Assembly: GCF_036511935.1 (NCBI RefSeq)
Contig: NZ_AP028878.1
Coordinates: forward strand, 4,464,001 to 4,528,000
Length of the DNA stretch: 64,000 nt
Direction: 5' to 3'
Source of the DNA: Marinobacter nanhaiticus D15-8W
GTDB taxonomy: Bacteria > Pseudomonadota > Gammaproteobacteria > Pseudomonadales > Oleiphilaceae
The notes beneath the pieces are model-generated. The model saw nothing but the letters and a program-made list of their open reading frames with translations, did no database searches and was not told where the DNA came from. Each line of letters opens with the position of its first letter. Position 1 is the first letter of the stretch. A program made the translations under genes and the position numbers. Shown piece after piece: positions 1-64,000 of this stretch.

Positions 1-2
1 AA

Positions 3-980
3 GCACCTGGCCGCCACCTGCACTCCGTCCCCCGTGTCGAATACCACAAAGAAACGCGCTGGGAACGGCTGCGCCGCGCCGCCAGGGAACTGCGCCACAG
101 CGCTGCCACTGGACTCGAGCAGCTCTGGCATTTCCGCAAGAGCGTCCAGGAAAAACCAACCTATGCATTCAAGTTCCTGCGCACCAGCGGCCAGATCGGA
201 ATGGAATGCGCCAAGCTCGCACTCGCACCCTCGGATCCGCCGACGTTACTGCGAGGCTCGCTGACTGGTCGCAAGCGGGTGGCATGGGCCGATCCATTGC
301 CGTTAAAAGAGGTCAAGGATACCGCCAGGGCGCTCAAGGGCACCGTCAATGATGTATTGATGACCGCGGCCACCGGCGCCATTCACCAGTACCTGATCGA
401 CCAGAACGAAACACCACCGGACTGCGGTATCCGTGTGGCTGTGCCCTTCAACCTGCGGCCTTTACGCCAACCAGTGGAAACCCTGGGCAACCAGTTCGGC
501 CTTGTCCTGGTACCGCTTCCGGTGGACGTGGCATGTCCGCGCATGCGCTTTCGCCAAGTGCAGGACCACATGAACCGCCTGAAGCGCTCCTGGCAGGCAC
601 AGGTCACCTATAGCCTGCTGGACTTGTTCGGCAAGGGGCCGGACATTCTCGAACGCCGTGCACTGAACTTGCTCAGCCGCAAGGCGTCAGCCGTACTGAC
701 CAATGTGCCCGGTCCGCGCAAACACGTGTACCTGGCGGGCGCCAGGCTCTCACAACCCATGTTCTGGGTGCCCCAGACCGGCGGTATCGGTATCGGACTT
801 AGCATCTTCAGCTACGCCGATACCGTGCAGTTCGGCATCATTGTCGACAAGAACCTGGCAGTAGACCCAGCTCGGGTGATGGACGCCTTCTCCCAGAGCT
901 TTGCCGACCTGCAAAGCGCTGCCGGCAAACCCGGCACCTATCCCCAGGTAGAACGTCGCCGCGCCGCCGCATCGTTATAG
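3..980 (+). CDS. Wax ester synthase/diacylglycerol acyltransferase (WS/DGAT), 5'-truncated by window edge
   Basis: The frame is open from the first bases of the window to the stop at 980, giving about 325 visible residues. The N-terminal part, where the catalytic HHxxxDG motif of this family sits, lies outside the window. Visible family features are the TVNDVLM segment, the GNQFGLVLVPLP segment, NVPGPR, and a C-terminal GGIGIGLSIFSYADTVQFG stretch. The family joins fatty alcohols or diacylglycerol to acyl-CoA, making storage wax esters or triacylglycerol at the inner membrane surface. Such storage lipids are typical of Marinobacter and other marine oil degraders. The gene ends about 90 bp before ssrA and shares its direction. 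The family call is firm; substrate preference cannot be read from the sequence. Confidence 0.88.
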   Translation, partial: APGRHLHSVPRVEYHKETRWERLRRAARELRHSAATGLEQLWHFRKSVQEKPTYAFKFLRTSGQIGMECAKLALAPSDPPTLLRGSLTGRKRVAWADPLPLKEVKDTARALKGTVNDVLMTAATGAIHQYLIDQNETPPDCGIRVAVPFNLRPLRQPVETLGNQFGLVLVPLPVDVACPRMRFRQVQDHMNRLKRSWQAQVTYSLLDLFGKGPDILERRALNLLSRKASAVLTNVPGPRKHVYLAGARLSQPMFWVPQTGGIGIGLSIFSYADTVQFGIIVDKNLAVDPARVMDAFSQSFADLQSAAGKPGTYPQVERRRAAASL

Positions 981-1032
981 GCCAAACAACCAAAACTAAG
1001 GGCAAATACGGAGCCAGTCTGCAATTTAAGCC

Positions 1033-1062
1033 TTGAAGTCGCCAGCTTCGGCCCCATATACT
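1033..1062 (+). promoter_or_regulatory. Sigma-70 promoter of ssrA
   Basis: A -35 like TTGAAG (1033-1038) and a -10 TATACT (1057-1062) are 18 bp apart. The -10 ends about 11 bp before the predicted mature tmRNA 5' end. The placement fits a stable RNA promoter; it is inferred from the consensus only. Confidence 0.55.
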
Positions 1063-1073
1063 TTCATGCAAAG

Positions 1074-1438
1074 GGGGACGACATGGCTTCGACGCCGGTT
1101 GCGAACCCTTGGGTGCATGTCGAGATGGCAGCGAATCTCGTAAATCCAAAGCTGCTTTAAAATAGTCGCAAACGACGAAAACTACGCACTGGCAGCGTAA
1201 GCTGCCGGTCGTCCTGGCTGGGGCGCCTATAACCCAGTAGCAACATCCCAGGACGTCATCGCTTATAGGATGCTCTATCAGTCAGAGCTCACTGGCTGAT
1301 AGCTAAGATATAAAGAGCTCGCCTCTTGCGCCCTGACCTTCGGGCCGCTTGAGGTTAAATCAATAGAAGGAAACTAAGCATGTAGATCTCAAGGCAGAGT
1401 ACTGGCGGACGCGGGTTCGATTCCCGCCGTCTCCACCA
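1074..1438 (+). ncRNA. ssrA: tmRNA (ssrA)
   Basis: The 5' end GGGGAC pairs with GUCUCC just before the ACCA at 1435-1438, forming the tRNA-like acceptor stem, and the T-arm GGTTCGATTCC is at 1413-1423. The tag reading frame starts at GCA 1168 and reads ANDENYALAA, stopping with TAA at 1198-1200. The length is about 365 nt, normal for a one-piece tmRNA. It rescues stalled ribosomes in trans-translation with SmpB. The 3' end is the integration site of the genomic island that begins immediately downstream. The element supplies the same acceptor bases, so the RNA stays intact. Confidence 0.96.
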
Positions 1439-1439
1439 A
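1425..1439 (+). repeat. attL core: 15-bp direct repeat in ssrA 3' end
   Basis: The 15-mer cgccgtctccaccaa here recurs exactly at 32034-32048. It covers the last bases of tmRNA, a common target of tyrosine integrases, and the integrase gene starts about 175 bp away. The pair is read as attL and attR of the island. Confidence 0.9.
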
Positions 1440-1482
1440 CCAAGAGTTTCAGGAGGTCCAGCGAGATCCACTGAAACGCCCT

Positions 1483-1507
1483 AAAGCCCCGGAAACGGGG
1501 CTTTTTT
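1483..1507 (+). terminator. Rho-independent terminator after ssrA, carried by the island
   Basis: A stem of AAAGCCCCG and CGGGGCTTT around a GAAA loop is followed by a T run. It lies inside the island, so it ends ssrA transcription in place of the chromosomal terminator now found beyond attR at 32057. Confidence 0.85.
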
Positions 1508-1552
1508 ATGCCTGCTACATCCATGTTGATCCATTGGCATCCACGCTCACTT

Positions 1553-1600
1553 GTGGGTAACATTGTGGGTAACAGCACTTTTTCAGAAGTCGTTACCCAC
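1553..1600. repeat. Candidate integrase arm-type sites, left end
   Basis: The 9-mer gtgggtaac occurs at 1553-1561 and 1565-1573 and inverted at 1592-1600. The same 9-mer, plus a one-base variant, occurs near the right end at 31952-31972. Short repeats inside both ends of an integrase island are what arm-binding sites look like; binding itself is inferred. Confidence 0.5.
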
Positions 1601-1613
1601 AAAACGGACAATC

Positions 1614-2825
1614 ATGGCCCGCCAACTTAATAAGCTCTCCGCTAACGAAGTGAAAAATGCCAAAGGTTCCGAGAAGATACGGAAGCTGGCAGACGGTGGC
1701 GGCCTGACACTGATCATCAAAGGCGAGTCCAAATATTGGTGGCTAAGGTATCGTTTTGCGGGTAACGAGAAGACTCTATCGCTGGGCAGTTACCCACAAG
1801 TGTCTCTCGCCGATGCTCGCCGAGCTCGCGATGAAGCCAGGGCATTACTCCAGCAGAACACCGACCCCAGCGCTCACCGACAGCGGGCGTCTACACAGCG
1901 AGTATCAGACGGCGAGAATACCTTTCGCACGCTCTGTGAAGACTGGTACAAGCAGAAGCACTCCGTTGAAGTAACGGAGGCGCACGCAGTCCGGAACTGG
2001 AGAAGACTGGAAATCTACACTTTTCCTCTGTTGGCCAGGCGCCCTATCCGCTCCATTCAGCCCGCAGATGTCCTGCAGGTCCTGGATGGCATTGTCAAAA
2101 AAGGCAACACAGAGACCGCCCACAGGGTCAAAACCCTTATCAGCCTGGTATTCCGGTATGCAGTTGCAACATCGAGAGTCGACTCCGACGTCACCCGCGA
2201 CCTGACCGGTTATTTACCCAACACACAGGTGAAGCACCAACACGCGCTGGTTCGCCCCGATGAAGTGTCACAACTGCTCAAAGACATCCACACCTATCAA
2301 GGCCACTTTGCAACGTCAGCCGCCTTGAGGCTCTCGCCGCTGGTGTTTACGCGCCCGGGTGACACCAGACAGATGCTTTGGGAGCAGATCGATTTCGACA
2401 GGGCTCAGTGGGAGCTACCCACCACAAAGAACGGCGCGCCCTTGATTGTTCCCCTGTCGCATCAGGCAGTTGCCATCCTTAAGGAAGTAGAACCAGTTAC
2501 CAAGCACCGGAGCCGGTATGTATTCCCCAATGCCCGGGATGCGAAACGCCCCATGAGTAACGTGGCGATCAAAGCCGCATTGGATCGGATGGGGTACGGA
2601 GGCAAGATGACGGCCCACGGCTTCCGGGCTATGGCGCGAACTCTGCTGCAGGAGGAGCTCAAGTACTCAGTACACCTCATTGAGATGCAACTAGGACATC
2701 GGGTTGCCGATATGCATGGCAGGGCCTACAACCGCACACAGTTTCTGGATGATCGCACATCAATGATGCAAGCTTGGGCAGATTACCTAGACAATCTCAG
2801 GCACCCGCCTGACTCCACCCCTTAA
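1614..2825 (+). CDS. Tyrosine recombinase/integrase of the ssrA island
   Basis: The product has 403 residues and the P4-type layout. An N-terminal DUF4102-like arm-binding domain comes first (LADGGGLTLII, KYWWLRYRFAG, LGSYPQVSLADAR), followed by a SAM-like core-binding domain and the catalytic domain. Catalytic residues visible are the box I Arg in FTRPGDTR, HGFR, the His of LGHR, and the Tyr nucleophile in GRAYNR. It should integrate and excise the island at the tmRNA 3' end. The frame stays open upstream to 1551, but ATG 1614 gives the normal N-terminus MARQLNKLSA; the longer form would run through the gtgggtaac repeats. Transcription points away from ssrA. Confidence 0.93.
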   Translation: MARQLNKLSANEVKNAKGSEKIRKLADGGGLTLIIKGESKYWWLRYRFAGNEKTLSLGSYPQVSLADARRARDEARALLQQNTDPSAHRQRASTQRVSDGENTFRTLCEDWYKQKHSVEVTEAHAVRNWRRLEIYTFPLLARRPIRSIQPADVLQVLDGIVKKGNTETAHRVKTLISLVFRYAVATSRVDSDVTRDLTGYLPNTQVKHQHALVRPDEVSQLLKDIHTYQGHFATSAALRLSPLVFTRPGDTRQMLWEQIDFDRAQWELPTTKNGAPLIVPLSHQAVAILKEVEPVTKHRSRYVFPNARDAKRPMSNVAIKAALDRMGYGGKMTAHGFRAMARTLLQEELKYSVHLIEMQLGHRVADMHGRAYNRTQFLDDRTSMMQAWADYLDNLRHPPDSTP

Positions 2826-2849
2826 TCAACATCGTGAGCCAGAAACAAG

Positions 2850-4445
2850 ATGAGCAACCCAGCGAATCCAAACAACAATGCGCCACTAGTTCACGCCCCT
2901 AAGCTAACATCCCCAACGAAGAGCGATCAGGTGAAGGCGATTGTCGACATCACGCTCTCCTTTATGCAAAAGCGTCTTCACAAAAGTGGAAATGTTTACC
3001 TCGTTAATCCTGGATCGAGAAAGGTCTTCTTTATTGACGAGGAAGCGATTTTTAATACGGTTACAGACCTAGCGCTGCGCAATAAAAACATTGTCCTCAG
3101 CAATTCAGCAATTCAAACCGCAAAGCGCATTCTTAAGTCTGAAGCTGGCGCAACTCCGAGCCAGATAAGCCTTAGAGTTGGCTCAGGACAGCACGCTTAT
3201 TTCTTAGATTTCGGTGATGGCGCCAATTATATCCAGTACTCAGAAGAAGGTGCCTCAACAATCCGCCTGGCTCCACAGGACCTGCCCCCGATAGATGTTG
3301 ACTTCTTCAGGCCGCCAAACCTTTCCTCCATCGACTTTATAACTAACTGGAATCGCCCCTCACATGCCAGGTATCCAGCGAGGAATGGTGATCCCAAAAC
3401 CACGGAATGGCTGTCACATAAATCTCCGTGTTTAAATCATTTACTAAGCCTCACCAATATTCCAGAGCATTGCTACAGTACAGTGATAACTTGGATGGTT
3501 TGCACGCTGTTTCCGGAAAGAGATCAGATCGCGCTGGAAATAACTGGCGAAGAGACTTCTGGAAAAAGCACTGCCGCATGGATTATAAAAAGCCTTATAG
3601 ATCCATCGGAAAAGCCGTTAAATGGAGTACCGGAATCATCCAAGGAACTCCTCAGTATTTCGCAAGCCAATCACATCATTGCAATTGATAATGCAGACGA
3701 TCTTCCGGAGTCAACACAGAAGCGAATTTTTGAGCTACTAACAAGCGGTATTCAGAGTCAAGTTAATCACGGCAATTCAGGTTATTCCTGGACCTTCAAT
3801 TACAGAAATCCAGTAATTGTTGTAAGTACATCTACAATGCTTTCACATCCACTTCTAGCGAAAAAAAGCATATCGATTGATTTACCAATTCTGGAAGAAG
3901 GAAAAAGTTTTCGGTTTATAAAGGAGCAATTTCTAGAAAATCAACCACACGCGCTATTAGAACTAGCCAAAATTGCTGCTGATACACTTAAAAGCTCTAT
4001 CCTTGCATCGCATGAAATCGGCGGTCACACATATTTCGATACATTTACATCAACGGGCGCAGGAGTCTGCAACTATTTCGATATTGATGTAGATATGTTT
4101 ATAGACACCTCAAAATCCTTAAACGAAGAAATAATAGACAACATTATCGACGAATCAGTAGTAGCTAGATCATTACTTTCATGGGCGGCAGAAAATCCAG
4201 AAATTAAAATAAAAGAGCCACTAAAGCACTGGTACAAAGAGCTTATAAAAAGCCTTCCAGCTGAAGATCATGATGAATGGCCGAAAAGTATGCGGAGATT
4301 TGGTGCCGAACTAAAAAAGATTGCCCCTAAACTTAAGAAAGAAGGTGTCTTTTGCAAATCATTAGGAAAGCAAGGATCGAACGTTGTTTGGGAGATCCGA
4401 GTCATTGAGACCACTCAAACCTCTGACGACATTGACGACGTCTAA
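2850..4445 (+). CDS. P-loop ATPase, possibly a primase-associated helicase
   Basis: I do not recognise this 531-residue protein by name. In the middle, GEETSGKST at about residue 233 fits a Walker A loop, and HIIAIDNADD about 45 residues later fits a Walker B. A later NPVIVVSTST strand resembles a sensor 1 segment. This arrangement resembles the helicase half of phage and plasmid primases (D5/SF3-like AAA+ proteins), but no primase catalytic motif is visible in the N-terminal half. It lies 24 bp after the integrase gene, in the same direction, and is followed by AlpA and Gp2-like genes. An island replication or maintenance role is likely by context. Its AT content is higher than that of the flanking chromosome. 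Confidence 0.55.
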   Translation: MSNPANPNNNAPLVHAPKLTSPTKSDQVKAIVDITLSFMQKRLHKSGNVYLVNPGSRKVFFIDEEAIFNTVTDLALRNKNIVLSNSAIQTAKRILKSEAGATPSQISLRVGSGQHAYFLDFGDGANYIQYSEEGASTIRLAPQDLPPIDVDFFRPPNLSSIDFITNWNRPSHARYPARNGDPKTTEWLSHKSPCLNHLLSLTNIPEHCYSTVITWMVCTLFPERDQIALEITGEETSGKSTAAWIIKSLIDPSEKPLNGVPESSKELLSISQANHIIAIDNADDLPESTQKRIFELLTSGIQSQVNHGNSGYSWTFNYRNPVIVVSTSTMLSHPLLAKKSISIDLPILEEGKSFRFIKEQFLENQPHALLELAKIAADTLKSSILASHEIGGHTYFDTFTSTGAGVCNYFDIDVDMFIDTSKSLNEEIIDNIIDESVVARSLLSWAAENPEIKIKEPLKHWYKELIKSLPAEDHDEWPKSMRRFGAELKKIAPKLKKEGVFCKSLGKQGSNVVWEIRVIETTQTSDDIDDV

Positions 4446-4794
4446 GACATCTTTTTTGAAATTCATTAATTTTTTTTGGGCTTAGCCCCGAGAATAGGCC
4501 GGATAAGGCCCTGAAATCGTCTCGAATTGGCGAGGCCGTTGTCTGCCTACTCTCACTCGCTAACCCAGCCACGCCCATAATTTTGCTGCCTGAATTGAAC
4601 ACACGGCTAGGTAAACGATTACCGATTAGCGCCCCAGGCTATAAAATCGAGCAGGCCACAAAGGCCGGCTTCCACTGCAATAGCTTATATAACAGGAGGC
4701 CTATATTTAGATTTTCTCTCCATAGATACACTGGCATCTATTATTGTTTACACGCTCGCCAGATCCTCTGAACTCATACGCTTTGGAGGACAAA
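4446..4794. other. Intergenic, no gene seen
   Basis: This 349-bp stretch between the ATPase and alpA contains only short frames without ribosome binding sites. It probably holds the alpA promoter; no convincing operator was identified. Confidence 0.5.
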
Positions 4795-5010
4795 ATGAAA
4801 GTACTAAGACTTAAGGACGTTATCGAAAAGACCGGCCTGGCCCGTTCGACTATTTATAAATACGTTGATGCGGGCACTTTCCCAAAACCTATCCCTCTTG
4901 GTGGCCGATCGGTAGGCTGGGTTGACGCCGAGGTACACCAGTGGATTACTGAAAGAATTGAAAACCGCGATATTAAAAACCACCCGATGAACCGCAATTC
5001 ATTTGCTTAA
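4795..5010 (+). CDS. alpA: AlpA-family excisionase/regulator
   Basis: This 71-residue protein has the AlpA/MerR-like winged helix: LRLKDVIEKTGLARSTIYKYV, then FPKPIPLGGRSVGWVDAEVHQWI. AlpA proteins of P4-like elements bind near att sites or integrase promoters and promote excision. The start is ATG 4795, with GGAGGA at 4785-4790 as a strong ribosome binding site; the frame extends upstream to 4744 without such a site. Its place between integrase and replication-type genes is typical of P4-like satellites. Confidence 0.88.
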   Translation: MKVLRLKDVIEKTGLARSTIYKYVDAGTFPKPIPLGGRSVGWVDAEVHQWITERIENRDIKNHPMNRNSFA

Positions 5011-5300
5011 CCGATCCCCTCGGAAAATAAGCGCTTACCAAAATTAACTTGATATTTATGCAGAGTAACACTGCTCTGAAAGTCTAATGCTCGCCTGAGC
5101 AAGCTGAACCCGAAATTCTGGATATATCGGCAAACCGGATGTAGGTTAATAATAATATTTATTTATCAGTGTCTACTTAGTCAAGTAACAATAAGATTAT
5201 CAATATAACAGTTACATTACCAATGAATAGATACCTCTATATTTGGAGCAAGTAATCTAGGCATTGCTGTGCCCATTGATCAAGCTTTAAGGATATCATC

Positions 5301-5990
5301 ATGTTTAATGTCCCATATCTTGAAAGGCATCACCAAGATCCGAACCTGTGCATATACTACGGGCGTGATTACAATGGAATGCCAATCATTTGGCAAAGAG
5401 GCCCGTATATTTACAACTATCTCCAACGAATTGATGAAACCATTCAGGCAGCATTAAATGAACACAGTTCCATAATGGCTGTCAGGGTTGAGTTAAGACT
5501 TCCGATGCAGTTTGACTGGATGAGGCAATCAGGAAGACCCATCTTCAGCCGCTTTATCGATTCATTGAAAGCAAGAATCAAAGCAAGGAAATGTAAGACA
5601 GAAAGGGGCGGTAGCCGATTCCACTCTACAGTCGTGCATTATATCTGGGTCCGAGAGTTTGGCGAAGAAGGCAAGCCTCACTACCATTGTGTGCTGCTTT
5701 TAAATAAACAGACCTTTAGGGGCCTCGGCGAGTATAACCCTCAATCTAATAGCCTCTACAGCATGATTGATAACGCTTGGCATAGTGCTCTTGGGCTCGA
5801 ACAAGGCCTCGCTGATGGGCTTGTGAGCATTCCTGGCAGGGATGATTCTTCCAGTCCTATCTACCGGATTCGAAGAGGCGGAGATTACAGCGAACTATTC
5901 TATCGAATCAGTTACTTTGCAAAGCTCCCTACCAAACGTTTTGGGTTGAATAGCCACAACTTCGGCACAAGCAGGACGCGTGGCAACTGA
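5301..5990 (+). CDS. YagK/YfjJ C-terminal-domain protein, inovirus Gp2-like
   Basis: This 229-residue protein resembles the YagK/YfjJ family, also labelled inovirus-type Gp2, found in filamentous phages and P4-like islands. The most telling segment is GKPHYHCVLLLN at about residue 118, an HxH strand like the HUH metal site of rolling-circle replication proteins, preceded by VVHYIWVREF. The aromatic-rich C-terminus (YSELFYRISYFAKLPTKRF) also fits the family. An AAGGA ribosome binding site precedes ATG 5301. A role in island replication is inferred from family and context. An AT-rich 290-bp gap with no gene lies upstream. Confidence 0.72.
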   Translation: MFNVPYLERHHQDPNLCIYYGRDYNGMPIIWQRGPYIYNYLQRIDETIQAALNEHSSIMAVRVELRLPMQFDWMRQSGRPIFSRFIDSLKARIKARKCKTERGGSRFHSTVVHYIWVREFGEEGKPHYHCVLLLNKQTFRGLGEYNPQSNSLYSMIDNAWHSALGLEQGLADGLVSIPGRDDSSSPIYRIRRGGDYSELFYRISYFAKLPTKRFGLNSHNFGTSRTRGN

Positions 5991-6055
5991 ATCGACCGCC
6001 GACTTTCACTCTCAGCCCCTCGCGCCTCCCCGTTTGACCTACAAGAGTAATCCCC

Positions 6056-6970
6056 ATGAAAAACAAACCGAACCAACCGCCAACGGCTGCGGAAGTCGCG
6101 GCGTATTTTCAGGGAAATGAAGGCACGGACTACCAGGCGAGAATGATTCGCGAGTGCGGGCAAAGAATGAAAAGCTACCCGTTCGAACGGGTCGTGACCA
6201 ATTCACATCTGCTGGCCTGTCATCACCGATTCTGTCCCGATTGCCAACGAAGGCGTGCTCGAAACTGGGCCTCGGCACTCCGATCGGTGATTGACAGGGA
6301 ATCCATGCCTGCTTCGCAAAGCGACCCCAGACGCGCTCCTCACTGGATTGCCATCATATTACCAGGCGTGCCATGCGTTGCTTCAGACTTTCAAAATCAA
6401 CTCGGGACGCTGACAGAATACTTATCTATCGCCAGTAGCCAATCGTTCTGGCGGCAAAATGTCAGAACCGCGCTCCGGCTGCTGAACGTCGAGATAAATC
6501 AGGGAGCGGGCCGGGAGCTCCAGATCACACCAACATTCACATGTCTAGTGAGCGTCTCGCGAGATCTTCTCAACGCACAAAGCCAAGGACGGCTGATTCA
6601 ACGAGTTCAACGGGACTGGGTCCAGCCTGCGAATCCCGATAGCTGGCCCGGCCCGCATTCGTTCATTATCCCCACAGCGACAACACGAGAGCGGGATATC
6701 CTGCAAAACAAGGTCTCACGGATGATCGAAAGTCACTATCCCCACTCGAATAGACAAACCTTCCTGAAGATCGTTGGGCAATTGAAGGGTGTGAAGACAG
6801 TGGCCATGTATGGACCTGAAGGGACGCCATTCCGGCCCCTCAGCATTTCGCAGGCTGATGATCTTCGCTATGAGCAGGCGTACTCGGTTTCCAGGATTGG
6901 CGAAGATTTGCCTGAGTCCACCAGCGGCAATCGTGGCCTTGAGCTGCTGCCATGGCACATAGCCAAATGA
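6056..6970 (+). CDS. Putative rolling-circle Rep-like zinc-finger protein
   Basis: The protein has 304 residues and no certain family. Near residue 55 it carries CHHRFCPDCQRRRARNW. This Cys/His cluster resembles the N-terminal zinc-binding segment of plasmid Rep proteins (Rep_1-like, typically with CPxCxxRR followed by W). An HWIAIILPGV strand follows at about residue 97. A clear HUH motif and a catalytic tyrosine are not obvious, so replication initiation is a hypothesis only. It follows the Gp2-like gene by 65 bp in the same direction and precedes hsdM by 173 bp. It may form a two-gene unit with the Gp2-like protein. Confidence 0.45.
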   Translation: MKNKPNQPPTAAEVAAYFQGNEGTDYQARMIRECGQRMKSYPFERVVTNSHLLACHHRFCPDCQRRRARNWASALRSVIDRESMPASQSDPRRAPHWIAIILPGVPCVASDFQNQLGTLTEYLSIASSQSFWRQNVRTALRLLNVEINQGAGRELQITPTFTCLVSVSRDLLNAQSQGRLIQRVQRDWVQPANPDSWPGPHSFIIPTATTRERDILQNKVSRMIESHYPHSNRQTFLKIVGQLKGVKTVAMYGPEGTPFRPLSISQADDLRYEQAYSVSRIGEDLPESTSGNRGLELLPWHIAK

Positions 6971-7143
6971 AGACAAACGCCGCTGGAAGGCTATGCTTTA
7001 TTCTTCGACAGCCTGAGCAGTTGATCATCTCAACCTGAGCGGGCAATATCACCCCGACCAAACGTGACATTCGCGACACCCTCCGACGCTCCCTGTCGTC
7101 CTTGTCGAATAGCGTTTTCCAGCAACACCAAACGGAAGTACCC

Positions 7144-9549
7144 ATGGCATTAACGCTCGAACAACTCGAACGCCACCTGTTCAAAGCTGCCGACATTCTG
7201 CGGGGCAAGATGGACGCCTCTGAATTCAAGGAGTACATCTTCGGCATGCTGTTCCTGAAACGCTGCTCCGATGTCTTCGAGCAGCGCTACCAGGAGGTGG
7301 TCGCGAACCAGCTGGCCAAAGGCAAGGGCCAAATTGAGGCAGAAGCCATCGTTGACAACGAAAACTGGTTCAAGTCGACGTTCTACGTGCCCAAACAGTC
7401 CCGCTGGGACTTCCTGATGAACGACGCCCACCACGGCGTGGGCAACTATCTGAACAAAGCGTTGGCTGGGCTTGAGGAACACAACGCCAGCCTGGCGGGC
7501 GTATTGGAGCATATCGACTTCACCCGCAAGGTGGGTTCCTCCACCCTTCCGGACAAGAAACTGCGGGATCTGATCGTCCACTTCAGTCAGTATCGCCTTC
7601 GCACTGAGGACTTCGAGTTCCCGGACTTGCTGGGTGCAGCTTATGAATATTTGATTAGCGATTTCGCGGATTCCGCAGGCAAAAAAGGTGGCGAGTTCTA
7701 CACACCTCGCTCTGTAGTCCGGATGATGGTCCGACTAGCCAATCCACAAGAAGACCAAAGCGTATACGATCCCTGCTGTGGTTCGGGCGGAATGCTAATA
7801 CTTGCGAAGGAATATCTCGAGGAACAGGGCGGCGACCCCAAACGCCTATCCCTGTTCGGGCAGGAGGCCTCCGGCTCCGTCTGGGCCATCGCCAAGATGA
7901 ACATGCTTCTTCATGGCATTTCGAATGCCAGCCTACTCAATGACGACACCCTGACGGACCCCCAGCACGTTGAAGGCGGCGAGCTGATGCATTTCGACCG
8001 CATTCTCACCAATCCGCCCTTCTCCATCGGTTTCTCGCCGAGCACACAGTTCCCGGAACGATTCCAGTATGGCCAGGTACCGGAAGGCGCCAAGAAAGCC
8101 GACCTAATGTTCCTGCAACATATGGTCGCCAGCCTGAAGTCCGACGGTATGCTGGCCACCGTTATGCCCCACGGTGTGCTATTCCGAGGTGGTGATGAAA
8201 AACGCATCCGTGCCGGACTGCTAGAGAACGACCTGGTGGAAGCCATAATCGGCCTGGCACCCAACCTGTTCTACGGTACAGGCATTCCGGCCTGCATCCT
8301 GGTGCTACGCAACAAAGGCGCCAAAGCACCGGAACGCAAAGGCAAGGTACTGTTCATCAACGCCGACAGGGAATACTACGAAGGCCGCGCCCAGAACCAC
8401 CTGCTTCCAGAGCACATCGAAAAAATCGTCAGCACTTACGAGGCCTTTGCCGAGGCTGACAGCTTTTCGAGCATTGTCAGCCTGGATGAATTGCGGGAAA
8501 ACGATTACAACCTGAATATCCGCCGCTATGCGGACAACGCCCCGCCACCGGAACCCCAGGATGTTCGGGCACACTTGGTGGGGGGCATTCCCCTGAAAGA
8601 GGTTCAGGCCAAACAATCGCTGTTTGATGGCCAGGGCCTGGACCCCATGGATCTGCTCGTGACCAAGAAGGGCGAAGAGGATTACGTGGATTTCCGGGAA
8701 AACCTCACCGACAAGGGCAGCATTAAACCGGCTATCGAACAAAACGAAGGTATCCGGCACAAAGAAGCCCGGCTCAAGGATACTTTCGAAAGCTGGTGGC
8801 AGCAGCGGGGCACCCACATTGCCCAGCTCTCCGGCAACGGCCAGCAACTAAGCGCCCTGCGGGAAGAACTGATTGGCACCTTCACTGACGCCCTTGACCC
8901 CATTGGCATGCTGGACAGATTCGCCGTGCGCGGCATCATTGCCGGTTTCTGGGACCAGAACAAAAATGAATTCCGCACCCTTCAGGCCCGTGGCGTGCTA
9001 GGTGTGGTGGACGCCTGGCGCACCAGCATCATCACTTTGCTGGAAGACGACCAAAACAAATCCAACCCCCTGGACCACAAACTGGTGACCTTTCTGCTGA
9101 CGGATTATGTGGCCGAACTGGAAGACCTGCAGGGCCGCAAAGCTGAATTGGATGCCCGCATCAAAACCGCCACCGCCCAGCCAGAGGAAGACGATGATGC
9201 CGAGCCGGATGAAGACGCGCCCACCGAGGCAGATATCAAAACCTGGAAGGCCGAGCGCACCAAGGCCACTAAGACCTTGAAAGCCAAGCAGGCCAGCTTT
9301 GAGGCGCAGCTGAATGAAGCGGTGGATGCACTGGATGAAGCCAGTGCCGCTGAACTAATGCTGACGATTTTGCATAACGACATTCTAGGAATACTGGATA
9401 CCTACATTCGGCAACAGAGGCAGGGAGTGATTGCTGCTTTTGAGACCTGGTGGGACAAGTACTGGGTGACGCTGGTAGATATTGAGACGGAGCGAAATGC
9501 CGCAGCCAGAGAGCTCCAAGGGTTCTTGAAGGGGTTAGGATATGCCTGA
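7144..9549 (+). CDS. hsdM: Type I restriction-modification methyltransferase subunit HsdM
   Basis: The 801-residue protein has the HsdM N-terminal helical domain ([32 protein letters not shown]) and an N6-adenine methylase core. [14 protein letters not shown] and DPCCGSGGM form the AdoMet-binding motif I, and TNPPFS is catalytic motif IV. The C-terminal ~300 residues are an acidic, coiled-coil-rich extension, making it longer than classic ~500-residue HsdM. ATG 7144 gives the family-like MALTLEQLE start; an upstream ATG at 7102 is less likely. hsdS overlaps its end by 8 bp, so the two are probably co-translated. With HsdS it should methylate the target site and protect host DNA. Confidence 0.95.
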
Positions 9550-10834
9550 TTTGGATTGGAGCGAGCAGGCAATTGGTGACATATTTCGAATCAACACCGC
9601 AGGTATTCTGCCAAACACATTCCCCAAAAGCCTTTTTTATCACCACAGCCTTCCAGCTTGGGATGAGTGTGGGGGCCCTGTGGTCGAGCCAGGCGCCTTT
9701 ATTGAGAGCAATAAAACAACACTGAAGGTTCCTTGCGTTCTGGTCTCTAAATTGAACCCGAGAAAACCACGCGTGTCAGCCGTAGCAAATATCCCAGAGG
9801 ATCAAAACCATTGTGCCTCGACAGAATTCGTTTGCCTGGAACCGACGAAAAATTCGATTCATCTGTCGTTTTGGCGTCATTTCTTTAGTCACAAACAATT
9901 TGCCAATAGGCTTGATCGCGTAGCAATCGGATCAACAAACAGCCACAAAAGGTATGGCCCCAGAGAGCTATTGTCATTTCGGATCGATGTCCCCTCGCTT
10001 GCTGAACAAGCAGTAATTACTGAGGTCCTCGATACCCTGGACACCCAAATCCAGAAAACCGAGACCGTGATCGCCAAGCTGGAAAAAATCAAGGAAGGCC
10101 TGCTCCACGATTTACTCACCCGAGGCATCGACCAGAACGGCGAGCTTCGCCCCACGCCGGAACAGGCGCCGGAGCTTTATAAGGAGTCGGTTTTGGGGTT
10201 GACACCGAAGGAGTGGGATATTTCAACTCTTGGAGATTCCTCAATTTCATCAGTAATCGGCCCATTCGGTAGCGATCTGGTAGCCTCTGATTACCAAAGT
10301 GAGGGGGTGCCTGTAGTTTTCGTGAGGGACATCGCAGGTGCACAATACGATCGCGTGAGCCAAGTGTTCGTCAGCCCAAGAAAAGCGCAGGCCCTTTCAG
10401 CTCACGAAGTAACAGCCGATGATTTACTTCTGACAAAAATGGGCTTACCGCCTTGCATTTCTGCTGTATACCCAAAACGTGAACCGGCAGGGATAATCAC
10501 AGCAGACATTGTGCGCCTTCGCTTGAAGTCCGACGTGGCACCTGAGTGGGCTCACCACTGTGTAAACTCGGAAGCAGTAAAGTCTCAAGTACGAGGAATC
10601 ACTGCAGGGGTGACCAGACCCAAAGTCACACTAAAAGACGCAAGGAGTCTGAGAATAGCGGTTCCGGATATTGAAGAGCAGGCTCGTATCCTGAGCATAC
10701 TTCAACGTAGCTCCAGCCGCTTAGAATCGGAAAGTGCGAGTTTGGCGAAGCTGCGGGCTCAGAAGTCCGGACTTATGGATGACCTGCTTACCGGCCGCAC
10801 GCGCGTCGCTTCCCTACTCAAGGGTTCAGTATGA
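9542..10834 (+). CDS. hsdS: Type I restriction-modification specificity subunit HsdS
   Basis: This 430-residue protein has two target recognition domains. Each ends in a conserved helix: [21 protein letters not shown] with [14 protein letters not shown] in the middle, and [14 protein letters not shown] with [15 protein letters not shown] at the end. That is the usual HsdS plan, with each domain reading half of a split DNA target. It overlaps hsdM by 8 bp and is in frame from ATG 9542. The target sequence cannot be predicted by eye. Its stop shares bases with a 26-codon frame that starts at 10831. Confidence 0.93.
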
Positions 10835-10911
10835 CCATCTTCGACAAGGTCCAGCTATCGGGCTTTCAGTGGAGCTTGGTTTGGAATAAGAAGCCGTCAA
10901 AAGCCGCCTGA
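10831..10911 (+). pseudogene. 26-codon ORF, possible remnant of a gene once following hsdS
   Basis: An ATGA overlap with the hsdS stop opens a frame reading [20 protein letters not shown] and ending at TGA 10909-10911. Translational coupling to hsdS suggests it once began a real gene of the operon, now truncated. No homology is recognised, and it may be meaningless. Confidence 0.25.
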
Positions 10912-10935
10912 TCTGCAAATGGCACCTACTTTGAG

Positions 10936-11397
10936 ATGCAGTTCATGATTGAGTATTGCCGAGGAAATCTGCTGGAGGCCGACGTAGAGTCACTGGTGAA
11001 TCCGGTTAATACTCAGGGTGTCATGGGCAAGGGGCTTGCCTTGGCATTCAAAAACACATTCCCGGAAAATTTCCGTGCCTATGCGCAAGCCTGCCAATCA
11101 GGCCATGTCAGGACTGGCCAGATGTTTATAACCGAGCAACAAACGCTGCTTGGGCCGCGCTGGATTATCAACTTTCCAACCAAGCAGCACTGGCGCGATC
11201 CATCGAAGCTGGAATGGATAAGCCAGGGGCTGGCAGATCTCAGAAAAGTGCTTGCCGAGAGACAGATCCCATCCGTTGCAATACCACCACTTGGGTGCGG
11301 CCTTGGCGGGCTGGAGTGGGAACTGGTCAAACCACGAATTGAATATGCGCTTGCTGGCCTTGCTGGCACCCGGATAATGGTCTTTGAGCCCTTATAG
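10936..11397 (+). CDS. DarG-like macro-domain protein, stand-alone
   Basis: This 153-residue protein is a single macro domain. YCRGNLLEADVESLVNPVN is followed by TQGVMGKGLALAFK, the ADP-ribose-binding loop, and the second loop is IPPLGCGLGGLEW. This resembles the N-terminal half of DarG, the antitoxin that removes ADP-ribose placed on DNA by DarT. DarG is normally about 350 residues and sits beside darT. Neither the C-terminal half nor a DarT gene is present here, so it is either a free macro-domain hydrolase or an orphan antitoxin. An in-frame ATG at 10945 is an alternative start. It lies inside the type I locus, between hsdS and a convergent PIN-like gene. Confidence 0.82.
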   Translation: MQFMIEYCRGNLLEADVESLVNPVNTQGVMGKGLALAFKNTFPENFRAYAQACQSGHVRTGQMFITEQQTLLGPRWIINFPTKQHWRDPSKLEWISQGLADLRKVLAERQIPSVAIPPLGCGLGGLEWELVKPRIEYALAGLAGTRIMVFEPL

Positions 11398-11435
11398 CGT
11401 TGGGCCGCCATCTTGGGCATTCATCATCAACTGCG

Positions 11436-11921
11436 CTAACTCTTAAACACAGCGCCGCTGTTACGGATAAGCTGCAGGAAGTTGATACAAGTTACCCCTA
11501 CATCCCCCAGCTCACAGACCGCTGGGATCTTGTACTTGGCGAGGATATCGGGCTTACCAAACTGGCGCCCTTCGTCAGATATGAGCGTCAAGCCATTAAC
11601 GCTCGCAGTGGCAATGATGAAGATGTCGTTCTCACCAACACCCTTGGTGTGATACTGGTCCTCCTCGATGCCAAGCAAATGCTTTATCCGCAACGATTCC
11701 ACCAGCACTTCGGAGGTCAAGGGGAACACCGTTATGTCGTTGCCTTTCAGCCATGCAGCACATTCCGGAGCCTTCTTTCCAACTTCCTCCAGTGCAACAC
11801 CCGGGATGGCGAGATTTCCGTCTGCGATTTCTTGCCCCAACCAGTCCCACAAAGGCGGAAACAACTCCGGTGGGTAGTTGTCCCAGGCATGAATAATCGA
11901 CGACGCGTCAAATAGCGGCAT
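11436..11921 (-). CDS. PIN-like DUF4411 protein
   Basis: The 161-residue protein starts MPLFDASSIIHAWDNYP, with an early acidic residue, and later has GENDIFIIATASVNGLTLISDEG. These acidic positions fit a PIN-fold nuclease site of the DUF4411 kind. Start 11921 has GGAAG upstream; a longer frame starts at 11951. It overlaps the end of the upstream XRE-ImmA/IrrE gene by 14 bp. DUF4411 and ImmA/IrrE genes are commonly paired and often placed inside type I restriction loci, which suggests a toxin with its regulator. RNA cleavage is expected from the fold but not shown. Confidence 0.78.
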   Translation of the reverse strand: MPLFDASSIIHAWDNYPPELFPPLWDWLGQEIADGNLAIPGVALEEVGKKAPECAAWLKGNDITVFPLTSEVLVESLRIKHLLGIEEDQYHTKGVGENDIFIIATASVNGLTLISDEGRQFGKPDILAKYKIPAVCELGDVGVTCINFLQLIRNSGAVFKS

Positions 11922-13080
11922 GCGTATCTTCCAACTGACGCAGATCCGCAATTTTCAGGTTATCCAGGTAGGAGCTGGCCCGGGCCAGGGTGATGCGCTG
12001 CTCATGCAGAGCGTCCAGCACAGTGCCTACATAGCTTTTCCCAAAAACTCTCACCGGCTCCTTGAAGCGGTAGCGGGAACCGCCGCTGCTCTGTCGCTCA
12101 ATCACAGGCAGGGATTGCTTCCACCTGCGGTAAGCCTGGTAATCTTCCTGTGGGAGCAAGCCAGAGTCCATCATCCTGCGCAAAATGACTTCCGGGCTGA
12201 CACACCAGCGCCGAGCATCATCTTCCAGGAATCGGTCATAGGCCGTTACGTCGTCGCCTGGGAAGCTCTTTAGGTCCAGCTTCTCCAGAAACCTTTCAGG
12301 CACAAGTAGGTTACCTGCGAACCAATTTGCTGCGACTTCGTTGGCGCTGTGGCTATGGAAATCGTCCTCGTCGTCGACAAAGCTCTCGCGGTGCAGCAGC
12401 AAATGACCCAGTTCATGCATCATGGTGAAGGCTTGGGCACCTTCGGATTGCTGCTTCTTGATGAAGATGACTGGAAAGCTGTCGAAATACAGAGAAAACC
12501 CCCGGATGGGACTTTCCTTGGGAATCTGCCATTGCCCAGCGTAGCCATTACTCAGGAAGACCAAGATGTTCTTGGCCTCCACAGCTGCGCGCATATCGGC
12601 AAAACTCTGCCCCGGCTGGAGCCCGAGCCAGGTGCGGGCTAACTGCGCTGCCTGCTCCGGTTGCGGAGCATTCATAGCTAAGTCTTCCGGATACCATCCT
12701 GGCTCAACTGGCTCCCCCAAATCTTCGCGGAGGCTCAAGTAAGTCAGGCGCTGCCGCTCGGTTCGTTCAACCAACGTACGGAAACGGCGGCTCAGTTGAG
12801 GCTTCTGGTTATTCAGCGTCCGGAACTGTACGGAATGAACACGCCCCTCGCTGACAGGACCTTCCTCGAGGAAAAACAGCAAACCCCGATTGAAGTGTAT
12901 AGCTAGCTTCTGCAACTGTTTCACAGAAAGGGCTTCTTTTCCCTCAAGTGCCTTTTCAAGGGTAGCTAAGGCAATACCTGTCTCTTGGGCCAGTTCCTCA
13001 ACAGAAACACCCAGGTCATCACAGCACCAAAGAATTCGAGACGGGTTAACACCCTTGATCTTGTCCATAGCGCGAATCAT
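11908..13080 (-). CDS. XRE helix-turn-helix plus ImmA/IrrE metallopeptidase
   Basis: The 390-residue protein has an N-terminal helix-turn-helix (LGVSVEELAQETGIALATLEKALEG) and a C-terminal zinc peptidase with AFTMMHELGHLLLH, followed by NEVAANWFAGNLLVP. ImmA/IrrE proteins cleave or sense repressors and de-repress genes upon stress. I chose ATG 13080 because the frame upstream reads a Pro/Gly-rich, unlikely leader; ATG 13068 is also possible. The gene runs opposite to hsdR from a shared 157-bp intergenic region, so it may regulate that divergent promoter. The PIN-like gene follows it with a short overlap. Confidence 0.85.
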   Translation of the reverse strand: MIRAMDKIKGVNPSRILWCCDDLGVSVEELAQETGIALATLEKALEGKEALSVKQLQKLAIHFNRGLLFFLEEGPVSEGRVHSVQFRTLNNQKPQLSRRFRTLVERTERQRLTYLSLREDLGEPVEPGWYPEDLAMNAPQPEQAAQLARTWLGLQPGQSFADMRAAVEAKNILVFLSNGYAGQWQIPKESPIRGFSLYFDSFPVIFIKKQQSEGAQAFTMMHELGHLLLHRESFVDDEDDFHSHSANEVAANWFAGNLLVPERFLEKLDLKSFPGDDVTAYDRFLEDDARRWCVSPEVILRRMMDSGLLPQEDYQAYRRWKQSLPVIERQSSGGSRYRFKEPVRVFGKSYVGTVLDALHEQRITLARASSYLDNLKIADLRQLEDTHAAI

Positions 13081-13237
13081 AGCAGGAGATCCGTAAGTTA
13101 TCAGCGGCGGCCGGAATAATGGGGGCGGTATTACTCCGCCAAGTATCGGACCGCCCGGGAAAAATGCGACCCAGGCCAAACTGCCCTACAATGGTTGAAT
13201 TAATCCAACGTTAATGGACTGACACGCAGGAGCAGTA

Positions 13238-16200
13238 ATGCCTGGCCCGGAATTCACCGAAGTTGAGCTCCCCTTTATTCAACAACTGGAGCAAGAGGGC
13301 TGGGATTACATCGAGGGCTCCCTGGATTCCCCATCCGTCACCCATCGTGAAACCTTCGCCCAGGTCATCATGGAGCCGTTGCTTCGTGACCGGCTACTGG
13401 CGATCAACACCCGAAATGGCAAACCCTGGCTAGACGAAAGGCGGCTCGATCAGGCCGTCTCCGCCATTACCCGACTTCCCGCCAGCAAAGTAATGGAAGC
13501 CAACAAACTGACAACCGGACTGCTCCATGGCGGCATCACAGTAGAGGGATTGTCAGGTTGGGATGGTGGCAGGGGGCAAACCATCCACTTTATCGACTGG
13601 ACCAACCCTGAGAACAATACCTTCACCGTGGTGAATCAGTTCAAGGTAAAATGCCCACCGGGCCATGACGGCTGGAAAGGTCACGTCATTCCCGATCTTG
13701 TTCTGTTCGTGAACGGCATTCCTCTGGTGGTCATCGAGTGCAAAAGCCGCACTGTTCCTGAGGGCCTTTCGGACGCCGTGGATCAGCTACGCCGATACTA
13801 CGATCAGCGCCATCTGGATCTTGAGGTTGAGCAACATGAAGGTGCCCCTGCCCTGTTCTCTACTAACCAGTTTATGGTGGCCTCCAACTTCGATGATGCC
13901 CGGGTGGGAACCATTGGTGCCGGGTTTAACCATTACCTGAACTGGAAAACCGTGGCGCCACGATCCGAAGCGGACGTTACAGACGCTCTAGGAGTCCAAT
14001 CGCTTTCGTCACAGCAGCGATTGATTGCGGGCATGCTGCCTCCCGCCAACCTGTTGGATATTGTCCGCCACTTCACACTCTTTATGACCATGGGCGGCCA
14101 GACCATCAAGCTGGTGTGCCGGTATCAGCAGTATCGGGCGGTCACACGAGCCGTTCAGCGCCTGAAAACCGGTAAAACCCGAGCCGAAGACGGCGAACAC
14201 GACCGCCGTGGCGGAATCATCGGGCACACCCAGGGCAGCGGCAAAAGCCTGACCATGGTATTCCTGGTGCTCAAGCTCAGAACCGATCCGGAGCTTCGCC
14301 GTTTCAAAGTCGTCGTGATAACAGATCGGAAGGATCTGCAGGATCAGCTGTCGGATACTGCGGAGCTCACGGGCGAGACCGTCAAAGTCGCCAGCAACAC
14401 GGGCAAACTCAAGTTGTTGCTGGGACAGCCAGGACCCGGGCTTATTTTTGGGACCATCCAGAAATACCGGGAACATGAATCGGCCTCTCCTGCTTATCCT
14501 TCACCCAAGCCCCCACGCGGCCTGGAAACTGATCGACGGGATGCTGCAGACAACCCCGAGCGCAAACCGGCGAAACCCATTCCCTCTCGCCCCCTTGGTC
14601 TGATCAATGAAAGCCCGGACATTCTGGTGATGATCGACGAAGCTCACCGCACCCAGGCCGGGGACCTGCATGCGAACCTTTTGCAGGCGGTACCTAATGC
14701 TGCCCGAATCGGGTTTACGGGCACCCCAATTATCATGGGCAAGAAAAAACAGACCAGTGAGATCTTCGGCGACTACATCGACCGCTACACCATAAAGGAA
14801 GCGGAGAACGATGGTGCCACTGTACCAATTCTTTACGAGGGGCGAACGGCAGAGGGTGCAGTGAAAGAGGGTGCCAACCTGGATGACCTATTCGAGGACC
14901 TGTTCAAGGAACGCACCAAGGACGAACTGGAACTCATAAAAAAGAAATACGCCACCAAGGGCCAGATTTTTGAGGCACCCCGCCTGATCGAGGAAAAGGC
15001 AGCGGACATCCTGCGTCACTACGTCACCAACATCCTGCCCAATGGTTTCAAAGCCCAGCTGGTAGCCTATAGCCGAAGAGCCGCCATACGCTACCTTGAA
15101 GCGCTTAAACAGTCCCGGACGAAGCTGCTTGAGGAGGCTATGGCGCTACCTCCGGAAGACAAGAACATCGGTGAGACCGAACTGATTTCCCGGCCACCCA
15201 GAATCAAAGCAGCCATCAAGGCTTGGCAATATCGCGAGTTACTACAGCAATTGGAGTTTGCTGTGGTATTCAGCAGCAGTAACAACGATGACAGCGGCTG
15301 GGCACAGTGGAGTGACCGGTCCGCAATTGAGCAGAACATCAAACGATTCAAAAAGCCCCTTTTTCACAAAGATCCGGAGAAAGCCGACCCACTCAGCTTC
15401 CTGATCGTGAAGTCCATGCTGCTAACTGGTTTTGACGCACCCATTGCAGGTGTGATGTATCTCGACCGCCCGATTCGTGAAGCAGAATTGCTGCAAGCCG
15501 TTGCCCGAGTAAACCGCACAGGGTTCGGGAAACGCTGCGGGATTGTGGTGGATTACTATGGAGTTGCAAACCACCTCAAAGAAGCTCTGGCTGCCTATAG
15601 CGATGAAGATATTGAGGGCGCACTCCAGAGCCTGAAAGACGAAATTCCGCTGCTACGGGATCGCCACCTTCGGGTTGTGGATGTGCTGAGAAAACAGGGC
15701 ATCGATAGCCTAACGGATACGGAGGAAGCCGTTACAGCGCTAGGTGACGAACGGCTGCGAGCAGAGTTCATCGTTAAGCTAAAAGAGTTTAGCCGAACAC
15801 TGGATGACGTCCTGCCCCGCCCGGAAGCACTGGAATTCGTGAATGACGCCAAGCAACTGGCCCATATTCACGCACTGGCTCGAAACCGATACAAAGACAG
15901 CCCGGAATTGGGCAAAGACGTTGGCAGTAAGGTCCGCAAACTGATTGACGACTACATGATCTCGCTGGGCATCAACCCGAAGATACCGCCGGTGCAATTG
16001 ACTGACACTGACTTTGACCAGCATATAAATCGGCAGGTCAGTGACCGGGCCAAGGCGTCCGAGATGGAGCACGCAGTTCGCTCCCATGTCAGAAAGCACC
16101 TGGACGAAGACCCAGTGAAATACACCAAGCTCAGTGAACGCCTGAAGGACATCCTGGAGCAGATGGACGGGCTCTGGCAGGAGCAGGTAGATGCACTATC

Positions 16201-16570
16201 AGCCTTGATCAGGCAATTGCAGGAAGATGAAACAACGGATGACGAGACACCCTCAGCCCTTCCACCGAACCACCTCCCCTTCCTGAGAGTGATGGCCGAG
16301 ATCAAGCAGGATAGCGACGAAGCACTTACCTCGGATGAGCAGGAGAACCTGGAGCAAGCCACCGTATCCACGGTTCAGATAATCACAGAAGAACTGCGCA
16401 TCCCGGACTTCTGGAAGCCTTCCCACCTGCCAGACCAGGAGCGCCTACGAGGCCGACTGTTTGAAGAGTTGTTCGAGCTGGACCTTTTCCCAGTCAATCA
16501 ACTGGATGCACTGCTGGACAAATTGATTGATCTGGCCAAAGCGAACCACAGCAAGCTGGTGAACCCGTGA
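13238..16570 (+). CDS. hsdR: Type I restriction endonuclease/translocase subunit HsdR
   Basis: This 1110-residue subunit starts at ATG 13238 with AGGAG upstream. The N-terminal nuclease has VVIECKS, the PD-(E/D)xK-type active site. The superfamily 2 motor has IIGHTQGSGKSLTM as Walker A, VMIDEAHRTQAG as the DEAH box, and GFTGTPI as motif III. AVARVNRTG near residue 755 fits motif VI. It pulls DNA through the HsdMS complex and cuts unmethylated DNA. hsdR is separated from hsdMS by the macro, PIN and ImmA genes, an insertion of accessory genes into the locus. All motifs are intact, so the system appears functional. Confidence 0.95.
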   Translation: MPGPEFTEVELPFIQQLEQEGWDYIEGSLDSPSVTHRETFAQVIMEPLLRDRLLAINTRNGKPWLDERRLDQAVSAITRLPASKVMEANKLTTGLLHGGITVEGLSGWDGGRGQTIHFIDWTNPENNTFTVVNQFKVKCPPGHDGWKGHVIPDLVLFVNGIPLVVIECKSRTVPEGLSDAVDQLRRYYDQRHLDLEVEQHEGAPALFSTNQFMVASNFDDARVGTIGAGFNHYLNWKTVAPRSEADVTDALGVQSLSSQQRLIAGMLPPANLLDIVRHFTLFMTMGGQTIKLVCRYQQYRAVTRAVQRLKTGKTRAEDGEHDRRGGIIGHTQGSGKSLTMVFLVLKLRTDPELRRFKVVVITDRKDLQDQLSDTAELTGETVKVASNTGKLKLLLGQPGPGLIFGTIQKYREHESASPAYPSPKPPRGLETDRRDAADNPERKPAKPIPSRPLGLINESPDILVMIDEAHRTQAGDLHANLLQAVPNAARIGFTGTPIIMGKKKQTSEIFGDYIDRYTIKEAENDGATVPILYEGRTAEGAVKEGANLDDLFEDLFKERTKDELELIKKKYATKGQIFEAPRLIEEKAADILRHYVTNILPNGFKAQLVAYSRRAAIRYLEALKQSRTKLLEEAMALPPEDKNIGETELISRPPRIKAAIKAWQYRELLQQLEFAVVFSSSNNDDSGWAQWSDRSAIEQNIKRFKKPLFHKDPEKADPLSFLIVKSMLLTGFDAPIAGVMYLDRPIREAELLQAVARVNRTGFGKRCGIVVDYYGVANHLKEALAAYSDEDIEGALQSLKDEIPLLRDRHLRVVDVLRKQGIDSLTDTEEAVTALGDERLRAEFIVKLKEFSRTLDDVLPRPEALEFVNDAKQLAHIHALARNRYKDSPELGKDVGSKVRKLIDDYMISLGINPKIPPVQLTDTDFDQHINRQVSDRAKASEMEHAVRSHVRKHLDEDPVKYTKLSERLKDILEQMDGLWQEQVDALSALIRQLQEDETTDDETPSALPPNHLPFLRVMAEIKQDSDEALTSDEQENLEQATVSTVQIITEELRIPDFWKPSHLPDQERLRGRLFEELFELDLFPVNQLDALLDKLIDLAKANHSKLVNP

Positions 16571-17265
16571 CAGAACTGCAGGTGGATGACCTGACCTTCG
16601 AGGTGCGCCAAAGCAACCGGCGCAAAACACTGGAGATCATCGTCGATCGTGAGGGCGAGCTGGTGCTTGCCGCGCCTAAAGGCATTGAAGAGGACCTGCT
16701 CAGAGACTTTGTTCAGGAAAAAAAATTCTGGATCTACCAGAAACTGGCCGAGAAAGCAGAGCTACTTAAGCCCCAGCCCCGCAAAGAATATGTGAATGGC
16801 GAGGGCTTCCTGTACCTAGGCCGAAGCTACCGGCTAAAGCTGGTGGATGATCAGCAAACGCCCCTCAAACTAATAGCTGGGCGGTTCTGCCTGCGAAGAG
16901 ATCTACAAACCGAGGCGAAACGGCACTTCATCCACTGGTATAGCAACAAAGCACAGATTTACCTGAACGAAAAAGTTCAGGCCCTGGCTGCACGCATGGG
17001 CGTTGAACCAGCTGGCGTGAAAATTCAGGACCTGGGTTATCGCTGGGGTTCCTGCGGCAGGGGTAACCGCCTTTACTTCAACTGGAAGACGATCCTGTTA
17101 CCGCGTGAAATCGTGGAGTATGTGGTGGTGCATGAGCTGACGCACCTGCACGAACCACATCATACTCCTCAGTTTTGGAAGCGGGTGGAGAGGGTTATGC
17201 CGGATTACGAGCGGAGGAAGGACTGGTTGGCTAAGAATGGGATAGAGGTGGAAGGGGTCGAGTAA
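16567..17265 (+). CDS. YgjP-like (DUF45/M48) metallopeptidase
   Basis: The 232-residue protein ends with the zinc site VVVHELTHLHEPHH, preceded by the family-typical LGYRWGSCGRGNRLYFNWKT. It starts at GTG 16567, overlapping the hsdR stop by 4 bp (GTGA), so it is translationally coupled to hsdR. YgjP/SprT-like peptidases are recurrent partners at the end of hsdR operons; their role there is unclear and may involve processing HsdR. The assignment to the family is firm; the role is inferred from position. Confidence 0.88.
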   Translation: MTELQVDDLTFEVRQSNRRKTLEIIVDREGELVLAAPKGIEEDLLRDFVQEKKFWIYQKLAEKAELLKPQPRKEYVNGEGFLYLGRSYRLKLVDDQQTPLKLIAGRFCLRRDLQTEAKRHFIHWYSNKAQIYLNEKVQALAARMGVEPAGVKIQDLGYRWGSCGRGNRLYFNWKTILLPREIVEYVVVHELTHLHEPHHTPQFWKRVERVMPDYERRKDWLAKNGIEVEGVE

Positions 17266-17664
17266 ATCCTGAATCTGAACGACAACAACCAACTGGCGCT
17301 GTTACTGGTAGATAATTAAAACCATACACAGTGTTCTCGCTGCGGTCTTAGTGTTTAAAAGAAGCATGCCAACAACCCCTTGTCCATTTGTCTGACCCTG
17401 CCAAGCCGGGATGGGAATCTTGAGATTTTTCTACAACCGCAACACCCACATTTTTGGCTGGTTTCAGGCGATAGGAAAGCCAGCCTACCAACATGCGATT
17501 GCTGTATCACCCTTGCATTCAGCTACTATCCGCTATTGTGCGCGTCCGTCCAATGGCGGACATTTAACTAATCAAACTGTCGCAAAGATCTTTTCACTAT
17601 TAAATTCTATCCAATACCCTCATATAGCAGAAATCAGCACCGATAGTATAACAACCAAAAACTC
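17266..17664. other. Intergenic between convergent genes, no gene seen
   Basis: This 399-bp stretch between the YgjP-like gene and the 3' end of the retron reverse transcriptase contains only short overlapping frames (for example 17411-17713 on the plus strand, running into the RT gene) with no recognisable product. No clear terminator was seen. Confidence 0.45.
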
Positions 17665-19173
17665 TTATTCATCTTTAGATTTTTTTATTCGAGCAAGCCT
17701 CGAAACTCTATAGATCGCAATCCTGTCTTTACGAATCTGCCTGGCGTTTCTTGCACCGTCAAAGGATGATAGGTAACCAAAATAACCATAGAGCTCATCT
17801 AGTCTATCCACATACTCTTGTGGATTTATCAAAGCATTATTGAAAATAGCACGAAGCTTTCGGCGATACTCTCTTGGCGGCTGAACTTTCTCATTGACCA
17901 CTAACCCGGTTACACGCTGACTAGCATATTTGCTAGCTACACGGCTTTTTTTATCCTTAAGGTTAAAGCCTTCAGCCGACAATAACTCTCGACATTTAGA
18001 GACAATATATTCTATATCAGACCTTGATTCACCACTAAAAGTAATATCATCAGCATATCGACTGTAATCCAAACCCTTATCCACAGAAATTTTAGACATC
18101 GCCTTATCAAATTCGTATAGAACGGCATTAGAAATAACAGGACTAGTGGGCGCTCCCTGCGGAACAACTCTATTGAGGGTGACAATACCTGATACTGCTG
18201 TTGCCAATTTACGACCGACACCATTCTTTTCAAGAATTCTAAAAACATGCTCTTTGGTTATGTTGCCAAAAAAGTTTTCGATATCTACGTTCGCCACATA
18301 AGCCTTACCAACGTGCGGCTTTGCATTTGTATTGATTGATTTACCACTTGTATAGGCATGACATGTATTGTGAACTTTCAAGTGGCATAGAACATACGAC
18401 TTAATCCAATACTGAATCGTTTTAAGAAAAAATCTGGGAGCAGCAATATCACGCTCACCTCCGCCCTTCTTCGGTAAACTGAAATGTCTATAGTGATTTT
18501 CAGGCTTATGAAGGAATGAGGTAAGTAAACGAGGGGATACTCCAATCGCCAAACCAAGTTCGCTAATCGACATATCGTTTTCAGAGGACTCACCCAAACT
18601 TGCTTGATGCACTGCTTTTAACGTTGGGAAGGAACAATAGCGATATTGGAAGGAAGGAATGCCGGGTGAATGGAAATCAAGGCCAACCTGAACACTAAGT
18701 TGCTCTGAGACCCGCGACCAGTAGGTTCTGGTTCGAAGACGAGTCGGCTCCGTCCGCGAAGGCTTCGAACCAGAACCTACTGGTCGCGAGCCCTCTTGTA
18801 ATGTTGAACTAATTTCTGAAGATGGCGAAGCGCCATCCAAATCTTGATCCATTACACCCGGCCTACTTACGTTAGCATCGTACGCCGCACGTAACAAGCT
18901 AATCCTGGCCTTATCTCTCTGCCTTCGAAGCTTTACGTCCATCCGCATATTCGCCAATGCAGTTAGCGAATACATCGAATATTTCTTATTTAAAACAACA
19001 ATATATCCCAACTCCTCCCAATGAAAAAAACGATCATTCAGATATAATTCATCGGGCCATTGCTCTACGGTTGGGTATACCAATTTTAAAAATGACAAGA
19101 CCTCTTGAGGCGCCGCTGGCTGTAATACACCCAGCCCCCATAAAAGCAACTGATCATTGAACTGGATGCTCAC
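17665..19173 (-). CDS. Retron reverse transcriptase with long N-terminal extension
   Basis: This 502-residue protein carries a retron-type RT in its last ~310 residues. The retron-specific NAKPH (NAxxH) motif is near 283, VPQGAPTSPVISN near 337, the catalytic RYADDITFSG near 373, and the VTGLVVNE (VTG) template-binding motif near 421. About 190 residues precede the core, an extension not present in classic ~310-320-residue retron RTs. It looks like a real domain (FLKLVYPTVEQWPDELYL), then a Ser/Arg-rich linker. GTG 19173 overlaps the effector stop as GTGA, so I prefer it over ATG 19203. A perfect 26-bp inverted repeat lies in the linker. It should make msDNA that controls the upstream effector. 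Confidence 0.9.
   Translation of the reverse strand: MSIQFNDQLLLWGLGVLQPAAPQEVLSFLKLVYPTVEQWPDELYLNDRFFHWEELGYIVVLNKKYSMYSLTALANMRMDVKLRRQRDKARISLLRAAYDANVSRPGVMDQDLDGASPSSEISSTLQEGSRPVGSGSKPSRTEPTRLRTRTYWSRVSEQLSVQVGLDFHSPGIPSFQYRYCSFPTLKAVHQASLGESSENDMSISELGLAIGVSPRLLTSFLHKPENHYRHFSLPKKGGGERDIAAPRFFLKTIQYWIKSYVLCHLKVHNTCHAYTSGKSINTNAKPHVGKAYVANVDIENFFGNITKEHVFRILEKNGVGRKLATAVSGIVTLNRVVPQGAPTSPVISNAVLYEFDKAMSKISVDKGLDYSRYADDITFSGESRSDIEYIVSKCRELLSAEGFNLKDKKSRVASKYASQRVTGLVVNEKVQPPREYRRKLRAIFNNALINPQEYVDRLDELYGYFGYLSSFDGARNARQIRKDRIAIYRVSRLARIKKSKDE
18713..18788. repeat. Perfect 26-bp inverted repeat with 24-nt loop inside the RT gene
   Basis: Arm 18713-18738 and arm 18763-18788 are exact reverse complements; the 24-bp loop is 18739-18762. 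The repeat stays in frame and encodes RPVGSGSK on one side and RTRTYWSR on the other. In RNA it would form a 26-bp hairpin within the coding sequence. It could be an msd-like stem, a translational control hairpin, or a small inserted palindromic element. Confidence 0.9.
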
Positions 19174-19736
19174 GTGAAGGCTCCAGTACCGCTTGTAAAC
19201 CACACATGGCGCCTAGTTTTTAATCGATCAATCAATGCTGACGTATCAAAATCTGAAAAGTCACAATGCATAAGTTTTCCAAAAGTATTAATCGCTTTTG
19301 CTGGACCCTCATTCATATAAGAAACATCGTCTTTAAATTTTTCATCCATTATCAATATGAAGTCAGTCTTCCTAGCATTTGCATGTACATGCTGATGCGA
19401 AAACAACCCCAACTCACAAAAAGACCCAACACTAGATGCAATTAAAACGACGGCATTTCCGTGTGCCTGAATAAATTGGAGCTCATTCTCGTGGGCCATG
19501 CCTGAAAACTTTTTACGTAACGCCTCAAGGCCATCATCTTCACCCAAAACCACATCAAAGTCTTCTGCCTCTAACTCTTCTTTTAGGCGCTTTCTCAAAG
19601 CAGCTGCATTATTCTTATCAGCAATGTCTAAAGTAGGCCCACAAAGAAAGACAACAAACTTCCGATTCTCAAATACCTCTTCAAGGTCTTTTGAAAATAT
19701 TTCAACTGATTTTTTTAATTTATTTTTTTCACTCAC
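19170..19736 (-). CDS. Retron effector, nucleoside deoxyribosyltransferase-like (RcaT/St85 type)
   Basis: This 188-residue protein starts at GTG 19736 with AGGA upstream and overlaps the RT start by 4 bp. VVFLCGPTLDIADKNNAAALRKRLKEEL resembles the nucleotide-binding start of the nucleoside 2-deoxyribosyltransferase fold. VVLGEDD, then AVVLIASSVGSFCELGLF carries the conserved Glu. In Retron-Sen2 (St85) a protein of this type, RcaT, is a toxin restrained by msDNA and the RT, with the order msr-msd, rcaT, RT. The order here is the same. Toxicity and substrate are inferred from that precedent. Confidence 0.82.
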   Translation of the reverse strand: MSEKNKLKKSVEIFSKDLEEVFENRKFVVFLCGPTLDIADKNNAAALRKRLKEELEAEDFDVVLGEDDGLEALRKKFSGMAHENELQFIQAHGNAVVLIASSVGSFCELGLFSHQHVHANARKTDFILIMDEKFKDDVSYMNEGPAKAINTFGKLMHCDFSDFDTSALIDRLKTRRHVWFTSGTGAFT

Positions 19737-19739
19737 GAG

Positions 19740-20018
19740 TTAGTCCTAAATCACTCAATTATTCTAAACTGGCTGCCACTGCCACAATGCCGTCTAAAAT
19801 CTGCAACTGCGGAAGTCTGGGATCAGCTTACTTAAATTCGTGTTCGTTTTTTCTCGAAAACAGACATTTGTGCTGTGCCGCATATCAACTTGGATGTGCG
19901 ACGCACCAGAGCGCCAGCGTAGCGTGTTCGACAACAGCTATTTCTCAAGAAAGCTTAACCACGATGTGCACTGCTGCCAAGCCAACGCTTTGCCAAAAAA
20001 TGGGTATACGCTAAATCC
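19740..20018 (-). ncRNA. Candidate retron msr-msd non-coding RNA region
   Basis: In Sen2-type retrons the msr-msd RNA lies directly upstream of the effector. Here that place is non-coding for about 300 bp in an otherwise dense island. On the minus strand a segment at 19960-19944 (AAGCTTTCTTGAG) can pair imperfectly with 19837-19820 (TTTAAGTAAGCTGATCC), as the a1 and a2 arms do. An AGC that could hold the priming G follows the first arm, and a small A-rich hairpin precedes the second. The position is reasonable; the exact ends and fold are uncertain. Confidence 0.35.
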
Positions 20019-20049
20019 TGCCGGATGGCCAATTCCTGGCCATCCGGCA
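20019..20049. terminator. Perfect 13-bp hairpin after the directionality-factor-like gene
   Basis: The arms tgccggatggcca (20019-20031) and tggccatccggca (20037-20049) flank a 5-bp loop, ending 4 bp before the stop of the minus-strand gene at 20054. The position suggests a transcription terminator separating that gene from the retron, but there is no T run after the stem. Confidence 0.5.
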
Positions 20050-20053
20050 CATG

Positions 20054-20944
20054 CTACACAGAGACTGACTTAGCGGGACTCAGGTCTTCTCTAAGCTTCA
20101 AAGCGATTGAGGTATTGCCAGACAAACATTCACCCCTTGTTGAGGGATAAAACTCTTCAACCACCTGGCCCAACTCATCCTCATCGTATTCAAACAGCGC
20201 ATTACCGAACCCCTTCGCTGCAGCCGCATCCAACGCAGTCTGGTCAACCCCCTCCTCTTTCAACTGCCTCGACCTTTCCCGTGCTTCAGCCACAGCTTCC
20301 TGCAGTGACAACCCCTCCTTGACCACCAGATCCACATAGTAGATCGGCGCTCGATGGCTCTGTGTCGTGCTTTTCCCTCTCAGTTTCAATTCCAACGGCA
20401 TGTACGCCAATAGACCACCAGAGACTGCCTGGTAGTAGCTCAGCCTGGCCGTAAGGGTCCGGATGCTGTTGTAACCGGTCGTGCGGAAGATGAAGGTGCC
20501 GAGATCATCGTCGTCACCGACCTTGACGTTCAGGCGGCCATAGGGCTTGCACAGGCCACCTTTGCCGAACTCGCAGAGTGTTGGCCCCGGGCATGACAAA
20601 GACTGCACTCCTGACTGCGTCAGACGCTTACAGGTGTCGCCATTGCCTACACACATAGGCCGCCCGCTTTTGCGGTCGAACATGGTGTATTCAGCCCGCA
20701 GGTTGAGGTCCGCTTCGTTGAACAACATGCGAACCGGGATGGTCCGCAATTTTCCGTTTGTAGCTTCTTTTCTTAACTCCGCGTCTAACGGATGCAAGAC
20801 CCACCCGGTGTCCTTCTCCTGGATCTGGGAGGTGATGGTAAATTGATCGTCTTTCTGCGGTAGCCGGATGCCATTCTTTTCAACAACCCGGCCGATGCTG
20901 ATACGCCCCAACACGGGAGGCGTGATGGCTAAACCTTTAATCAT
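20054..20944 (-). CDS. Recombination directionality factor-like / metal-binding protein
   Basis: This 296-residue protein starts at ATG 20944 after AAGGAGAG. It has a Cys-rich centre (CVGNGDTCKRL, SLSCPGPTLCEFGKGGLC) able to bind metal. I recall similar proteins labelled 'recombination directionality factor' (Gp3-like) or 'hydrolase or metal-binding protein' on proteobacterial integrative elements, where they travel with YqaJ and DUF932 genes as here. The three lie in one direction with the zinc-ribbon gene. A role in recombination or excision is suggested by the company it keeps; the biochemistry is unknown. Confidence 0.6.
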   Translation of the reverse strand: MIKGLAITPPVLGRISIGRVVEKNGIRLPQKDDQFTITSQIQEKDTGWVLHPLDAELRKEATNGKLRTIPVRMLFNEADLNLRAEYTMFDRKSGRPMCVGNGDTCKRLTQSGVQSLSCPGPTLCEFGKGGLCKPYGRLNVKVGDDDDLGTFIFRTTGYNSIRTLTARLSYYQAVSGGLLAYMPLELKLRGKSTTQSHRAPIYYVDLVVKEGLSLQEAVAEARERSRQLKEEGVDQTALDAAAAKGFGNALFEYDEDELGQVVEEFYPSTRGECLSGNTSIALKLREDLSPAKSVSV

Positions 20945-21007
20945 GATGACTCTCCTTCGAAAAAGGACCACGGGGCACTCTTCACACCCGCGTGGCCAAT
21001 GGGGTTT

Positions 21008-22009
21008 TTATGCTTGGATGAGGAATCGCCGACTTCCCGGCTTTGTGAGTGGGTACTGCTCCAGAAGCTCTGGCTGATCCTTCAGCAGCTGTTTCACGTT
21101 GAGACCAACGGAATCCTTGCTGCGTTTCCAACTCACGCTGCCACTTGGAAAGGTTGCCTTTGAGGCTTCGCCCATCTGGCTCTCGATTCGCTGTTTCAGG
21201 TGGGATTCGGTAGAGCTGAGGGCTTCCATTTCCTTGCGGATTGCCAGTAGCTCATCGAACGCATCCGACAACTCCTTGCTTTGGCTGAAGTCCAGGGTCT
21301 CCCCTCTGTCCACTGGGTACAGGTGGCGCAAGGCACATTCAGCAGAATCGGTTCCATCGACCAGTGGTGGTGTGTCCGTTTCTACGAAGTCCCAGAACTG
21401 GCGCTCCAACACGTACAGCGCGTCGATGAGCTCTTCATTCCGTTCAATGCGATAGATCTTCAACTCCTGGCCACACAGCAGAACGCACACGTCCGCCGCC
21501 TGTTTGCCGGTGACAGCCAACTGGTGCTGCACCTGGCACTGGATATAGTCCGGCACACCCTCTTTCCAGAGACGTGACCCGAACTCCCCTGCTGTTTTGC
21601 ACTCTAGGATCTGCACGTCGTCATCAGCTACCACCGAGTAATCCAGGTTGGCCAACATCCAGTGTTTCTCCGGATCTGGATGCTGCAATACTGCATTCAC
21701 CCTGCGCACCTTTCGGCCGGTCTGTTGGCTGTACTGCTCAGCTACAATCGGTTCCAGGATATGGCCCCAGTAGACCGGAGAAGCGGGATCGTCCGAATCC
21801 GGTTTGGGTAGGCCAGCATCTCTGCCAGTTTTCACCATCCATAGTTCGAGTTGGGACTGGTAAGGGTTCATGCCGACGGCTGCAGCGGCATCACTACTGC
21901 CAATGCCCTGCTTGCGCACTTTCAGCCATTCATCCCGGCTGAGGCCCTTGGTGGAGACCAGGCGCAATGCCGGTCGTTGTTTCTGAATTGTGTTTGCACT
22001 GATTCTCAT
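21008..22009 (-). CDS. YqaJ-family viral recombinase nuclease
   Basis: The 333-residue protein starts at ATG 22009 with GGAGG upstream. Family marks are RKQGIGSSDAAAAVGMNPY at the N-terminus and the PD-(D/E)xK core with NLDYSVV followed by ILECKT, then YIQCQVQHQL. YqaJ and lambda Exo-type proteins are 5'-3' exonucleases that prepare single strands for annealing. No Redβ- or RecT-type annealing protein was found beside it. A terminator separates it from the upstream DUF932 gene, so it has its own promoter or depends on readthrough. Confidence 0.85.
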   Translation of the reverse strand: MRISANTIQKQRPALRLVSTKGLSRDEWLKVRKQGIGSSDAAAAVGMNPYQSQLELWMVKTGRDAGLPKPDSDDPASPVYWGHILEPIVAEQYSQQTGRKVRRVNAVLQHPDPEKHWMLANLDYSVVADDDVQILECKTAGEFGSRLWKEGVPDYIQCQVQHQLAVTGKQAADVCVLLCGQELKIYRIERNEELIDALYVLERQFWDFVETDTPPLVDGTDSAECALRHLYPVDRGETLDFSQSKELSDAFDELLAIRKEMEALSSTESHLKQRIESQMGEASKATFPSGSVSWKRSKDSVGLNVKQLLKDQPELLEQYPLTKPGSRRFLIQA

Positions 22010-22026
22010 GGTGTTTTCCTCCAGAC

Positions 22027-22067
22027 ATAAAAAAGCCCGCCAGAGCATCAGGCTCCGGCGGGCTTTA
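22027..22067 (-). terminator. Rho-independent terminator between DUF932 and YqaJ genes
   Basis: On the minus strand a 14-bp stem (arms 22052-22065 and 22033-22046, one G-T pair) with a 5-nt loop is followed by a T run. It is a strong intrinsic terminator for transcription arriving from the DUF932 gene. Confidence 0.88.
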
Positions 22068-22095
22068 TGGCGGTTTTGAGATTGTTATGGTTGGC

Positions 22096-23058
22096 TCAGT
22101 CCACAAGTGACATGGCCTGCTCTAATGCACGGTTCTTAACAGCGGCACCGGTTCCGAACCAGGCGGAATCCAGTCGATGGTCCACGGTTTTCGCGCGGCG
22201 TTGGTGATCAATGAATTCCGTCACTGCATTCAGCAACCCGTAGGCAGTGCCATCCGATGACGCCAACGTGGCCCCCATGCCCTCGCCTTCATAGAGGGAC
22301 AGTGCTTTGGCCATAGACCGCTCGTTGGTTTTGCCAACACCACTTCCGGAGTCATCGGTGAATACCTTCAGGAAGTAGTTCCTGGCCTCTGTGGTCTTCA
22401 CCTTTCGCTCACTCAGAGTCTTCAGGCGGTACATAAAGTCATCCCAGGCGGATACCGAGATGCCCAGTTGTTTCTTCACCAGGTCAGCATCGAAGGCCGT
22501 GTTGTGCTTCACCTTGACGGCGTTAGCAGTGGAGCCTTTTAGGGCGACCGCGAGGGTGTTGTTGCACACCACACGGATGCTGGTGAACTGGGCAGTCGTA
22601 GCCATCGTTCCGTCGCAAGCGGTGGCCAACAGCACGTAGGCATTGGATTGATCGTTGCCCTTGAGCATGCCCGACTGGCCGGTGCGGGCCAGAGCCCACA
22701 TCTTGCGGCCACCTTTAAGGACACCGGCTGTTTCCAGCTCAAAACCAGACACTTCGGTCAGATCCCGATAGAACTCCAGGATCTCCTCGGGCTGGACCAC
22801 TTTGAAGCGATTACCGACGACCGACAGCGGTGCTCTCGTATCCGAGCGGTAAAGCACCTTGGAATCCGGATATGACAGATTCTCGCCAAGGGCGCCACCG
22901 GAATTAGTTACGTAGCGAACCGGGCTTTCCTGGATCTGCCAGTCCAGACCAGCCTGCTTTGCCCAGACCTCCAGGGGTTGATTGGAAGTCAGCTCATTCC
23001 CCAGACCATGCCAGGGGGTTTGGCCAACGTAGGCCATTTGCTCGATGAGATGAGCCAT
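22096..23058 (-). CDS. DUF932 (phage/plasmid-like) protein
   Basis: The 320-residue protein starts at ATG 23058 (AAAGGAGAAC ribosome binding site) as MAHLIEQMAYVGQTPWHGLG, the typical opening of DUF932 proteins. Later segments such as VLYRSDTRAPLSVVGNRFKVVQP, SIRVVCNNTL and KVKHNTAFD also fit. Members are found on phages, plasmids and integrative elements and are often placed beside recombination genes; their activity is unknown. The frame extends upstream to 23175 through the zinc-ribbon gene but has no start signal there. Confidence 0.85.
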   Translation of the reverse strand: MAHLIEQMAYVGQTPWHGLGNELTSNQPLEVWAKQAGLDWQIQESPVRYVTNSGGALGENLSYPDSKVLYRSDTRAPLSVVGNRFKVVQPEEILEFYRDLTEVSGFELETAGVLKGGRKMWALARTGQSGMLKGNDQSNAYVLLATACDGTMATTAQFTSIRVVCNNTLAVALKGSTANAVKVKHNTAFDADLVKKQLGISVSAWDDFMYRLKTLSERKVKTTEARNYFLKVFTDDSGSGVGKTNERSMAKALSLYEGEGMGATLASSDGTAYGLLNAVTEFIDHQRRAKTVDHRLDSAWFGTGAAVKNRALEQAMSLVD

Positions 23059-23089
23059 GGTTGTTCTCCTTTGAAATGCGCGAAGGGAA

Positions 23090-23440
23090 TTAGCGGATGT
23101 CGTCTGGGGAGTCAGAGTCGACACTGAAGGAATAGCCGCAATCAAGGCAGCGGTAGTTGTCGAGCACACGCTCATCGAGGACGTCGCCCAGGATTACACC
23201 AGCGGAAGCACCGGTTGCGCCGCCAAGCAACGCACCGATAACAGCACCGCCAATACCACCGACAGTCGCGCCTATCGGACCGCCGACAATTCCCAGGGCG
23301 GCACCGGCCTTAGCACCAGCTGTTGCAGCGGCAAAACCGCCATAGGTACCGGCAGACGCACCGACCACGCCAGCGGTTTTCTTGCCGTAGTTGTTCTTGC
23401 CGATCCGGACAGATAGGCAGTTGGGGCATTTTTCAGACAT
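23090..23440 (-). CDS. Zinc-ribbon protein with glycine-zipper core
   Basis: The 116-residue protein has CPNC near its N-terminus and CLDC near its C-terminus, which together could form one zinc ribbon. Between them is a ~65-residue Gly/Ala repeat (GASAGTYGGFAAATAGAKAG, GGPIGATVGGIGGAVIGALL) like a glycine zipper, a membrane-associating motif. The start is ATG 23440 with GAGGT upstream. It is the first gene of the group running towards DUF932. The function is unknown; insertion of a membrane hairpin with cytoplasmic zinc-bound ends is a possibility. Confidence 0.7.
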   Translation of the reverse strand: MSEKCPNCLSVRIGKNNYGKKTAGVVGASAGTYGGFAAATAGAKAGAALGIVGGPIGATVGGIGGAVIGALLGGATGASAGVILGDVLDERVLDNYRCLDCGYSFSVDSDSPDDIR

Positions 23441-23779
23441 TGGGATTACCTCTGTGAATTGGGAGGGGAGGCACAATCAGTGCCCTGGTTCACAGAGGTG
23501 ATATAGGTTTGAAATTTTTTTCAGGATACCGTAATGGCGGAATCAATAGCGGTTCCTATTGATTTGTTCTGTGTACCCCCTAAACATTAACTATAAGAAT
23601 GAGTAGGCTTGGTTGAGCGCTAGTGAAACTAACCACACATGGCATTACGACACTGGCAAAGAGGGCTTTCTGTGTTTATCCGAAGACTCTACTCGAACTC
23701 ATGTAGATCACTCCCGCACTCTTTCGAATATGAAGCTTATGCAGCGGCAGCAAAATAAAACAACGAAAGGAACTCGAAA
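23441..23779. other. Divergent intergenic region, no gene seen
   Basis: This 339-bp AT-rich region separates the minus-strand zinc-ribbon/DUF932/YqaJ group from the plus-strand OLD nuclease gene and must hold both promoters. A frame at 23613-23882 lacks a ribosome binding site and overlaps the OLD start. No operator was identified. Confidence 0.45.
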
Positions 23780-24492
23780 ATGGCAACCGAAAAAGACAAG
23801 CAACCCGCGCCCCCACGTGTTCGCCTCGCGTGTATCGAGATTCAGCACTTTCGGCGTCTCAAAAAAATTCGAGCCACGATAGACGAGAGAACTACAATTT
23901 TTGTAGGAGCAAATAATAGCGGTAAAACTTCTATTCTATCGGCTATTCGAAAGTTTCTTGGAGACAATACCGGCTTTGGTGCGTTTGATCTTAGTGTAGA
24001 TCAGTGGTCGAAACTACGGGAGCTTGGAGAAAAATGGGAGAAGCTTGAGGAACCGCCTTCTTCAGACAATTCTGACTCGACAGATTGGAATGAGCAGCTC
24101 CAAATGCTCCTCGACTGCATGCCAACACTTGACCTGTGGTTTGATGTACAGGTCGGCGCCTTCCACATTGTTTACCATTTTCTTCCTTCTCTTAAATGGT
24201 CGGGGGGCCCCATCGGCGTGCGCATCAGGCTGGAGCCCGCATCCACGGTGGATGATCTTCAAAAAATTGCATGGCGCTTCCGTGAAGCTAAGCGGCCAGT
24301 AAAAGACCAAGATGTGCCCAATAAAGCCTGGCCCATAGATCTGCTGGATTATTGGCTTAGATACCCAAAAGACCTGAGCCACTTTTCCGTATACAAACTC
24401 GACCCTAAAAAGGGCCCTTTGCAAAATGACCCGCCAGAGAGCCCTCAGGCACTACCGACCACTGCACAAGCTCTTGATCGCTCAGCTCTAAA
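23780..24492 (+). pseudogene. GajA-like OLD-family nuclease, 5' fragment (interrupted by IS66)
   Basis: This fragment begins at ATG 23780 after AAAGGA and encodes the N-terminal ATPase part. IEIQHFRRLKKIRATI is followed by the Walker A loop FVGANNSGKTS. It runs to 24492, where an IS66 element begins and adds a premature stop. The rest is at 27166-28705 in the same frame once the IS and one 8-bp duplicate are removed, giving a 750-residue protein. With the UvrD-like helicase gene that follows, it matches class 2 OLD and Gabija (GajA-GajB) organisation. It is longer than the ~580-residue GajA first described. Confidence 0.85.
24485..24492 (+). repeat. 8-bp target duplication, left copy (IS66)
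   Basis: gctctaaa here is repeated exactly at 27158-27165 on the other side of the IS66 element. Eight-base duplications are the rule for this family. Confidence 0.93.
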
Positions 24493-24521
24493 GTAAGCGT
24501 TCATTCCACGACGTAGTTGAC

Positions 24522-24791
24522 CTACTTCACGTCACGGAGAGGCCTTAATAACTCCGGCGAGACCTTGTACTGTTTCCTGCCATCCTCACCCAGCACGATC
24601 ACACTCTTGCGATTGATTTTGGTGACGATCCCCAACACCGGTCCTTCCCGGCCTTCGAAGGTCACTTTCAGGCCAACCCGCAATTGACTCAAGGCATGCA
24701 GGGTTTCTTGTTCTTGCAGTTCATCAATTCGCTGGCAGATGGTCTGGTTCAGTTCCAGCAACTGGTCGATGGTCATGTCCTCAATGCGCAC
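24522..24791 (-). CDS. Small IS66 accessory ORF
   Basis: This 89-residue product begins MRIEDMTIDQLLELNQ, followed by a heptad-like helix and a basic, beta-rich segment (VTFEGREGPVLGIVTKINRK) that resembles a small SH3/KOW-like fold. Its start overlaps the tnpC end by 11 bp, so it is probably translated with the transposase genes. It lies wholly inside the IS ends. The function is not known; it may help transposition or be a passenger. Confidence 0.6.
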   Translation of the reverse strand: MRIEDMTIDQLLELNQTICQRIDELQEQETLHALSQLRVGLKVTFEGREGPVLGIVTKINRKSVIVLGEDGRKQYKVSPELLRPLRDVK

Positions 24792-26412
24792 GGACGTTGG
24801 CCTCCGGCTGTTTGTTCTGTCGGTCAGGGTGGCGTGGGTCGATCAGCGCCCGTAGCGGATTGTCGGCGAACCGGGGTTTCCAGAGTCGGGGCGTCAGGTC
24901 GCTGACTTCACGGGCCGGGTGCTGGCTGATACGTTGCAGCACGTCCACCAGATACGTGTACGGGGTAATATCGTGCAGCTTGCAGGTGCTGATCAGGCTC
25001 TGGATGACGCCCAGGTGTTCCGCGCCCAGTTCGGTCCAGCAGAACATCCAGTTTTTCTTGCCCATTGGAATGGGGCGTAGTGCTCGTTCCAGGTGGTTGG
25101 TGTCTGGCTGCACATCCGGGTCTTCCAGGAACACGGTCAGGCTCGCTTCACGGCTGAGCACGTAGTTCAGGGCTTTGGTCAGCGAATCGCTGGGCACGAG
25201 GCCGCCTTGCGCCAACTGATCCCGGCACCACTGGAAGAAGTCGCTGACCACCGGTTTCGAGTGATCCAACCGGTACTGGCGTTTCTTCTCGCCAGTCAGC
25301 CCCTGGGTTTTGATGGCCTCTTCATTCCGGTACACCGTGGCGATCTGTTGCAGCGCGTCGGTGACTATCTCCGGATGATCCTTCTGCGCCTCGATAAAGT
25401 AACGGCGACTGTGCACCCAGCATTGGGCATGGGTGACGTTTTCCTGGGCGGCGGCATAACGGGCATAGGCCGCGTAGCCGTCACTGATCAGGGTGCCGCT
25501 GAACGATTCGCTGAGTACTTCTTCGATATGGGCACGCCCACGGCTGTTAGAGTAAGTGAACACCACCTCGTCGGCATCGCCATACAGCGGCCAGAACCAG
25601 CCGGATTTCATCTTGCCCTTTTGCGGGCCGGCCCGGCCCTGATGACCGGCCTTGATGGGCGTTTCGTCCATGGCCAGTACCCGACTGCGCAGTACGTTGT
25701 CGGTCTGGGCATCCACAATGGGGCGCAGCAGGTCGATGGCACGCTTGACCAGATTGGTCAGAGTGCTGCGACTGACGGTGATACCGGCCTGTTGGATACG
25801 CTGGTGCTGGCGATACAGCGGCAGATGGAACTGGAATTTGTCCACCAGCAACCCGGCCAGCAGGCTGACATCGGCCAGGCTGTTGTCCAGCACGTTGAAC
25901 GGAGCCGGTGTCGTGATGAGCTTCTCGGTGCCCTTGCGCCGGAACACCGGGCGTTCGCACTTAAGCACCACATAGCTGGAGGCCCGCTGGGCCAGCCGGT
26001 AGGTGGTCTTGCTGCCGATCACTTCGTACTGGTCAGCCTCCGGCCCGGTCAGTTCCGGTGGCAGGTGTTCAATGACCTCCACCGGCACATCGGCGGTGAA
26101 GCGCAGGCCGGTGTCGTTCAGGCAGTCGTCGTCCCGCTGCTTCTTACCGGTACCACGCTGATAGGCTTTAACCGTGCGCTTTTTCTCTTCCGGTGGGTTC
26201 TCCGGAACCGGTGCATCGCCTTCCTGGAACAGGCTGTTCTGGCCCGGCAGGTCAAATGCCTGCTTCTCGGATTTGGGGCCGAACAGCTGCTTCTTGAACC
26301 AGTCCAGCTGGCGCTGAAGGGTCTGGACCTGCTCACGCAGCAGTGCATTCTCCTCGGCCAGAGCCGAGGAGGACGATGCATTGGGAGAAGGAGCAGAAGC
26401 CGTTGAATTCAT
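24781..26412 (-). CDS. tnpC: IS66 transposase TnpC
   Basis: The 543-residue transposase has the N-terminal leucine-zipper-like helix (LAEENALLREQVQTLQRQLDWFKKQLFG), a zinc-binding IS66 segment, and a DDE core with VLAMDETPIKAG and ISDGYAAYARY. The closing segment includes DTNHLERALRPI, with the Glu, and GKKNWMFCWTELGAEH. ATG 26412 is the family-like start; the frame is open further up to 26493, overlapping tnpB. All motifs are present, so it is probably active. Confidence 0.93.
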   Translation of the reverse strand: MNSTASAPSPNASSSSALAEENALLREQVQTLQRQLDWFKKQLFGPKSEKQAFDLPGQNSLFQEGDAPVPENPPEEKKRTVKAYQRGTGKKQRDDDCLNDTGLRFTADVPVEVIEHLPPELTGPEADQYEVIGSKTTYRLAQRASSYVVLKCERPVFRRKGTEKLITTPAPFNVLDNSLADVSLLAGLLVDKFQFHLPLYRQHQRIQQAGITVSRSTLTNLVKRAIDLLRPIVDAQTDNVLRSRVLAMDETPIKAGHQGRAGPQKGKMKSGWFWPLYGDADEVVFTYSNSRGRAHIEEVLSESFSGTLISDGYAAYARYAAAQENVTHAQCWVHSRRYFIEAQKDHPEIVTDALQQIATVYRNEEAIKTQGLTGEKKRQYRLDHSKPVVSDFFQWCRDQLAQGGLVPSDSLTKALNYVLSREASLTVFLEDPDVQPDTNHLERALRPIPMGKKNWMFCWTELGAEHLGVIQSLISTCKLHDITPYTYLVDVLQRISQHPAREVSDLTPRLWKPRFADNPLRALIDPRHPDRQNKQPEANVRAH

Positions 26413-26440
26413 GACCGATATTATACCGGAACCCGGCCTT

Positions 26441-26785
26441 CTATACCCCTCGAAAACGCTTGAACTGGCGGTATTTCTGCACCTCAATGCCATCGATCAG
26501 CAGTTGCAGATCCGTCAGCGTCAGGGCTCGCTGACCGGAGGCAGATAAAGGCACCCGGAACTGTCCCTGCTCCAGGCGTTTGGCCCACAGGCAGTAACCA
26601 GTGGTCGTAAAATACAGCATCTTCATCTGAGTTTTACGGCGATTGACGAAGACGAAATACTGGCCGCTGAGCGGGTCGTGCTTCAACTGATTCCGGACCA
26701 GGGCGCTCAGGCCCCGGAACGATTTGCGCATATCGGTGGGCTCAGTGCACAGCCAGATCCGGGCCTGACTATCGAGCCCGATCAT
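26441..26785 (-). CDS. tnpB: IS66 Orf2 protein TnpB
   Basis: The 114-residue protein is a typical IS66 Orf2: IWLCTEPTDMRKSFRGLSALV, then GQYFVFVNRRKTQMKMLYF and GYCLWAKRLEQG. It overlaps tnpA by 4 bp, indicating coupled translation. It is required with TnpA and TnpC for transposition of IS66 elements; its exact role is unknown. Confidence 0.93.
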   Translation of the reverse strand: MIGLDSQARIWLCTEPTDMRKSFRGLSALVRNQLKHDPLSGQYFVFVNRRKTQMKMLYFTTTGYCLWAKRLEQGQFRVPLSASGQRALTLTDLQLLIDGIEVQKYRQFKRFRGV

Positions 26786-27072
26786 CCGTTCTGGCTCAGC
26801 CGCAGTTCCACGCCGTTGCCCAGGCTGAGCACAATGTTCCAGCCGGGGCCGGAGGATGGAGAGTTGCCCATCAACGACGAGAGATCCAGAAAATCGGCTT
26901 CACCGGGACCTGACGACTCATCAGTCGACGGGTCGGACAGGCGCTTGCGCCAGTTACAGAAGCTGGCGTAACCGATCTTCTCCTGTTTACAAAACTGCGG
27001 TGCTGACAAGCCGCTGGCGCGCTGCTGATCAACCAGGGTCTGCCACTGTTCTGGAGTACGGTGCTTTCTCAT
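26782..27072 (-). CDS. tnpA: IS66 TnpA-like protein
   Basis: The 96-residue protein has a helix-turn-helix segment, EQWQTLVDQQRASGLSAPQF, with CKQEKIGYASFCNWRKRL, like other TnpA proteins of IS66. It is the first gene of the element, 85 bp inside the right end, and overlaps tnpB. Confidence 0.88.
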   Translation of the reverse strand: MRKHRTPEQWQTLVDQQRASGLSAPQFCKQEKIGYASFCNWRKRLSDPSTDESSGPGEADFLDLSSLMGNSPSSGPGWNIVLSLGNGVELRLSQNG

Positions 27073-27157
27073 GGGGGTAACCTCGTATCGGGAAATGTGA
27101 GGTTACTGTAGAGCGAATCTCAGCGGGGTGGCAGAACGTCGCGGAATGAACGCTTAC

Positions 27158-27165
27158 GCTCTAAA
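27158..27165 (+). repeat. 8-bp target duplication, right copy (IS66)
   Basis: This is the exact copy (gctctaaa) of 24485-24492, immediately after the right inverted repeat of the IS66 element. Confidence 0.93.
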
Positions 27166-28705
27166 GCCATTATTGCGGGTGGATTTTGTTCCGGCACAAC
27201 GTGGGTTGGGGCAAGAAGAGGCAGATGGCCGTCCTGGTTCAGATCCACACCGAATTGGTCTGTTTTCCAGCCAAGTACTAAAATTCGCTCGGCAAAATTT
27301 AAACAGCGACACCCCTACCCCTGGCCATCATCCCGACCTCATTAAAGCAGTCACTAATGCGCAAAATGACTTGGACACACAAATACGTGCTGCGCTTGCT
27401 CCAACGATAAAGGATGTCGAAAAGCTTGGCTATCCAGGACTGCACGACCCTCAGCAAATCGATTTTCGGACTCGCATTCACACTTCAGATTTGCTCAACC
27501 ACAACACTGCTGTTCAGTACAGAATGGATGGTCAAGAGGGCAACACTTATTTCCCGGAGCACACAATTGGTCTGGGTTATCAGAACCTACAATCACTTAG
27601 TTATCAATTAGTGTCCTTTCGAGAAACTCGCCTCAACCCCTCAGAAGGAGCACCAGCGGCGGTGCACCTTGTACTCCTAGAGGAACCTGAAGCCCATCTT
27701 CACGTACAAGTTCAACGAATCTTCCCCAAAAAAGCCCTAGAACTAATAACACCGTCAGATTCCAATCATGCTCATCTGGCGAATCAGTTGATACTAAGCA
27801 CCCACGCAAGTCATCTGGCGCACTCCGACTCTTTTACGCGCCTTCGATATGTAAGAAGGGCTTCTTCGGAAAGTCCTGAATCCATGCCTTACTCTGAGGT
27901 CATCAACTTAGCAGATGTCTTCGGTGATGATTTTAAGACACTAGCTTTTGCAGAAAGATACTTCCATGTACAGCATACAGATTTATTATTCGCAGACGCT
28001 GCAATTTTTGTGGAGGGCACGGCTGAACGAATGCTAGTTCCTTTTTTCATCGATGGAGAATTTGAAGAACTGAGTCGACGATACCTTTCATTTCTAGATA
28101 TCGGGGGAAGCCACGCCCATAGATTGAAACCCCTTGTGGAAAGGCTTGGCATACCCACTGTCATAATCACAGATATCGACCCAGTTGAAGTTACGAAGTC
28201 AAAGGCAAACAGAACCGTCCGAAAGGCCACGGTCATTCGTTCTCCAAAAAATCTTGAATGCGGAAACGACACACTCACGAAGTGGCACCCAAGAAAAATC
28301 TGCTTAGATGATTTTGGCGCACTTTCAGGTGAGGATCTAACATGGGTTAGCGAAAATGGAACCAGAGTGCGATTCGCCTGGCAATTGCCAATATTCAGTA
28401 ACGGACCGTGGCCCAGCTCATTCGAAGATTCGTTCATTCTGTCAAACTTAGACTGGTTCAAACGGCAGATGGACGAAACCGGCCCGCTCGGGAAGGCCTG
28501 CGAAGTAGCGCGTGAGTGCGAAGGTCCGAATGAGCTAAACGAAGCACTTCACGAAATGCTTCATGGCTCTTTCAAGAAAGGCGACTTCGCCTCAACTATT
28601 TTTGAAAAACTCAGTATTGGAGAGCCCTTAACATGCCCTTCCTATATTTCTGACGCTCTTGGTTGGCTCCAACGAGAGTTAGATCCTAAAAAAGGTGGGG
28701 GTTAG
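27166..28705 (+). pseudogene. GajA-like OLD-family nuclease, 3' fragment
   Basis: The fragment continues the frame of 23780-24492 (…ALKPLLRVDF) and ends at TAG 28705. It holds the second half of the ABC-type ATPase (LVLLEEPEAHLH as Walker B, then LILSTHASHLAHS) and the TOPRIM nuclease (DAAIFVEGTAERMLVP, then TVIITDIDP). These are the acidic residues expected of OLD nucleases. No other damage is seen, so the IS66 insertion alone breaks the gene. A short frame starting inside the IS at 27128 might yield a fusion lacking Walker A, which should be inactive as an ATPase. Confidence 0.85.
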
Positions 28706-28707
28706 TC

Positions 28708-29122
28708 ATGAATTTGGTTCCAGCCGATGACAATGATCGCGACTCCAAGGTAGTTAACGAAATATGCGATTACCTTACCTCAAACCCTCCTCGAAGTTTT
28801 TTCTTGTTTGCCGGAGCTGGATCAGGCAAAACGCGCACACTAGTAGAAGTTCTGCGCCGATTGACGGGCATTGAGAAACATGAAACCGGGTCTCGATTCG
28901 CAGCCCAACTCTTTGCTCGCGGTCAATCGATTCGAGTAATAACCTATACGCGAAATGCAGCCGCTGTAATCAATGGGCGATTAGGCGATAACACCCTCAC
29001 TAAGGTCTCGACGATCCATGGTTTTTGTTGGGATTTAATCGCGGGGTTCGATGAGGATATAAAAGACTCATTGCTGGCACTTAATCAATCTGCTCTGGAT
29101 AAAGCGAGACAGAAAGCTCAGG
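28708..29122 (+). pseudogene. GajB-like UvrD-family helicase, 5' fragment (interrupted by IS3-family element)
   Basis: The fragment starts at ATG 28708, two bases after the stop of the OLD nuclease gene, and has the Walker A segment FFLFAGAGSGKTRTL and a motif Ia-like RVITYTRNAAAVI. It is cut at 29122 by an IS. The rest follows at 30329-31893 in frame, for a 659-residue helicase. UvrD-like helicases next to OLD nucleases form Gabija-type anti-phage systems. Confidence 0.85.
29119..29122 (+). repeat. 4-bp target duplication, left copy (IS407 group)
   Basis: cagg here is repeated at 30325-30328 after the right end. Four bases is the usual duplication for the IS407 group of IS3. Confidence 0.75.
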
Positions 29123-29138
29123 TGTAAACATCCCGCTT

Positions 29139-29960
29139 TTAGTTGCACCGCTGATTAGAGTTTTCCGTCTGTTGGTGTCTCGCCAGATATTCCCATGGCG
29201 TCAGGTCTTCCAGTGAATCGTGGGGACGTTCATCGTTGTATTCGGCCATCCACGACTCGGTCCGCTGCCGGACTTCGGTGAGATTCCGGAAGACATACAT
29301 ATTCAGGATCTCGTCCCGGTAAGTGCGGTTGAAGCGCTCCACGTAGGAGTTCTGGGTCGGCTTACCGGGCTTGATAAATTCCAACGCGATAGCGTGCTTT
29401 TCTGCCCAGTCTGCCAAGGCGATGGAGATGAACTCCGGGCCGTTATCCATACGTAGTCTGGCCGGGTAACCTCGCCAGGCGATGATGCGCTCCAGGACCC
29501 GGATGACCCTCGGTGCTGGCAGGTTCAGGTCAATCTCGATGGCAAGGATCTCCCGGTTGAAGTCATCCACCACATTGAACGTTCGGAACCGGCGACCACA
29601 GAACAGACTGTCGCTCATGAAATCCATGGACCAGCAGTGATTCGCTGTGCTGGGGACGGCCAGCGGTTCGGGATTTCGGGTTGGAAGCCGCTTCTTACCT
29701 CGTCGTCGCTTGTTCAGGTTGAGCGCGCGGTACAGTCGATAGACCCGCTTGTGATTCCAGGCATGCCCCCATCGACGCAGCACCTTGAACAGCTTGCTGA
29801 AGCCGTAGGCAGGGTAGCGTTCAGTGGCGCTCTGAAGCGCTGCAATCACCGGCTCATCACGGGCGGTATCGGGCTGGTACCGATACACAGAGTCACTGAT
29901 GCCAGCGATTCGGCAGGCTCTGCGAACGCTGATGCCGTGAGCCTGCTTGAGGTAATCCAC
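29139..29960 (-). CDS. IS3-family transposase OrfB (DDE integrase core)
   Basis: The 273-residue frame from ATG 29960 has the HTH_21-like start (HGISVRRACRIAGIS) and a retroviral-integrase-type core: CWSMDFMSDSLF, RMDNGPEF, then SYVERFNRTYRDEIL, which supply D, D and E. The frame is open upstream into orfA, so the active form is probably an OrfAB fusion made by -1 frameshifting. Confidence 0.93.
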   Translation of the reverse strand: MDYLKQAHGISVRRACRIAGISDSVYRYQPDTARDEPVIAALQSATERYPAYGFSKLFKVLRRWGHAWNHKRVYRLYRALNLNKRRRGKKRLPTRNPEPLAVPSTANHCWSMDFMSDSLFCGRRFRTFNVVDDFNREILAIEIDLNLPAPRVIRVLERIIAWRGYPARLRMDNGPEFISIALADWAEKHAIALEFIKPGKPTQNSYVERFNRTYRDEILNMYVFRNLTEVRQRTESWMAEYNDERPHDSLEDLTPWEYLARHQQTENSNQRCN

Positions 29961-29983
29961 CAGTTCTCGTCGAACGGCTGGCT

Positions 29984-30250
29984 TTACAGCTTTTTTTCGA
30001 TCACATCCTTCAACAGTTTGTGATCCAGGCTCAACTCGGCGTACATCTGCTTGAGCCGGCGGTTTTCCTCTTCAAGCTCTTTGAGGCGCTTCACGTCAGA
30101 AGCTTCCATGCCACCGTACTTGGCTTTCCAGTTGTAGTAGGTCGCGTCGGAGATGCCGTACTCCCGACAGACTTCCTTGACCAGGCGACCGCCCTCGACC
30201 TCCTTCAGGATCTTGACGATCTGGGACTCGCTGTACCGTGATTTCTTCAT
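29984..30250 (-). CDS. IS3-family OrfA
   Basis: The 88-residue protein starts MKKSRYSESQIVKILKEVEGG and has the helix-turn-helix ending ISDATYYNWKAKYGGM, then a leucine-zipper-like LKELEEENRRLKQMYAEL. The end of its frame carries a run of seven A followed by G on the minus strand (about 29988-29998), a likely -1 frameshift site for making OrfAB. Start ATG 30250 is family-like. Confidence 0.92.
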   Translation of the reverse strand: MKKSRYSESQIVKILKEVEGGRLVKEVCREYGISDATYYNWKAKYGGMEASDVKRLKELEEENRRLKQMYAELSLDHKLLKDVIEKKL

Positions 30251-30324
30251 GCTGCTCTCCGTTTGCCTCATTGTAGGCCGGAGAACTCTAATTACGCATG
30301 CACCGATTTTAGGGGGTGTTTACA

Positions 30325-30328
30325 CAGG
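30325..30328 (+). repeat. 4-bp target duplication, right copy (IS407 group)
   Basis: cagg directly follows the right end of the element and matches 29119-29122. Confidence 0.75.
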
Positions 30329-31893
30329 CAAGAAGAAGGGGGCCTACTCCTAAAGATAATGAAACTATCAGCGAACTAGAAAAAAAAGCACAGGCTCTCG
30401 AGTCGATACCTCGCTTTATTTACAACCCAGATCGGAATACATATGGCGATGGCGCACTTCAACATGACCAGGTGCTGTCGGTAACAGCTTGGCTGCTTAG
30501 CGAACGGCCAACGTTACGACAAGTGCTAGCGGACAAACACCCAATCATTCTCATCGACGAGTCCCAAGATACGATGAAAAGAGTGCTTGGCGCGTTGATG
30601 GAGTTGAACCGAGATGATTCTGCTGCGATAGCGCTGGGACTTATTGGGGACCATAGACAGAGAATTTACCTGGACGGACATAAAGACCTACCGTCACTTG
30701 TGCCCGGGGGATGGGCAACACCAAGTCTCCAGATGAATCATCGGAGTCAACAACGAATTGTTAGTTTGGTCAACAACATTTGGCAGGCTGACATCATGGG
30801 TCGAACTCAGCCAAAAACTGGAATTTTGCAAAAAGCGCGTTCCGAAAAATCTGAGGGCACTGTCAGGATTTATGTTTGTGATACGAACATCAATGCCGAA
30901 GATAAAATACGGATGGAGCGAAGCTGCGCAAAAGACATGTCGTCAGCCTCTGGAGATTCTTGTTGGCTAGACCATCAACATGGCTATCAGCTCCTAGCTC
31001 TTGAGCACAAGTTAGCAGCACGTCGAGGAGATTTTTTAGATGCCTATAACGCATTGAGCCTCATCGATAAAGAAGCTACCAGGCCCCAAGGAAACATAGA
31101 GAATACCGGCCCGGCTGCAGTCCAAATACTTCTAAGAGAACTGCCCGCCCTCGCGGCATGCAAGAACAGTCAAGGTGAGATAGACGACTTTGCTATAATC
31201 GAGTTATTAAACAGATACAATCGCCTAGAAAACCTTGCGAAAGCAGATCGAGATTTCCTGAATAAACTCAAAGAATTTCACGAAGCCGCAAAAGAAATTA
31301 TCGAAGTCTCGTCCAATCCTGACTCGACTGTAAAAGAAATATTAGCACCGGTGATACGCAGCCATCTTTTCGAGGTTGATGATCGACTACGCCACGCGTT
31401 CCGCGATAACGAAGACATACCGACAACCGCAAGTCCTAAAGAATCCAAAGAAGAAAGAAGACAAAGGGGATGGCGTGCACTATTCGATGTTAGGTGGGCC
31501 GAACTAAGCAGATACCATAACTATCTGCATGGGAAATCCAATTTAGCAACACATCAGGTTGTCAAAGGCTCCGAGTTTCCAAATGTAATGATCATCATGG
31601 ATGATTTAGAGGCTGGTGGTAATCTATTTGCCTACGATAGGCTCTTTGGTGCCGTAAAACTGTCAAAGTCGGACCTGGAAAACATTGAAAATGAGGAAGA
31701 GACATCGATTGATCGAACCCTAAGGCTTTTATATGTGACTTGCAGTCGAGCTCAAGAAAGCTTGGCTCTTGTACTCTGGTCTTCAGACACCAAAGCGGCT
31801 ATTAAACGCATCAAGGACAGCGGCTGGTTTTCGGAGGAAGAAATTAAAGAGGTGCCGACGCCTTGGCTGCCGAGACCAGTAGGAACCTATTAG
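30329..31893 (+). pseudogene. GajB-like UvrD-family helicase, 3' fragment
   Basis: This continues the frame of 28708-29122 (…KARQKAQARRRGPTPKDN). It contains helicase motif II IILIDESQDT, motif III-like GLIGDHRQRIY, a late THQVVKGSEFPNVMIIMDD like motif V, and LLYVTCSRAQESLAL as motif VI. It ends at TAG 31893 near the right end of the island. The residues needed for helicase activity are intact apart from the insertion. Confidence 0.85.
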
Positions 31894-31951
31894 ATAGCAA
31901 ATGCATATTAAATTGATCAACGTGTTTGCAAACAAAGCACAATGTGTATTT

Positions 31952-31972
31952 GTGGGTAACAAAGCGGGTAAC
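31952..31972. repeat. Candidate integrase arm-type sites, right end
   Basis: gtgggtaac at 31952-31960 and gcgggtaac at 31964-31972 repeat the 9-mers found next to the integrase at 1553-1600, about 65 bp inside attR. The 12-bp spacing is the same as that of the first two left copies. Confidence 0.5.
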
Positions 31973-32033
31973 AGACAAATCAAGAAATTTTAATATTTTA
32001 TCTATCAATGCCTTAGAAGCTTTATAAGTATGA

Positions 32034-32048
32034 CGCCGTCTCCACCAA
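32034..32048 (+). repeat. attR core: 15-bp direct repeat
   Basis: This is the exact copy of 1425-1439, the tmRNA acceptor end, and marks the right boundary of the island. The displaced chromosomal ssrA terminator follows at once. Confidence 0.9.
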
Positions 32049-32056
32049 GACTCCCT

Positions 32057-32087
32057 AAAAAGCCCCTGATTTTCAGGGGCTTTTTTA
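32057..32087 (+). terminator. Displaced original ssrA terminator
   Basis: A 12-bp stem (AAAAGCCCCTGA / TCAGGGGCTTTT-like) with a TTT loop and a T run lies just after attR. It has the orientation of ssrA and no gene in front of it. It is most simply the terminator that served ssrA before the island came in. Confidence 0.82.
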
Positions 32088-32186
32088 TGTTCAGCCCTCT
32101 ACTATTCGTCGCCTCTGGTGGAGGCCGCGGGCACAAAAAAAGCCGCTGAATCGGCGGCCTTTAGAAAACGGGATCAGCTCACCCGG

Positions 32187-32453
32187 TCAGAAATTCACAC
32201 ACTGGGCGAAAGCGTCTTCACTACTGGGGGCTTCGGTAACCTGCTCCCCTTGGGCCTGAAGCTCCTCCTCGATTCCAGCCGTAATCACTTCCAGCAGCGC
32301 CAGACCCTGGGCATATGTCAAACCTACCTGGAAGAGGTCGCCGTTCGGCTCGACCACGATGTGATATTGGCGTGTAACTTGCCCGTTATCGCGGACGTCT
32401 GAAATCTTCATCAGCCTGTAGCCGCTGATTTCCTTCACCACTGTTGCAGGCAT
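32187..32453 (-). CDS. Hypothetical protein, 88 aa
   Basis: I do not recognise this small protein. The start ATG 32453 has GGGGAG upstream. The product reads MPATVVKEISGYRLMKISDV and has an alternating beta-like pattern, followed by an acidic C-terminal helix (LLEVITAGIEEELQAQ). No Cys, signal peptide or membrane segment stands out. It is the first chromosomal gene right of the island. Confidence 0.6.
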   Translation of the reverse strand: MPATVVKEISGYRLMKISDVRDNGQVTRQYHIVVEPNGDLFQVGLTYAQGLALLEVITAGIEEELQAQGEQVTEAPSSEDAFAQCVNF

Positions 32454-32922
32454 ACTACGCTCCCCTATCAATGACCTGACAGGCTAGCAGTTTGCCATCA
32501 CTCCCCCTGACTGTGTGTAGACTTTTGAAATTCAATTGTTTTCCGAATTTCACATTTCGCCATAAAGCTACTTACCGCAACATAAAGCCGCAAAAGATCG
32601 ACCGCCTTTTTGCCCTGCAACGAGCTCATTCGTCAGGCGATAATCGGCTAGGGATTTTGACGTATTGCCGAATGTGGGAGCTGACGTGTAAGGGAGTGTT
32701 CACACTGGAAATCGATATGCCGACCGGCACGCCCTCAGCAGCTCGACATCCTGTTACACAGAAGCCCACGGGCTTTACAGTTGATTACAATGCGGGCAGT
32801 CAATCTGAGTATGGAAACCCAGCTCCTTGGAAATCAAAAATTTAGCCACGGCTCGCCCGACCTGGCTTGTACAGGGAACCAAATCTGACGTCGTCCGGAA
32901 AACTGTACCGCACCAGCAAGAT
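32454..32922. other. Intergenic, no gene seen
   Basis: This 469-bp stretch separates two minus-strand hypothetical genes. A frame at 32492-32845 has no ribosome binding site and no recognisable product, so it is not called. Confidence 0.45.
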
Positions 32923-33180
32923 CTATTGCGCTTCGCTGAAGAAGCCCACGGTCTTGCGGTCGATCAGTTCGCCATCAGCGTCGTACTCGAAATAACCGAA
33001 GAAGCTATCCTCCATCGCCCAGGCGTTAAAACGAGCAACGAGATTGCCCTCGCCATCGACGAGCTGGAAGTTTTCGGTGTCATAGGTGGTGGCCCGCTCG
33101 GGATCGGACTCGGTGTCGACGTGGACCAGGTGATGGCCTTCGGGGATGCGGATGCTTCTCTTGAGTTGCTGCTCAATCAT
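32923..33180 (-). CDS. Hypothetical protein, 85 aa
   Basis: The start ATG 33180 has a perfect AGGAGG ribosome binding site 6 bp upstream. The product (MIEQQLKRSIRIPEGHHLVH…) is acidic and beta-rich, with FQLVDGEGNLVARFNAWAME followed by FFGYFEYDADGELIDRK. It has no Cys and no membrane segment. I know no function; it looks like a small cytoplasmic protein of this genus. Confidence 0.68.
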   Translation of the reverse strand: MIEQQLKRSIRIPEGHHLVHVDTESDPERATTYDTENFQLVDGEGNLVARFNAWAMEDSFFGYFEYDADGELIDRKTVGFFSEAQ

Positions 33181-33341
33181 GATCGCCTCCTTTTAACGCG
33201 TGAGTTTTTCTGCTCAAACGTTGATCGATTTGCGACGATAAACCATTTCCCATAGCTCAACAATTAAACTTTTTGAGCCCGGCAACCTCCCTGTCTACTG
33301 TCATATTTTTTCAACTTTGGGACTGCAAAATAAGGATCCAC

Positions 33342-34511
33342 TCACAACGGCCCCATCAACAGGCCGCCCAACGCCGATACGACCACCACCCGCCAAGGCG
33401 CTACCTTCCACACCGTGAGGAGGACAAAACAAACCAGGGCGAGGACGAAAGCCTCGGGACCAATGATCGCTGATGTCCAAACCGGGTCATAAAACGCTGC
33501 ACCGAGAATGCCCACGACCGCAGCGTTGGTACCGCGCATCAATGCCGGTGCCCAGGTGTTTTGCCGCAACTGTTGCCAGAAAGGCATGACGCCGACCAGC
33601 AGCAGGAAGCCCGGCAGGAAGATGGCCACCAATGCGAGTGCTGCTCCGGGCACGCCACCCAGCAACGCACCCAGGTATGCTGAGAAGGTAAACAACGGAC
33701 CGGGAATAGCCTGGGCAGCGCCATACCCCGCGAGGAAATCGTCGGCGCTCATCCATCCGGAACGCACAACTTCCGATTCCAACAGCGGCAGGACGACATG
33801 GCCGCCACCGAAAACCAGGGCACCCGCCCGGTAGAACACATCGATCAACGTCACCGCATGGACTGCATCGATCGCAGCGATGATTGGCAGGCCTAAAAGC
33901 AACGCAAAGAACAGCAGCAACGCAACGAGACCCGCGTTGCGGCTTAGCCGCATCCCGAGGTCCCGCGAGGTCGGCGGGGCACTATCCTGACAGAACCAGA
34001 ACCCCGCCAGCGCCCCAACGACGATTGCAAGGACCTGCCCACCAGGGCCGCCCACAGCGACGACGACCAGTACCGCCAGCGTGGCTATCGTAGCTCGGGG
34101 CCTGTCCGGGCAGAGGTTGCGTGCCATGCCCCATAAGGCCTGGGCAACAATCGCCACGGCAACAATCTTCAGACCGGAAAGGACACCCTGCCCAAAGGGA
34201 TTGTCCAGCTCAAAGCTGATCGCGGCGAATAAAGCCAGCAGGATCGCCGAAGGCAACGTGAATGCCAGCCAAGCGGCAACAGCGCCTGCATAGCCGCCGC
34301 GCAGGAGCCCCAATGCAAAGCCTACTTGGCTACTCGCCGGCCCCGGCAGGAACTGGCATAGCGCCACAAGGTCGCCATAGGCCTCATCGCTCAGCCAGCG
34401 GCGACGTTCCACGAATTCGGCGCGGAAGTAGCCCAGATGGGCGATAGGCCCACCAAATGATGTCAGGCCCAGGAGGAGGAAGGCACGGAAAACTTCCGCG
34501 AAACGCTGCAA
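33342..34511 (-). CDS. chrA: Chromate transporter ChrA
   Basis: The 389-residue membrane protein has two homologous halves. The first starts FRAFLLLGLTSFGGPIAHLGYFR with ALCQFLPGPASSQVGF; the second has GALVFGGGHVVLPLL and YGAAQAIPGPLF. This is the long-chain CHR family layout, an inner-membrane antiporter that expels chromate. The best start is TTG 34511 (an in-frame stop lies two codons upstream), with GGGG upstream. No chrB-like regulator is next to it. CHR proteins sometimes have sulfate-linked roles, so chromate resistance is a family inference. Confidence 0.9.
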   Translation of the reverse strand: MQRFAEVFRAFLLLGLTSFGGPIAHLGYFRAEFVERRRWLSDEAYGDLVALCQFLPGPASSQVGFALGLLRGGYAGAVAAWLAFTLPSAILLALFAAISFELDNPFGQGVLSGLKIVAVAIVAQALWGMARNLCPDRPRATIATLAVLVVVAVGGPGGQVLAIVVGALAGFWFCQDSAPPTSRDLGMRLSRNAGLVALLLFFALLLGLPIIAAIDAVHAVTLIDVFYRAGALVFGGGHVVLPLLESEVVRSGWMSADDFLAGYGAAQAIPGPLFTFSAYLGALLGGVPGAALALVAIFLPGFLLLVGVMPFWQQLRQNTWAPALMRGTNAAVVGILGAAFYDPVWTSAIIGPEAFVLALVCFVLLTVWKVAPWRVVVVSALGGLLMGPL

Positions 34512-34863
34512 TGTTCACATCCCCAAAACAATTGGAAGGCTTGAGGCAAAGCATCCCAATGGAATCGCGCAAAAAAATGGCCGGTCAAAGGCCGGCCGGA
34601 AGTTTCCCATTGTGATAACAGAAGTCTGACACGTATCTCCAGATGTCACGGGGACAGTCTAGCCAATGCGGAATGACAGTTTCGTGACACAGTCAGGGAA
34701 GCGCATCAGGTGCCGTACGGTACTACACGAAAAAGACCGGCCTCGCGGACCGGCAACGTCGGAGTGACTTTGCGTCGAATGGCTCAATAAACGGAGCCAA
34801 AGGCCCCGTGTAGCGACGCGCCAAACAATACGGAGCCGGCTTCGGAATGGACGAAAAGATCAC
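34512..34863. other. Intergenic between pcuC-like and chrA genes
   Basis: This 352-bp region lacks a gene. It holds the terminator-like hairpin at 34729-34753 and, near 34570-34600, a GGCCGG-rich palindrome upstream of chrA. Confidence 0.45.
34729..34753 (-). terminator. Terminator-like hairpin after the PCu(A)C gene
   Basis: On the minus strand CCGGTC and GGCCGG form a short GC stem around CGCGA, followed by TCTTTTT. It lies about 110 bp after the stop of the copper chaperone gene. Confidence 0.55.
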
Positions 34864-35364
34864 CTAACGATGATGCCCGGACATTTCGCCCCCGGGCGCA
34901 CTGGAGGGGCCATGTTCGATCTGGACATCTAATTCGATATCGTCTCGATGGACGAATTCCAGCGTCAGCGAAAAAGACTCGCCCTCCTTCAGGGGCTCAT
35001 CAAGCCCCATCAGCATGACGTGGTAGCCATTGGGTTCGAACCGGACGGTCCCGCCTGCCGGAATTTCCAAGCCACCTTCGACCGCATCCATACGCATGGT
35101 GCCGGCCTCTTCGCGGGTCCGATGGATACTGGCCATACCGGTAACGGGCGTACTGACCCCTTCGAGCACAACCGACTTGTCGCCGTGGTTTTTGATCGTG
35201 AAATAAGCGGCGCCGTTGATCGGTTTTACCGGTGGCGTGGGTCGGGCCCATGGATGGTCGACCTGGATCCCATGGTGAGGAGATTCCTGGGCAAGCGCGG
35301 CCGACGTAGCCAAGACGACACACGCCAGCGTTGCGATATGCACAAGACAATTTGCTGCTTTCAT
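34864..35364 (-). CDS. Periplasmic copper chaperone PCu(A)C (DUF461)
   Basis: The 166-residue protein has a cleavable signal peptide (MKAANCLVHIATLACVVLATSAALA). The PCu(A)C copper site is present: MASIHRTREEAGTMRM followed by GYHVMLMGL, supplying the Met and His ligands. A His-rich tail ends SGHHR. Such proteins carry Cu(I) in the periplasm to cytochrome oxidase. The start is ATG 35364 with GAGGGT upstream; the frame extends one codon further to a TTG. Three 18-bp repeats lie directly upstream and may be its control region. Confidence 0.9.
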   Translation of the reverse strand: MKAANCLVHIATLACVVLATSAALAQESPHHGIQVDHPWARPTPPVKPINGAAYFTIKNHGDKSVVLEGVSTPVTGMASIHRTREEAGTMRMDAVEGGLEIPAGGTVRFEPNGYHVMLMGLDEPLKEGESFSLTLEFVHRDDIELDVQIEHGPSSAPGGEMSGHHR

Positions 35365-35374
35365 CAATACCCTC

Positions 35375-35428
35375 GCAATATCTGCATAGCTTGCAATATC
35401 TGCATAGCTCGCAATATTTGCATAGATA
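35375..35428. repeat. Three tandem 18-bp repeats upstream of the copper chaperone gene
   Basis: gcaatatctgcatagctt at 35375-35392 is repeated at 35393-35410 (one change) and 35411-35428 (two to three changes). Each copy holds a partly palindromic TGCAATATNTGCA-like core. They end 10 bp upstream of the gene's start, inside its likely leader or promoter. Confidence 0.85.
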
Positions 35429-35623
35429 GTAGCATTCGATTAGCGCTATCTGGACTTAGCGCTAACTCGATCTAGTACTCATTCGTTCCAGTACGGTCGC
35501 GCGTGACGGTCGAGCCCCCTTGAACATGTATGGCCAACGGGATTTTAGGCTTTATCATGCCGGAAATAGTAGATGGGGAAGCGTCACAAACCAGTTCAAG
35601 TTTAATTCAAGGAGGGTGGCATC

Positions 35624-36169
35624 ATGTCGCTGAAGCAGCAGTTCGCCCTGATGGCGGACTACAACGCCTGGATGAATATTGAGCTCTACACCCATGCGTC
35701 CAAGCTGGTCCCGGAGACCCGGCGCCAGGATATGGGAGCATTCTTCGGCTCGATAGAAAGTACGCTGAACCACATCCTGGTGGCCGACATTGTCTGGCTG
35801 CGGCGCTTCGAATCCCACCCGTCGGCCTTTGCCACCCTGAAGAACCTGTCCGACTTCCCGCACCCGGAATCACTCGGCCGTCTGCTGTTCGACGAATTTA
35901 CGTTATTGCACGAAAGCCGCAAGAACATGGACGCTCTGCTCATCCGCTTCATCGAAGAAACGGACGAGCAGGATTACGACGTTCCGCTACATTACCGCAA
36001 CAGTAAGGGCATGCCGTTTACCAAACCCTTCGGCCCCCTGCTGATGCACCTGTTCAACCACCAGACCCATCATCGCGGCCAGGCTTCTGCCCTATTCAAC
36101 CAGCTGGGCGTCGACATCGGCGTCACTGACCTGCTGCCCCGCATACCGGATCAGCTAAAGGCGATGTAA
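35624..36169 (+). CDS. DinB-family protein
   Basis: The 181-residue protein has the four-helix DinB layout. Metal-ligand histidines fit NHILVADIVWLRRF at about residue 50 and MHLFNHQTHHRGQ at about residue 145. It starts ATG 35624 with AGGAGG upstream. DinB-fold enzymes include thiol-dependent transferases, and most members have no known substrate. It stands alone. Confidence 0.85.
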   Translation: MSLKQQFALMADYNAWMNIELYTHASKLVPETRRQDMGAFFGSIESTLNHILVADIVWLRRFESHPSAFATLKNLSDFPHPESLGRLLFDEFTLLHESRKNMDALLIRFIEETDEQDYDVPLHYRNSKGMPFTKPFGPLLMHLFNHQTHHRGQASALFNQLGVDIGVTDLLPRIPDQLKAM

Positions 36170-36213
36170 CTTCCGGGAGCCCCTGATTAAAGGCATCAAC
36201 GCGGGGCAAACCA

Positions 36214-36585
36214 TCAACCAAAGTGGAAGAAAGCCACCTTGTTGCCATCGAGGTCACGGATGTAGGCGCCGTAGAACCGGTCGGGAATGCGTTGACCGGG
36301 CTCACCCTCGCACGTTGCGCCCAGAGTGATCGCCTTCTTGTAGCAGGCATCCACCCCCTCCTTGGACCCTGGGTGGATCGCCACCATAGTGCCATTACCG
36401 GGCTCATGGGGCTGTTCGTTGTACGGAGTGCACACCGCCAACATAGGTTCACTCATACGCTTGCCGATGAACGCGATCCTCCCCATGTCCATTAGCACCT
36501 TGGCTCCGATATCTCCCAGCAGGTCGCTGTAGAAAGACTTCGCCCGGTCCATATTGCTGACGCCGAGGGTGACGTATCCAATCAT
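36214..36585 (-). CDS. VOC-family (glyoxalase/dioxygenase superfamily) protein
   Basis: The 123-residue product MIGYVTLGVSNMDRAKSFYSDLL continues with paired beta-alpha-beta-beta-beta modules and ends FYGAYIRDLDGNKVAFFHFG, typical of single-domain VOC proteins. Start ATG 36585 has AAGGAG upstream; the longer frame to 36675 has none. The substrate is unknown. Confidence 0.85.
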   Translation of the reverse strand: MIGYVTLGVSNMDRAKSFYSDLLGDIGAKVLMDMGRIAFIGKRMSEPMLAVCTPYNEQPHEPGNGTMVAIHPGSKEGVDACYKKAITLGATCEGEPGQRIPDRFYGAYIRDLDGNKVAFFHFG

Positions 36586-36847
36586 GGGAATGCTCCTTTT
36601 GTTGTTAACTGAACGACTTGTTGTTAAGTGAACGGCGTAGTGAGGGGTATTGCCACGCCCGTAGTGTCGGTACAAATAGCCCGAGCCAATTCAGTTGGAC
36701 TGACGACGCAGGCGGCCGGCCGAATGCTGTCCAGACAAGCAGCATACGTCACCCAGCCGAAAACCGGCCAGCCGCCGAATAATTTGCTTGCCGGCCAGGC
36801 AAAACTGGCTAAAATGCGCGCAATTCAGCGGTCCAGAAGTACCTGCA

Positions 36848-37660
36848 ATGTTCATTTCCTTTGATATCTTTCGTACGCTCAGCTTCCCGGACACCCGCGT
36901 CCTCAAGCCTGAGCAGATGTTTGCCGAGAAAGACCTGCTACGCAGTGCCGACTGGGTACTTTTCCCGGAATACTGGCAGCTCAACGCCCTCGTCCATGGC
37001 CTGAAGTGCCGCGTATTCCCGAGTTTGGCCAGTTACCAGATCGGCCATAACAAGGTCGAGATGACCCGTGCCTTCCAGATGCTGGTGCCCGGCAATACGC
37101 CCTTCACCCTGATCGACGCCAACGGACCGCAGGAACGGGAGAAGATCTGGGATGCCATGCCCCTGCCCTTCGTCGCCAAGCTACCACGTGCCAGTATGGG
37201 CGAGGGCGTGTGGCTGATCGAGAACCGGGGGGACTGGCTGCGTTATTGCGAGTGCACCGATGTACTCTATGCTCAGGAATACCTGCCGATCGACCGGGAC
37301 CTGCGTATCGTGATCGTCGGCGATCGGGTGGTCACTGCATACTGGCGTCACCAGGCCGATCAGGGCTTCTACAATAACGTGGCCCGCGGCGGTCGCGTCG
37401 TGTATGGCGAGATTCCTGAAGCGGCCACCGAACTGGCACTGCGCGTAGCGCGTGAACTGGGTGTGGATCACGCCGGTTTCGACGTCGCCATGGTTGGCAA
37501 CCACCCTTACCTGTTCGAGTTCAACCGGCTCTTCGGGAACCAGGGACTACAGGGCGGCATCCTGCGGGATGCAATCCTCGATTACCTCAAGCGTGAAGCG
37601 TCACCCCAGGATCCAGAGGGTCCACCACCACCGCAGGGGATCTTTCCCATCGCGGTTTGA
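36848..37660 (+). CDS. ATP-grasp domain protein (RimK-like)
   Basis: The 270-residue protein begins MFISFDIFRTLSFPDTRVLK. It has ATP-grasp marks: PFVAKLPRASMGEGVWLI (phosphate-binding loop), YAQEYLPIDRDLRIVIVGDRVV and a C-terminal DVAMVGNHPYLFEFNRLFGNQG with acid/Asn metal ligands. ATP-grasp enzymes join a carboxylate to an amine or thiol through an acylphosphate; the substrate here is unknown. The frame is open to 36788 but ATG 36848 gives a compact start. Confidence 0.8.
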   Translation: MFISFDIFRTLSFPDTRVLKPEQMFAEKDLLRSADWVLFPEYWQLNALVHGLKCRVFPSLASYQIGHNKVEMTRAFQMLVPGNTPFTLIDANGPQEREKIWDAMPLPFVAKLPRASMGEGVWLIENRGDWLRYCECTDVLYAQEYLPIDRDLRIVIVGDRVVTAYWRHQADQGFYNNVARGGRVVYGEIPEAATELALRVARELGVDHAGFDVAMVGNHPYLFEFNRLFGNQGLQGGILRDAILDYLKREASPQDPEGPPPPQGIFPIAV

Positions 37661-37689
37661 TTGCCATATACAGTTTGATCTCCAAGAAA

Positions 37690-37718
37690 GGAGCGGGCCC
37701 GGCATCCCGGACCGCTCC
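37690..37718 (-). terminator. Hairpin between convergent genes
   Basis: A GC-rich imperfect inverted repeat, ggagcgg…ccgctcc, lies in the 84 bp between the convergent ATP-grasp and DUF4397 genes. A T-rich stretch follows it on the minus strand. It probably ends transcription of the lipoprotein gene. Confidence 0.55.
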
Positions 37719-37744
37719 CTGCCACGCTGTGACTCCGTCCCGCT

Positions 37745-39097
37745 CTAGAATTCATCCAATGTGGTAACGGTGAACTGCGAGGCATCGTCGTCCACCTCAC
37801 GTGCGACCACGGTGTAGACACTGCCCGCGGCCAAAGTGACATCCAACGGGCCGATGGCAACCGTACCGGTGCCGGCGACAGTCACACACAGGGTATAGTC
37901 CCCAGCCTCCACTTCCAGATATCCGGAACTCGCCTTGTAGGGCACATCCGTAAGTACCGGATCGGCATTACCCGGGCAGGCATTACCCTGGGCGACGGCG
38001 TAGACGTCGACATCAGGCGCCTGGGACGCACCGTGGATAACCCGCAGTTTTGCCGCAGTGGCAACGTCGCGGTTGTCATCCTCGAAGGGCAGCAATTCCA
38101 GCGCTGTCACGGCATTCGACGCCAGTACCGTGTATGCATTTCCGTTCACGAGATCGAGTTCCGCATCGGCAACGACCGTCGGACTGCCTGTGGCGGTGAC
38201 GCCTACTGTTGTAGTGCCGGCTGGCAGCGATGCATAGTCCAGGGCAGGATCATTCCCGGAACCCGGGAAGGCATTGGGAAAGGCCAGGTCAGTGGTGGCA
38301 GCGACACCGTCGACATAGATATCGACATTCGGTGCGTCGTAAGAGTTGTGCACTGCACGGATGCCAGCACCGGCATCCGCGTCGACGATCTCAGTGACCA
38401 CGCCGTCGTCTTCGACAATCAGACTGATGGGCGAGTCGCCAAAATTGGTATTGTCCACAGCGCCGATAAACAGCGACTTGTCGGCGGCAAGCTGAATAGT
38501 GCCACTGTCGAATACCGGCGTACTGCCACCCTCGGCAGTCACACGAATCTGGTAGTCGCCGGCGGGAACATCCACCGCATCGAGTGTTTCCCTGAAGCTG
38601 AAGGAACCAATCGGTGATGCAGAAACCAGATCCGCCCCAGGCGCCGTCACATAGACATCCACGGCGGGTGCGTCCGCTGCCAGATGGGCCACCCGGACGC
38701 GGACCTGGCCGCTGGCAAGATCGCTTTCTGGCTGTTCCACCAGCAACAGTTCGGGGCCGCCGCCGGCGACGGTGCCGACAGCCGCCGCGTAGTAGCGAAT
38801 GTCATCGGCAATCATAATGTCCGCAGGACCAATAACCGTCTGGGTTTGGTCACCGGGTAGTCGCGCGTCGACAGCAACGGCGTAGGTTCCGGTCTCAAGC
38901 TCGACCTCGCCACCGCTCTTGAACGGCACATCGCTAAACAAGGTATCGCTCCCCGCCACCACGTTGACATTCGGTGCGTCAGCTGAAGTATGGAGCACCA
39001 CCAGTTCGCTGGTTTCAGGGGAGTCGTCGTCATCATCACAACCGGTCAGCGCCAGGAAGGCCAGACTGACGAGAAAGAGCGGCAATGCATGGTTCAT
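37745..39097 (-). CDS. DUF4397-domain lipoprotein
   Basis: The 450-residue protein has a lipoprotein signal (MNHALPLFLVSLAFLALTGC) followed by a run of five Asp. It contains four related modules: VVLHTSADAPNVNVV, VRVAHLAADAPAVDVYV, IRAVHNSYDAPNVDIYV and LRVIHGASQAPDVDVYA. DUF4397 modules are beta-sandwich-like and surface-exposed. With Asp after the lipidated Cys, inner-membrane retention is possible. ATG 39097 has GGAGG upstream. The function is unknown; adhesion or ligand binding is plausible. Confidence 0.88.
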   Translation of the reverse strand: MNHALPLFLVSLAFLALTGCDDDDDSPETSELVVLHTSADAPNVNVVAGSDTLFSDVPFKSGGEVELETGTYAVAVDARLPGDQTQTVIGPADIMIADDIRYYAAAVGTVAGGGPELLLVEQPESDLASGQVRVRVAHLAADAPAVDVYVTAPGADLVSASPIGSFSFRETLDAVDVPAGDYQIRVTAEGGSTPVFDSGTIQLAADKSLFIGAVDNTNFGDSPISLIVEDDGVVTEIVDADAGAGIRAVHNSYDAPNVDIYVDGVAATTDLAFPNAFPGSGNDPALDYASLPAGTTTVGVTATGSPTVVADAELDLVNGNAYTVLASNAVTALELLPFEDDNRDVATAAKLRVIHGASQAPDVDVYAVAQGNACPGNADPVLTDVPYKASSGYLEVEAGDYTLCVTVAGTGTVAIGPLDVTLAAGSVYTVVAREVDDDASQFTVTTLDEF

Positions 39098-39529
39098 TTT
39101 GTTGTTCCTCCATCGAATGGACATGCCCGGGTAGCTACGACGGAGAAAGGTCGGTGGCCCTTAAATTTGTCAATTATTGTGAAATTAAACCGGTCGTTTT
39201 GATAACTGGAATGTGTGATATGGTCGCCGCCCGTGCAGCAGATAGTCCTCGCAAAGCGAGATCGTTGCGAAGGTCATCATCTTTAAACGGTCATCAATTA
39301 GCCTGGATTACGGCCCCGCCCCTCATAAGAGCAGCCAAACTAGGGGTTTATGCGTATCCACGTTAATGAATCGAAAAGCTATAGATGTGAGTTTGGACAA
39401 ATCCTGCCTTAAGAGCAGGACGTATCGCACGTTTCCAGACAGCCTCCGACGGTGTATAGCAGCCTAATCTTTCCGCTATACTCTGGCGCTTATACGTCAT
39501 CAAGTGAAGAAAAACACAGGGAATCCCTC
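39098..39529. other. Divergent intergenic region with a small hairpin
   Basis: This 432-bp region lies between the lipoprotein and RND pump genes and must hold both promoters. A short inverted repeat at 39402-39420 (tcctgc…gcagga) may be an operator. No TetR- or MarR-type gene lies beside the pump. Confidence 0.4.
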
Positions 39530-40672
39530 ATGCGCACCGCGTCCCGCTTTGCCATTGTCATCGTTGTACTGGTGGTCGTTCTCGGCGGCATTTTCGGTTA
39601 CACCTTTTACAGGTTCGGAAAAATGCAGGAGCAGATGTCTCAGCCCCAGCCTCCGGCCGTTATCGAAGCAACGACCGCCCAGCGTACCTCCTGGATACAG
39701 GCCATCAAGGCAGTCGGTAGCATCACGGCCATCAACGGTGTCGAAGTCGCTAACGAAGTGGCCGGCGTTGTGGAATCGGTCGGTTTCGACTCCGGCGACC
39801 GTGTCGAGAAGGGCGACATCCTGTTGAGGATGGACACCTCCACCGACGAAGCGGCACTACGTACGCAGCGTGCCGAGGCGCAGCTGGCTGTGCAGCAGTT
39901 TAACCGCACATCCGACCTCCTGCCCAAGCGGGCCGTATCCCAAGCCCAATACGATGAGGCCAAGGCCAATATGGAAGCGGCCCGGGCGCGGGTGAATGAG
40001 GCTGAAGCGCAGCTCCAGAAGAAGATCATCAAGGCGCCGTTCGACGGCACACTTGGTTTGAGACTTGTCGACCAGGGCCAGTACCTGGCGGTCGGTACGC
40101 CGATTGTAGAAATCAACATGCTCGACCCGATCTATGTCGACTACACCATTTCCGAAAAGGAACTGATCAACGTCGACGTGGGCCACGACGTCGTTGCCAC
40201 TGTGGCAGCGCTGCCCGATGAAGAGTTTCGCGGAAAAGTGAGCGCCATCAACAGCTCGGTGAATCCACAGACGCGCACCGTGCGCATCCGCGCCACGTTA
40301 AAAAACCCTGAGCAAGCACTACGCCCGGGAATGTTCGCAACGATCCAGACCGTGCGGCCGCAGGAGCGCGATGTGGTCACCCTGCCGCGTACTGCGATTT
40401 CCTTTAACACCTACGGTGATTTCGTCTACGTACTGAAGGAGAAAGACGACGGCCAGCTCGTCACCGAGCGCCGCAGCGTCGAAACGGGTGGCACCCGCTC
40501 AGGCCGCGTGGAGGTTACCAATAACCTCGAAGCTGGCGAGCAAGTCGTCGCCACAGGTCTGCTGCGCCTGCGTTCCGGACAGCCTGTGGAGATCAAGTCC
40601 GAGGGTAACAAGAACGGCTCACCGGACCAGCAACAGTCGGGTGAATCCAGTGGCGGGGAGGCCAGCAACTAA
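39530..40672 (+). CDS. RND efflux periplasmic adaptor (membrane fusion protein)
   Basis: The 380-residue protein has an N-terminal membrane anchor (FAIVIVVLVVVLGGIFGYTFY). The biotinyl-lipoyl half is VEVANEVAGVVESVGFDSGD, then an alpha-hairpin (AEAQLAVQQFNRTSDLLPKRAVSQAQYDEAK), and KAPFDGTLGLRLVDQGQYL. It links the RND pump to an outer-membrane channel. ATG 39530 starts the normal MRTASRF sequence. The stop overlaps the pump start by one base (TAATG), so the two are co-translated. No outer-membrane channel gene is present here. Confidence 0.93.
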   Translation: MRTASRFAIVIVVLVVVLGGIFGYTFYRFGKMQEQMSQPQPPAVIEATTAQRTSWIQAIKAVGSITAINGVEVANEVAGVVESVGFDSGDRVEKGDILLRMDTSTDEAALRTQRAEAQLAVQQFNRTSDLLPKRAVSQAQYDEAKANMEAARARVNEAEAQLQKKIIKAPFDGTLGLRLVDQGQYLAVGTPIVEINMLDPIYVDYTISEKELINVDVGHDVVATVAALPDEEFRGKVSAINSSVNPQTRTVRIRATLKNPEQALRPGMFATIQTVRPQERDVVTLPRTAISFNTYGDFVYVLKEKDDGQLVTERRSVETGGTRSGRVEVTNNLEAGEQVVATGLLRLRSGQPVEIKSEGNKNGSPDQQQSGESSGGEASN

Positions 40673-43600
40673 TGCGTTTCACGGACATATTCGTACACCG
40701 TCCGGTCCTGTCGACGGTTGTCAGTCTGCTGATCCTGCTGCTGGGTGTCCGCGCCGCCATGGACATGGAAGTGCGCGAATACCCGCAGCTCGAAAGCACG
40801 ACCGTCACCGTGACGACGGCCTATCCCGGCGCAAGCTCAGACCTTATCAAGGGCTTTATTACCACGCCTTTGCAACAGGCAATCGCCGAGGCCAGTGGTA
40901 TCGACTACCTGACCTCTACCAGTTCCCAGGGCACTTCGACCATCGAAGCGCATATGGAGCTGAACTACGACGCCAACGCCGCCCTGGCAGAGATCCAGGC
41001 CAAGGTGGCCAGTCAGCGCAACGTGCTGCCGGAGGACGCCCAGGACCCGGTTATCACCTCCACCACCGGTGACAGCACGGCGCTGATGTATATCGCCTTC
41101 TATAGCGAGACCATGCCGGTTCCGCAAATTACCGATTACCTGACCCGGGTGGTCCAGCCCAAACTCCAGGCCCTTTCCGGTGTCGGCAAGGCCGAGCTGC
41201 TGGGCCGCACCTTTGCCCTGCGGGTATGGCTGGATCCGGAGCGTCTGTCGGCGGTGGATATGACCTCTTCGGAAGTCATCCAGGTTTTGCTGAACAACAA
41301 CTACCAGGCCGCCGTGGGTAACACGAAGGGCGAGTTGGTCCAGATCAGCCTGACCAGCGATACTGATGTCGGCAGCCTGGAGCAATTCCAGGATCTGGTT
41401 ATCAAGGAATACGAGGGTTCGCTGATACGCCTGCGGGATATCGCGCGGGTGGAATTGGGTTCAGAAAGCTACGAAAACCTGGCGCTGTATAAGGGCCAAC
41501 CGTCCACCTATGTCGCCATCGAGCTCTCACCGGGCGCCAATCCGCTGACCGTGGCGGAACTGGTGAAGAACGAGTTGCCCCAGATCGAAGCCCAGTTGCC
41601 CTCGGAACTGAGCGTGGAATTGCCTTACGACGCATCTGAGTTCATCGAGGATTCGATCAATGAGGTGGTCCAGACCCTTTGGGAAGCCATCGTTATCGTC
41701 CTCGTCGTGGTCTTCCTCTGCCTGGGCTCACTGCGCGCGGCCGTCGTACCGTCAGTGGCCGTACCGTTGTCGATTATCGGCGGCGCCTTCATCATGCTGA
41801 TGCTGGGCTACTCGCTGAACCTGATGACGCTACTGTCCATGGTTCTCGCCATCGGCCTGGTGGTGGATGACGCGATCATCGTTGTGGAAAACGTTCACCG
41901 CCACATCGAGGCCGGCGAGCCCAAGTTCGATGCCGCAATCAATGGTGCGCGGGAGATGGCTACGCCGATCATTGCCATGACCACCACGCTCGTTGCGGTT
42001 TACGCCCCCATAGGCTTCATGGGCGGTCTGGTGGGTTCGCTGTTCACTGAGTTCGCCTTCACACTGGCCGGTACGGTCGTCATTTCGGGTATCGTTGCCT
42101 TGACCCTGTCGCCTATGTTGTCGGGCAAGGTGCTGAAGCCTCATGGGCAGCCAACGAAGTTCGAAACCAAGGTCGAGAACTTCTTCAACGGCCTGGCCAA
42201 CGGCTATAGCCGGGCATTGTCGTCCTCGCTGGAGACCAAGTCGGTCACCATCTTCTTTGCCTTGGTCGTACTCGTCTCCATCTACGGCATGGTCAAGCTG
42301 AGCCAGAACGAACTGGCGCCGACCGAGGACCAGGGTATCCTGCTGTTCCAGGGCACTGCACCACAAACGGCAACACTGGATTACCTGCAGAAGTACGGTG
42401 CAGAAATGCAGCAGATGATGGAAGAACTGCCAGGCTACGATGAGACCTTCATGCTGCTGGGCATTACAAGTCCAAATGCGGTCTTCGGCGGTTTCAAGAT
42501 GGAGCCCTGGAGCGAGCGCGAGGTATCCCAATTCGAGGTCCAGCCACAATTGCAGGGCGCATTGGCCGGAATCGTCGGGCTGCAGACCGCGGTGTTTCCG
42601 CTCCCGGCCCTGCCCGGCTCGAGCGGCGGCCTGCCGTTCCAGTTCGTTATCACCACCGGCGCCAGCTACGACCAGCTCGATAGCGTAGCCGACGAAATCC
42701 TCGGCAAGGCGATGCAGAGCGGCAACTTCATGTTCGTGCGCAAGTCGATCGAGATCGATCGCCCGATCACCACCATCAAGGTGGATCGCGATCGGGTCGC
42801 TGACCTTGGGCTGTCGATGCAGGATGTGGGTCAGGCAATGTCGAGCATGCTCGGCGGTGGCTATATCAACCGCTTCAACATGGAAGGCCGTTCCTACCAG
42901 GTTATTCCACAGGTGGAGCGCTATGCCCGCGCCGATGTGGATGCACTCAACGAGTACTACATCCGCGCCGACTCCGGCGAGTTGGTGCCGCTATCCAGCG
43001 TGATCAGCTTCAAGGAGGGCGTCGAGCCGTCCCAGCGGACCCAGTTCAACCAACAGAACTCGCTGACCATCGAGGGCATTCCCATCGTACCTATGGGCCA
43101 GGCGATCAACTCCGTCACCCAAGTGGCAGACGAAGTCTTCCCGCAGGGCTTCACCTATGACTTCAAGGGGGATTCCCGCCAGTTCATGCAGCAAGGCAGC
43201 GCGTTGGCCGTTACCTTCTTCCTGTCGCTGCTGGTGATCTACCTGGTGCTGGCAGCTCAGTTCGAGAGCTGGCGAGACCCGTTCATCATCCTGGTATCCG
43301 TGCCCATGTCCGTGGCGGGTGCCATGGCGTTTATCGTGACCGGCATGGCAACGATGAACATCTACACCCAGGTGGGGCTGATCACCCTGATCGGCGTGGT
43401 ATCGAAGAACGGGATCCTGATCGTGGAGTTCGCCAACCAGCTCCAGCACGAGAAGGGGCTGAATAAGCTGGAAGCGGTGATCGAAGCGGCGGCGATTCGC
43501 CTGCGGCCGATCATCATGACCTCCCTGGCGCTGATCGTCGCCATGGTGCCGCTGCTGATGGCGGTTGGCCCGGGCGCGCAGAGCCGCTTCGCCATCGGCC

Positions 43601-43746
43601 TGACGATCGCCACAGGTCTGGGCATCGGCACGCTATTCACGCTGTTCGTGTTGCCGGCGTTCTATGTCCTGCTGGCGAAGGATCACAACGCCGACAAGGA
43701 CGAAGGGGCCAAGGCCCATGCGGCGGAGCCGGAACCTTCCAGCTAG
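40672..43746 (+). CDS. RND multidrug efflux permease (HAE1/AcrB-like)
   Basis: The 1024-residue inner-membrane pump starts MRFTDIFVHRPVLSTVVSLL. GLVVDDAIIVVENVHRH in TM4 carries the Asp pair for proton relay, and the repeat-half counterpart is LITLIGVVSKNGILIVEFANQ. Two large periplasmic loops follow TM1 and TM7. The RND family exports drugs, solvents or bile-like amphiphiles, driven by proton flow. Together with the upstream adaptor it forms a two-gene operon ending in a strong terminator. Specificity cannot be deduced. Confidence 0.94.
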   Translation: MRFTDIFVHRPVLSTVVSLLILLLGVRAAMDMEVREYPQLESTTVTVTTAYPGASSDLIKGFITTPLQQAIAEASGIDYLTSTSSQGTSTIEAHMELNYDANAALAEIQAKVASQRNVLPEDAQDPVITSTTGDSTALMYIAFYSETMPVPQITDYLTRVVQPKLQALSGVGKAELLGRTFALRVWLDPERLSAVDMTSSEVIQVLLNNNYQAAVGNTKGELVQISLTSDTDVGSLEQFQDLVIKEYEGSLIRLRDIARVELGSESYENLALYKGQPSTYVAIELSPGANPLTVAELVKNELPQIEAQLPSELSVELPYDASEFIEDSINEVVQTLWEAIVIVLVVVFLCLGSLRAAVVPSVAVPLSIIGGAFIMLMLGYSLNLMTLLSMVLAIGLVVDDAIIVVENVHRHIEAGEPKFDAAINGAREMATPIIAMTTTLVAVYAPIGFMGGLVGSLFTEFAFTLAGTVVISGIVALTLSPMLSGKVLKPHGQPTKFETKVENFFNGLANGYSRALSSSLETKSVTIFFALVVLVSIYGMVKLSQNELAPTEDQGILLFQGTAPQTATLDYLQKYGAEMQQMMEELPGYDETFMLLGITSPNAVFGGFKMEPWSEREVSQFEVQPQLQGALAGIVGLQTAVFPLPALPGSSGGLPFQFVITTGASYDQLDSVADEILGKAMQSGNFMFVRKSIEIDRPITTIKVDRDRVADLGLSMQDVGQAMSSMLGGGYINRFNMEGRSYQVIPQVERYARADVDALNEYYIRADSGELVPLSSVISFKEGVEPSQRTQFNQQNSLTIEGIPIVPMGQAINSVTQVADEVFPQGFTYDFKGDSRQFMQQGSALAVTFFLSLLVIYLVLAAQFESWRDPFIILVSVPMSVAGAMAFIVTGMATMNIYTQVGLITLIGVVSKNGILIVEFANQLQHEKGLNKLEAVIEAAAIRLRPIIMTSLALIVAMVPLLMAVGPGAQSRFAIGLTIATGLGIGTLFTLFVLPAFYVLLAKDHNADKDEGAKAHAAEPEPSS

Positions 43747-43776
43747 ATCCGCTGAACGCACAAGATCCACTAAACG

Positions 43777-43807
43777 AGAAAGGGGCCCATCGCGGGCCCC
43801 TTTTTTA
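43777..43807 (+). terminator. Rho-independent terminator of the RND operon
   Basis: A 10-bp stem, aaaggggccc and gggccccttt, with an ATCGC loop is followed by six T. It lies 33 bp after the pump stop codon. Confidence 0.9.
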
Positions 43808-43873
43808 TTGCTGTTGGTCGGAAGGATATGGAGGTAATTACGACGGCGAGGCACCGGGACCGGCAGCTTTTAA

Positions 43874-44255
43874 GGGCACCTGCGGCGCCTCAGAAGCTGA
43901 AGCTTCTGCTACATGCTCGAGTTGGCTGAAAAATATAGCCAACGCTTCAGCTTCGAAGCAGCCCACAGGGCTGCCTGGGTTTCCAGTAACTGCGGGCTTC
44001 CGTCACCAACTGCCGGCACCTTCGGCGCCTCAGAAGCTGAAGCTTCTGCTACATGCTCGAGTTGGCTGAAAAATGTAGCCAACGCTTCAGCTTCGGAGCA
44101 TCCCTCAGGGCTGCCTGGGTTGCCAGTAACGGGCTTCCGTCACCAACTGCGGGCACCTTCGGCGCCTCAGAAGCTGAAGCTTCTGCTACATGCTCGAGTT
44201 AGCTGGAAAATGTAGCTGACGCTTCAGCTTCGGAGCAGCCCACAGGGCTGCCCCG
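43874..44255 (+). repeat. Three tandem copies of a ~100-bp palindromic intergenic element (locus A)
   Basis: Copies start near 43874, 44014 and 44151, a period of 137-140 bp. Each opens ggcacct.cggcgcctcag, continues with a core that folds as agctgaagc…gctacat / atgtagc…gcttcagct, and ends with a gcagccc…gggctgc hairpin. The first copy has a few mismatches. The same element occurs inverted at 52964-53348. It lies between the RND pump terminator and the 3' end of the amylase gene, and looks like a REP/BIME-like or MITE-like family. Confidence 0.88.
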
Positions 44256-44317
44256 GTTGCGTCGCACCCGCAAATCCGACGACCCACTCAAATGGGTCGT
44301 AGAATTCACAAAGGTCT

Positions 44318-46045
44318 TCAAAAACTGGCCGTAGCCGTCACGGTGCTACCTGCGCTCTGCCCGGCCAGCGTATTGTTCCCGCCGCCCTGCCAGACCTGCT
44401 GCTGGCTGGGATCGCTCTCACTCCGCTTAAGGCACTTCCATTCGATTCCCGTCTGCGGCGGGACTTCGACCGAACCGGTCCAGGTCGGATAGCTGTCGGC
44501 AGATAGCAGGATCGCCGAGGCGGGGTCCCAGTTGCCCAGTTCGCCAAGACTGCCGGTCACGTAGACGCTCTGCCCCATCACCGTAGTGCCGTTCTGACAT
44601 TCGAAGTTCACCGTGACCTGCCTGGCGGGATCTTCACCCGTGCCTCCGTCACCGCCGCTGCCATCGCAGGGCGCACCGACGTGCAGCGCAGCCGCGTCCA
44701 TGGCGGGTACGTTGAGGCTTACCTGGCCGCCAGACACGGTGGCACATGAACCGTCACCGGCCACATTCTCGTATCTGCCGTCCGGCAGGCTGGTGGTGAA
44801 GTTGCGATTCAGCGCATTACCTTCCCGGTTGATCACCACGAACCCGCGGTCGCCGCGCCCAAAGGCTATCTGGTCGTTGCCATTGTCCCACCAGTGGGTG
44901 ACGCCGGTGCCTTCGGTCTCGTTGCGGAAAGCGACCATATTGGCAATGGCGGACCAGCGGTGTTCGCAGATCCAGGCGCCACCACACTGGGCTTCGCCGC
45001 CCTGGTAGACCGGCGTAGAAGGCGGACCCTGATCGCCGCCGGAGAAGGCGTAGCTGGACATGACCTTGGGATAACCATAGGGCCACGCCAGCATGAAGAC
45101 ATTGGCCAGGTTGTAGAGAGCCCCGTCCTTGTAGGTCAACACGTTGCTGCCGCCGGCACCGTGGCCACGCTGGTTATCGTGGTTGTCCGTAAACACCACG
45201 GCACTGTCTCCACCCATGAAGCCCCAACCTTCGCCGAAGTTGTTCAGGTAGCTCAGTTGCTGGTTCTTGAACACGTCGCCGATCGAAGCGCTGTAACGGA
45301 ATTCGGTGACATCCGCCTGGCCAGTGTATTCCGACGCGCTGACCGCCTCGCCGCCCAGGTCGATCACCTCCTGGAAGGTATACAAGTTTCCGTTCAAGCG
45401 ACCGAGAATGCCGGCGATGTCCCCCGGGGACATGTGCTTCGCAGCATCGACGCGTATGCCTTTCACCCCCAGGTTGACCATGTTGTTGATGTAGTCGGCG
45501 ATGGTTTGCTGAACGTAGTTGTCGGCGGTATTCAGGTCTGGCAGTCCGACCAGTTGGCAGTTGCGTACCCGCCAGGCATCACCCGCATAGTCGCCACTGT
45601 TGATATCGCAGGCACCGTGAAAATCCTGGCCGCTGTAGATAGGATAAGCGCGACTGCCGGCGTCGTAGCCGGAGCCCGCCGTACCAGTCCCGGAACCGGC
45701 TGCCATATGATTGATCACCGCATCGGCGTAGACATCAACGCCCACCGCATTACAGCGAGACACCATGTTGGCGAAGTCGGCAGCGTTGCCGCTGCGGCTG
45801 ACTAGCTGATAGCTGACCGGCTGGTAACGGGTCCACCACTGGCTCCCCTGGATATGCTCCTGGGGCGGCGAGACCTGGACCGCGCTGAAACCCTTAGGGC
45901 CCAGGAAGTTTTCGCATTCTTCGGCCACATCATTCCAGGACCACTCGAACAGATGTACGAAGGCGCCCGCCTGGGCCTGGGAAGCCGGGCCGAGCAGTAG
46001 GAGGGAGGCAGCCGCCAGCGGCAGCCCCTGTTTCAGTGCTTTCAT
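44318..46045 (-). CDS. Secreted alpha-amylase (GH13) with C-terminal starch-binding domain
   Basis: The 575-residue protein has a signal peptide (MKALKQGLPLAAASLLLLGP…AQA). Its GH13 catalytic domain carries DAVINH, GIRVDAAKHM (nucleophile Asp), TFQEVID (acid/base Glu) and FTDNHDNQRG (transition-state Asp). After a Gly-rich linker a CBM20-like domain follows (VNFECQNGTTVMGQSVYVTG, GNWDPASAILL). It resembles the chloride-dependent amylases of marine Pseudoalteromonas. It cleaves internal α-1,4 bonds of starch outside the cell. ATG 46045 has AAGGAG upstream; the frame is open to 46186. Confidence 0.92.
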   Translation of the reverse strand: MKALKQGLPLAAASLLLLGPASQAQAGAFVHLFEWSWNDVAEECENFLGPKGFSAVQVSPPQEHIQGSQWWTRYQPVSYQLVSRSGNAADFANMVSRCNAVGVDVYADAVINHMAAGSGTGTAGSGYDAGSRAYPIYSGQDFHGACDINSGDYAGDAWRVRNCQLVGLPDLNTADNYVQQTIADYINNMVNLGVKGIRVDAAKHMSPGDIAGILGRLNGNLYTFQEVIDLGGEAVSASEYTGQADVTEFRYSASIGDVFKNQQLSYLNNFGEGWGFMGGDSAVVFTDNHDNQRGHGAGGSNVLTYKDGALYNLANVFMLAWPYGYPKVMSSYAFSGGDQGPPSTPVYQGGEAQCGGAWICEHRWSAIANMVAFRNETEGTGVTHWWDNGNDQIAFGRGDRGFVVINREGNALNRNFTTSLPDGRYENVAGDGSCATVSGGQVSLNVPAMDAAALHVGAPCDGSGGDGGTGEDPARQVTVNFECQNGTTVMGQSVYVTGSLGELGNWDPASAILLSADSYPTWTGSVEVPPQTGIEWKCLKRSESDPSQQQVWQGGGNNTLAGQSAGSTVTATASF

Positions 46046-46295
46046 TGTTAGCTCCTTGTAGGCCTCCTCTTGAGACCTTTCTTGTATTTTTTTGGGAGCA
46101 TCCAACCGCAGGATTCCTCGAATGTGATCACCCGATGAATCTGGATGTCCACGGTCAAGGTGCGCTGAACAGGGATTAACCAACAACCTCCATCATTTGG
46201 TTAAAAGGGGCGTAGCAAGGGGGCGTGGCGACTAACGCGACAGACCATCACGTATTGTCGTGCTCGAACCGGGAAGGATATCGCTGGGAGACGAA

Positions 46296-46334
46296 ACGTA
46301 AACAGCCCGCAACACGATTCGTGCAACGGGCTGC
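46296..46334 (-). terminator. Terminator-like hairpin after mqo
   Basis: On the minus strand, agcccgttgcacga and tcgtgttgcgggct pair as a ~14-bp stem with one mismatch, 10 bp after the mqo stop; the following T run is weak (GTTTACGTTTCG). Confidence 0.65.
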
Positions 46335-46342
46335 AGCAGCAA

Positions 46343-47845
46343 CTACGCCTCGCGGGGGCGCAGCTTGTCGAGCTGGAGTGTGGACAGGGTCCGGGAGCGA
46401 ACCTGGTTGAGCAGCTCGGCATCTTCGACCAGGGACTGTCCGTAAGACGGCACCAGCTCGCGCATGCGCGCCTGCCACTCCTGCGACTTGATGCGCTCGG
46501 GGAAGCAGCGCTCGATGACATTGATCATCGCACCGACGGCGGTAGAGGCCCCCGGCGATGCGCCCAGCAGCGCCGCCAGGGAACCATCCTTGGCCGCTAC
46601 GATCTCGGTGCCGAACTCCAGCTTGCCGCGACCATCAGCGGATTTCTTGATGATCTGGACCCGCTGGCCCGCTTCTCGCAGATGCCAGTTTTCAGCTTTG
46701 GCATCGGTGAAGAAGTTGCGCAGGGCCTCCATACGATCCTCATGGGACTGGAACGCTTCCTTGATCAGGTAGCGGGTCAGGTCCATGTTGCTCTTGCCCA
46801 CCTGCATCATGGGGACGATGTTGCCACCCTTCACCGAGGAAAACAGGTCCATGATGGACCCCTGCTTGAGGAACTTGGTGGTAAAGCCGGCGAAGGGACC
46901 GAACAGCAGGGCCGGCTCGCCGTTAATGATGCGCGTATCCAGGTGGGGTACGGACATCGGCGGCGCGCCGATCGGCGCCTTGCCATAAACCTTGGAGTAG
47001 TGCTTCTTGATGACTTCCGGGTTCTGGCATACCAGCCATTGGCCGCTGACCGGGAACCCGCCATAGCCTCGGGCCTCGTCGATCTCAGACTTCTGCAGCA
47101 GCGGCAGAGCAGCGCCACCGGCACCGATAAACACGAAACCCGCCTCGATCTTCTTGGTTTCGCCGGTACTCTCGTCACGCAGGCGCACTTTCCAGCGACC
47201 ATTGTCACGCTTGGCCAGGCGCTTCACGGAATGGCTCAGCAACAGATCGAAGTTGGGCTGGGTGTCCAGCCATTTGACCATGTTGCGCGTCAGCGCACCG
47301 AAATCCACATCGGAACCGTGGTCCACGCGCGTTGCCGCAACCGCCTGCATGGGATCACGGTTCTGCATGATCAGCGGCATCCACTCCTTAAGCGTCTCAG
47401 GCTCATCCGTGAAGCGCATTTCCTTGAACAGGTGATGCTTGCTCAGCAGTTCATGGCGCTTGCGCAGGTACGCGACGTTGTCGTCGCCCCAGACGAAGCT
47501 CTGATGTGGCGTGGGGTTGATGAACTTGGTCGGCTCCGGCAGGATGCCCTGCTCGACCAGGTAGGACCAGAATTGCAGCGAAATCTCAAACGCCGCGTTG
47601 ATATTCAGGGCCCGGTCGATCTGAATGCTGCCGTCTTCGGTTTCCGGGGTGTAGTTCAGCTCACAGTAGCCGGCATGGCCGGTACCCGCATTGTTCCAAC
47701 CGTCTGTGCTCTCATGGGCCACGTGATCGAGACGCTCTACCATGACGATGTCCAGCGACGGATCAAGCTGCCTGAACATCATGCCGAGGGTGGCGCTCAT
47801 GACGCCACCGCCGACCAGCACGACATCTGCCTGTCTTGCAGTCAT
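46343..47845 (-). CDS. mqo: Malate:quinone oxidoreductase
   Basis: The 500-residue protein has an N-terminal FAD-binding motif, ADVVLVGGGVMSATLGMMFR, followed by VERLDHVAHESTDGWNNAGTGHAGYCELNYT. Later marks include GSDVDFGALTRNMVKWL and a C-terminal LGASPGASTAVGAMINVIERCF. It is a peripheral membrane enzyme that oxidises malate to oxaloacetate and passes electrons to quinone in the TCA cycle. The length is usual for Mqo. ATG 47845 has AAGGTAAC upstream. The fumC gene (same cycle) is 6 kb away but not in the same operon. Confidence 0.95.
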   Translation of the reverse strand: MTARQADVVLVGGGVMSATLGMMFRQLDPSLDIVMVERLDHVAHESTDGWNNAGTGHAGYCELNYTPETEDGSIQIDRALNINAAFEISLQFWSYLVEQGILPEPTKFINPTPHQSFVWGDDNVAYLRKRHELLSKHHLFKEMRFTDEPETLKEWMPLIMQNRDPMQAVAATRVDHGSDVDFGALTRNMVKWLDTQPNFDLLLSHSVKRLAKRDNGRWKVRLRDESTGETKKIEAGFVFIGAGGAALPLLQKSEIDEARGYGGFPVSGQWLVCQNPEVIKKHYSKVYGKAPIGAPPMSVPHLDTRIINGEPALLFGPFAGFTTKFLKQGSIMDLFSSVKGGNIVPMMQVGKSNMDLTRYLIKEAFQSHEDRMEALRNFFTDAKAENWHLREAGQRVQIIKKSADGRGKLEFGTEIVAAKDGSLAALLGASPGASTAVGAMINVIERCFPERIKSQEWQARMRELVPSYGQSLVEDAELLNQVRSRTLSTLQLDKLRPREA

Positions 47846-48151
47846 TGGCTTGTTACCTTAAATCCGGTGATCAAAACGGAGTTCAGGGAATCCCCGCCCC
47901 AATTGCAATTCGATTACCGCGTCTGTCGATAAACCGCGATGATTATGGGACTTATCCAGGGATTCCTCGGCTGGGGCCCGATTATCCGGTTTTTTGACGC
48001 AATATGAAATTATCTAGAGCAACCGGTACGGCATTCGCGTGATCGAGGCAATGAATCCTGTAGCCCCAATACAGGTGCGAGAGTACACTTCTTGGCTGTT
48101 TTTCTGCCTCCCGTTTCCTATTCGTAACAGCCTTTGAGTGGTTTGTCCCTT

Positions 48152-49399
48152 ATGCATTGGTTGGATGTTGTCCTGATCAGTTTTGCCGTACTGGCCTTGC
48201 TGGGCGTTATCTTCGAGGAAGTGACCCATATCAACAAGGCGAAGGTCACCCTCTTCTTCGGCACCCTGTCCTGGTTACTGCTGTTCATCTCCAGCGGATC
48301 ATCGACTGAAACCGAAGCCGTCTCCCGGGGCCTGGCGGAGAGTATTTCCGAAATTGCCGGCCTCTGGCTGTTCCTGGTCGCCGCGATGACCTTCGTCGCC
48401 TACCTGAACAAGAAGGGCATGATCGAGAACCTGATCTACCTGATCATGCCCAAGCGCATCAAGGAGAACCACCTGCTCCTGCTGACCGGGCTGTTCTGTT
48501 TCATTTTCTCATCCCTGGCGGACAATATCACAGCCACCCTGGTCTCCTGCGCACTGATACTGTCTTTACATCTGGACCGGAAAAAACAGATCAGGTTCAT
48601 TACGCTGGTGGTGTTTGCCGTAAACTCCGGCGGGGTCGCGCTGATCACCGGCGACGTTACCACCCTGATGATCTTCCTGGCGGACAAGGTGGAAATCCTC
48701 ACCCTGTTGGCCCTGTCCGTTCCCGCGGCGTGCGGCGTATTCCTGTTGGCACTGCTGCTGTCCCGCGGCATGCAGGGCGAAGTCGAGCTGGTGCACGACC
48801 GCAACGAAGTGCGCGGTGTGGATATCGCCATTGCCGGCCTGTTCCTGCTCACCATTGTGTCCACCATCGTCTGCAACGTGCTGTTCCAGGTCCCGCCGGT
48901 ATTGATGTTCCTGTTCGGCCTGTCGGTGATGTTCCTGATTTCCCGGTTCTATAGTCACGATTCCGACCTGGACCCGATCCTCGAATACATCCGCACAATC
49001 GAGTTCGAGACCCTGCTGTTCTTCCTCGGAATTCTGCTGATTGTCGGTATGTTGAAGGAAATCCAGGCCCTTGGCAGTTTCGTTGCCATTTACGAAGTCC
49101 TGCCGCCACTAGTCGCCAACTACCTAATGGGGATGTTCTCGGCGATCATCGACAACGTTCCGCTGACCGCAGCGCTTCTCAAAGCCGGCATAGAGATGTC
49201 GCCAGGCGAGTGGCTGGGATTGACCTATGCGGTGGGTGTAGGCGGCTCCTTGCTGGTCATCGGTTCAGCCGCCGGAATCGTCGCCATGAGCAAGATCCCC
49301 GGCCTCACCTTCGCCAGCTATCTGCGCTACAGCCTCTGGTTGCTGGTGGCCTATACCGTGGGCTACGCAGGAGTTTACGTGCTGGGGCTGTTCATCTAG
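48152..49399 (+). CDS. nhaD: NhaD-type Na+/H+ antiporter
   Basis: The 415-residue integral membrane protein has about 12 hydrophobic segments. Characteristic segments are FIFSSLADNITATLVSCAL, FAVNSGGVALITGDVTTLMIF and MFSAIIDNVPLTAALLKAGI, with the Asp residues of the ion-transport superfamily. It exports Na+ (or Li+) in exchange for H+, as in Vibrio and Alkalimonas NhaD, which fits a marine host. ATG 48152 is preferred to the TTG at 48134. Confidence 0.93.
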   Translation: MHWLDVVLISFAVLALLGVIFEEVTHINKAKVTLFFGTLSWLLLFISSGSSTETEAVSRGLAESISEIAGLWLFLVAAMTFVAYLNKKGMIENLIYLIMPKRIKENHLLLLTGLFCFIFSSLADNITATLVSCALILSLHLDRKKQIRFITLVVFAVNSGGVALITGDVTTLMIFLADKVEILTLLALSVPAACGVFLLALLLSRGMQGEVELVHDRNEVRGVDIAIAGLFLLTIVSTIVCNVLFQVPPVLMFLFGLSVMFLISRFYSHDSDLDPILEYIRTIEFETLLFFLGILLIVGMLKEIQALGSFVAIYEVLPPLVANYLMGMFSAIIDNVPLTAALLKAGIEMSPGEWLGLTYAVGVGGSLLVIGSAAGIVAMSKIPGLTFASYLRYSLWLLVAYTVGYAGVYVLGLFI

Positions 49400-49876
49400 A
49401 GAGCGCCCTGGCACATATAGCGCCTACGGCCTTCCGATATGGCGCCAGCCCAGCGTACGCTCTATGCGCTGGCGCGCTTACCTTGATTGGCCTGGAGGGA
49501 TTCATACCTCGAGAGAGTTTGACGAACGGACAAGTCGAGGCCGTGGCCCACTCTGACGGCAAAGCCTCTGGCAACGTCAATAAAGTCACCTGAAGGGTCG
49601 AAATAGCCTCTAGTCAGAATAACCTCGAACGTGCAGCAAAAAGGCAGGACAAGCGTCGCCAGGCGAAGCCAACTGAAAAAAGCACCTTCCCTGGTGCGCG
49701 TTCACGTCCTGTGGGCGATTGGCGAGTAGCCACAATGCAGTCGTATCTACCACGATGTAGCGACAGGTTAATCCGGCGGCGTGACAGAATTGTGACAACG
49801 AATATCGCTCGACTTGCTTCGCATCACGCTATATAGCGCGGCATACTGTCCGGAAAGCATGTCAGCGGAGGCACAT
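49400..49876. other. Intergenic, no gene seen
   Basis: This 477-bp region follows nhaD. Frames at 49210-49593 and 49610-49798 are overlapping or antisense, with no support. The end must contain the promoter of the next gene (GGAGG at 49867-49871 is its ribosome binding site). Confidence 0.45.
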
Positions 49877-50500
49877 ATGGAATTGTTACTGCTGGGCGCC
49901 ACAGGCGCCGTAGGACGCGAGGTGCTGGACCTGGCGCTGGCCGATCCGGCGGTGACGCGGATCACCGCCCCCACCCGGCAGGCCTTGAGCCCCCAAGACA
50001 AACTGCATAACCCGATAATCGACTTCGATAAGGGCCTGCCCGATGCGGACTGGTGGCATGCCGATGCCCTCATCAGCTGCCTGGGCACGACGATTGGCAA
50101 GGCCAAGACCCGTGCAGCCTTCCGCGGCATCGATCACGACCTGGTCCTGTCGTGCGCCAACCTTGCTAAGTCCCAGGGCACATCGGCGATGGTGCTGAAT
50201 TCCTCCCTGGGCGCCAACCCGAAGAGCCGGAATTTCTACTTGCGCACCAAGGGAGACCTCGAAGAATCATTGAAGCAGTTGGGGTTCGAGCGGCTGGTGC
50301 TGGTGCGCCCTTCACTGATCGACGCCCAGCGTGAGGAAAGCCGCCTGGCCGAGCAGGTGAGTCTCTTTGCCGGCCGCTTGATGCGCCCGCTCATCCCGGC
50401 GCGCTATCGGCCGGTGACGGCAAGGCGCATCGCCAGTTGCCTGCTACAGGCCAGCCAGGGGGACGCCGGCCTGACGATTATCGAATCGGAAAAGATCTGA
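49877..50500 (+). CDS. NAD(P)-binding Rossmann-fold protein (atypical SDR)
   Basis: The 207-residue protein begins MELLLLGATGAVGREVLDLAL, the NAD(P)-binding GxxGxxG motif. ISCLGTTIGKAKTRAAFRGIDHD follows, then SSLGANPKSRNFYLRTKGDLE, with Tyr/Lys in the YxxxK spacing. This matches small atypical short-chain dehydrogenases of the YbjT/HTATIP2-like type. ATG 49877 has GGAGG upstream; two upstream ATGs (49814, 49859) lack this. The substrate is unknown. It converges on msrB with only 17 bp between. Confidence 0.82.
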   Translation: MELLLLGATGAVGREVLDLALADPAVTRITAPTRQALSPQDKLHNPIIDFDKGLPDADWWHADALISCLGTTIGKAKTRAAFRGIDHDLVLSCANLAKSQGTSAMVLNSSLGANPKSRNFYLRTKGDLEESLKQLGFERLVLVRPSLIDAQREESRLAEQVSLFAGRLMRPLIPARYRPVTARRIASCLLQASQGDAGLTIIESEKI

Positions 50501-50517
50501 CGCCCCCCTGACAATAC

Positions 50518-50946
50518 TCAAGCTGCGTTTGGCTCGAACACCATCGCAACGGAGTTCAGACAGTAACGCTGGCCAGTGGGCGGCGGACCATCCGGAAAGA
50601 CATGGCCCAGATGACTGTCACAACGGGGGCAGCGGATCTCGGTGCGGGCCATCCCCATACTGTTGTCTTCCAGGTAGCGGATATGGTCCGGATCGAAGGG
50701 CGAGAAGAAACTCGGCCAACCGGTGCCGGAATCGAACTTATGCTCGGAACTGAACAGCGGCAGTTCACACAACCGGCAGTGGTAGACACCGCTCTGTTTG
50801 TTATCCAGCAGCGTGCCGCAGAACGGCTGCTCGGTGCCGTGATCCAAAAGGATGCGACGCTCCTCTTCGCTCAGGCCGGCGGCCCGTTTGTCGATTTCCG
50901 CCTTGGATAGCGGGGTCAGATCGTAACCCGCTTCAGATGTGGACAT
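50518..50946 (-). CDS. msrB: Methionine-R-sulfoxide reductase MsrB
   Basis: The 142-residue enzyme has the two zinc CxxC pairs (CRLC and CPRC), [18 protein letters not shown] and the catalytic Cys in RYCLNSVAM. It reduces the R form of methionine sulfoxide with thioredoxin. The start ATG 50946 follows GAGGAG. It lies 43 bp after msrA in the same direction, a likely operon for repair of oxidised methionine. Confidence 0.95.
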
Positions 50947-50989
50947 TGCTGACTCTCCTCAAGCAAATCTGTCGATGACGGACCCGGGC

Positions 50990-51637
50990 TCATGCCTGGT
51001 CGTCGTTGAATTCGGGTTTCAGCCGGTCGCCGAAACTGTCCCGCAGTTTCTCCATCTTGGGTGCCGCAACCGCCATCACATAAGGCTGATGTGGATTGCG
51101 CGCCGCAAAGTTCTGGTGGTATTCCTCAGCCGGATAGAAGGCATCCAGCGGTTCCAGGGTGGTCACCACCGGGTCGCCGAAGACCCCGGATTCGTTCAGT
51201 TTCTGGATATAGGCTTCCGCCACCTGACGCTGCTGCTCGTTCTCGTAGAAGATCGCCGAGCGGTACTGGGTGCCGCGGTCGTTGCCCTGCCGGTTGAGCT
51301 GGGTCGGATCGTGGGCAACCGAGAAGAAGATACGCAGTAGTTCGCCGAAGCTGGCCTTGGTCGGGTCGTAACGCACCTCGATCACCTCGGCATGGCCGGT
51401 GGTTCCGCTGCAGACGGCCTCGTAATTGGCGGTGTCCGCCGAACCGCCGGCGTAACCGGACGTCACTGAACCGACGCCATCAACGGCCAGGTAGACGGCC
51501 TCGGTGCACCAGAAGCAGCCGCCGCCCAAAACGACCCGCTGTTCACCGGCATCGGCCGGTACGTCGAGGTCGTTGTCCGGTGCCGGAAAACGGCTGCGGG
51601 GCACATTCATGCCGGGTATATCGCAGGACTGGCTCAT
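50990..51637 (-). CDS. msrA: Methionine-S-sulfoxide reductase MsrA
   Basis: The 215-residue enzyme has the catalytic GGCFWCTEA, GYAGG, YEAVCSGTTGHAEVIEVRYDP and YFAxR-type later segments (AEEYHQNFAARNP). It reduces the S form of methionine sulfoxide. ATG 51637 has GGAGG upstream. The first ~35 residues precede the usual catalytic domain and are less conserved. It is the first gene of the msrA-msrB pair. Confidence 0.95.
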   Translation of the reverse strand: MSQSCDIPGMNVPRSRFPAPDNDLDVPADAGEQRVVLGGGCFWCTEAVYLAVDGVGSVTSGYAGGSADTANYEAVCSGTTGHAEVIEVRYDPTKASFGELLRIFFSVAHDPTQLNRQGNDRGTQYRSAIFYENEQQRQVAEAYIQKLNESGVFGDPVVTTLEPLDAFYPAEEYHQNFAARNPHQPYVMAVAAPKMEKLRDSFGDRLKPEFNDDQA

Positions 51638-51957
51638 GCTACCTCCACTATGAGTAGGCTTTCAGGGTTGCCGCCTTTGCGTTGGATTCCAGGTTTGATA
51701 TCTGCAGAATTCTCAAATGAACCCGAAAACCATGAATTTCAAGACTGTGAACAGACCGTCATGAGACGTGTTAATGTCTCGCGGGTCGCTCATTTTCGCC
51801 CTAATGACCCTGATTTACCAATACGGCTTCCACATGGATCAATTTGCCGACGCCAAGCATCCACATTTACTGCTGCGCGGCACAGGCTCATACTTGAGCG
51901 GATACTTTTCGACGTCACGGTTCCGGTAGCCACCGGAGTCAAAGCAAGGAGCGGAGG
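51638..51957. other. Divergent intergenic region, no gene seen
   Basis: This 320-bp region separates msrA (minus) and the metallophosphoesterase (plus). A plus-strand frame across it (51650-51961) has no typical ribosome binding site and no recognisable product, so it was left out. Confidence 0.45.
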
Positions 51958-52932
51958 ATGACGCAGGTAGCCCCTGAACCGCAACATGACGACGAACTCC
52001 TCGAATACCGCCTGTCCCTGAGACTGGGGCCCATTCACGCGCGTCAGCGACTGGGCATCGAGCGCGAATTCGAAGGCCGCCTGATCGATCGAGAAGGCCA
52101 CTTCTGCCATATCGAAAAATGGCATTCGATTCACGGAATCATCCGCGGCGGTCTACGCATGATGGGGCTGCTTGGACGGGCGCGGAACAACGCCCGCCGT
52201 ATCCGCACCGTACCTCACCGATTCATCCTCCAGAACCTGCCGGAAGAGCTGGAGGGGTTTCGCATCCTGCACCTGACCGACCTCCACGTGGATATGGATC
52301 CGGAGGCGCTGAATGCCATCATCGATCACGTGGCCACGCTGGACTATGACCTGTGCGTGCTCACTGGCGATTACCGCAAGCTCACCTGGGGCCCGATCGA
52401 GGCCAGCCTCGAAGGCATGCGCCGCCTTCGGAACGTGATCACGGGAACGCCGCTCGCAGTGTTGGGCAACCACGACAGCATTCGTATGCTGCCCGGTCTG
52501 GAGGATATGGGCTATAAGGTGCTGGTCAACGAGAACACTGCAATCAATCACAACGGCACGAAGCTTTACGTGGCTGGTGTCGATGATGGGCATTTCTACA
52601 AGGTCCACAACCTGCAGCGGGCGGCTGAAGGGATCGAGCCCGGCCATCCGTCGGTACTATTGAGCCATACGCCGGAGCTCTATCTCCAGGCGGCCCATAC
52701 CGGTTACGACATTTTCCTTTGCGGCCACACCCACGGCGGTCAGATCTGCCTGCCGGGTGGCATTCCCATCCTGCTGGATGCCGATTGTCCGCGCTTCGTC
52801 GGCAAAGGGCCCTGGCAGCATATGGATATGCAGGGCTACACCTCTTGCGGCGCGGGGACGTCGGTGGTTCAGGCGCGGCTGAACTGCCCGCCCGAGGTAA
52901 ATATGCATACGTTGACGCGCGGGCCGACTTAG
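51958..52932 (+). CDS. Calcineurin-like metallophosphoesterase (YaeI-like)
   Basis: The 324-residue protein has the dinuclear metal site motifs: LHLTDLHVD (DxH), LTGDYRK (GDxx), LGNHDS (GNHD), LSHTPE and FLCGHTHGGQI (GHxH). The ~95 residues before the first motif are not recognised. The family hydrolyses phosphoesters; related YaeI/YkuE-type members act on membrane-associated substrates. ATG 51958 is preceded by GGAG. No signal peptide is evident. Confidence 0.88.
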   Translation: MTQVAPEPQHDDELLEYRLSLRLGPIHARQRLGIEREFEGRLIDREGHFCHIEKWHSIHGIIRGGLRMMGLLGRARNNARRIRTVPHRFILQNLPEELEGFRILHLTDLHVDMDPEALNAIIDHVATLDYDLCVLTGDYRKLTWGPIEASLEGMRRLRNVITGTPLAVLGNHDSIRMLPGLEDMGYKVLVNENTAINHNGTKLYVAGVDDGHFYKVHNLQRAAEGIEPGHPSVLLSHTPELYLQAAHTGYDIFLCGHTHGGQICLPGGIPILLDADCPRFVGKGPWQHMDMQGYTSCGAGTSVVQARLNCPPEVNMHTLTRGPT

Positions 52933-52963
52933 GTGCTCCGACGCTGCCAGGGAGTCGCCATCA

Positions 52964-53348
52964 GCAGCCTTCCAGGCTGCTCCGAAGCTAAAGCGTCGGC
53001 TACATTTTCCCAGTCAACTCGAGCGTGTAGCAGAAGCTTCAGCTTCTGAGGCGCCGAAGGTGCCCTAACCTCCGGGAGCAGGCCTCAACCTCAAGCCTAA
53101 CCACTGCAGCCTTGCAGGCTGCCCCGAAGCTAAAGCGCCGGCTACATTCCCCAGTCAACTCGAGCATGTAGCAGAAGCTTCAGCTTCTGAGGCGCCGAAG
53201 GTGCCCTAACCTCCGGGAGCAGGCCTCAATCTCAAGCCCAACCACTGCAGCCTTGCAGGCTGCCCCGAAGCTAAAGCGTCGGCTACATTTCCCAATTCAA
53301 CTCGAGCATGTAGCAGATGCTTCAGCTTCTGAGGCGCCGAAGGTGCCC
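52964..53348 (-). repeat. Three tandem copies of the ~100-bp palindromic element (locus B)
   Basis: Copies at 52964-53065, 53106-53206 and 53247-53348 are about 141 bp apart, each a conserved ~101-bp core plus a ~40-bp spacer. They are the reverse complement of the elements at 43874-44255: gcagcc…ggctgc, cgaagctaaagcg, ggctacatt, cagaagcttcagcttctg and gcgccgaaggtgccc. They lie between the ends of convergent genes. Confidence 0.9.
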
Positions 53349-53366
53349 AAGGCATTCCGCGGAAAC

Positions 53367-53846
53367 TCAGTGCGGCTGCCGCCGAATCCCCAACCGGTAT
53401 AGCAACGGCGAAAGCACGATATTCGCGATCATGAACGACACTACGGTCACCACGACCACAACCCACCCGTAGCCAATCCAGAAGGCTCCGAAAAGCACCG
53501 GCAGGAATGCTTCCGGCAACTGGTCGAGGCCCGTGGCCCGAGCGCTGGAACGCATATGTCGGCGACGCTTGATGAAGCTGCTGATCAGGTCTCCCAGTAA
53601 GCCGAGCGCACCAAAAAGGGCGCCGAACAAGGCGCCCATGCCCATCAATGCGCTACATAACGCGGTCGCCGCCACACCAACGATCAGACCACGCCACGTT
53701 TTGCTGTCACCTAGCAATCGCTCCCCATCTCGCCAGATGCGACCGCCATCCACCGGTTTATTGCCACGATGCCCCAAGAGCACCCGGCCCAGCACGGGCG
53801 AACCATGGGCCGCGAGTAACAGGACTAGGAGCTCGAGGATCAGCAC
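53367..53846 (-). CDS. CDP-archaeol synthase (CarS/DUF46)-like membrane protein
   Basis: The 159-residue protein has four to five membrane helices and the CarS-like segments NKPVDGGRIWRDGERLLGDSKTWRG and GLLGDLISSFIKRR. CarS in archaea transfers CMP to unsaturated archaeol; bacterial relatives belong to the CDP-alcohol/CdsA-like superfamily. In a bacterium the substrate is unlikely to be archaeol. It starts at GTG 53846, just 10 bp after the fumC stop and in the same direction, so it is probably co-transcribed with fumC. Confidence 0.75.
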   Translation of the reverse strand: MLILELLVLLLAAHGSPVLGRVLLGHRGNKPVDGGRIWRDGERLLGDSKTWRGLIVGVAATALCSALMGMGALFGALFGALGLLGDLISSFIKRRRHMRSSARATGLDQLPEAFLPVLFGAFWIGYGWVVVVVTVVSFMIANIVLSPLLYRLGIRRQPH

Positions 53847-53856
53847 GGCGATCTGC

Positions 53857-55236
<1,380 letters not shown>

Positions 55237-55460
55237 CTCAACCTCCTATCCTTGAAGCGCCGCCGGCCTGGGTGCTCTCGCCCAAAACCGATAGATGGAA
55301 ATGCATCCAAGCCCGGACGCAGGAACCAATAGCTAGCTCGACTAAACCTGGCCCTAACCCGACCTGTCTCAAACTAACGAGCGGGATACTGAGGTGGATC
55401 AGTCCCGATACCGATAGCCGTCGCGCGCGGGCGGATCGAATCTTCCACGCACACCAAGGC

Positions 55461-55742
55461 TTAGTCCGAGTGCTGTTTGAGTCTTACATGATCACAGATC
55501 CCCGTCACCTGCGAAAAGTTCAGGATCAGGGTGTGAACCGTGTTGGTGTAGGTGTCGTGGAGGAAGAACTTGAAGCGCTTCTGCGACTCGCCCTGGAGAT
55601 AGGCATCGTACTCCTTGACCAGTTCACGCACATCGCCCCCGGAATCCTTGTTCCAGGTGGCATTGAACGGGCCCAGCACGGCCCCGCCGCTCAGACAGAC
55701 CGTCACCTCGTGGTTGGTCAGTGCATTCTCATTGGCTTGCAT
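55461..55742 (-). CDS. Hypothetical protein, 93 aa
   Basis: This small protein starts MQANENALTNHEVTVCLSGG, with an AAGGGGGC upstream of ATG 55742. It is beta-rich with RFKFFLHDTYTNTVHTLILN and has no signal or membrane segment. I do not recognise the family. It lies about 200 bp downstream of the histidine kinase gene in the same direction. Confidence 0.62.
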   Translation of the reverse strand: MQANENALTNHEVTVCLSGGAVLGPFNATWNKDSGGDVRELVKEYDAYLQGESQKRFKFFLHDTYTNTVHTLILNFSQVTGICDHVRLKQHSD

Positions 55743-55948
55743 GGATGCAGCCCCCTTGGGTTGTGGATGTGCAGATCAGGAACGACCCGGTGGGACCGAT
55801 CCGTTTCCATCCAGTGTAGACGGGGCTGGGTGGTCTCGTCAGGCCGGAAGTTTGCTTGGGAGAAGTGGGGCCGCTTTCGGTCTTCCAAGGCCTTGGCGAG
55901 CGCCCACATCAAGCGGTTCGCGCGGCTCATCCCCGAAGAACAGCACCC

Positions 55949-57694
55949 TCAGGAAACCGCCGTCCCCAATAAACTCGTCAACAACGCTCGCAACCGGTTC
56001 GGCTTCACCGGCTTATTGAGTACGGGAAAATACTGAGTCTTCAGAAAACGCCGACAGGCATCGCTGCGATCGGCGGTAATGATTGCGGCAGGAATGTCCT
56101 CACCCAGCGACCGGCGCAGACCGTAGATGACCTCGCACCCTGTTCGGCCGTCATTCAGGTGATAGTCCGCGAGGATAGCTTCCGGCAACTGGCCGCTCGC
56201 TTTCACCTCGGCCAGCGCCTCGTCCGCGCCCTCCGCGGTCATCACCTCGCACCCCCACTGCTCGAGTAACGCGCGCATGCTGACCAGGATATCCGGCTCG
56301 TTGTCGATCACCAGCACCTGACGGCCATCCAGCGCATGGGCATCCATCGCAGGAAAGCGGGCGGGCGAAGGGCTGGCCATCTGGCGCGGCTGTTCCAAAG
56401 GCAGGACGATGGAAAATCGTGAGCCGACACCGGGCCGGGACTTGACCTCGATCCGGTGCCCCAGCATGCGTACCATGCGGTCGACGATAGCCAGACCCAG
56501 GCCCACACCCTTACGCCCGCCAGTATGGGGTGCGGCGAGCTGGTGGAACTCACGGAAGATATCCTCGAGTCGGTCATCGGGAATGCCGACGCCGCTATCC
56601 CAGACTTCCAGGTGCAGCAGGCCTTCGCGCACACGCACGTTGAGGAACACCCCGCCTTCACGGGTATAGCGGAACGCATTGGCCAGCAGGTTGCGCAGGA
56701 TGCGCGTCATCATGCGGACGTCCGTGCGCACCTGGCCGCCCCGGGAACGCACTTTTAGCCTGAGGCCGGCGTGCTCCGCCACCGGTTCGAACTCCCCCGC
56801 CAGCCCCTGGATCAACTCATCGACAGCCACGTAGGTGAAATCCGGCTGGATCGCCTGCTGGTCGAGCTTGGAGATATCCAGCAAGTCCGCCAGCAGATCC
56901 TCTGCGCCTTCGAGCGCACGGTGGACCCGGTCGATCAAGTGATGTTCATCCGGGGGGAGTGCGCGGTCCTGCAGGGTGGACACCAGCAACCGCGCCGCAT
57001 TCAACGGCTGCAGCAGGTCGTGACTGGCCGCGGCGAGATACTTGTCCTTACTGCGATTGGCCTCTTCCGCGGCGCGCATGGCGATCACCAGCTCCGCCTC
57101 GATCTTCTCCCGCTCGCCGATCTCTCGCCGCAGGCCATCGTTGGCTTTACGCAATTCCCGGGTACGCTCGTTGACCCGGGCTTCCAGCTCGACGTTGATG
57201 CGCTCCAACCGCTCCCGCGCCTGCTTACGTTCGGTAATGTCGGCCACGAAGGCCTCGACCACCTCCGGCCCCAGATCCGGCCGGCGCAGCAAGGTGATGG
57301 CCACATCGACCGCCCCTCCACCCTGTCGAATCAAACGAGTCTCCCGGGCCTGGACCCGCCCTTCGGACAACAGGCGCAACCGGATGTCGTCAAAGTCCTT
57401 CACGCTGCAGAACAGCTGCTCGCGCAGCCGGATGATGGCGTCGGTCAACGCGTCCGCCGACGCATAGCCGCAGATTCCAGCCATCGCCGGATTGCAGGAG
57501 AGTAGCCCGCCTCGCAGGTCCGCCTGGAAGATACCGTGCAGGGCGTTGTCGAACAGCCACTTGTAGCGGTTCTTCTCCGCCTCAATGTCTGCAAGCCGCT
57601 CCAGCAGTGCCGGGTAATAGTTCTTGCGGACGGAGTGGCTGCCCAGCCCGAGCAGGTCCTCGACGTTGTAATCGCCATTGGTTTGATCAGTCAT
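55949..57694 (-). CDS. PAS hybrid sensor histidine kinase (ErcS'-like)
   Basis: The 581-residue protein has a PAS domain (about 40-155, FDNALHGIFQADLRGGLLSC), a coiled coil (160-215), a kinase core and a receiver domain. The H-box is ASHDLLQPLNAARLL, N-box NLLANAFRYT, and G boxes DSGVGI and GVGLGLAIV. The receiver (about 455-575) has LVIDNEPD, phospho-acceptor AILADYHL and VLNKPVKP. There is no membrane segment, so it is cytoplasmic. Its place after an Fe-alcohol dehydrogenase and pqq genes matches ErcS' of Pseudomonas, which helps control PQQ-linked ethanol oxidation. That role is inferred by synteny. Confidence 0.88.
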   Translation of the reverse strand: MTDQTNGDYNVEDLLGLGSHSVRKNYYPALLERLADIEAEKNRYKWLFDNALHGIFQADLRGGLLSCNPAMAGICGYASADALTDAIIRLREQLFCSVKDFDDIRLRLLSEGRVQARETRLIRQGGGAVDVAITLLRRPDLGPEVVEAFVADITERKQARERLERINVELEARVNERTRELRKANDGLRREIGEREKIEAELVIAMRAAEEANRSKDKYLAAASHDLLQPLNAARLLVSTLQDRALPPDEHHLIDRVHRALEGAEDLLADLLDISKLDQQAIQPDFTYVAVDELIQGLAGEFEPVAEHAGLRLKVRSRGGQVRTDVRMMTRILRNLLANAFRYTREGGVFLNVRVREGLLHLEVWDSGVGIPDDRLEDIFREFHQLAAPHTGGRKGVGLGLAIVDRMVRMLGHRIEVKSRPGVGSRFSIVLPLEQPRQMASPSPARFPAMDAHALDGRQVLVIDNEPDILVSMRALLEQWGCEVMTAEGADEALAEVKASGQLPEAILADYHLNDGRTGCEVIYGLRRSLGEDIPAAIITADRSDACRRFLKTQYFPVLNKPVKPNRLRALLTSLLGTAVS

Positions 57695-57717
57695 GGCGGG
57701 GTTCGCCTGCGGCAGCT

Positions 57718-58887
57718 TTACAGGGCTTCTTCATAAACCACTTCAACATCCCGTAGGGACGATTTGCGCGGGTTGGTGAGGATGCAGGGGTCCTGCATCG
57801 CAAACCCGGACAGGGACGGAATGTCCGAGGTCCGCACGCCCAGTTCCCCCAGTTTCTGTTCCAGCCCCACGTTGCGCTTGAGTTCCCCGATTCGTCCCAG
57901 CAGGCGTGCCCGCACCGTCGATGTGCTCATGCCCCGTGTGTCGATACCCATGGTTTCGGCGATACGTTTGAAGCGGTCTTCGCAAGCGCTGTAGTTATAG
58001 GCCACCACATGGTCCAGCAGCATCGCGTTGCACAGCCCATGGGGCAGATCCAGGAACCCGCCCAGACTGTGGGACATGGCATGCACCGCCCCCAGGATCG
58101 CATTGGAGAACGCCAGCCCCGCCTGCATGGAGCCCAGCATGATCTGCTCGCGAAGGTTGGCGTCGTTGGGGTTGGCGATCAGCGGCTCCAGGTGGGTATT
58201 GATCAGCCTGACAGCTTCCAGCGCATGGGCATCGGTCAATGGGCCGCTGCCGGTGGAGACGAACGCCTCGATCGCATGCACCATGGCATCGACACCGGTA
58301 CACGCCGTGAGGTAGGTATCCATGGTCTGGGTGACTTCGGGATCGATCAGCGAGACATCCGGCACCACCGCCTTTGAAATGATCGAGAATTTGAAGCGAC
58401 GATTGGGGTCGGAAATGATTGCGAACTGGGAGACGTCCGCCGAGGTGCCCGCCGTCGTGGGGATCAGGATCAGCGGCGGCGAGGGAATCGTAATCGTGTC
58501 CACACCCTCGAATTCCAGGATGTTGCGCCCGTGTGCGCTGACGATGCCGATACCCTTGGCGCAATCCATCGGGCTGCCGCCGCCGATGGCCACGATCACA
58601 TCGCAGTTCGAGGACTTGTAGAGTTCCGCGCCCTGCATCACCTCCTCGACCCGCGGATTCGCCGATACGCCTGTAAACGTGGTGTATTGCAGGCCGGCCT
58701 CGAGCAGCAGGGTCTCGATTTCCGCCACCCAGCCGGCAGCCTGTACGCCGGGGTCGGACACCAGCAGGACCTTGCGCGCCCCGAAGTTGCTGGCGAAGTT
58801 GGTCACCGCCTTGCGCGAACCGGCGCCAAAGACGATTTCCGGGGAGACGAACTTTCGCAGGTTGGTAACGTCGTGAGCCATGGTCAT
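57718..58887 (-). CDS. ercA: Iron-containing alcohol dehydrogenase (ErcA-like)
   Basis: The 389-residue enzyme has the NAD-binding loop VAIGGGSPMDCAKG and the metal-ligand His residues in DAMVHAIEAFV, AVHAMSHSLGG and PHGLCNAMLLDHV. It is a group III-type dehydrogenase. In Pseudomonas aeruginosa, ErcA (PA1991) sits between pqqH and ercS' as here and is thought to have a regulatory role in ethanol oxidation. Start ATG 58887 is first in frame; an ATG at 58881 is also possible. The gene symbol rests on synteny. Confidence 0.85.
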   Translation of the reverse strand: MTMAHDVTNLRKFVSPEIVFGAGSRKAVTNFASNFGARKVLLVSDPGVQAAGWVAEIETLLLEAGLQYTTFTGVSANPRVEEVMQGAELYKSSNCDVIVAIGGGSPMDCAKGIGIVSAHGRNILEFEGVDTITIPSPPLILIPTTAGTSADVSQFAIISDPNRRFKFSIISKAVVPDVSLIDPEVTQTMDTYLTACTGVDAMVHAIEAFVSTGSGPLTDAHALEAVRLINTHLEPLIANPNDANLREQIMLGSMQAGLAFSNAILGAVHAMSHSLGGFLDLPHGLCNAMLLDHVVAYNYSACEDRFKRIAETMGIDTRGMSTSTVRARLLGRIGELKRNVGLEQKLGELGVRTSDIPSLSGFAMQDPCILTNPRKSSLRDVEVVYEEAL

Positions 58888-59016
58888 CTCGTTATTATTG
58901 TGGTGTTGGCCCCACGGACAGCAGACTCGGGGACATGGCGCTATTTTAGCGAATCAGGTAGACCGATGCCGCAACGATGACGTTAGTTTGCAATCGCCTG
59001 GCGTTGAGGTACGTGG

Positions 59017-60867
59017 TCAGGCCAGGCGTTCCCGGAAGAAACGCAGGGTATCCCGCAGCACGGCAGCCTGGTTCTCCGACCGGCGAAAACCATGGCCTTC
59101 CTCCGGAAAGCGCACCACCTCCACCGGCACGCCGCATCGCTCGAGCACATGGGCCATGCTGTCGGTCTGCTCCGGCACCACCACCGCATCCTGCCCTCCC
59201 TGGAAGAAGATCACCGGGCAGGTAATCCGGTCCGCCCAGAATAGCGGGGTGCGCTGTTGCCAGGTTTCCAGTTCCGCATCGGGGTCGCCCAGCAGCCAGT
59301 CGAGGTAGCCCGATTCGAAACGATGGGTCATGTGCCGCAGGGATTCAGGGTCGCTGACCCCGAACAGACTGGCCCCGGCGAGGAACACATCACTGTTGAT
59401 CAGCGCGTTGAGCACCGTAAAGCCGCCAGCGCTGCGTCCCATCACGAATGCGCGTTTCCCATCCACGAGCCGTTCATCCGTCAGGCAGCGCACCGAATCG
59501 CAGACATCCTCCCAGTCGAATTTCCCCCATTGCCCCTGCAGGGACATGCGAAAGATCCGGCCGTACCCTGTGCTGCCCCGGTAATTTACGTCCGCCACCG
59601 CAAATCCATTGGAGGTCCAGAAGGCCACCTGCGGATCGAACACCGGGTACGCCGCCGAGGTAGGCCCACCATGGACTCGCACGATGACCGGGGGCAGCGT
59701 CCGGGCGCTCTCTGGCCGGTACAGGTAGCCATGGACAGACTGGTTATCCCGGGCGGTAAAGGTAAAGGGTTCCGGCGGTGCCATGCGCAGACAGGCCTCG
59801 GTCCTCTCGCCACCGGCCAACACCCGATGGGTGCCGGTATCCGGGTCGATCTGCAGGATGCTGTCGAGGCTCTCGGTGCGCCGGGCGATCACGTAGATTT
59901 TGCGGTCCATCACCTGAACCGAACGGAAGCCGGTGTAATCTCCCGCCAGCTTGCGCGAGAGCCTCCCGCCTTCATCCATGATCACCAGCGATGCCAGCCC
60001 ACGGTAGTAGCACACCCGCACCCAGTATTCACAATCCAGCCAGGCATAGTGGATCTCGTCCAGCTGCCAGGGCGCGTTGGCGTAGTCGGCATTATCGCGT
60101 GACTGGGCGATCCAGCGCCCGAAATCATCCACCCGGTAGGGCTGCCACCAGCCGGCATGGTCTGACAAGGCATAGAGCTGATCGCCCACGTAGCGTGGTT
60201 GCTGGATCGCCGCGGGGGCCGGGGTCGAGCAGTCCTCCGTGGCGCTGATATCACCCCAATCGTCCACCACTGCGCGGCGCAGCCGGGTTCTTTCCCAGGG
60301 CATGGCGGGCAGTTCCCATTCGACCCAGGCCAACCACTGGCCGTCGGAGGACAGCGTCGGACACCCGAGGTTGACGGCTCCGCGGCGGGCACCGGCCAGT
60401 TCCAGCTCCTCCCCACTCTCGGCATCGATCGACACCAGCGTCTGCCCCACGCCATAGCCCTCGTCCAGGTGCTCGCAGATCGCGAGGATCCGGTCACGCA
60501 CCGGATCGGCCACCAGCGCGCCGAAGCGGACTTCCTCCCGCTGTGTGAGCTGGCGCTGGGTGCCGTTATCCAGGTTCAGGACATAAATGTGCTGGTCGGT
60601 GCCGTCGACGAAGAAGACATCCGCACCGAGGGTACAAAACGCGCCTCCGCCGTAGCCGTTGACCTGACTGCGCACGCTGACGTCCGGTGACGTCAGCGCC
60701 TGGGTATCGCCGTTGCAGTAACGGATCAACTGGTTGTTACCCGTAGCGGGCTCGGTTTCCAGCCATAGCAGCTGGCCATCCGCAGCCCGGAGGTTGCCGC
60801 GCTGGGCGTGGGCCGCAATGGCCTCTTCCGGGGTCAGGGGCTGGGTGGGGGCGATAGGCTCGGCCAT
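59017..60867 (-). CDS. pqqH: S9-family prolyl oligopeptidase-like protein (PqqH)
   Basis: The 616-residue protein has an N-terminal beta-propeller-like half and a C-terminal alpha/beta hydrolase. The hydrolase carries VRVHGGPT, the nucleophile Ser in VMGRSAGGFTVL, and FPEEGHGF with the His. The order pqqB, C, D, E, then this peptidase, then Fe-ADH is the Pseudomonas one, where the gene is called pqqH. It starts 1 bp after the pqqE stop. It may process PqqA-derived peptide, but this is not shown. Confidence 0.85.
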   Translation of the reverse strand: MAEPIAPTQPLTPEEAIAAHAQRGNLRAADGQLLWLETEPATGNNQLIRYCNGDTQALTSPDVSVRSQVNGYGGGAFCTLGADVFFVDGTDQHIYVLNLDNGTQRQLTQREEVRFGALVADPVRDRILAICEHLDEGYGVGQTLVSIDAESGEELELAGARRGAVNLGCPTLSSDGQWLAWVEWELPAMPWERTRLRRAVVDDWGDISATEDCSTPAPAAIQQPRYVGDQLYALSDHAGWWQPYRVDDFGRWIAQSRDNADYANAPWQLDEIHYAWLDCEYWVRVCYYRGLASLVIMDEGGRLSRKLAGDYTGFRSVQVMDRKIYVIARRTESLDSILQIDPDTGTHRVLAGGERTEACLRMAPPEPFTFTARDNQSVHGYLYRPESARTLPPVIVRVHGGPTSAAYPVFDPQVAFWTSNGFAVADVNYRGSTGYGRIFRMSLQGQWGKFDWEDVCDSVRCLTDERLVDGKRAFVMGRSAGGFTVLNALINSDVFLAGASLFGVSDPESLRHMTHRFESGYLDWLLGDPDAELETWQQRTPLFWADRITCPVIFFQGGQDAVVVPEQTDSMAHVLERCGVPVEVVRFPEEGHGFRRSENQAAVLRDTLRFFRERLA

Positions 60868-60868
60868 A

Positions 60869-62017
60869 TCAGGCCTTGGCGATCACGCGCGAGTTCCTGG
60901 CATTGCGGTAAGTCAGATCGGCCAACGATGCAGTGGCATGATCTGCCGCACGACGGGCTGCCAGGACGCGATCGTGATGGTCGGACTTGCTGCATATCGG
61001 ATCGGCGTTGTCGGCGTTGCCGGTGAGCAGGTATGCCTGACAGCGGCAGCCACCAAAATCCTTGTCCTTCTCATCACAGGAACGACAGGGCTCAGGCATC
61101 CAGGCATCGCCCCGGTAGTGATTGAATCCCGGACTGTCGTACCAGATGGACTTCAGGGACTGATTGCGGACGTTGGGAAATTCGATCGGCAACATACGCG
61201 CACTGTGGCACGGCAGGGCCGTGCCATCCGGCGCGACGGTGAGGAAGATGCTGCCCCAGCCGTTCATACAGGCCTTGGGGCGCTCCTCATAGTAATCCGG
61301 CGTCACGAAGATCAGCTTCATGGCCGACCCCGCTTCGTGCAGGCGCCGGCGGTGGGCCTGAACCCGGTCCTCGGCGGTGTCGAGCTGCGCCTTGGACGGC
61401 ATCAGCCCTTCACGGTTCTTGAACGCCCAGCCGTAGTACTGGCAGGTGGCCAGTTCCACGTAGTCCGCCCCCAATTCCTCGCACAAACGGATGATGTCGT
61501 CCATCTGGTGGATGTTGTGCCGGTGGATAACGAAGTTAAGCACCATCGGATAACCGGCTTCCCGCACTGCGCGGGTCATTGCCAGTTTTTTCTCGAACGC
61601 CTTGCGCGACCCGGCCACCGCATTGTTCAGCTCGGGATCGGATGCCTGGAAACTGACCTGGATATGATCCAGCCCCGCCTCTCGGAACTGCTCGACTTTG
61701 GTTTCGGTGAGGCCGATGCCCGACGTAATCAGGTTGGTGTAGTAGCCCAGGCCGCGAGCCTCGGCGATCAACTCCGGCATATCCGGACGTACCAGCGGCT
61801 CACCGCCGGAAAAGCCCAACTGGGCCGCGCCCATTTCACGCGCCTGCCGCAGGACATTGATCCAGGCCTCGGTGTCGAGCTCCTGATCGGTATTGGCAAA
61901 GTCGAGGGGGTTCGAACAATAGGGACACTGCAGCGGACAACGGTATGTCAGTTCCGCCAGCAGCCAGAGGGGCGGTCCCGGTTGGGCCTTATTCGAGGCT
62001 GATCCAATGCTGGTCAC
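60869..62017 (-). CDS. pqqE: PQQ biosynthesis radical SAM protein PqqE
   Basis: The 382-residue protein has the radical SAM cluster motif CPLQCPYC within [12 protein letters not shown], the GGEP motif in [13 protein letters not shown], and a C-terminal SPASM domain with CMNGWG, LPCHSA and [16 protein letters not shown]. It forms the Glu-Tyr carbon-carbon bond in PqqA, with PqqD as a chaperone. I placed the start at GTG 62017, overlapping pqqD by 29 bp; the frame is open to 62116, but a start there would lie deep within pqqD. Confidence 0.93.
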
Positions 62018-62255
62018 GGGCTTCCTCCAGGAACTGGCAAATGTCGTCCGTAAGATCACCGGCTTCGGTGAAACGGGCTTCCAGGTTGCGGATGATCTGG
62101 CCCACAGTGGTCTCACCGTCCACCTCGCCGAGGATCGCCGCGGCGCTCGCGTTCAGCTTCACCATCCCTTCCGGATACAGCAGCACATGGGCTTCCTGCG
62201 CCGGCTCCCACTGGTAGCGAAAACCGGGACGCAGGCGCGGGATGCGGCTCATCAT
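61989..62255 (-). CDS. pqqD: PQQ biosynthesis peptide chaperone PqqD
   Basis: The 88-residue protein [20 protein letters not shown] continues to [24 protein letters not shown], the PqqD wing-helix fold. It binds PqqA and presents it to PqqE. Start ATG 62255 overlaps the pqqC stop by 4 bp (ATGA); the longer frame to 62354 runs inside pqqC. Confidence 0.92.
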
Positions 62256-63010
62256 TGGCCGAGCCCCCGATGCCAGACCTGTTGATCGGTCACCGTGTGA
62301 TACGGCGGCGTCCGGTGCATATAGGCCATCGTCAGGGCGTCGAGGATTGTCCATAAAATATCCAACTTGAATTGCAAAATGTCCAGCGCCCGTTGCTGTT
62401 GCTCCGGCGTGGTGAAGTGATCCAGGGTGATCGTCAGGCCATGCTCCACATCACGTCGGGCCTCGCCCAGGCGCTTGCGGAAGTAGCTATAGCCGGATTC
62501 CTCGATCCAGGGGTAGTGCTGCGGCCAGCTGTCCAGCCGGGATTGGTGGATCTCCGGGGCGAACAGCTCTGTCAGGGACGAGCAGGCCGCCTCCTGCCAA
62601 CTCGCCCGGCGGGCAAAGTTGTAATAGGCGTCCACAGCAAATCGCACGCCGGGCAGCACGTGACGCTGGTCGATCACCTCGTCCCGGCTCAGACCCACGG
62701 CCTCGGCCAGGCTCAGCCAGGCTTCGATACCGCCGGGTTCTGTACCGTCGCCATCGTGGTCCAGCACCCGCTGCAGCCAGAGACGGCGCACTGCCGCATC
62801 AGGACAGTTGGCCATGATGGCCGCGTCCTTGCGGGGAATATTGACCTGGTAGTAGTAGCGATTGGCCACCCAGCCCTGGATCTGCTCGCGGGTGCATTCC
62901 CCGGCATACATCGCCTTATGGTAGGGATGATGGATGTGATAGTAGCGCCCCTTGTCCCGTAGTGCCTGTTCGAAGGAAGCGCGGTCAAGGGCCGGGTTCG
63001 GCGCGTTCAT
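62252..63010 (-). CDS. pqqC: Pyrroloquinoline-quinone synthase PqqC
   Basis: The 252-residue oxidase starts [34 protein letters not shown] and has [23 protein letters not shown], typical PqqC segments. It carries out the last ring closure and oxidation to PQQ without a cofactor. It overlaps pqqB by 4 bp (ATGA) and pqqD by 4 bp, so the genes are translationally coupled. Confidence 0.95.
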
Positions 63011-63939
63011 TCGTCACCTCCACCCAAATCCAGGTGCATACCGTCGTAGGCCACTTCGATGTTGTGGATCTTGAGGACGGCACGCTCCATCGAATCCTCG
63101 TCGAGGATCGGGTTGGTATTGTTGATGTGGATCAGGACCTTGCGGCTGGCCGGCATCGTATCGAGCAATTCGATCATGCCCCCCGGGCCATATTGCGCGA
63201 GGTGCCCCATCTCCTGACCGGTCTTGGTGCCCACTTCCTGGCGCTGCATCTCGTCGTCCTCCCAGACGGTGCCATCCACCAGCAGCACATCCGCATTGCG
63301 CATCCAGGCCTTCAGCCGGTCGTCTGGCTGCCCGAGCCCCGGTGCGTAGAGCACACGGGTGCCGGTGCGGGTATCTTCGATAAACAGGCCAACGTTGTCG
63401 CCTGGGATGGTCTTACCCCGGCGCGGGGAATAAGGCGGCGCGTTGGAATGCAGCGGAATCGCGGTCAGCTTCAGGGACGGCGCGGCGGGAATCCAGAACG
63501 ATTCACTGTCCGCTGCCGGTATTTCCTTCCAGTTCAGCCCGCCATTCCAGTGCTTGAGCATGGGGAACAGCGGAAAGCCGGTGGACAGGTCCTCGTGCAC
63601 CTGTGCCGTGCACCAGACATCGAGTGGACAGCCCTCGCGCAGGGTCAGCAGTCCGGTGGTATGGTCGATCTGGCTGTCCATCAGCAGGACCGCCTCAATG
63701 CCAGTGTCGCGCACGTGGCGGGCCGGTTGCAGCGGGGCGAAGTCCGCCAGCTGGGCGCGGATATCCGGTGATGCGTTACAAATGATCCAACGCTCGCCAT
63801 CTTCGCTGATGGCGATCGAGGATTGGGTTCGGGGCGTCGCGTTCAGCGTACCCTTACGCAAGCCGTCGCAGTTGCGACAGTTGCAGTTCCACTGTGGGAA
63901 GCCCCCGCCGGCTGCCGAGCCGAGGACATGAATCTGCAT
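63007..63939 (-). CDS. pqqB: PQQ biosynthesis protein PqqB
   Basis: The 310-residue protein has a metallo-beta-lactamase-like fold with [21 protein letters not shown] and [22 protein letters not shown] at the N-terminus is a zinc-site candidate. PqqB is an iron hydroxylase acting before PqqC. AGGAG precedes ATG 63939. It is the first visible gene of the operon; pqqA, which usually precedes it, is not in the last 60 bp and must lie beyond the window. Confidence 0.95.
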
Positions 63940-64000
63940 GGGGTTCTCCTGAAAAAGCCTCTGGATAGGACCAGAACAACGCTATCGGGTCCCATTCAGA

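Follow-up and report, generated by a model that had tools for sequence, protein, structure and literature searches.

Why should a gene for a reverse transcriptase (RT) carry a long and perfect hairpin in the middle of its reading frame? The question is raised by a stretch of 64,000 nucleotides of Marinobacter nanhaiticus D15-8W (contig NZ_AP028878.1, positions 4,464,001 to 4,528,000; hereafter, the window), where two arms of 26 nt each, at 18713-18738 and 18763-18788, are 100% complementary, lie 24 nt apart and fall within the open frame 17665-19203 of the minus strand, which reads through them. The original prediction had described this arrangement as a perfect repeat in an uninterrupted frame, with an arm length far above chance; the coordinates and the open reading frame confirm the former, and the latter agrees with a hairpin score of 26 in the window versus a best score of 13 in 200 synonymous-codon shuffles of the RT gene. 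Three options had been proposed for it, namely a second or relocated msd template, a structure controlling the amount of RT, or an in-frame palindromic insertion. Retrons are anti-phage systems of bacteria in which an RT makes DNA from a small RNA. We consider it highly probable that the locus is a type II-A-like retron, with an NDT effector and an RT, whose RT-copied noncoding RNA (ncRNA) lies nested, in frame, within the coding sequence of that RT, the relocated msd being the option best supported by the paired changes described below.

The retron operon and its surroundings

The RT gene (17665..19203, minus strand) encodes 512 aa when read from the GTG at 19203, and residues 13-502 match the PADLOC model RT_II-A (PDLC02940, E 3.7e-199), although alignment with homologues points to the in-frame GTG at 19173, overlapping the effector's stop codon, as the true start. 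The effector gene (19170..19736, minus strand) lies directly upstream and encodes a short NDT-type effector of 188 aa, matching PADLOC NDT_II-A (PDLC02929, E 1.9e-55), and the proteins of the operon thus both match type II-A models. The RT protein begins with a winged-helix domain (18868..19158, minus strand, residues 16-112) and ends with the RT domain proper (17668..18576, minus strand, residues 210-512), and Foldseek gives the retron Ec86 RT as the top fold match of the window RT. The retron RT hallmarks given in the available part of PMC6868368, the NAxxH motif of region X and the VTG triplet of region Y, are each present in 7/7 aligned RTs, and a further relative outside that alignment, L029, has NAKVH and ITG. 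Between the two domains, residues 113-161 and 169-209 have a pLDDT below 50 in the predicted structure, and the protein stretch encoded by the element under study is predicted to be a disordered linker joining the winged helix to the RT domain.

As to the winged helix itself, Foldseek retrieved many winged helices, including chains 8qbk_F and 8qbl_G of the Eco1 effector with E values of 0.13-0.19; both chains are absent among the winged-helix structural-alignment matches listed, and hhalign of the N-terminal domain against one canonical effector (P0001 from L027) gave no match, with a probability of 0.3%. It is a guess on our part that fusion could have brought an Eco1-effector-like winged helix, the ncRNA that followed it and the RT into one frame. 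Two distant relatives, L016 and L017, have NDT-like effectors longer than that of the window; the one in L016, which lies upstream of the RT, also matches LmuA (E 1.3e-14), and the one in L017 also matches DUF626_VIII (E 5.4e-23) and, in Pfam, a putative serine esterase.

At 1074-2825, the wider window has a tmRNA gene and, behind it, one for a tyrosine integrase (1551-2825), an arrangement suggestive of a genomic island integrated at ssrA. Type I restriction-modification genes are found by Pfam, HsdM at 7102-9549 and HsdS at 9542-10834, and by eye, a 1110-aa open reading frame at 13238-16570 looks like HsdR, with a YgjP-like gene (16567-17265) overlapping its end. On the other side of the retron, the N-terminal part of an AAA protein (23780-24496, by eye) is followed by an IS66 transposase (24781-26493), an AAA/OLD-TOPRIM part (27128-28705) and a UvrD-like helicase (30316-31893), so that 23780-31893 resembles a Gabija-like defence pair whose first gene contains an IS66 element. 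There is also a match to the isrN sRNA (Rfam RF01396, 87 bits) at 29843-29985.

Conservation of the hairpin across the RT family

We gathered 17 loci with RTs of the same family, the window included, in searches at E 1e-80 or 1e-90, and therefore the following counts refer to strong relatives. L002, a gammaproteobacterial metagenome-assembled genome, was the sole relative among 34 candidate contig stretches, and its RT is 55-57% identical to that of the window; the RTs of L006, L007, L008, L014, L016 and L017 are 32-38% identical. L005 is from a Klebsiella plasmid and its RT is frame-broken. Eight of 5426 E. coli genomes carry the family (L006, L007, L008, L009, L018, L019, L020 and L021), seven of them with at least 80% query coverage. 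IMG/VR provided L013, L014 and L015 (L010-L012 being the same contigs); L015 begins inside the hairpin, and L013, which may or may not be an isolate distinct from L007, was counted as its own locus. At the phylum level, the family was found in 3/398 genomes including the window's own, giving L016 and L017, and L029 came from a further genome set (2/237, one being that of L016) after the model had been formed. No new loci were obtained from the genus (1/6), class (1/369) or order (1/390), where the only match was the window's own genome, nor from additional genome sets (1/9, 1/196, 0/31 and 1/230), whose single matches were loci already counted, and a scan of 143 viral contig stretches found no relatives. 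All eight E. coli copies have an integrase gene on one side and, on the other, genes annotated as phage polarity suppression and ogr/Delta-like, and from these neighbours we take the carriers for P4-like satellites; a tRNA-Sec was present in the stretch read at L006, L008 and L009 (3/8 copies).

A hairpin is present at the same site of the RT gene in all 17 loci, long in 14 of them and short in three (L007, L021 and L013). The hairpins exceed what the encoded proteins and their codons would give: with 200 codon shuffles each, the scores and shuffle maxima were 23 and 14 for L002, 29 and 13 for L006, 25 and 11 for L008, 20 and 12 for L016, and 15 and 12 for L017, and the observed score was never reached. 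The same was found for the later-added L029, whose hairpin has 21 perfect pairs (score 21, shuffle maximum 11, 0/200). The short form of L007, with a score of 12 reached by 6/200 shuffles, is within chance when taken alone. As a control, the RT genes of seven other retrons score 7-11 for their longest hairpin. The E. coli forms L006 and L007 are separated by an in-frame length difference of 39 nt in the hairpin, located at short direct repeats, and the short form keeps a 12-bp stem, as do L021 and L013.

It is the structure that is shared, not the sequence, since the arms of the window, L002, the enterobacterial loci, L016 and L017 are unrelated across distant lineages and pair well only within their own group. 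Paired changes in homologues, the test that the original prediction had set for selection on the hairpin, gave a positive answer. In an alignment of six rows (the window, L002, L006, L014, L008 and L005, leaving out L016, L017, L029 and the near-identical E. coli copies), which represent three groups only, namely the window, L002 and four enterobacterial copies, 150/150 cells were paired over the outer 17 pairs of the hairpin and an 8-pair stem-loop beside it, the inner pairs of the window hairpin being left out of the count for gaps and misaligned bases. Both sides had changed at 12/25 pairs, whereas the shuffles had a mean of 4.5 and none of 500 reached it; the covariation score was 0.499 versus 0.200. 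When the structure was slid along the alignment, 36-46% of cells were paired, a control in which the counted structure, read from the window's own row, is favoured.

Synonymous sites inside the element, whose limits are given in the next section, are unusually conserved. Fourfold sites are identical inside versus outside it at 30/31 versus 73/134 between L006 and L014 (Fisher p 1.6e-6), 21/27 versus 28/72 between L006 and L008 (p 5e-4), 21/27 versus 32/74 between L014 and L008 (p 1.8e-3), and 12/21 versus 28/83 between the window and L002 (p 0.044). The structure is conserved, covaries and lies in the RT frame.

The msr-msd-like element and competing readings

The original prediction covered the central hairpin only. 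On the same transcript strand, there are also a short stem-loop (18838-18820) and a long-range helix (18862-18846 with 18678-18661), and in the minimum free energy folds of nine loci, read by eye, a single architecture recurs, consisting of the 5' half (a1) of the long-range helix, the stem-loop, the long hairpin and then the 3' half (a2). In the window, the proposed msr-msd RNA measures 202 nt (18661..18862, minus strand) and lies wholly within the RT coding sequence, at about residues 114-181. From 5' to 3' on the minus strand, it would comprise a1 (18846..18862), a short segment with the proposed priming guanosine at 18843 (18839..18845), placed by analogy with known msr RNAs, an msr-like stem-loop with an 8-bp stem and a 3-nt loop (18820..18838), the long hairpin as proposed msd template (18713..18788), a spacer (18679..18712), at the 3' end of which reverse transcription would start, and a2 (18661..18678).

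The geometry is fixed across eight loci of seven lineages, with total spans of 181-202 nt (202, 193, 194, 190, 194, 182 and 181 nt in seven loci, and 182 nt in L029); a1 lies 56-61 nt from the hairpin, and the spacer from the hairpin to a2 measures 30-38 nt in seven loci. The a1/a2 duplex has 12-16 bp, bulges allowed. In codon shuffles of eight genes (L005 and L007 left out), its energy was reached, per 1000 shuffles, by 25 in the window, 2 in L002, 1 in L006, 3 in L008, 14 in L014, 5 in L016, 4 in L017 and 1 in L029, for regions that were picked after the folds had been seen; at 25/1000, the helix of the window is only moderately unusual. The stem-loop keeps 8/8 pairs and its 3-nt loop in eight loci, and 7/8 pairs in L029; its register pairs third codon positions with third codon positions, and two of these pairs are compensated, switching between C-G and T-A across lineages. 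Given the protein and codon use, such a stem-loop has a chance of 3-8% per gene, being partly forced by the Gly-Gly-x-Ser-Pro codons, and therefore, although repeated, it is weak evidence when taken alone.

How far does this element resemble a retron RNA? As described in the available part of PMC6868368, the msr has short stem-loops with a 3-10-nt loop, the msd is one long hairpin, the ends share 8-30 complementary bases, and the Eco1 RT binds an 8-bp msr stem with a 3-base loop. The hairpins of the loci scored here, with 12-31 bp, fit a single long msd hairpin (about 10-50 bp). The same source gives the priming guanosine as usually within TAGC and sometimes within CAGA, which Ec67 uses; between a1 and the stem-loop, TAGC is present in 0/7 tabulated loci and CAGA or CAGG in 4/7, the remaining three having CAAG (the window), CAAAG (L008) and AAAG (L016). 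By this comparison, the layout fits known retron RNA, whereas the strict priming sequence and the location of the structure relative to the RT gene do not. Rfam gave no family at gathering score over the element, and its sub-threshold matches, mostly to microRNA families of eukaryotes, are of a kind that any long hairpin may produce. A separate internal promoter for the ncRNA was also considered and rejected, the scan being no better than shuffles (5 found versus a shuffle mean of 5.0), and by eye, no start codon after a2 is shared between the homologues in the window and L006.

The likeness is closest to the type II-A retrons (Retron-Eco1/Ec86 and relatives), which also have an NDT-type effector and an RT in one operon and the RNA order a1, 8-bp/3-nt stem-loop, long hairpin and a2, besides the RT model and fold match already mentioned. 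In contrast to them, the window has its structure inside the RT frame and not upstream, a winged helix at the N-terminus of its RT, and a short effector. According to the accessible text of PMC6868368, the msr-msd is placed upstream of the RT, with open reading frames between or behind, and the separate open reading frame on the plasmid retron Retron-Sen1 (Se72) is not the RT gene. Among the literature matches listed, a scope outside which the main retron classification lies, there is no account of an ncRNA inside an RT gene; the accessible parts of PMC12548924, PMC9252829, PMC9122126 and PMC8867640 contain no such nested case, and the sought terms had no match in that of PMC12262390.

The best surviving alternative, though an unlikely one, is that the element acts only in cis, the RT or the winged helix binding its own mRNA, or the hairpin slowing ribosomes between two domains, while no DNA is copied from it. 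This would suit an element that lies in the coding strand, is conserved as a structure and separates two folded domains, and fragments of retron RTs bind msr stem-loops tightly (PMC6868368, available part). Yet it leaves the full msr-msd layout with a1/a2 unexplained, and the template would still have to be found, there being no conserved hairpin in the kilobase that precedes the effector. The idea of a structure controlling the amount of RT, in its purely regulatory form, accounts for less of the anatomy.

It is less probable still that a conventional msr-msd lies elsewhere, the internal element being a decoy or a second template. The window does have an upstream hairpin at 20019-20049 (13 bp, perfect, with a 5-nt loop), at a distance of 283 nt from the effector, and the scan could miss a genuine ncRNA: with the same script, the 1.3-1.6 kb upstream of the RTs of seven other retrons score 22, 20, 17, 13, 11, 11 and 10, and because four of these seven controls reach only 10-13, the lack of a strong upstream hairpin does not mean that there is no ncRNA. 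However, the hairpin of the window is not conserved, the best scores in the 1 kb upstream of the effector being 13 in the window and 6-11 in seven other loci (the effector start of L014 was placed by analogy with L006), and its location immediately after the stop of gene 20054-20971 is one expected of a terminator, although no T run follows. The 13-bp hairpin being peculiar to the window, the proposal of a second msd becomes less likely, with the reservation that the upstream test is not very sensitive.

In-frame palindromes inside protein genes are familiar from the RPE insertions of Rickettsia. That the hairpin is a functionless palindrome, either RPE-like or a quasi-palindrome perfected by template switching, is very improbable, for while its stem does change by indels, as in the 39-nt difference between the two E. 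coli forms, the repeat is found at one place only in the 5.4-Mb genome (on both strands, as a palindrome must be), the 17 loci include no empty site, the linkers of the window and L002 differ in length by a few residues only, and the site is conserved across lineages with covariation that contradicts it. The insertion element was accordingly rejected, and neither further genomic copies nor RTs without the segment, both of which had been proposed as things to search for, were found.

A message that may also be a template

For the nested ncRNA, we propose the following mechanism. The operon would be transcribed and ribosomes would make the winged-helix-linker-RT protein, while on copies not under translation there, the RNA 18862-18661 (minus strand) would fold into the a1/a2 helix, the stem-loop and the long hairpin. 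The RT would recognise and bind the 8-bp/3-nt stem-loop, and the guanosine between a1 and the stem-loop would prime reverse transcription, starting just 5' of a2, near 18679, and running through the hairpin. The product would most likely be an msDNA of roughly 110-135 nt, of plus-strand sequence starting near 18679, and, by analogy with known retrons, the NDT effector would be restrained by the complex of msDNA and RT. Read by ribosomes instead, this stretch would encode the disordered linker from the winged helix to the RT domain.

One mRNA molecule could then be either read by a ribosome or folded as a template, but not both at the same time, and the syntheses of RT and msDNA would compete; moreover, the removal of the template by RNase H would cut the message. 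Since translation and templating would be mutually exclusive and RNase H would cut the message, the system should therefore limit its own RT. A partial parallel exists in group II introns with an internal maturase open reading frame, where an RT coding sequence and its structured RNA substrate share one transcript, with the open reading frame in a loop of the RNA; in the window, in contrast, the RNA sits within the open reading frame and is translated as part of it. We lean, with modest confidence, towards extending the scheme to the whole retron clade, in which a single RNA would be mRNA and template alike, and the msDNA guarding the effector would be copied by the RT from a segment of the RT's own reading frame.

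Retron surveys look beside the RT gene for the ncRNA, and this clade could thus be scored as having none. If the reading is true, a structured template of reverse transcription can be translated, and one can test how the roles of message and template trade off against each other. Nature would then offer an example of dual coding in which third codon positions pair with one another, and tools for DNA production would gain a new retron architecture. For the retrons themselves, it would mean that msDNA synthesis consumes the message, a built-in limit on the RT, and that the protein must tolerate any change made in the sensor DNA.
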